A stretch of DNA of 34,151 bases, from assembly GCA_029212845.1 (NCBI GenBank), contig JARGPD010000032.1:1-34151 (forward strand), given 5' to 3'. A program made the position numbers and the translations under genes. Shown here in pieces: positions 1 through 34,151 of this stretch. The DNA comes from Planctomycetota bacterium. Its GTDB lineage: Bacteria; Planctomycetota; UBA1135; GCA-002686595. Numbering within the stretch: the stretch's first letter is position 1; each line of letters opens with the position of its first letter. The notes below the pieces were generated by a model. That model saw only the letters and a list, made by a program, of their open reading frames with translations, ran no database searches and had not been told where the DNA came from.

Positions 1-612
1 CTGTGCAGTCGGGGCTACGCCGTGCTGCAGATCAATTACCGCGGCTCGGCCGGCTTCGGGCGCGCCTACCTGGAGGCCAGCTTCGGCCAGTGGGGCCTGG
101 CCATGCAGGACGACATCACCGACGGCGTCGCCTGGGCGATCGAGTCGGGCCTGGCCGACCCTGGGCGCGTCGCGATCTACGGCGGCAGCTACGGCGGCTA
201 CGCGACCCTGTCGGGCATCACCAAGACCCCCGAGCTCTACCGCTGCGCCGTCGACTACGTGGGCGTGTCGAGCATCTTCTCCTGGCTCGAGGCCTTCCCT
301 CCTTATTGGAAGCCGATGCTCGAGATGGTCCACGAGATGGTCGGCCACCCCGAGCGCGACGCCGAGCGCCTGCGCGCGACCTCGCCCCTGTTCCACGTCG
401 ACAAGATCCGCTGCCCGCTGCTGGTCGCCCAGGGTGCCAACGACCCGCGCGTGAAGCTCGAGGAGTCCGACCAGCTCGTCGCCGCCCTCGCCGAGCGCGG
501 GGTCGAGGTCGAGTACCTCGTCAAGGACGACGAGGGCCACGGCTTCGCCAATGAGGAGAACCGCTTCGAGTTCTACCGGGCCATGGAGAGCTTCTTCGCC
601 AGGCACCTGTAG
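1..612 (+). CDS. S9 family peptidase (prolyl oligopeptidase-like), C-terminal part, truncated at left window edge
   Basis: Frame open from base 1; GGSYGGYA nucleophile elbow (GxSxGG), later Asp (GANDPRVK) and His (DEGHGF) in the order expected for an S9 catalytic domain. Confidence 0.9.
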   Translation: MCSRGYAVLQINYRGSAGFGRAYLEASFGQWGLAMQDDITDGVAWAIESGLADPGRVAIYGGSYGGYATLSGITKTPELYRCAVDYVGVSSIFSWLEAFPPYWKPMLEMVHEMVGHPERDAERLRATSPLFHVDKIRCPLLVAQGANDPRVKLEESDQLVAALAERGVEVEYLVKDDEGHGFANEENRFEFYRAMESFFARHL

Positions 613-682
613 GCCGGGCGCGAGGGGCGCGGCCGGCCTTGGTTTTCGCAGCTAGCCTGTCACCGAGCGCCGATCCGCACGT

Positions 683-719
683 CCACAGGGGTGGAGGTCG
701 GGGGTGGCCCACCCTGTGG
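683..719. terminator. Stem-loop between convergent genes (ccacaggggtgg / ccaccctgtgg)
   Basis: Near-perfect inverted repeat (one bulged G) between the + stop at 612 and the - stop at 755; no clear T-tract. Confidence 0.35.
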
Positions 720-754
720 GCCGGGGTCCCTGCGGGGCAAGCCCCGGGGTCGGC

Positions 755-1480
755 TCAGCCGACCGCGAAGCCGTCGAGGAAGGCGTCCAGGTGCTCGCGC
801 AGCTCGGGCACGCCGTCGGCCTCGATCACCTCGCCATGGCCGACGAGCACGCGCTCGAAGTCCCAGCGCAGCATGCTCGCGATCGAGGCCCCGAAGGCGC
901 GCTGGTCCTTGATCGTCATGCGGAAGATGCGCGTGGTGCAGATGCCGCGCTTGCAGGCGTTCAGGCGCAAGAGGAGGCCAGCCAGGAAGGGGCGCGGGGC
1001 CGTCAGGTTGAAGACGCAGTCGGTCAGGATCAGGGTCTTCGAGGCCACGTGCAGGAAGTCGACCTCGCTCACCCGCGGGGCGCCGCGCAGGCCCTGGTGG
1101 TGGATCTCGCCCGACCAGGGCGCGACGTACTGGTCGGCCAGGGTCTGGCCGATGCGCCAGTCGGGGTGGGCCCGCTGCAGCGCCACCGGCGCGTAGGTGG
1201 TCTCGGCCGGGATGCGCTCGAGCCAGGGCTCGAGGTGCAGGTCGTGGGTCCGGCTGGGGATGATCAGGTGGCGCGGGCCGCCTTCGGGGTCGAGCGCGTC
1301 GAGCTCGGCCTCGAGGGCCTCGGACCAGGCGATCGGCGAGTGGATCCAGAGGCCGCCGCCGGACTCCGGCTGCAGGCGCACGACCACCATGCGGTGGCCG
1401 AGCTCCATGCCGAGCATGCTGGCGGGCGCGTTGGTCTCGAACAGGTCGGGCGCGAGCTGATTCAGGATGGTGTTCTGCAC
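755..1480 (-). CDS. DUF4336-like (metallo-beta-lactamase-related) protein
   Basis: ORF 755..1573; protein contains MVVVRLQPESGGGLWIHSPIAWSEALEAELDAL...RHLIIPSRTHDLHL, resembling the DUF4336 N-terminus. GTG at 1480 chosen as start; ATG at 1573 is an alternative. Confidence 0.6.
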   Translation of the reverse strand: MQNTILNQLAPDLFETNAPASMLGMELGHRMVVVRLQPESGGGLWIHSPIAWSEALEAELDALDPEGGPRHLIIPSRTHDLHLEPWLERIPAETTYAPVALQRAHPDWRIGQTLADQYVAPWSGEIHHQGLRGAPRVSEVDFLHVASKTLILTDCVFNLTAPRPFLAGLLLRLNACKRGICTTRIFRMTIKDQRAFGASIASMLRWDFERVLVGHGEVIEADGVPELREHLDAFLDGFAVG

Positions 1481-1600
1481 CCGCGAAAGGTACTCGGGAT
1501 CGCAGCAGGGGACCCCGCCCCTCCGGCGGAATCCATGGGGATCTTCGGCCTCGACCCCGGGGGGACCGCACACCTTGTCGCGCCGCGCTAGGATGCATCA

Positions 1601-3826
1601 ATGAGCCCCGTCCTCCGCCTCCTGCTCCCCATCCTGGCCGCCTTCCTGGTCCTCGACCCCGCCGCCCGCGCCCAGGACTCCAACGACCTCGACCAGCTCC
1701 TGGCCGGGGTCTTCTCCCTCGAGCCGCCCACGGGCGCCCTGCCCGGCGAGGTCCTGTGCACCTCCGACGAGTCCTTCACGATCGCCAGCGTCCAGGCTAG
1801 CGACGGGCGCCGCGGGGTCATCGCCGCAACGCGCCACGGCGCCGGCCGCGCGGTGGCCTTCGGGCACAACGCCTTCCTCGGCGACTGGGGCCTCGGCGCG
1901 GGCGGCGGCCAGACCTTCATCCAGAACGCCATCGCCTGGTCCGGCGGGGCCGAGCTCGAGGACATCAGCCTGCTCCTGCTCGGCCGCTCGGGCTCCTTGG
2001 TCGAGCGGCTCGGCGGCGAGCTCGACGGCGTCTCGTCGCACAGCACCCTGCCCGAGGCCCGCGAGCTGGAGCGCTTCGACGTCGTGCTGTGGCAGTCCGG
2101 CGACCTCGACCCGGCCTCCATCGACCGGCTCGAGGCCTTCGTCGCGGGCGGCGGCGGGCTGCTCTTCGGCGTCTGCCCCTGGGGCCGCCAGCAGCTCTTC
2201 GACCGCCAGGGCAAGTCGATCCGCACCGACCTGCCCCACAACCAGCTCGGCGGGCGGCTCGGCCTGGTCTTCGGGCTCGACACCGCCGGCGGCCAGGAGC
2301 TCGGCCTGTCCCCCGCTGCCAACCAGGGCGTGCATGCCGGGCGGGCCGTGGCCCAGGTGCTCGCCGCCCTGGCCGGCCGGAAGCTGGGCACCGACGCCAG
2401 CGACCCCGCTGCTGCCGCGCGCCAGACCTCGGCCCTCGTGCGCGCCCTGCCCCCCGGCGAAGAGGCCTTCGGACCGCGCATCGATGCGGCCCTCGCGGGC
2501 ACCGACCTCAGCGCGAACGTCCCGGGCCCCGGCCGCCGGATCGCGCGCTCGAACACGATCGGCCACCTCGGCATGCTCTTCTCGACGATCGCCTGGGGCC
2601 AGGCCGAGCCCGCCGACGTGCCCGCCGCACCAGGCCACGAGTTCTTCCCCGGCAGCGTGCCCGAGGACGCCGAGCGCAGCTCGCACCGCATCGTCGTCGA
2701 AGCCGACGCGATCGTGCCGAAGGCCTGGCGCTCCACCGGACTCTACGCCCCCGCCGGCGAGGTCATCACCGCCGCGACCGAGGGCCGCGGCTGGCAGCTG
2801 CGCATCGGCGCCCACAAGGACCTCCTCTGGCACAAGGACAAGTGGTCGCGCTGGCCCGAGATCACCATGCAGCAGCCGATCGAAGGCACGACCAAGCTCG
2901 CCAGCCCCTTCGGCGGCCTGATCTACCTGGTCCCGACCGACGAGGCCGCGCGGGCCACCACCGCCTTCGTCATCGACGGCGCCATCGAGGCGCCCTTCTT
3001 CGACCTGGACGACGAGGCCAGCCGCGCCGACTGGGAGCGCCGCCGAGGCGCCCCCGCACCCTGGGGCGAGCTCGCCTGCGACGGCGTGATCTTGACCCTA
3101 CCCTCCGGTGCCCTGCGCCACCTCGAGGACCCGACCGAGCTGATGACCTTTTGGAGCCGCGCCATGGCCCACTACCCCGACCTGCTCGGTGAGCCCCTGC
3201 ACGCCACCGGTCGCCCCGAGCGACTGGTCGAGGACCTGCAGATCTCCGCCGGCTGGATGCACTCGGGCTACCCGGTCATGACCCACGGCGCGGACGACAC
3301 CGACCACTCCGCCGCCGCCGACTTCGCCGGGCTGCAGGCCGAGGGCAACTGGGGCTACTTCCACGAGTTCGGCCACAACGCCCAGCGGCCCGCGTGGACC
3401 TTCCAGGGCACGACCGAGGTCACCTGCAACCTGTTCAGCCTCTACCTCGGCGAGCGCATGGCCGGCATCGAGCCCTGGGAGAACCCCTGGCTCGTGAACC
3501 AGCGCGGCAAGCTCGCGCCCTACCTCGCGGCCGGCGCCGACTTCGAGCAGTGGAAGCGCGAGCCCGGCCTCGCCCTGCTCACCTACGCGCTGGTCCAGCG
3601 CGAGTTCGGCTGGGAGCCGATCGCCCAGGCGATCGAGAGCTACCTCGGCGGTGGCCCCGCGCCGAAGAACGACGCCGAGGAGCGCGACCAGTGGATGCTG
3701 CGCCTCTCGCGGGCCACGGGCCGCGACCTCGGCCCCTACTTCCAGGCCTTTGGCATCCCGACCTCGGAATCCGCCCGCGCCGAGCTCGCCGACCTCGAAC
3801 CCTGGCTACCCGCAGAGCTGCGCTAG
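1601..3826 (+). CDS. Secreted M60 family (enhancin-like) metallopeptidase with N-terminal GATase-like region
   Basis: Signal peptide MSPVLRLLLPILAAFLVLDPAARAQ; HEFGHNAQRPAWTFQGTTE fits the M60 HExxH(8,28)E motif; N-terminal 'FVAGGGGLLFGVCPWG' resembles a glutamine-amidotransferase-like fold. Confidence 0.82.
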   Translation: MSPVLRLLLPILAAFLVLDPAARAQDSNDLDQLLAGVFSLEPPTGALPGEVLCTSDESFTIASVQASDGRRGVIAATRHGAGRAVAFGHNAFLGDWGLGAGGGQTFIQNAIAWSGGAELEDISLLLLGRSGSLVERLGGELDGVSSHSTLPEARELERFDVVLWQSGDLDPASIDRLEAFVAGGGGLLFGVCPWGRQQLFDRQGKSIRTDLPHNQLGGRLGLVFGLDTAGGQELGLSPAANQGVHAGRAVAQVLAALAGRKLGTDASDPAAAARQTSALVRALPPGEEAFGPRIDAALAGTDLSANVPGPGRRIARSNTIGHLGMLFSTIAWGQAEPADVPAAPGHEFFPGSVPEDAERSSHRIVVEADAIVPKAWRSTGLYAPAGEVITAATEGRGWQLRIGAHKDLLWHKDKWSRWPEITMQQPIEGTTKLASPFGGLIYLVPTDEAARATTAFVIDGAIEAPFFDLDDEASRADWERRRGAPAPWGELACDGVILTLPSGALRHLEDPTELMTFWSRAMAHYPDLLGEPLHATGRPERLVEDLQISAGWMHSGYPVMTHGADDTDHSAAADFAGLQAEGNWGYFHEFGHNAQRPAWTFQGTTEVTCNLFSLYLGERMAGIEPWENPWLVNQRGKLAPYLAAGADFEQWKREPGLALLTYALVQREFGWEPIAQAIESYLGGGPAPKNDAEERDQWMLRLSRATGRDLGPYFQAFGIPTSESARAELADLEPWLPAELR

Positions 3827-3900
3827 CGGACCGGGTCCGCGGGAAGCTCGCACCCAACCGGCTGCTTGTGGGCGACCCGTCCGCTACACTCCCCCACGGC

Positions 3901-3977
3901 GGGCCCTTAGCTCAGTCGGTTAGAGCAGGTGACTCATAATCGCTTGGTCGTTGGTTCGAGTCCAACAGGGCCCACCA
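3901..3977 (+). tRNA. tRNA with CAT anticodon, probably tRNA-Ile2 (lysidine-modified CAU), CCA encoded
   Basis: GGGCCCT/AGGGCCC acceptor stem, GCTC..GAGC D-arm, GGTGA-CTCATAA-TCGCT anticodon arm, GTTGG-TTCGAGT-CCAAC T-arm, A discriminator and encoded CCA; anticodon arm matches E. coli tRNA-Ile2 (from memory) better than elongator Met. Confidence 0.9.
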
Positions 3978-4012
3978 CCCGCCCCCCGCGGGCGGCTGCT
4001 AGGATCGGCGCC

Positions 4013-4939
4013 ATGAGCGACACGACCAAGATCCTGCGGCTGGGCATGTGGGGCGCCGGGCGCCAGGCGCGCGCGGCCCATGCGGCGAGCCTGCGGCACT
4101 GTGACTTCGCGCGCATCAGCGCGCTCGCCGCCGCGCCGGACGGTGGCGCCGAAGCCCTCGCCGCCGAGCTCGGCGCAGCCCTGTGTGCGCCGGACGAGCT
4201 CGCGGCGCGCGACGACGTCGACGCGCTCCTGGTCATCACGCCGCCGCACACCCACGCCGAGCTCGTGCGCGCCGCCCTGCGCGCGGGCAAGCCGGTGCTC
4301 TGTGAGCTGCCCCTGGCCCCGGACCCCGCCACCGCGCGCGCCCTCTTGGAAGAGGCCGAGGCCGCGGGCGTGGTCCACGCCTCGACCCTGCCGCGGCCGC
4401 TGCTGTACGGCGGCGCGCGAGTCGCCGAGGTGATCGCGTCGGGGGCCCTCGGCCCGCTGCGCTCGGCCGACCTGACGATCCGCCTGCCCGCGGCGGCCGC
4501 CGCCGGGCGCGGCGACGGCTACCCGCTGCTGGCCAGCATGGCCGCCGCCTGCCTCGCGACCCTCTTCGGTCCGGGCCGCGCGGTCGGGCGCGACCGCACG
4601 CGCCACGAGCTCGACCAGCGATGCGGTGGCGGTCAGCTCGAGGTCGGCCTGGACCTGGCCCTCGCGGAGGCTTCGGCGCCCGAGCCTACCGGCCTGAGCC
4701 TGGTCGGCGAGCTGGGCACGCTGACCTGGAGCTGGTCGGTGCCGGGCCACATCGAGCTGTGCCGCGGGGGCGCCGCCGAGGACGCCAGCATGGCCTTCGA
4801 GCCCGACCTCGGGCGCGCCTTCCCGTTCACGCGCGACTTCGCCCGCGCGGTGCTGGACGGCACCCGCCCGTGCCCCGACTTCGCCGACGCGGCGGCCACC
4901 CTCGACCTGGTCGGCGGCCTTCTGGCCGCGCGCAGCTAG
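4013..4939 (+). CDS. Gfo/Idh/MocA family oxidoreductase
   Basis: N-terminal GMWGAGRQARAAHAAS Rossmann motif, then DDVDALLVITPPHTHAELVRAALRAGKPVLCELPLA, the typical Gfo/Idh/MocA signature; ATG at 4013 lies after the tRNA. Confidence 0.8.
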   Translation: MSDTTKILRLGMWGAGRQARAAHAASLRHCDFARISALAAAPDGGAEALAAELGAALCAPDELAARDDVDALLVITPPHTHAELVRAALRAGKPVLCELPLAPDPATARALLEEAEAAGVVHASTLPRPLLYGGARVAEVIASGALGPLRSADLTIRLPAAAAAGRGDGYPLLASMAAACLATLFGPGRAVGRDRTRHELDQRCGGGQLEVGLDLALAEASAPEPTGLSLVGELGTLTWSWSVPGHIELCRGGAAEDASMAFEPDLGRAFPFTRDFARAVLDGTRPCPDFADAAATLDLVGGLLAARS

Positions 4940-4944
4940 CCGCC

Positions 4945-5424
4945 ATGGGCAGGCTCCTTCGCGGCTCGGCGATCGGCTGCAGCGTGCTCTTCCTGCTGCT
5001 GTTCGGAGCGCTGATCTACCTCGGCAACACGGGCCCCGACGTCGCGATCTACGTCGGCGCCGACGTGCCGAAGAGGTACCTCACCCAGCTCGAAGAGCTC
5101 GGCGTACTCGAGCCGGACGAGACGCTGCGCTACTTCTACTCGGACGGACTGCTCAACATCGAGGAGGGCTTCTACTTCGTCTCCGACCGCAACCTCGTCC
5201 TGTACATGGACGCCTGGGAAGAGCCCGAGACGATCATCCCGCTGACCAGCATCGTGCGCCTCGAGCCGAGCTTCGACGACAGCTACCTGACCGACAGCTC
5301 GGTCACCATCGAGACCGACTTCGGCCTCGTGGCGACCTTCCCCTTGTCCAGCGAAGGGCAGCGCGACCGCGACTTCGTCAGGGCGATCGAGGAGGGCATG
5401 GCGCCCGCCCTCGGCGACGGCTAG
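4945..5424 (+). CDS. Hypothetical membrane-anchored protein (single N-terminal TM)
   Basis: ATG at 4945; hydrophobic SAIGCSVLFLLLFGALIYLG segment followed by soluble, possibly PH-like region. Confidence 0.6.
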   Translation: MGRLLRGSAIGCSVLFLLLFGALIYLGNTGPDVAIYVGADVPKRYLTQLEELGVLEPDETLRYFYSDGLLNIEEGFYFVSDRNLVLYMDAWEEPETIIPLTSIVRLEPSFDDSYLTDSSVTIETDFGLVATFPLSSEGQRDRDFVRAIEEGMAPALGDG

Positions 5425-6017
5425 CAGTTGCGGTACTTGTCGTTCAGGCCGACGCCGGCCAGGATCAGCGGCACGACCTTCTCGAGGCGCGAGAGCTTGG
5501 TCGCCTCGCGCTTGGCCGACGCGATGTGCTCGGCGTAGTCGCGCTGACGCCCCGGGGTCAGGCCGTCGAATGCCGCACGCCCACCCTGGACCGCACCTAG
5601 GGCAGCCTCCAGCTCGGCCGGCAGCTCGACCTCCTTGGCGACCTTCTTGCGCGGCACACGCGGCGCTTCGCTGGCGACCATGGCGCGCTTGAGGTAGTCC
5701 TTCAGCGCGCGCTTCTTGACCTGCCGCGTGGACTCGAAGCGCCACTGGCGCATCGTCTCGCTCTTGCCGCCCTTGGCCTGCTGCAGCACGCCGGCTGGAT
5801 CCTCGAGCCCGGTGCAGTCGTGGAACCACAGGCCGAAGTAGTCCTTGAAGCCCGCCAGGCTGACGACGTTACGGCCGCCGTGGGTGTAGGTCGGCGCGCC
5901 CCACTTGAGCGTCTCTTCCATCCCGGTCGACAGGGCGACCTCGCGCAGCAGGGAGAGGCCCTCGGACCACTCGGACTTGGACTCGATGTACGCTTCGACG
6001 GTCTTGGCTTTCGGCAT
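5421..6017 (-). CDS. YdeI/DUF1801-type protein with OmdA-like C-terminus
   Basis: LKWGAPTYTHGGRNVVSLAGFKDYFGLWFHDC plus C-terminal LTPGRQRDYAEHIASAKREATKLSRLEKVVPLI typical of YdeI-like proteins. Confidence 0.8.
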   Translation of the reverse strand: MPKAKTVEAYIESKSEWSEGLSLLREVALSTGMEETLKWGAPTYTHGGRNVVSLAGFKDYFGLWFHDCTGLEDPAGVLQQAKGGKSETMRQWRFESTRQVKKRALKDYLKRAMVASEAPRVPRKKVAKEVELPAELEAALGAVQGGRAAFDGLTPGRQRDYAEHIASAKREATKLSRLEKVVPLILAGVGLNDKYRNC

Positions 6018-6152
6018 GGCTCGGAGGGGGGGACGAGTGCAGGAGGAGTGCCCAGCCTAGCGGATGGGCACGGATCTGCCGAGGCGCGGGGCACAGGCAC
6101 GCCGTTGCGTGGCTGGCGCGGCCTGTGCCGGCCCGGAGCCCGGACGCTGCCG

Positions 6153-7073
6153 CTAGGGCCAGGGGTCGCTGCCGAGGTGCCCTTCGAGGAAGCCGAGCAG
6201 CTCGCGCTCGTAGCGCGCCGGATCGGCGCGCTGCAGGTCGACATGGCCGGCGCCCTCGAAGAGCGCCATGGCCTTCGGCTGCGCGGCGGCCTCGAACAGG
6301 GCGCGGGTGGCGGCGGGCGGCGAGTAGGGGTCGGCGCCGCCGCCCAGCACCAGCACCGGGCAGCCGGCCGCGCCGATGCGCTCGACCGGCCGGAGCTCGT
6401 CGACCGAGACCCCGAGCCGCAGGGGCACCTGCACCGTCAAGAGCGGCGTGAGCAGGCGCGCCCAGCCGCCCATGTGGTGGTCGAAGCGGTCCGAGACCGC
6501 CTCCTCGATGCTGGCGAAGACCTGCTCGATGACGAGCGCGTCGATGCCCAGGGGACCGGCGAGCACCGCCGCCGCGCCGCCGAGGGACCAGCCGATCACG
6601 ACCACGGGCAGCCCGGGCTGGCGCGCCTTCGCGAAGGCCACCGCCGCGCGCGCGTCCTCGCGCTCGAGGTGGCCGAGGGTCACGCGCTCGCCGGGACTCT
6701 TGCCGTGGGCCTGCAGGTCGACGAGCACGCACGCGTAGCCCGCACCGGCGAGCAGCTCGGCCCGCCCCAGCATGGCGCGCCGGTCGCCCTCCTTGGGGTG
6801 CAAGAGCACGGCGACCCCGCAGGGCTCTTCGACGGGCAGGAACCAGCCGGACAGGGTCGCGCCCGAGGCGCTCTCCAGGGCGAGCTCTTCGACCGCGCGG
6901 TCGGGCTGCGACCAGGCCGGCGGCAGGCCGAAGGAGCGCGGGTTGGGCGCCACGAGTCGGCCGCCGGCCAGCCAGGAGAAGCCCAGGCCGGCGAACAAGC
7001 AGCCGCCAAGGCCGAGCGCCAGCCAGCGCCGCCGCCGCCCGGCGCGCACCTTGGGGGCTGGGCCCCTGCTCAC
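6153..7073 (-). CDS. Alpha/beta hydrolase, N-terminally membrane anchored
   Basis: GWSLGG nucleophile elbow, GGGADPYSP acid and GAGHVDL His in the expected order; hydrophobic N-terminus LALGLGGCLFAGLGFSWLAGG; GTG at 7073 chosen, upstream part of the 488-aa ORF has poor coding character. Confidence 0.75.
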   Translation of the reverse strand: MSRGPAPKVRAGRRRRWLALGLGGCLFAGLGFSWLAGGRLVAPNPRSFGLPPAWSQPDRAVEELALESASGATLSGWFLPVEEPCGVAVLLHPKEGDRRAMLGRAELLAGAGYACVLVDLQAHGKSPGERVTLGHLEREDARAAVAFAKARQPGLPVVVIGWSLGGAAAVLAGPLGIDALVIEQVFASIEEAVSDRFDHHMGGWARLLTPLLTVQVPLRLGVSVDELRPVERIGAAGCPVLVLGGGADPYSPPAATRALFEAAAQPKAMALFEGAGHVDLQRADPARYERELLGFLEGHLGSDPWP

Positions 7074-7300
7074 CGCCACCCCAGCGCCAGGGCACGGCGA
7101 GGCACCCGACCGAGCGTGCCGAGCGTGGTGGCGCCTGCGGTCACCCGGCCTCCAGGGCCGGCCGCGGGCCCCTGGAACCGCTCTGCATCGGAGGTCGTCA
7201 TGATCGCTGAGTGGAGTCAGCATAGCAGTCGCTGGGGACGTCCAGGTGCGCCTGCCCGGGGCCACGAGCCTGCTCGCCCCCAGAACTCCGGGCCCATTGC

Positions 7301-7320
7301 TATCATCGAGCTTCGGCTCG
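7301..7320 (+). promoter_or_regulatory. TATCAT -10-like hexamer directly followed by a C(UUCG)G hairpin in the leader of the 7360 operon
   Basis: tatcat at 7301-7306; cgagc-ttcg-gctcg at 7307-7320; no convincing -35 seen. Confidence 0.3.
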
Positions 7321-7359
7321 TCCCTTCGCATCCCGACTGGCCCGGACCCCCACCCTCGC

Positions 7360-8403
7360 ATGAAAGCGGTCTCCTTCTCGCAGCATGGTTCCCTCGATGT
7401 CCTCGAATACGGGGACGTGCCCGACCCGGTGCTTGGACCCGGCGAGGTGCTGCTGCGTATCGAGGCCGCGGCCTGCAACTTCAACGACATCTGGGCCCGG
7501 CAGGGCCTGCCGCGGGTGACCCTGCCGCTGCCGCACGTGTCGGGCACCGATGCCGCCGGGGTCGTCGTCGCGATCGGCGAGGGCGTCACCGGCGTGGCGG
7601 TCGGCGACCAGGTCATCACCTACCCCGTGCGCGCCTGCCGCAGGTGCAACGCCTGCCTCGCCGGCGAGGAGGTCTTCTGCAAGGGCCTCAAGATCTGGGG
7701 CTTCCAGACCGGGCCCTTCGACGGGTCCTTCGCCGAGTACGCCAAGGTGCAGGTCGAGCAGGTGCTGCCCAAGCCCGCGCACCTCACGTGGGAGGAGGCC
7801 GCCGCGACGACCACGTCCCTCCTGTCGGTCTGGCGCATGCTCGTCACCCGCGCCCAGGTCCAGCCCGGCGACCAGGTCCTGATCTGGGGCGCGAGCGGCG
7901 GCACCGGCTCCTTTGCGATCCAGCTGGCCAAGGAGATCGGCGCGGTCCCGATCGCGGTGACCTCGTCCGAGGCCAAGGCGGAGTGGTGCTCCAAGATGGG
8001 CGCGACCCACGTGCTGCGCAGCGACTGCCAGGACATCCAAGCCGAGGTCGCCCGGCTGACCGATCGCCGCGGCGTCGACGTCGTCTTCGACCACGTGGGC
8101 GAGCCGGTCTGGTACACCAGCGTCGAGTGCCTGCGCTGGGGCGGCAAGATCGTGATCTGTGGCGCCACCGAGGGCTTCGAGGCCAAGATCGATCTGCGCT
8201 ACCTGTGGAACAAGCAGCTGTCGTTCCTTGGCTCCCACATCGGGACGCGCAAGGAGTGGGTCCAGGCGATGAAGCTGGTCGAAGCGCGCCGCATCCACCC
8301 GCCGGTCACCGAGATCTTCGACCTGCCGGGCGCCATCGAAGCCCAGCGCCGCATGGAGAACCGTCAGCTGATGGGCAAGCTCGCGATCCGGATCGGGTCA
8401 TGA
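7360..8403 (+). CDS. Zinc-type MDR alcohol dehydrogenase / enoyl reductase-like protein
   Basis: ADH-like GroES fold, CRRCNACLAGEEVFC structural-zinc cysteine spacing, VLIWGASGGTGSFAIQLAKEIGA nucleotide-binding motif. Confidence 0.85.
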   Translation: MKAVSFSQHGSLDVLEYGDVPDPVLGPGEVLLRIEAAACNFNDIWARQGLPRVTLPLPHVSGTDAAGVVVAIGEGVTGVAVGDQVITYPVRACRRCNACLAGEEVFCKGLKIWGFQTGPFDGSFAEYAKVQVEQVLPKPAHLTWEEAAATTTSLLSVWRMLVTRAQVQPGDQVLIWGASGGTGSFAIQLAKEIGAVPIAVTSSEAKAEWCSKMGATHVLRSDCQDIQAEVARLTDRRGVDVVFDHVGEPVWYTSVECLRWGGKIVICGATEGFEAKIDLRYLWNKQLSFLGSHIGTRKEWVQAMKLVEARRIHPPVTEIFDLPGAIEAQRRMENRQLMGKLAIRIGS

Positions 8404-9386
8404 CGAGCCACGTCCAGATCCTCGGAATCGGACACAGCACGCCGACCCAGGTGCTCACGAACGAAGCGCTGATCGCACGCTTTGGCCTGAAGGTCGATGC
8501 GGAGTGGATCGAGCAGCGCACCGGCATCCGGGATCGCCACTGGCTCCAGGACGGGGAGACGACCTCGGACCTCGCCGTTGCGGCGGCGGAGCTGGCCCTT
8601 GCCCAGGCCGGGGTCAGGAGCACCGAGGTCGAGCGCATCGTGCTCGCCACGATCTCGCCCGACCACCCGAGCCCGTCGACGGCGACGATCGTCGAGCGCA
8701 AGCTCGGCGCGCGCTGCGCGGCCTTCGACCTGTCGGCGGCCTGCGCCGGCTTCCTCTACGGCCTCGAGCTCGGCGCGATGTCCGTGCGTGCCGGCGCGCG
8801 CAACGTGCTCGTGATCGCCGCCGACGCACGCAGTCGCTTCATCGACAAGCACGACCCTCGCTCGGCCGTGCTCTTCGCCGACGGGGCCGCAGCGGTCCTG
8901 CTCGGGCCCGCCGATGCGCCTGGCCTGCTCGCGATCCACCTCGGCGCCGAGGGCCGCGAGCGCATGGGCGCACACATGCCCGCCGGTGGAGCAGCCATGC
9001 CGACCACCGCCGCCACCGTCGAAGCGGGCCTGCACTTCCTCGTCGTCGACGGCAAGCGCGAGATCTTCGACCTGTTCGTGGCCTACACCCGCGAGGCCTG
9101 TGACGCCGTGCTGTCCCAGGCCGGGATCACGATCGACGACGTCGACCTGTTCATCACCCACCAGGGCAACGCGCGCATGGTCGAGCTGACGGTCGGAGCC
9201 CTCGGTGTCGATCCGGCGCGCGCGATGAACAACATCGCCCACCACGGCAACACCTCGAGCGCGACGGTCCCGATCGCCCTCAGCGAGGCGATCGCATCCG
9301 GACGCCTCGCCAGCGGCCAGACCGCGCTCCTGACCTCGGTCGGCGCTGGCTACACCTTCGGCGCCGCCCTCTACCGCATGCCCTGA
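8400..9386 (+). CDS. 3-oxoacyl-ACP synthase III (KAS III / FabH family), catalytic triad intact
   Basis: TGIRDRHW; nucleophile DLSAACAGFLYG (Cys), FITHQGNARM (His), AHHGNTSSATVPIAL (Asn). Confidence 0.9.
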   Translation: MTSHVQILGIGHSTPTQVLTNEALIARFGLKVDAEWIEQRTGIRDRHWLQDGETTSDLAVAAAELALAQAGVRSTEVERIVLATISPDHPSPSTATIVERKLGARCAAFDLSAACAGFLYGLELGAMSVRAGARNVLVIAADARSRFIDKHDPRSAVLFADGAAAVLLGPADAPGLLAIHLGAEGRERMGAHMPAGGAAMPTTAATVEAGLHFLVVDGKREIFDLFVAYTREACDAVLSQAGITIDDVDLFITHQGNARMVELTVGALGVDPARAMNNIAHHGNTSSATVPIALSEAIASGRLASGQTALLTSVGAGYTFGAALYRMP

Positions 9387-10180
9387 TGCCGACCACCACC
9401 CACCAACGCACCGCGCTCGTCACGGGCGCCTCGCGCGGCATCGGTCGCGCCATCGCCCTCGAGCTCGCCCGGGGCGGCCACAGGCTGGTGTTGCACGAGC
9501 ACGAGCCCGGGAGCGGCGCCGAGACCGATGCGCTCCTGCGCGCGGCGCACAGCGAGCCGCGCTGGATCCACGGCGACCTGGCCCGTCCAGTTGGCGCCGG
9601 CGACACGGACGAGCCCGGCGGCCTCGGCGACCTCGCCGGGCTCGAGATCGACGTCCTGGTGCACAACGCCTCAGCCTTCGCACCCTATGGCCGAGTCGAG
9701 GACGGCGCGCGCGAGGCCGATGCCGAGGTGCTCGGGGTCGCCCTCACGGCCGGCATCGGTCTAGCCCGCGCCGTGACACCCGGCATGCGCGCGCGCGGCT
9801 TCGGCCGCTTGGTCTTCATCGGCTCTGCCGCCGGTCGCCTCGGCGCCGCCGGGCAGGTTGCCTATGCGACCGCCAAGGCCGGCCTGCTCGGGCTGACCCG
9901 CAGCCTCGCGGTCGAGCTCGGCCGCGCCGGCATCACCTGCAACCTAGTCGAGCCCGGCCTCATCGACACCGAGCGCACCCGCGCGGCGCTCTCGGGCGCC
10001 CAGTTCCAAGCCCTCGCCGCATCCACGCCGGTCGGCCGCGCCGGGAACCCCGAGGAGCTCGCGCGGCTCGTGGCCTTCCTCGCCAGTGACGACGCGGGCT
10101 ATGTCACCGGCGCGGCGATCCCCGCGGATGGCGGCCTCGGCCTCGGGGTCGTGCCACGCAACCAAGAGCCGCCGTGCTGA
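9386..10180 (+). CDS. SDR family oxidoreductase, FabG-like
   Basis: TGASRGIGRA cofactor motif, VHNAS, Ser-VAYATAK (YxxxK) active site, VEPGLIDT. Confidence 0.9.
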   Translation: MPTTTHQRTALVTGASRGIGRAIALELARGGHRLVLHEHEPGSGAETDALLRAAHSEPRWIHGDLARPVGAGDTDEPGGLGDLAGLEIDVLVHNASAFAPYGRVEDGAREADAEVLGVALTAGIGLARAVTPGMRARGFGRLVFIGSAAGRLGAAGQVAYATAKAGLLGLTRSLAVELGRAGITCNLVEPGLIDTERTRAALSGAQFQALAASTPVGRAGNPEELARLVAFLASDDAGYVTGAAIPADGGLGLGVVPRNQEPPC

Positions 10181-11724
10181 TCCAAGACCTGCTCGAGCGC
10201 AGCGTCCAGCTGTTCCCGCACCGCACCGCCGTCGACGACGGCGAGCGCCGCTGGAGCTTCACCCAGCTGCGCGACCAGGTCTGCAACCTCGCAGCTGCCC
10301 TCACCCGCGCGGGCGTCGAGGCCGAGGACCGGGTCGCGCTGCTCAGCCGCAACCGCGCCGAGTACGTCGCCCTGTACTTCGCTGCCGCTCGACTCGGCGC
10401 CGTGCTCGTACCGCTCAACTGGCGCCTGACCCCGCCCGAGCTGGCCACGATCCTCGGCGACGCCGGGCCCGAGCTCGTCCTGGCCGAAGCCGAGCTCGCA
10501 CCGCGGCTCGAAGGTTGCGCACATGTGGTCCTCGGGCAGCTGCTCGGGGAAGGGCCAGACGCACCGGCCGACCCTCGCGATGGGCGTGGACGTCGCGCGG
10601 CTTCCTGGCAGCCCAAAGAGCCCAGCTCCGACGCCGCGGTCGCCGTGCAGATGTACACGTCGGGCACCTCGGGCCGGCCGAAGGGTGCCATGTTGACCCA
10701 CCGCAACTGCCACAGCATGACCAGCGCGTGGCTGCTCGACATGCCCCTCGATGCCGGCGACCGCTTCCTCCAGGTCACGCCGCTCTTCCACGTCGGCGGC
10801 CTCCTGATGCTGCTGTCCTGCGTCGCGAGCGGCGCGACCCTGCGGCTCCTGCCGGAGTTCGATCCCGTGGCCGCCATCGACGTGCTCAGCGGCGAGCCGA
10901 CGACCCACACCTTGATGGTGCCGGCCATGCTCGAGTGGCTCCTGGCCGAGCCCTACCTCGTGGGCAAGCAGCTCGCGCACCTCCGGCTGGTCGTCTATGG
11001 TGCCGCGCCGATCCCGCCAGCGACCCTCGAGCGTGCGCGCGCGCGGCTCGCCTGCGACTTCCTCCAGGGCTACGGCCTGACCGAGAGCACCGGGGTCCTG
11101 TTGACCCTGACCCCGCGCGACCACCGCGAGGGCGATGCGGTGCGCCTGGCCTCGGCCGGCCGCGCTGCGCCCGGCTGCTTGGTGCGCGTGGTCGACCGGA
11201 ATGGCGAGGAAGTCGAGGCCAGTGAAGATGGCCAGCCCGGTGAGGCCGGCGAGATCGTTGCCCGCGGCGACAACCTCTCCCCCGGCTACTGGAACGACCC
11301 GGACGGAACCGCCGCCGCCTGGACCGACGGCTGGTTCCACACCGGGGACCTCGCGCGCATCGACACCGCGGGCTACATCACCATCGTCGATCGCATCAAG
11401 GACATGATCCTGGTCGGCGGCGAGAACGTCTACCCGCGCGAGGTCGAGCTCGTGCTGCTCGAGCACCCCGACGTGCGCGACGCTGCGGTCGTCGGCATCC
11501 CCCACGACGTCTGGGGCGAGGAGGTCCTTGCGCTAGTCGTGCTCGAGCCGGGAAGGACCCAGACCGACCGCAGCCTGACGAGTCACTGCCGCGGCGCTCT
11601 GGCCCGCTACAAGTGCCCCACCCGCTTCCAGTTCCCTGGCGAGCTGCCGCGCAACGCCGCCGGCAAGCTCATGAAGAACGAGCTGCGTGCTCCCCACTGG
11701 CAAGGACGGCCCCGCCTCGTATGA
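10174..11724 (+). CDS. AMP-dependent acyl-CoA/acyl-ACP synthetase (ANL superfamily)
   Basis: YTSGTSGRPKGAMLTH (A3), GYGLTESTG (A5), GWFHTGDLARID (A7), IKDMILVGGENVYPREVE (A8), and C-terminal GK Lys; GTG start overlapping the SDR stop. Confidence 0.9.
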   Translation: MLIQDLLERSVQLFPHRTAVDDGERRWSFTQLRDQVCNLAAALTRAGVEAEDRVALLSRNRAEYVALYFAAARLGAVLVPLNWRLTPPELATILGDAGPELVLAEAELAPRLEGCAHVVLGQLLGEGPDAPADPRDGRGRRAASWQPKEPSSDAAVAVQMYTSGTSGRPKGAMLTHRNCHSMTSAWLLDMPLDAGDRFLQVTPLFHVGGLLMLLSCVASGATLRLLPEFDPVAAIDVLSGEPTTHTLMVPAMLEWLLAEPYLVGKQLAHLRLVVYGAAPIPPATLERARARLACDFLQGYGLTESTGVLLTLTPRDHREGDAVRLASAGRAAPGCLVRVVDRNGEEVEASEDGQPGEAGEIVARGDNLSPGYWNDPDGTAAAWTDGWFHTGDLARIDTAGYITIVDRIKDMILVGGENVYPREVELVLLEHPDVRDAAVVGIPHDVWGEEVLALVVLEPGRTQTDRSLTSHCRGALARYKCPTRFQFPGELPRNAAGKLMKNELRAPHWQGRPRLV

Positions 11725-11972
11725 AGACGCCCCCGACGCTCCCCACGGTCCTCGCTCTGCTCGAAGAGGCGACCCTCGCCGAAGAGGGCACGATCGATCC
11801 CGAAGCGCCGCTGCTCGGCATGGAGGGCTGGGACTCGATGGGCATGGTCATGTTCATCGCGCTCGTCCAGGACCACCACGGCTTCGAGCTCTCGATCACC
11901 GACCTGCGCGACTGCGTGTGCGGCAACGAGCTCTTGGTGGTCATCGCCGAGCGCGCCCGGGAACCGTCATGA
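11721..11972 (+). CDS. Discrete acyl carrier protein
   Basis: 83-aa protein; GWDSMGMVMF matches the 4'-phosphopantetheine Ser site (DSx), small acidic helical protein; ATGA overlap on both sides. Confidence 0.8.
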   Translation: MKTPPTLPTVLALLEEATLAEEGTIDPEAPLLGMEGWDSMGMVMFIALVQDHHGFELSITDLRDCVCGNELLVVIAERAREPS

Positions 11973-13003
11973 CCTCGGGCGTGCGGCTGATCGCGAGCGC
12001 GGCCTCTGGTCCCGTCGACCTGGTCGGCGCGGCCGCACGGGTCGACAACCAGGCGCTCTTCGACCGCGCGCCCGTGCTGGCGCGCCACTTCGACCTGGAC
12101 CAGCTCGAGGCGCGCTTCGGAGTGCGCTCCCGCCAGTGGACCCGCGGCGTCGGGCTGGACGAGTCCGACCTGGCCCTGGGCGCGGTCCGCAGCCTGCTCG
12201 CCAAGGCCGCGCGGCGCCCGGACGAGCTCGCGCTCCTGATCGCGGTCACGTCGACGCCGAGCCGCGCCACCAGCTCGCTCGCCGGGCGCGTCGCGCGCGG
12301 ACTGAGCCTAAGCTGCCCGAGCTTCGACCTGCGCGCCGGTGGCGCAGGAGCGCTCTTGGCCTGGCGCGCCGCCGAGCGCTGGCTGGCCGGCACCCATGGC
12401 CTCGCCGTCGTGGTCGCCGCCGAGTCGATCTCGCCCTGGCTCGAGCTCGATACCGCGGCACCCACGCCGATCCTCTTCGGCGATGGCGCTGCTGCGATCC
12501 TGCTCCAGGGCGCGGCCGCGCAGCCCGGCCTGCTGGCCTTCGAGGGGCGCACCGACGCCCCCGCCGGCCAGGCCTTCACGGTGCCGGCGCCCCTGCCTCC
12601 TGGGCCGGACTCGACCCCCACAGACTTCTGCTTCCAGGACGCCGACCGCACCTACGCCGGCGCGATGGGCGAGCTGCGCGCCGCGCTCTGCTCGCGCCTC
12701 AGGGCGGCCCACGAGCTCGCCGCTACCGAGCGCGGCCTGCCGGCATCGATCGACGCCTTCTTCCCGATGGCGCCGAGCCTCGCGAGCGCCAGCGCCCAGG
12801 CCGATGCCTTCGGAGTCCCCGCCGAGCACACGCACACCTGCCTCCTCGACTGGGGCTGCCCCGGCGCCGCCGCGCCGCTGATCGCCCTCGCGGCGACCGA
12901 CCTGACCCAGCCCAAGACGCTCGCCCTCGCCGCCGTCGGAGGTGGCGCCCACGGCGCCGCGCTGACCTGGCGCCACTCGCCCCCCACCCAGGACTGCCCG
13001 TGA
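11969..13003 (+). CDS. KAS III-like (thiolase-fold) protein with degenerate catalytic triad
   Basis: KAS III layout (FGVRSRQW, FGDGAAAILLQG, FFPMAPS, LDWGCPGAAAPLIAL) but Cys, His and Asn sites all substituted relative to the 8400 gene. Confidence 0.8.
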   Translation: MTSGVRLIASAASGPVDLVGAAARVDNQALFDRAPVLARHFDLDQLEARFGVRSRQWTRGVGLDESDLALGAVRSLLAKAARRPDELALLIAVTSTPSRATSSLAGRVARGLSLSCPSFDLRAGGAGALLAWRAAERWLAGTHGLAVVVAAESISPWLELDTAAPTPILFGDGAAAILLQGAAAQPGLLAFEGRTDAPAGQAFTVPAPLPPGPDSTPTDFCFQDADRTYAGAMGELRAALCSRLRAAHELAATERGLPASIDAFFPMAPSLASASAQADAFGVPAEHTHTCLLDWGCPGAAAPLIALAATDLTQPKTLALAAVGGGAHGAALTWRHSPPTQDCP

Positions 13004-14733
13004 CCCTTCGACCCGTTGACGGCCTCTTCATCTCCTACTACGAAGACATCGACCGCTGGGGCAACGACCACGCGCCGAGCCGCTCCGGTCCGACCGGGTC
13101 GCCGGCATACCTGGCGGCCGAGGCGGGCTCCGGCAAGGACACCCTGACCCACCGCATGGGTCGCCAGAGCGTCGGCATCGACGGCATGAACCACGACATC
13201 GCGCGCTACCTGTCGCGGGCGCGCTATGGCACGTCGATCGAGTACCGCCGCTACGACGCCTTCTCGCCGACGCACCTGAGCGGCGCGTACTACGAGTCGC
13301 TCGCCAAGCGGCACGGCTATGACCTGCACCACATCAACCACGCCTCGCGGGTCGACCTCGAGCGTCTCGCGCCGCAGCTAGCGCCGCGCTTCGTGTTCCT
13401 CTCGACGACCTACATGACCGAGACCTCGATGGCCCTCGACGCCGCCCAGCACGTGCGCGCGAACTGGCCCGGCGTGCCGGTCATCATGGGCGGTCTGGTC
13501 CTGGTCGAGCTCGAGAAGAGCCTGCCCGACGCGGTCTTCCAGACCTTCCTCAAGGCCTGGGGTGCCGACGCCTACGTGATCACGCCGCTGGGCGAGGCGG
13601 CCTTCCTGCGCCTGCTCGAGAGCGACGGAACCGACATCCCCGGGCTCCGCCTGCCCAAGACCTGGGTCCTGCGCGACGGACGCTACGCCGTCGACGCGAC
13701 GATCGAAGAGCCCGGGCTCGACATCAACGAGAACCACGTGCGCTGGGAGCTGCTCGACCCTGAGCGCTTGTACCACACGGTGCACACGCGCACGGCGCGC
13801 AGCTGCGCCTTCACCTGCGCCTTCTGCAGCTACTTCTCGAACCAGGGTCCGCTCGTGCTGAGCGACCCAGCCACCCTCGACATGGAGCTGCAGCGCCTGA
13901 GCTCGGTCGGCAGCGTGAAGAGCCTGATCTTCACCGACGACACGCTCAACGTCCCGATGCCGCGCTTCCTCGAGCTGCTCGAGGTGCTCAAGCGCTACGA
14001 CTTCGAGTGGTACTCCTACTTCCGCGCGCAGTTCGCCGACGAGGACTGCGCCAAGTCGATGATCGACTCGGGCTGCAAGGCGGTCTTCCTGGGCATCGAG
14101 TCCCTCGACGACAAGGTGCTGAAGAACATGAAGAAGGCCGCGACCCAGAAGGCCTACACGCGCGGCATGCGGGCGCTCAAGGCGGCCGGCATCCACACCC
14201 ACGCCAACTTCATCGTCGGCTTCCCCGGCGACCGGCCCGAGAACACGAAGGCGGCCATCGACTGGGTCGACGGCGAGGGCGTCGAGTTCTTCACGTTCAG
14301 CCCGTGGTACTGCTCGCCCGCGACGCCGATCGGCAAGCAGGAGCAGAAGGACAAGTACGGCGTGCGGGGCAACTTCTGGCGCTGGGAGCACGACACGATG
14401 AACTCGAGCCAAGCCCTCGAGCACGAGATCTGGGCGATCGAGAACGCCAAGTCCTCGGTCTTCGTCTCGGAGCTCTCCGCCCAGTGCTTCTGGTCCGAGA
14501 TCCAGCTGTACGCCAACGGCTTCTCCGCCGCCGAGATCCAACAGCTGATGACCTCGTTCAACGGGCTCGCCGGCAGGAACAGCCACATGGGCGACGTCCA
14601 GGAGCTGCCCGCGTACCAGGAGACCCAGCGCATCCTGCACACCCGCGAGCTGCCGGTCCCCCCGGGCTGCGAGCTGTACCGCACCGAGGTCGAGTCGCGC
14701 GCCACGATCGACCGGGCGACCGCCAAGGCATGA
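13000..14733 (+). CDS. B12-binding-domain radical SAM protein (resembles PhpK-family methyltransferases)
   Basis: CAFTCAFC = CxxxCxxC SAM cluster; N-terminal region with VPVIMGG and GADAYVITPLGEAAF typical of a cobalamin-binding domain; FTDDTLNVPMPRF, FLGIESLDDKVLKNMKK. Confidence 0.8.
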   Translation: MTLRPVDGLFISYYEDIDRWGNDHAPSRSGPTGSPAYLAAEAGSGKDTLTHRMGRQSVGIDGMNHDIARYLSRARYGTSIEYRRYDAFSPTHLSGAYYESLAKRHGYDLHHINHASRVDLERLAPQLAPRFVFLSTTYMTETSMALDAAQHVRANWPGVPVIMGGLVLVELEKSLPDAVFQTFLKAWGADAYVITPLGEAAFLRLLESDGTDIPGLRLPKTWVLRDGRYAVDATIEEPGLDINENHVRWELLDPERLYHTVHTRTARSCAFTCAFCSYFSNQGPLVLSDPATLDMELQRLSSVGSVKSLIFTDDTLNVPMPRFLELLEVLKRYDFEWYSYFRAQFADEDCAKSMIDSGCKAVFLGIESLDDKVLKNMKKAATQKAYTRGMRALKAAGIHTHANFIVGFPGDRPENTKAAIDWVDGEGVEFFTFSPWYCSPATPIGKQEQKDKYGVRGNFWRWEHDTMNSSQALEHEIWAIENAKSSVFVSELSAQCFWSEIQLYANGFSAAEIQQLMTSFNGLAGRNSHMGDVQELPAYQETQRILHTRELPVPPGCELYRTEVESRATIDRATAKA

Positions 14734-15929
14734 AGCCCGAGGTCGAAGCGAGCATCCGCGCCGAGTGGCGGGCGGCGCGGGCGCGGCCGGGTGCCGCGGG
14801 CGGCGGCTTCCAGGTCGCCGGTGACGTCTACAACGACTCCGAGCTGGCCGAGCGCGAGCGCCACCTGGTCTTCGCCCGGGCGTGGCTGCCGATCTGCCGG
14901 GCCAGCCAGGTCGAGGCCCCCGGCAGCTACCGCACCGCCGACCTCGCGGGGACGCCGATCGCGGTCGTGCGCTCGCTGGGGTCGGGGCAGCTGCGGGCCT
15001 TCCTCAACGTCTGCCCGCACCGCGGCAACCAGCTGCTGCGCGCGGCAGAGGGCAGCCTCGCGGACCGCGACGGCGTCGTTGCCTGCGCCTACCACGGCGC
15101 GGCCTTCGACGCGGGCGGCCAGGACGAGGGCGATCGGCAGCGACCGTTCGGCGCGATGGTCCCGGGCTCGGGCGGCTTCCAAGGGAGCGAGCTCGGGTGC
15201 CTCGAGGCGCTCGCGGTGGAGAGCCACTGGGGCTGGGTCTGGGTCCGCCGCAGCGGCACGATGTCCCTGGCCGACTTCCTCGGCGAGGAGCTCGCCGACG
15301 AGCTGGCTGGTTGGGACCTCTTGCGCGCCGCGCTGCACCGCAGCCACAGCTTCGAGGGGGCCTTCGACTGGAAGGTCGGGGTCGAGGCCTTCCTCGAGTC
15401 GATGCACCTGCCGACGATCCACCGGCGCACGGCGGCGCCCCTGCTCGACCACATGGCCACGGCCCAGGCGCAGCTCGGCAGCCACTCGCGCATGAGCACG
15501 CCCTTCCGCATGCCCGGCGCCTATGGCCCCGACGGCCTGCTCGGCAGCGCCGCCGCCGAGGCTGGCGTCGGGCTCTTCCCCGGGCTCAACGAGGTCCAGC
15601 GCACGAGCAATTTCAGCTACCTGCTGTTCCCCAGCACCGTGCTGAACCTCCTGCCGACGCACTTCACCTTGTTCCGCATCCTGCCCCTCGGCCTCGAGCG
15701 CTGCCGCGTCGAGTACGAGCTGTACGCGGCTCCGACGAGCACGCCGGCCCAGGCGGCCTACGTCGACTCGCTCGACCCCGGCTACCTGCAGCTGCTCGAC
15801 GAAGACCTCGACAACCTGGCCTGGATCCAGCGCGGCGTGCGCCACGGGGACCGGCCGCTGCTCACGCTGACCTCCCAGGAGCGGCGCATCCTGCACTTCC
15901 GCGAGACCCTCGCCGCCTGGATGGCCTGA
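14730..15929 (+). CDS. Rieske [2Fe-2S] aromatic-ring-hydroxylating oxygenase-type alpha subunit
   Basis: CPHRG...CAYHG Rieske ligands and VEAFLESMHLPTIH mononuclear-iron site. Confidence 0.88.
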   Translation: MKPEVEASIRAEWRAARARPGAAGGGFQVAGDVYNDSELAERERHLVFARAWLPICRASQVEAPGSYRTADLAGTPIAVVRSLGSGQLRAFLNVCPHRGNQLLRAAEGSLADRDGVVACAYHGAAFDAGGQDEGDRQRPFGAMVPGSGGFQGSELGCLEALAVESHWGWVWVRRSGTMSLADFLGEELADELAGWDLLRAALHRSHSFEGAFDWKVGVEAFLESMHLPTIHRRTAAPLLDHMATAQAQLGSHSRMSTPFRMPGAYGPDGLLGSAAAEAGVGLFPGLNEVQRTSNFSYLLFPSTVLNLLPTHFTLFRILPLGLERCRVEYELYAAPTSTPAQAAYVDSLDPGYLQLLDEDLDNLAWIQRGVRHGDRPLLTLTSQERRILHFRETLAAWMA

Positions 15930-15941
15930 CCCGCGGACCGG

Positions 15942-17357
15942 ATGTCCTTCGCCAGCTCCCCCTACCTGCTCTTCCTGGCCCTGGTCCTGGCCGCCTTCCC
16001 GTTCCTGCCCCGGCGCGGGCGCGTGTGGGGCATGCTGCTGGCGAGCTACCTGTTCTACTTCGGGCAGCAGCCGCTGCACATCCTGGCGCTCTTCCTGTCG
16101 ACCCTGCTCGACTTCGGCGTCGGCCTGGCCCTGGCTCGCTCGACCGAGCCACGCGCGAGGCTGCGCTGGCTGCTGCTGAGCCTCGTCGTCAACGTCGGCG
16201 CGCTGGTCGGCTTCAAGTACACCGGCTTCCTGGCGGAGACCTGGAACCTGACCGGCGAGCACCTCGGCCTGGCCCTGCCGGTGCCCGACTGGGCCCTGCC
16301 GCTTGGCATCTCCTTCTACACCTTCCAGACGATCGGCTACACGATCGACGTCTACCGGGGTCGCATCGAGGCCTGTCGCAGCCTGGCCGACTACGGCCTC
16401 TACGTGGCCTTCTTCCCGCAGCTCATCTCGGGTCCGATCGAGCGCGCCGAGCACCTGCTGCCCCAGCTGCGCAACATGCAGCCGCCGACATCAGGCAACC
16501 TGTCGGTCGGCCTGCGCCGCATGCTGTGGGGCCTGTTCAAGAAGGTCGTGCTCGCCGACCGCTTCCGGCCGCTGGTGCTCGGCAACCTAGCCGACCCCGG
16601 TGGCCTCGACAGCATGACGCTGGGTGCCAACAGCCTTGGCCTCTTGGCGCTCTTGTACCTGGACTTCAGCGCCTACACCGACCTCGCCCGCGGCAGCGCG
16701 CGCCTGTTCGGGGTCGAGCTGGTCCAGAACTTCGACCGCCCCTTCGCGGCGACGTCGCCGGCCGACTTCACCCGCCGCTGGCACATGTCCCTGATCCGCT
16801 GGATCGAGGTCTACCTTTACGCTCCGCTGCTGCGCGGCCGCCTGACCCACGCCAAGATCTGGGGCACCAACACGCTCCTGATCGGGCTGTTCGGCCTGTG
16901 GCACGGTCCCTTTGCCAGCTACCTGATCGGCGGCGTCTGCCTCGGCGCCTGCATCTCCGTGCAGCAGAGCCTGCGCCTCTGGGCGCACCAGCAGCGACGG
17001 CGCCCGAAGCCGCTCGGCCCCGCCGCTGCCCTCGCCGGTTGGGCCCTGACGATGGCGATCTGGTCCCTGTTCGTGGTCGCGCTCTTCGCGCCCGACTCGG
17101 GCCAGGCTGGCGCCTACTACGCCGCGCTCTTCACCCCGAGCCTGCCGAGCGCTGGGCAGCTGCCGGGCCTCGCGACTGCCTTCGCGCTGATGGCCCTAGC
17201 CCTTGGGGTGCACCTCGCCGCGGGCCGCATGGACCTCGACCGCGCCTGGTTCCGACTGCCGCGCGCCCTGCGCCCGGCCCTCTTGCTGCTCGGCGCCTGG
17301 GGCATCGCGCGCTTCGCCGCTCCGGCCTCCGAGGCCTTCATCTACTTCCGCTTCTGA
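15942..17357 (+). CDS. MBOAT family O-acyltransferase (AlgI/DltB-like)
   Basis: Multi-TM protein; PLGISFYTFQTIGYTIDVYRG, FFPQLISGPIERAEHLLPQL, DFTRRWHMSLIRWIEVYLYAPLL, GLWHGP (MBOAT His). Confidence 0.92.
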   Translation: MSFASSPYLLFLALVLAAFPFLPRRGRVWGMLLASYLFYFGQQPLHILALFLSTLLDFGVGLALARSTEPRARLRWLLLSLVVNVGALVGFKYTGFLAETWNLTGEHLGLALPVPDWALPLGISFYTFQTIGYTIDVYRGRIEACRSLADYGLYVAFFPQLISGPIERAEHLLPQLRNMQPPTSGNLSVGLRRMLWGLFKKVVLADRFRPLVLGNLADPGGLDSMTLGANSLGLLALLYLDFSAYTDLARGSARLFGVELVQNFDRPFAATSPADFTRRWHMSLIRWIEVYLYAPLLRGRLTHAKIWGTNTLLIGLFGLWHGPFASYLIGGVCLGACISVQQSLRLWAHQQRRRPKPLGPAAALAGWALTMAIWSLFVVALFAPDSGQAGAYYAALFTPSLPSAGQLPGLATAFALMALALGVHLAAGRMDLDRAWFRLPRALRPALLLLGAWGIARFAAPASEAFIYFRF

Positions 17358-18430
17358 TGGCAGCCACCTCCACCCGTCGAGCCCGCATCGCGGTGCTCCT
17401 GGTCGTCGCTAGCCTCGTGGCCGGCGAGGTCCTGCTGCGTGCCACGGCCGACCTGCGCAGCCTGGCCCAGACGCCCGATCCCGAGCTCGGCTGGCTGCTG
17501 CGCCCGAACTTCGACGGGCGTCTCGAAGGAGCCCGCGTGCAGACCAACTCGGACGGCTTCCGCGGGCCCGAGTGGTCCGCGCCAGAAGACGGCGGCCAGC
17601 CCGAGCCCACCGGCGACGTGCCCCTGCGCATCGCCGTGCTGGGCGACTCGGTGGCCTTTGGATTCGGGGTCGAGCACGAAGAGCTCTTCGCGGTGCAGCT
17701 CGAAGCGCGGCTCGCCGCCAGCCTGGGCGAGGGGCGCGTCGAGGTGCGCAACTTCGCCCTGCCCGGCAAGTGCTGGACCCAGATGCGCGCGATCCACGAC
17801 CGCTACGTCGCGCCCTGGCAGCCCGACGTCGTGGTCGCCATGCTGAACGACGCGTCCCACCGTCCGCCCATGCCGATCGAGCCGCGCACCTGGAGCGACG
17901 CGCTGCTCGCGGAGTCGGCCCTGCATGCGGCCTGGGAGGCCAGCCTCGAGCTGGGGCCGAAGCTCGAGCTGTGGAGCGCGCCGCCCGTCCGCAGCCCGGC
18001 CTGGCGACGCAGCTACGACTGCCAGCGCTTCCCCTTCGCCCTGCGCAACCGCGAGCCGTTCGTCGCCATGACCGAGGACCTCGCCCGCCTGCGCGGCCAG
18101 CTCGCGGAGCGGGGCTCCCAGCTGCTGCTCGTGGCCCTGCCCCAACAGGCTCACTTCCGCGAGCACCCGGACAGGCGCCTCGGCCTGTTCTTCCAGAAGC
18201 ACGCTGGGCAGCTCCAGCTCGCGCTGATCGACCCCGCGGTGCGCTTCCGCGCATGGGCCAGGACCGCGAGCGCGAGCCCAGCTGCGCGTGCCGCCAACGC
18301 GGCCGGTCCGGAGCCTACGTTCGGCCGCGAGCTGTTCCTCGCCCACGACCCTGATCACTGGTCCCCCGCAGCCCACGCCCTGATGGCTGACGTCGTGTCC
18401 GAGACGCTGCTCACTCGGCAGGAGCCGTAA
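17357..18430 (+). CDS. SGNH/GDSL hydrolase-like protein, membrane anchored
   Basis: N-terminal TM/signal; VLGDSVAFGFGVE (block I GDS) and HDPDHWSPAAHALMADVV (block V DxxH); TGATG overlap with MBOAT stop. Confidence 0.8.
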   Translation: MAATSTRRARIAVLLVVASLVAGEVLLRATADLRSLAQTPDPELGWLLRPNFDGRLEGARVQTNSDGFRGPEWSAPEDGGQPEPTGDVPLRIAVLGDSVAFGFGVEHEELFAVQLEARLAASLGEGRVEVRNFALPGKCWTQMRAIHDRYVAPWQPDVVVAMLNDASHRPPMPIEPRTWSDALLAESALHAAWEASLELGPKLELWSAPPVRSPAWRRSYDCQRFPFALRNREPFVAMTEDLARLRGQLAERGSQLLLVALPQQAHFREHPDRRLGLFFQKHAGQLQLALIDPAVRFRAWARTASASPAARAANAAGPEPTFGRELFLAHDPDHWSPAAHALMADVVSETLLTRQEP

Positions 18431-18440
18431 GCTGGCCGGC

Positions 18441-21206
18441 ATGTCCCTGCTCCTCGCTCCGCTCTTCGCGCTGGTCCTCCAGGGGCCGCTCAACGTCCAC
18501 CAGCCCGGTCCGAGTACGGGCTATGGACTGGCCGTGGCCGTCTCCGATGACGGTGCCGAGCTGCTGCAAGCGCGCGGGCCCGAGCTCTGGCGGCTGGACT
18601 TCGCGCGCATTCGCGCCGAGGTGCGCGCTCCCGCGGGCGACTCCGACACACCCTCCGACGCGCCCTCCGACGCCCCCTTCGAGGTCCACGACGCGCTGCT
18701 GCAGCGGGTCGCGCTCGACGTCCCGATCCGCGCTCTTCGCTCGTTGCCTGGTGGCGGCGTGCTCGTCGCCGGCGGCGACGGCGGGCTGCTCTTCGTCGGG
18801 CGCGACGGCGGCCAGCGATTGCTCGACGAGGCGCCGGACGGGCGCTGGTGCGTGGACCTGGACCTGACGCCCGAGCACCTAGTCGTGCTCTGGAGCGGCT
18901 GGGACGACAGCCTGCTGCGCAGCTACGACCTCGCCGGGCTCGACACCACGGCGCGCGAAGACCGAGCAGGAGCGCCGGCAGAGTCTCCCCGCGCGAGGAC
19001 CGGTGGCGCGGCCCTCGACACACCACTCACCCAGCTCGGCGAGGCCCGCTTGCGCTCGCGTTCCAGCGGCGGCGACCTGCGCCATCCCGCGAACGGCCTG
19101 GCGTGCCGCGTCCACGACGGCCAGGTCTATGTGGCCATGGGCGGCAGCGGCGTGGCCCGCGTGGCCTTGTCCGCGTCGGGCGAACTCGGCGCCGTCGAGC
19201 AGGGCCCGGTGTTCCACCCCGAGGCCGGCGCCGAGCGCGCCAGGCGCGAGCGCTTCCGTGCCAGGGACCTCGACATCGCGGGAGGCGTGCTCTATGTCGC
19301 CGCCGACGAAGCTGGCCTGGTCGTGCTGCCGCTCGATGCCCTCGAGCGCTGGACCGAGCAGACGCCCTACACGCGCCACGGGCAGGACCCGGGCCCTGCC
19401 CACCGGTCGAGCTCGCCCAGCTTCCTGCGCGGCCCCGGCTACCGCAGCCATGCCGTGCGCGTCGAGGCCGAGCTCGACGACCGGGGCCGCACCCTGGTCG
19501 CCGTCGGCGCCCTGCCCACGACCAGCGCCGAGGTCGAGTGGGGTCCCTACCGCAGCTACACGACGTTCACTTGGGACCTGCGTCCCGCGGCCATCGCTCC
19601 GGACCCTGCGATGAAGGGCAAGGGCGTGCACCTGCAGCTCTTCGAGCGACGCGCTGACGGTCAGCTGGTGCCTGGCAGCGACCACGGGTCGAGTCGTAGC
19701 GCGAGTCATGGTGCGAGCCCACGAAGCGGCGCGCGACTGCACCTCGCCCAGGTCCGCGAGATCACCGACCTGCCCCAGGTCTGGGCCGGACTCGCCATGC
19801 ACATCGAGCCGGGTGGGCGCGCCTGGTTCGTGGACCACGCCCTGACCATGCAGCATGTCGAGCGCGCCGACGGCGAACTGCAGCCGATCGTCCCGGTCCC
19901 CGTGGAGATGCTCGCCGACGACCGGCCGCTCTTCACCCTCTACACGACGGCCAGCTTCTCGCGCGTCGACCCGAGCGTGCTGTTCACCGCCGTCGACGGC
20001 TGGGAGACCCTGCCCCACCTGCGGCTCGTCGGCAGCTACCCGAACGTCGCCCTCGAGCCGATCCCCGGCAGCGAGTCCCTGCGCCTGCCGGTCTTCGTCC
20101 AGGGCTCGTGGATCGAGGCGCCGCCCAGCGGTGGTCCGGCCCCACCGGAGGAGTGGCTGGTGGCCGGCATGGACTCGCCGTGGATCCTGAACCGCGTGCG
20201 CCATACGGCCGAGGGCTTGGACATCGCGAGCTGGGAGCTGCCCTTCGACGTCGCCGGCGAGCAGCCCTGCGGCACCGACGGCGGCCGCGGTCGGTCGTAC
20301 GCGGCGGCGGCCATCGACCCGGCCAGCGACCTGATCGCCCTCTCGCGCTCGAGCGTCGACCATGGGGTCAGCCTCTACTCGCGCGCGGCCTTGGTCGCCG
20401 CGGCGCGCGCCCAAGAAGTCCAGCCGATGGCCGCGCGCCAGCTCACCGCCTGCCAGCCCCTCGGTCACCTCGACACCAACCCCGAGGTCACCTGCGACTA
20501 CGCGAAGTCGCTCGCCTTCCGCTCGGGCTTCTTCCCCTGGCGCTCGGGCGAGGACGAGTCCGTGCTCGCGATCGCCGCCGGCAGCTACCTCGACCCACGG
20601 TCGCCCCACTACCAGCTGCCGAAGCTCGCCCTCTTGCGCGTGGACCCTGCCGCGCACCTCACCACCGGTTCGCCGCCAAGCGCGGTCCCGGGCTCCACGA
20701 ACACGACCCTGCTCGTCGGCTCGGGCCGTCGGGGCCTCGCCTTCTCCTTCGCCATCGCCGAGCTCGAGGGGACGCAGTACGCCTTCGTCGGCGACTCGGT
20801 CGGTGGCCTCGCTGCCTTCGACCTGACCGGCGCCTTCGGCGGCGCCGAGGGCGAGCCCTTCACGGTCCTCGGCGAGGTCGCGCGCTGGGACCTGCCACGC
20901 TCCACCTTGGACGGCCTGGGCGCGCCCCTGACCGACGTGATCGCGCGGACCGAGGTCAAAGGAGCGCGCCGCGAGGCCAGCCTGCACCTGTACGTCGCCG
21001 CCAGCCGCTGGGGCGTCGCGCGCTTGGCGGTCACGTCCACCGGCGACCCGCGCGCCCCGCTCGCGATCGAGCTGGCCGAGCGCCTCGCGACCCCGATGCA
21101 GGCCTCGGGCCTGACCCTCACGTCCATGCCCGAGACGGGTGAGCCCGTGCTCGCCGTCTCGGACCACGACGGCACGACCGTGCGCCTGTACACCGAAGCC
21201 CCCTAG
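18441..21206 (+). CDS. Large secreted protein of unknown function, beta-propeller-like
   Basis: 921 aa, signal-like MSLLLAPLFALVLQG, repeated blade-like segments (e.g. GVLYVAADEAGLVVLPLDAL, YAFVGDSVGGLAAFDLTG); begins 10 bp after the SGNH stop. Confidence 0.65.
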   Translation: MSLLLAPLFALVLQGPLNVHQPGPSTGYGLAVAVSDDGAELLQARGPELWRLDFARIRAEVRAPAGDSDTPSDAPSDAPFEVHDALLQRVALDVPIRALRSLPGGGVLVAGGDGGLLFVGRDGGQRLLDEAPDGRWCVDLDLTPEHLVVLWSGWDDSLLRSYDLAGLDTTAREDRAGAPAESPRARTGGAALDTPLTQLGEARLRSRSSGGDLRHPANGLACRVHDGQVYVAMGGSGVARVALSASGELGAVEQGPVFHPEAGAERARRERFRARDLDIAGGVLYVAADEAGLVVLPLDALERWTEQTPYTRHGQDPGPAHRSSSPSFLRGPGYRSHAVRVEAELDDRGRTLVAVGALPTTSAEVEWGPYRSYTTFTWDLRPAAIAPDPAMKGKGVHLQLFERRADGQLVPGSDHGSSRSASHGASPRSGARLHLAQVREITDLPQVWAGLAMHIEPGGRAWFVDHALTMQHVERADGELQPIVPVPVEMLADDRPLFTLYTTASFSRVDPSVLFTAVDGWETLPHLRLVGSYPNVALEPIPGSESLRLPVFVQGSWIEAPPSGGPAPPEEWLVAGMDSPWILNRVRHTAEGLDIASWELPFDVAGEQPCGTDGGRGRSYAAAAIDPASDLIALSRSSVDHGVSLYSRAALVAAARAQEVQPMAARQLTACQPLGHLDTNPEVTCDYAKSLAFRSGFFPWRSGEDESVLAIAAGSYLDPRSPHYQLPKLALLRVDPAAHLTTGSPPSAVPGSTNTTLLVGSGRRGLAFSFAIAELEGTQYAFVGDSVGGLAAFDLTGAFGGAEGEPFTVLGEVARWDLPRSTLDGLGAPLTDVIARTEVKGARREASLHLYVAASRWGVARLAVTSTGDPRAPLAIELAERLATPMQASGLTLTSMPETGEPVLAVSDHDGTTVRLYTEAP

Positions 21207-21229
21207 GCCGCACAAGGGGCGGCACCCGC

Positions 21230-21252
21230 CCGATTCGCTCGCATCGAATCGG
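21230..21252. terminator. Stem-loop downstream of the 18441 gene (ccgattcg-ctcgcat-cgaatcgg)
   Basis: Perfect 8-bp stem, 7-nt loop, 24 bp after the stop codon; no T-tract. Confidence 0.4.
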
Positions 21253-21297
21253 CTGCACCCGGCGACCGCTCAGCCTGGGAGCCAGGGCTAGCATGCC

Positions 21298-21341
21298 CGC
21301 CTACAGGCCCGCCCTGGGCCGCCTACAAGCCCGCCCTGGGC
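21298..21341. repeat. 22-bp tandem repeat x2 (cgcctacaRgcccgccctgggc)
   Basis: Copies at 21298-21319 and 21320-21341 differ at one base. Confidence 0.8.
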
Positions 21342-21440
21342 GGGCCCTCGGGAAGAATCCGCGATTGGCGGATAACGTGGGGCAGCGTGCGCGCCCCTTG
21401 GCGGTGGACCCATCCACCTCACAGCAACCACGCAGCAACC

Positions 21441-22199
21441 ATGCAACGACTCCTCGCCCTGCCCGCCCTGGCGCTCCTGACCCTGGCCATGCGCTCCTCC
21501 CTCGAGCCCGCTCCCACCGCAGCCTTCGCCGCCGGGCCGCCCGCGGTCTGCTTCCCGATCGACCTCGGCGACGACCAGGCGATCCCCGAGAGGTTCGGCG
21601 AGGGCTTCGGGCCCGACCAGCTGGTCAGCCGCATGCACGCCGCGCTCGAGGGCTCGGACCGTACCCTGGTCCACATGGAGACCCTGCGCTGTGCGACCTG
21701 GTCGATCCTGAACATGACCAAGGGCCAGGGTGTGACCAAGGAAGGGCTCGGCCACGCGGTGACCTCGCACCTGCGCTGGCGGCTCGTGCGCGCCCTCGCC
21801 GACGAGCGCGCCCGTCGCGAGGCTGGCCTGCCCGCACCCGAGGGGCAAGAGCGCGAGCTCGGCCTTGCGTGGTTCGACCTGGCCTACTTCCAAGGCGCCA
21901 TGGGCCAGGCCTTGCGCTTCGAGACCGCGGGCTGCGAGGACGCCATGTCCCAGGCCATGCAGCTCCTGCCCAAGGACGCGTCGGCCCAGTTCGGCTGCGC
22001 CCTAGCCCTGTGGGAGTCCGACCAGTACGGCGAGCTGGGCTTCTACCCGCGCCTGCGCAGGGCCCTCGACCTCGAGGCCGCCGGCCATGGGGACGCGCAG
22101 CTGCTGGAGAACATGCTCAACACCTGCGGTCACCTGATCGGGACCGAGGACCGCGCCGCCATGGACGCCAAGGTCAACGCCAGGCTTGCGGGCGAGTGA
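21441..22199 (+). CDS. Hypothetical secreted protein
   Basis: ATG 21441 with signal peptide MQRLLALPALALLTLAM...TAAFAAG; helical mature region; no family recognised. Confidence 0.6.
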   Translation: MQRLLALPALALLTLAMRSSLEPAPTAAFAAGPPAVCFPIDLGDDQAIPERFGEGFGPDQLVSRMHAALEGSDRTLVHMETLRCATWSILNMTKGQGVTKEGLGHAVTSHLRWRLVRALADERARREAGLPAPEGQERELGLAWFDLAYFQGAMGQALRFETAGCEDAMSQAMQLLPKDASAQFGCALALWESDQYGELGFYPRLRRALDLEAAGHGDAQLLENMLNTCGHLIGTEDRAAMDAKVNARLAGE

Positions 22200-22266
22200 C
22201 GCCAGCAGCGGGTCGGCGCCACGCGGCGTCGGCTCGAGCGAGGGCCCTGGGAGGGAGCCGCCTGGG

Positions 22267-23091
22267 GTGAGCAAGGTCGCCGAGGTTGGGGTCGTGCAGG
22301 ACGGCGGCATGGGCCCCGCGTGGACCTCCCAGGTCCGCGCGGCCCAGTCCGGCGACCGCGAGGCCTTCCGCGAGCTCTACACCCGCTTCGCGCCGATGGT
22401 CCACGCCGTCGCGCTCGGCAGCGTCGACTGCCACGCCGCCGACGACGTCACCCAGGAGGTCTTCCTCGGCGCCTGGCGCTCCTTGGCCGACCTGCGCGAG
22501 CCCAGCCGCTTCGGCGGCTGGCTGGCCAGCATGGCCAGGCGCCGCGCCCTGCGGGTCGCGACGTCGAGCGCCCGCAAGCGCGAGCGCAGCAGCGGCACAG
22601 CGGCCGAGGTCGAGGCGACCGCCGGGTTTGGGATCGCCAAGATTGCGGCCGGCTCCGACCGCACTGGGCCCCATCCGCTTGGCAGCGCGACCGAACGAGC
22701 AACAGCCACCGACTCCCCAACCATCGATGAGGTCCTCACCCACCTTGCGGCACTCCCAGAAGCCCTGCGCATGCCCCTGACCCTGCGACTCGTGGAGGGC
22801 CTGTCCGGCATCGAGATCGCGACCCTGCTCGACCGGCCTCCCGGCTCCGTGCGCGTCAGCCTGCACCGTGGCATGCAGAAGCTGCGCGAGCGCCTGGGGG
22901 TCGCGCCCTCCACGAGCCCCCCCGGACCTGGGAACGAGTCCTCGCCGACCAGCAGCACCAAGCCGGGGGGCCACACCACGCCGCCGGACAGCACCGCGCC
23001 GAACCACAGCGCTCCGTCGGCGGACAGCACGCCGCGACCCGAGCGATCCAAGCCCTCGGACCAACCTGGCCCGAACCGAAGCCAAGCATGA
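22267..23091 (+). CDS. ECF-type sigma-70 family RNA polymerase sigma factor with Pro/Ser/Thr-rich C-terminal tail
   Basis: DREAFRELYTRFAPMVHAVAL, DDVTQEVFLGAWRSLADLREPSRFGGWLASMARRRAL (region 2), LTLRLVEGLSGIEIATLLDRPPGSVRVSLHRGMQKLRERL (region 4); GTG 22267 chosen as start. Confidence 0.85.
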   Translation: MSKVAEVGVVQDGGMGPAWTSQVRAAQSGDREAFRELYTRFAPMVHAVALGSVDCHAADDVTQEVFLGAWRSLADLREPSRFGGWLASMARRRALRVATSSARKRERSSGTAAEVEATAGFGIAKIAAGSDRTGPHPLGSATERATATDSPTIDEVLTHLAALPEALRMPLTLRLVEGLSGIEIATLLDRPPGSVRVSLHRGMQKLRERLGVAPSTSPPGPGNESSPTSSTKPGGHTTPPDSTAPNHSAPSADSTPRPERSKPSDQPGPNRSQA

Positions 23092-24248
23092 AGACCCCCG
23101 ACGACTCCATCTGGGACCCCGCCACCCCGCCGAGCGAAAAGACACCCGACCTGGTCGAGCTCGAAGCCCTGCTGGCCCCCGCCCGCTGGAGCGGTGAGCT
23201 GCCCGAGCTGCCCCACCACGCACCGGCCAGCGCCCCTCCACCACGCCCCACCCCGACCACGACGCGACGCCCCTCCGCCCGCCCGAGCCGCACCCCGCTG
23301 GTCAGCCCAGCCGCCTGGGCCTGCCTGGCCGCCGCCGCGGCCGTGATCGCGGTCATGGTCTGGTGGCCCTCGCCCCTTGGGCCCGGCTCGGGCGCGAAGA
23401 AGCCCCAGCAGCTCGCGCGCCTCGGCTCGCCCTACACCCTCCAGCACGTCGCCGGCCAGCTGCTCGTCGGCCCCAGCGACTCGAGCACGGGCGGCACCAA
23501 GCCCCCAGGCGCACCAGCCAGCCCCGGCCTCCAGCCTTGGCCTGCGTCGGGCAAGTCCACGGCCGCATCCCTCGCCGTCGGCGAGCGCATCACCACCGGC
23601 CCAGGCGGCCGCGCCGTGCTGCACATCGACGGGCTCGGCACGCTCGAGCTCGAGGCCGACACCGCGCTTGCGATCCTCGATCCCGCCGTCGACGGCGCCA
23701 GCGATGACTTCGATGCCCCCGCCGCGTCCCTGCTCTCCCTCGAGCGCGGCGCCGTCGAGGCCGTGATCCTCGCCAGCCCCGGCGCCTTCCAGGTCTTCAC
23801 GCCCGCGGGCCTGTCGGTCGATCTCGGCTGCATCTACCGCGCCGAGGTCACCGAGTCCGGCACCACGCGCCTCTCGGTCAGCACCGGCCGCGTCGCCTTC
23901 GAGGGCGCAGGCCGCCGCGTCTTCGTGCCCGCCGGTTCCGCCATCGAGGCCGAGCCCGGCGGCGCGCCGTCCACACCCCTGCGCACCGACGCCTCGGCAC
24001 GGCTACGCACCCTCGTCGCCCAGGCCGACCGCGACGGCGACCTCGATCCGGATGCAACCGCGTCCCTGCTCAACGCCGCCACGCCCTCCGACGCAATCAC
24101 GCTGCTGCACCTCTTGCACCTCCCCAGCGCCGGCCCCGAGCTGTTCGAGCACCTGCGCGCGCTCGAGCCCCTGCCCCGGGACACGACCCGCGAAGCCGCC
24201 CTCGCCGGCGACCCCGCAGCGATCGAGTCCTGGTCCTGGCGGCTGTAG
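23088..24248 (+). CDS. FecR domain-containing protein (putative anti-sigma/sigma regulator), single TM
   Basis: ATGA overlap with sigma stop; TM AAWACLAAAAAVIAVMVWW; FecR-like VGERITTGPGGRAVLHIDGLGTLELEADTALAIL ... FQVFTPAGLSVDLGCIYRAEV. Confidence 0.8.
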   Translation: MKTPDDSIWDPATPPSEKTPDLVELEALLAPARWSGELPELPHHAPASAPPPRPTPTTTRRPSARPSRTPLVSPAAWACLAAAAAVIAVMVWWPSPLGPGSGAKKPQQLARLGSPYTLQHVAGQLLVGPSDSSTGGTKPPGAPASPGLQPWPASGKSTAASLAVGERITTGPGGRAVLHIDGLGTLELEADTALAILDPAVDGASDDFDAPAASLLSLERGAVEAVILASPGAFQVFTPAGLSVDLGCIYRAEVTESGTTRLSVSTGRVAFEGAGRRVFVPAGSAIEAEPGGAPSTPLRTDASARLRTLVAQADRDGDLDPDATASLLNAATPSDAITLLHLLHLPSAGPELFEHLRALEPLPRDTTREAALAGDPAAIESWSWRL

Positions 24249-24537
24249 GAAGTCTGCGCCGAGAGGTGCGCCGCCTTAACGCCCGAAGGCAGAACGGGGC
24301 CCCGCTGAACCGAGCGGCCTGGCGGCAAGGCATGGACGTATCGGGGGCGGCGAGCTCGCCGAAATCCACGACCTTGGGATCCCCGAGGTGAACCCGATGG
24401 CGGCAACCCGATCGCGATCATGAGCGGGCCCTGACGACCTTGCGGGAGCAGGTCGCGAGCCCTGGAAGCCGGCTTTGCAGCTGCCCGACCACAGAAGTCC
24501 GCCAGGGAAGTCATTTACGAAACGGCGCGCTTGGCCG

Positions 24538-27384
24538 ATGATCGAGGGGCACGCTTCGCTCGCTCGCCCGGCCTCCAGCTCGCCTTGCAACCCAAGGCCA
24601 CCACGATCCCTTGACTCGAAACTCGCCGTCCTCTGCCTGCTCGCCGCCGCAACCCCGCTCGCCCACGGACAGGTCTTCGCCCCGGCCGAGAGCGTCCACC
24701 AGGACTCCGGTCACCTCACGAGCCTCACCGCCGTGGACTTCGACCTGGACGGCGACCAGGACCTCTTCGTACATCGCGATTCCACCTTCGAGCCCTTGGC
24801 CTGGGTCGAGAACGACGGGACTGGCAGCTTCACCGAGATCCACGAGCTCGAGGCATTGCCAGTCAATCCCACCCTGGCGAGGTACGTCGACGTCACGGAA
24901 GATGGCTGCCCCGACCTAGTTCTGGGGGCCAAAGATTCTGGCGGGACGCCTGGCAGGGTGCTGCTCTTCGAAGGCCTCGGTGGCGGCGAATTCGCCGACA
25001 GCCAAGTCCTTGGGGAGTCCAATGGTTTCGAGCCGGCCTGGATCGAGCTCGCCGATGTGAACGGTGACGGCGACGTCGACCTGCTCACCAGCTGGCAGAC
25101 GGGCACCCAACAGGGCAGCTCCGTCACCTGGTCCGAGGGGCTCGGTGCCGGCCAGTTCCTTCCCACGCTCAACCCGATCATCCCGCTCAGCGTGGGGCCG
25201 GCCCACACCTACACCAAGGTCCAGGCCGTGGACCTCAACGGCGACGGCGACCTGGACCTGGTCATCACCGACCGCGCTACCAACCAGATGATCCAGGTCA
25301 ACAACCTGGGGGCTGGTGTCTTCTCGCCTGGGTTCGTCTTCCTGACGCTGCCCCTCGTGCTCGACGAGATCCCCAGCGACTTGGATGACTACGACAACGA
25401 CGGAGACGTCGACCTGGTGATCGGCAACGGCACCAAGTTTCAGATCTACGACAACGATGGCACGGGTCAGTTCGCGCCGCCGCACTTGGCCCCGATCTTC
25501 GACGAGGCCTCGGCCCTGGACCTGGCGGATCTCGATGGCGACGGCGACCTCGACCTGCTGTACGGGGCCCAGGCATTCTCACCGTTCTCCAAGGACACCG
25601 CCGGGTGGATCGAGACGCTCGGGCCGGGATCCTTCGCGCCCTATCAGCTGCTCGACAACGGACACCAAGGCATCAAGACCGTCGAGGCCGCCGACTTCGA
25701 TGGCGACGGCAGCATGGACGTGCTGCTGGCCTCCCACTTCGATGGCCTCGTCAGGACCCACGAGAGTGGCGGCGCGGGCGCGTTCTCCTTGGCCAGCCAG
25801 GTCTGGGGCGAGCCCGAGAACGTCAACACCCTGGCCCACGGTGACATCGACCAGGACGGCTACCCCGAGGTCCTGCTAGGGTCGTGGTCCATCGGACCGC
25901 TGCACCTGTTCCACAACCAGGGCGACGGCGCGTACTCGACCTCCAGGGCATTGAGCGAGGTCCCGAACCAGGTGAACTCCATCGCGGTCGCCGACCTCAA
26001 CGGGGACTCCATCCAGGACATCGTGTGCGCGGGCCTCGTCTCGGGCGAGATCAGCTGGTACGAGGGGCTTGCGTCCGGGGACTTCGGTCCCCACCAGTCG
26101 CTGTTCACGAAGCCGTCCACCACGGCCAGCGTCGTGCTGACAGACGATGTGGACGGGGACGGGGACGAGGACATCTACTTCGGGCTTGCCGAGGGGAATG
26201 ACCTCCAGTGGATCGAGAACCTCGGCGGTGGCAGCTTCGCTCCGGCGGTGCGCGTCAGGAAGACCGCCGACCCGGTCACCGGCCTGACCCTGGCCGACCT
26301 CGACGGCGATGGCGACCGCGATCTGATCATCGCCGTGAACGGCCAGAGCACCGGGAGCGTGCAACGCTGCGACAACCTGGGCGTTGGGCAGTTCAGCCAG
26401 CTGACCTCGCTCTGGTCGGGTCTTGCCAACGACGTGATCGCGACCGTGTCCGACGTCGACGTCGACGGCGACCTGGACGTGCTGCTCGCCGTGGGTGCCA
26501 GTAAGGAGGTGCGCTGGTGCCAGAACCTGGGCGGTGGTTCGCTCGCGCCGGCGTTCGTGACCTTCACCGTCAGCGGTACCGAGTCCCCCCGCGAGATCGC
26601 CCTCGCCCCGATCAACAACGACGCCCTGCCGGATCTGGTGCTCAGGATCGGCTCGACCGTCCAAGTGTTCCATGGCCACGGAAACGGAAGCTTCAACAGC
26701 GCTCCGATGGCGAGCATCCAAGGTGCGTCCAAGTCGATGCTGGTGAACGACCACGACCTGGATGGCAAGGCCGACATCACCTTCCTCTCCCAGTCGGGCG
26801 ACGTCTTGGTGAGTCGAAACATCAGCTTCTTGGACTGCAACCAGAACGGGGTCCACGATCCGGTGGACCTGTCCAGTGGCACGAGCTCTGACTGCAACGG
26901 CAACGGAGTGCCCGACGAGTGCGACTTGCTGGCTCCCTTCGCCGACGTGGATGGCGATGGCCTGCTCGACGAGTGCTTCCCGCCCGCGCTCGAGGCCAGC
27001 CGCTATGAGGTCTCGCTCGCTTGGGGCGGGCTCCAGCAGTTCACCCTGAGGGCGCCGACAGCGAACGAAGGCTACCTGCTGCTCGGCAGCCTCTCCGGCG
27101 AGTCACCCGGCCAGCCCCTCGGCAGCCTGGTGCTGCCCCTGAACCCGGACGCCTACTTCCTCTTCACCCTGACGCACCCCAACAGCTACCCGCTCGGGTC
27201 GACCTTCGGCGTGCTCAGCCCAGCGGCGGTCGGGGGTGAGGCCACGGCCTCGGTCGACGTCGCCACGGCATCGTTCCCCACCCTGGTCGGCCTCACGGCC
27301 CACCACGCCTTCGTCGCCTTCGACGTGCTCAGCGGCCAGGTGAACTTCGTCAGCAACACGGTGCCACTGGTCTTCCAGCCTTAG
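24538..27384 (+). CDS. Secreted FG-GAP/VCBS repeat protein with Ca-binding 'DCNGNGVPDECD' motif
   Basis: About a dozen DxDGDGDxDL repeats (DVNGDGDVDLL, DLNGDGDLDLV, DLDGDGDLDLL...), DCNQNGVHDPVDL and DCNGNGVPDECDL segment; signal-like LAVLCLLAAATPLAHGQ; start uncertain. Confidence 0.85.
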   Translation: MIEGHASLARPASSSPCNPRPPRSLDSKLAVLCLLAAATPLAHGQVFAPAESVHQDSGHLTSLTAVDFDLDGDQDLFVHRDSTFEPLAWVENDGTGSFTEIHELEALPVNPTLARYVDVTEDGCPDLVLGAKDSGGTPGRVLLFEGLGGGEFADSQVLGESNGFEPAWIELADVNGDGDVDLLTSWQTGTQQGSSVTWSEGLGAGQFLPTLNPIIPLSVGPAHTYTKVQAVDLNGDGDLDLVITDRATNQMIQVNNLGAGVFSPGFVFLTLPLVLDEIPSDLDDYDNDGDVDLVIGNGTKFQIYDNDGTGQFAPPHLAPIFDEASALDLADLDGDGDLDLLYGAQAFSPFSKDTAGWIETLGPGSFAPYQLLDNGHQGIKTVEAADFDGDGSMDVLLASHFDGLVRTHESGGAGAFSLASQVWGEPENVNTLAHGDIDQDGYPEVLLGSWSIGPLHLFHNQGDGAYSTSRALSEVPNQVNSIAVADLNGDSIQDIVCAGLVSGEISWYEGLASGDFGPHQSLFTKPSTTASVVLTDDVDGDGDEDIYFGLAEGNDLQWIENLGGGSFAPAVRVRKTADPVTGLTLADLDGDGDRDLIIAVNGQSTGSVQRCDNLGVGQFSQLTSLWSGLANDVIATVSDVDVDGDLDVLLAVGASKEVRWCQNLGGGSLAPAFVTFTVSGTESPREIALAPINNDALPDLVLRIGSTVQVFHGHGNGSFNSAPMASIQGASKSMLVNDHDLDGKADITFLSQSGDVLVSRNISFLDCNQNGVHDPVDLSSGTSSDCNGNGVPDECDLLAPFADVDGDGLLDECFPPALEASRYEVSLAWGGLQQFTLRAPTANEGYLLLGSLSGESPGQPLGSLVLPLNPDAYFLFTLTHPNSYPLGSTFGVLSPAAVGGEATASVDVATASFPTLVGLTAHHAFVAFDVLSGQVNFVSNTVPLVFQP

Positions 27385-27431
27385 GTCGCAGGACTAGCCC
27401 ATGTTCGCAGGGCTGGCCTGGGCTAGGCGCG

Positions 27432-27468
27432 CGCGGGCCGCGGTGGTGACGAGCTGCCGCGGCCCGCG
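27432..27468 (+). terminator. GC-rich intrinsic-terminator-like hairpin (cgcgggccgcgg / ccgcggcccgcg) followed by ttctt
   Basis: Perfect 12-bp stem 48 bp after the stop of the FG-GAP gene, followed by a short T-rich run. Confidence 0.6.
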
Positions 27469-27565
27469 TTCTTGGGACTGGCGGGCGACGGAGTCGTGCG
27501 GCTTGCGCGACTGACGAGCCGCCCCTGCTAGCGTGGCACCCCGCCCTCAACAGCCCACGGCCGTC

Positions 27566-27892
27566 TCACCCGGCTGCGACCTCGACGCCGGCGCGGATCG
27601 GCTCGACCAGCTCCGGGTCCATGAAGCCGTGCTCGTCGGGGATCTTGAGCACGTGCACAGGCCGCCGCCCAAGCTCGTCACGAAACGCCGCCTGCAACTG
27701 GGACTTGTGCTCGGACTCCATCACGAAGATGCGCTCGGCCCAGGCCACGTCCTTGGCCGTCAGCCGGCGCACCGCACTCGAGCTCAGTCCCGCCGAGCGC
27801 ACATCGAAGCGCGGGTCACGGGCGTAGACCTTCTCGGCGGTCGGGCTGCGCCACTGGTTGCGGCGACAGACGAAGAGCAGCTTCTCGGGCAT
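27566..27892 (-). CDS. Low-molecular-weight protein tyrosine phosphatase family protein (short form)
   Basis: MPEKLLFVCRRNQWRSPTAEKVY: CxxNxxRS P-loop; KIPDEHGFMDPELV acidic loop; 108 aa. Confidence 0.85.
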   Translation of the reverse strand: MPEKLLFVCRRNQWRSPTAEKVYARDPRFDVRSAGLSSSAVRRLTAKDVAWAERIFVMESEHKSQLQAAFRDELGRRPVHVLKIPDEHGFMDPELVEPIRAGVEVAAG

Positions 27893-27934
27893 GGGCGCTC
27901 CTTAGCCCCGAGCAGCCCAGCGGCGCGGCCATAG

Positions 27935-27970
27935 CGAAGGCCGCAGTGGTGCGAACCACTGCGGCCTTCG
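27935..27970. terminator. Perfect 16-bp stem-loop between the PKS stop and the downstream phosphatase gene
   Basis: cgaaggccgcagtggt-gcga-accactgcggccttcg; lies 24 bp after the - strand PKS stop codon. Confidence 0.6.
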
Positions 27971-27994
27971 AAGAGCTCGGCTTGGGCGTGTGCC

Positions 27995-34151
<6,157 letters not shown>

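Follow-up and report, generated by a model that had tools for sequence, protein, structure and literature searches.

An eleven-gene planctomycete operon that may supply a self-made acyl group to an MBOAT-SGNH relay

The 34,151-nt stretch of planctomycete DNA analyzed here (the window; approximately 72% GC) comes from a 4.68-Mb draft genome that is 88% complete, and it carries a tightly packed run of same-strand genes in which enzymes of fatty-acid type are followed by radical-SAM and Rieske enzymes, an MBOAT and an SGNH protein. What these genes build together, and where the product is delivered, is the question raised by this locus.

Layout of the operon and its conservation in relatives

The ten ORFs of the original prediction are open in frame on the plus strand with a GC3 of approximately 0.9, and their domain labels are found again at the domain level, with weak matches for the B12, second KAS III and SGNH assignments. 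The predicted junctions are exact, with spacings of -4, -1, -7, -4, -4, -4, -4, +12 and -1, which correspond to seven overlaps of 1-7 bases, a 12-bp gap and a 1-base overlap. A convincing hydrolase ORF on the minus strand (6153-7190) runs the opposite way upstream, so the operon starts at 7360. The operon itself stands with its ten genes, but a co-directional eleventh gene (18441-21206, plus strand), which begins 10 bp after the stop of the SGNH gene, had been missed. The 921-residue product of this gene is secreted-looking with a signal-like N-terminus, and a Pfam scan assigns it to no family; it seems to consist of weak repeats and mostly of beta structure, but the structure predicted for it is too poor to rely on (pLDDT 40). 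Homologues of the eleventh gene lie beside an MBOAT or SGNH gene in the genomes G035, G036 and G004.

Several other genes are present in the window. Upstream, a secreted-looking M60 (enhancin-like) metallopeptidase is encoded at 1601-3826. Downstream of the operon, an ECF-type sigma factor is followed by a FecR-domain protein (22186-24248) and by a large secreted-looking protein (24475-27384) with many DxDGDxD repeats, as seen by eye, and a DCNQNGVHD stretch, where GC falls to 66%. A multidomain PKS (AMP-binding, ACP, KS, AT, ACP) occupies 27995-34117 on the minus strand and continues to contig position ~34570; a run of N just past the window end breaks its frame, and the first domain thus looks truncated, while its C-terminal end consists of two tandem repeats of ~130 residues each without a Pfam match. 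This PKS was rejected as a member of the system because no matching multidomain PKS lies near any other cluster.

A search with the radical-SAM protein of the operon in 81 genomes of the same family reveals close relatives in 10 genomes from nine genera (this one included), with 44-55% identity over nearly the full length; an eleventh genome (G031) gives a weak match only. The 154 genomes of the order add no further relative outside the family, nor does a 399-genome sample of the phylum. Among the matches listed for public named genomes, the same planctomycete clusters are recovered and elsewhere only distant radical-SAM relatives; the named relatives in these matches are Planctomycetota metagenome-assembled genomes. 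The matches from beyond the phylum, in Acidobacteriaceae (38%), Magnetovibrio (31%) and Kordia (27%), were rejected as carriers of the same cluster because their neighborhoods differ. In the Acidobacteriaceae metagenome-assembled genome, which holds the nearest non-Planctomycetota radical-SAM protein (38%) among the matches listed, a Rieske protein is found one ORF away and the rest of the neighborhood is different (L041:8247-11653).

In the gene orders that follow, < and > denote strand changes, rSAM denotes radical SAM and pKS3 denotes the pseudo-KAS III. The order is eleventh-gene homologue > < MBOAT rSAM rSAM pKS3 ACP ligase SDR KAS III MDR SGNH in G004, and < pKS3 KAS III SGNH, eleventh-gene homologue >, < MBOAT MDR, ligase ACP rSAM rSAM > in G035, with G036 the same as far as seen. 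G079 carries SGNH KAS III ligase ACP pKS3 rSAM Rieske MBOAT, and G053 carries MDR KAS III SDR ligase ACP pKS3 (inserted ORF) rSAM Rieske. Two clusters are split between contigs: in G034, one contig holds KAS III ligase ACP pKS3 and the start of an rSAM, and another the remainder of an rSAM, a second rSAM and MBOAT; in G047, ligase ACP pKS3 rSAM rSAM and SGNH KAS III MBOAT are separated. KAS III pKS3 rSAM is found at a contig edge in G075, and KAS III rSAM Rieske in G044. The SDR and MDR are absent from some clusters, in part owing to contig ends. The ORF inserted in the G053 cluster between the pKS3 and radical-SAM genes encodes an eCIS-core domain (PF13699; L032:3715-5403, G053:C245), and the second radical-SAM gene of G047 contains one in-frame TAG (G047:C51:4989-6632), which indicates a pseudogene or an assembly error.

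The cluster is conserved but patchy within the family. Routine scattering of the homologues in related genomes had been named as the observation that would speak against an operon, and the genes are instead found to travel together. The contiguity of the same genes in other genera of the family indicates that the operon is more than chance, and the maintenance of linkage while order and strand change argues that the genes share a function and do not merely persist as a frozen operon.

Acyl-building and tailoring enzymes

The first gene (7360..8403) encodes an MDR enoyl-thioester reductase (Pfam ADH_N/ADH_zinc_N) that resembles crotonyl-CoA carboxylase/reductase. In a residue alignment to 6na3, the CO2 pocket retains its Asn, Phe and His, and the Glu (Glu171) is replaced by Gln, a replacement present in all five MDR homologues, within a WGFQTGP stretch in 5 of 5. 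The residue types of the CO2 pocket in crotonyl-CoA carboxylase/reductase are Asn, Phe, Glu and His (PMC10176493). The Gln for Glu replacement, together with a TIGR01751 score of 284.8 bits that lies under the cut-off of 378.6, led to the rejection of a crotonyl-CoA carboxylase role, and plain enoyl reduction is more likely than carboxylation.

The following four genes encode candidates for the activation and extension of an acid. A FabH-like KAS III (8400..9386) scores 317 bits against PRK09352 (cut-off 249) and retains its Cys-His-Asn residues in intact catalytic motifs (AACAG at 113, THQGN at 253 and HHGN at 281). A FabG-like SDR ketoreductase (9386..10180; adh_short_C2, 153.7 bits) has homologues in G004 and G053, only some clusters having an SDR. 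The AMP-forming acyl ligase (10174..11724) is of FadD type, with 303 bits against AMP-binding and 491 bits against the long-chain fatty-acid ligase model PRK06187, above the cut-off of 476; the ligase gene adjoins that of the ACP in eight clusters. The ACP (11721..11972; PP-binding, 25.8 bits) carries its serine in a DSM motif, with WDSM/WDSL unchanged in eight homologues, and PPTases are present in the genome. No dehydratase gene is found in the cluster. The predicted activation of a carboxylic acid, its loading onto the ACP and its reductive and oxidative tailoring fit the putative functions of these gene families.

The sixth gene (11969..13003) gives a weak KAS III match and encodes a pseudo-KAS III (pKS3). 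In all seven homologues, the catalytic Cys is a Gly within the motif D-x-R-(A/G)-G-G-A (D-x-R-A-G-G-A in the window), and other residues stand in place of the catalytic His and Asn. A pKS3 model run against the 81 genomes scores 192-520 bits in nine, all on contigs with the radical-SAM gene, and at most 131 bits for every other match; those of the latter that were examined are ordinary KAS III. The gene is thus present in nine of the ten radical-SAM genomes and in none of the others (naive p ~4e-11, kinship ignored). The gap in scores and the co-location with the radical-SAM clusters indicate that pKS3 is a separate family, which is confined to the cluster within the genomes of this family. 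Chain extension by a pair of KAS III enzymes, as originally proposed, holds for the first, which is intact; the second is a conserved pseudo-enzyme, and a simple pair is unlikely. A putative partnership of pKS3 with the intact KAS III would resemble that of PqsB with PqsC. A literature search for Cys-less KAS III-like proteins, so worded, gave no paper.

The predicted B12/radical-SAM gene (13000..14733) encodes a radical-SAM protein, and its assignment can be refined, in that the nearest family is that of the PhpK methyltransferase. The protein scores 341 bits against TIGR04479 (PhpK family; cut-off 600), its relatives 354 and 370, and the next family 71; TIGR04072 reaches 64 bits only. The radical-SAM motif CAFTCAFC lies at 269, and the B12-binding match is weak (25 bits, cut-off 32.1). 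Unlike the PhpK P-methyltransferase, the enzyme of these clusters has no phosphonate context and is often tandem-duplicated. The Rieske non-heme iron oxygenase (14730..15929; Rieske, 58 bits; Ring_hydroxyl_A, 84.7 bits) has homologues in G079, G053 and G044. Modification by a Rieske enzyme fits the operon as predicted, but the gene is optional: in the clusters seen, it never accompanies a second radical-SAM gene, and that second enzyme stands in its place in half of them. In a tree of the radical-SAM proteins, the first and second copies of the two-copy clusters form separate groups with supports of 100/99 and 100/100, which points to one old duplication behind this cluster type rather than repeated ones; the copies from Rieske-type clusters, which are single, lie outside both groups.

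The MBOAT-SGNH pair

The MBOAT (15942..17357) gives a domain match of 62 bits and has only DltB among its PDB relatives. Its catalytic His321 lies in GLWHG and is invariant in six cluster MBOATs, and each of the seven cluster MBOATs examined ends in FIYFRF or FVYFQF. These endings fit FXYXXF, the motif by which MBOAT-SGNH acyltransferases of the cell envelope shuttle the acyl group (PMC12148441). In the Dlt system, FXYXXF of DltX receives D-Ala from DltC via DltB, and PatA is auto-acetylated on the Tyr of its FXYXXF before the SGNH partner transfers the group to the polymer (PMC12148441). The partner gene in the operon (17357..18430) matches Lipase_GDSL_2 weakly (E 2e-7), and the predicted structure of its product, a putative SGNH acyltransferase/esterase, shows an SGNH fold and an N-terminal membrane helix at moderate confidence (pLDDT 69). 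Ser98, Asp331 and His334 (Ser and Asp-x-x-His) are invariant in five homologues, and in six genomes the SGNH gene either adjoins the MBOAT gene or has another place in the cluster.

Judged from the sequence, the C-terminal FIYFRF of the MBOAT, with the adjacent SGNH partner, is the best clue to the function of the operon. FXYXXF is general to bacterial MBOAT-SGNH pairs and is uninformative on the identity of the acyl group. O-acylation at the membrane, as originally predicted, fits these features, but a pair of the trans-membrane acyl-relay kind points to an acceptor in the envelope and not to a free lipid-type metabolite. No other MBOAT was found by a search of this 88%-complete genome. In the radical-SAM-less genomes G019, G020, G024 and G025, the nearest MBOATs are accompanied by an SGNH gene only and are, by their gene content, ordinary two-gene acylation units; the cluster consequently looks like such a pair to which an acyl-building cassette has been added.

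A second cluster in G053 (G053:C53:1-15000, L034) contains genes for a PhpK-like radical-SAM enzyme, MaoC dehydratase, SDR, KAS III, thiolase, MDR and an MBOAT ending in FLYFQF, with a possible SGNH-like ORF. It is a related combination that occurs a second time and is differently built.

Possible function of the operon

The MBOAT-SGNH pair and the ligase-carrier pair together suggest a logic like that of the Dlt pathway, loaded with a home-made acyl group, and we give an even chance to the reading that the operon acylates the envelope with an acyl group of its own making. A carboxylic acid would be activated by the FadD-type ligase and placed on the ACP of the operon, and the intact KAS III would condense the acyl group with malonyl-ACP. 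The keto group would then be reduced by the SDR and the enoyl group by the MDR, with dehydration by a housekeeping enzyme, while pKS3, without catalysis of its own, may partner the KAS III, hold the acyl-ACP or serve in docking. The PhpK-like B12-dependent enzyme would methylate an unactivated position, and the Rieske enzyme, or in other clusters the second radical-SAM enzyme, would follow, with hydroxylation as the putative Rieske step. Motif, position and co-conservation suggest that Tyr468 in the FIYFRF of the MBOAT receives the acyl group, whose donor is most likely the ACP, in the manner of DltC and DltB, and that the SGNH protein takes over the group on the outer side of the membrane to esterify a polymer or glycolipid of the cell surface. 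A role on the outer side is also probable for the secreted 921-residue protein. The acyl donor could instead be a CoA ester, since the Pat, Alg and Wss MBOATs, which carry their own motif, are believed to draw on acyl-CoA and the ligase is similar to acyl-CoA ligases. The cluster contains no genes for polysaccharide synthesis or glycosyltransferases, which counts against this reading, as do the lack of a dehydratase and the absence of the SDR and MDR from some clusters.

A comparison with the Dlt pathway (DltABCDX, teichoic acid D-alanylation) reveals an AMP-ligase, a carrier protein, an MBOAT, an SGNH protein and a Tyr shuttle motif in common. The differences are that the ligase is of FadD type and not DltA, no DltA model being among its best 25 NCBIfam matches; that the ACP has no NCBIfam match; and that the MBOAT itself carries the shuttle motif, whereas in Dlt it lies on the separate DltX, for which, as a small ORF, there is no room between the genes of the operon. 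Additionally, the operon contains seven further genes, mostly for acyl building and tailoring, and its host is a planctomycete, whereas Dlt belongs to Gram-positive bacteria. The PatAB, AlgIJX and WssHI O-acetylation systems share an MBOAT with its own C-terminal FXYXXF and an SGNH partner, but these systems use acetyl-CoA and, unlike the operon, lack a ligase, ACP and condensing enzymes of their own. The relay itself is of a known kind, and its combination with acyl-building genes is what appears new; this gene combination was not found in the literature searched, the scope of which left out most subscription journals.

The same genes could instead make a diffusible natural product or lipid, with the acyl-ACP as its backbone and the MBOAT and SGNH proteins acetylating, acylating or releasing a small molecule, a possibility that we regard as doubtful. 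KAS III, SDR, MDR, ligase, ACP, radical-SAM and Rieske enzymes are common in natural-product clusters, the patchy distribution and the split into two types resemble secondary metabolism, and the second G053 cluster combines a PhpK-like radical-SAM enzyme with KAS III, SDR, thiolase, MaoC and MBOAT. However, exporter and resistance genes are absent, an MBOAT with FXYXXF beside a membrane-anchored SGNH protein is a signature of envelope polymer acylation, and this pair occurs cluster-wide, whereas the SDR and Rieske genes do not.

It is unlikely that the product is an unusual membrane lipid, in which a branched, hydroxylated fatty acid would enter phospholipids or ornithine-type lipids. KAS III, the FabG-like SDR and the FadD-type ligase are fatty-acid enzymes, and radical-SAM enzymes are known in lipid clusters, e.g., the ladderane candidates (PMC2649909), but a phospholipid acyltransferase and a dehydratase are lacking, as are the fabF paralogues of the ladderane clusters and phytoene-desaturase-like genes, and the MBOAT-SGNH pair is the sole acyltransferase. 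Like the operon, the anammox ladderane candidates are planctomycete clusters in which fatty-acid enzymes occur with an acyl ligase and radical-SAM enzymes; these clusters are defined by fabF paralogues and phytoene-dehydrogenase-like genes (PMC2649909), and the low TIGR04072 score of the operon is a further difference. A ladderane-type lipid cluster was rejected, as neither fabF paralogues nor phytoene-desaturase-like genes are present in the operon or were noticed among the scanned ORFs of the other clusters. P-methylation of a phosphorus compound by the PhpK-like enzyme is very improbable: TIGR04479 is by far the nearest family, but its score of 341 falls well short of 600, no phosphonate gene is present in any cluster seen, and the sole PEP-mutase candidate, which matches only in part (56 bits) and lies next to malate synthase A, is probably an isocitrate lyase.

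Acylation of the envelope with a self-made group leads to the predictions that the ligase loads the ACP, that Tyr468 is acylated and that an odd acid is present in an envelope hydrolysate. Tentatively, and with somewhat less assurance than for envelope acylation as such, we propose a new class of envelope decoration in Planctomycetota in which an ACP-fed MBOAT-SGNH relay would transfer a de novo acyl group methylated by a PhpK-like enzyme; a dedicated family of dead KAS III proteins would partner the acyl-ACP, and two tailoring modules, Rieske or second radical SAM, would be interchangeable. MBOAT-SGNH relays are known for small stock groups, i.e., acetyl and D-alanyl. If the proposal is true, a bespoke methylated and hydroxylated acyl group, built on a carrier and passed to the relay, would widen the range of cell-surface decorations, a function would be given to the PhpK-like radical-SAM branch outside phosphonate chemistry, and a new family of inactive KAS III proteins would be defined.
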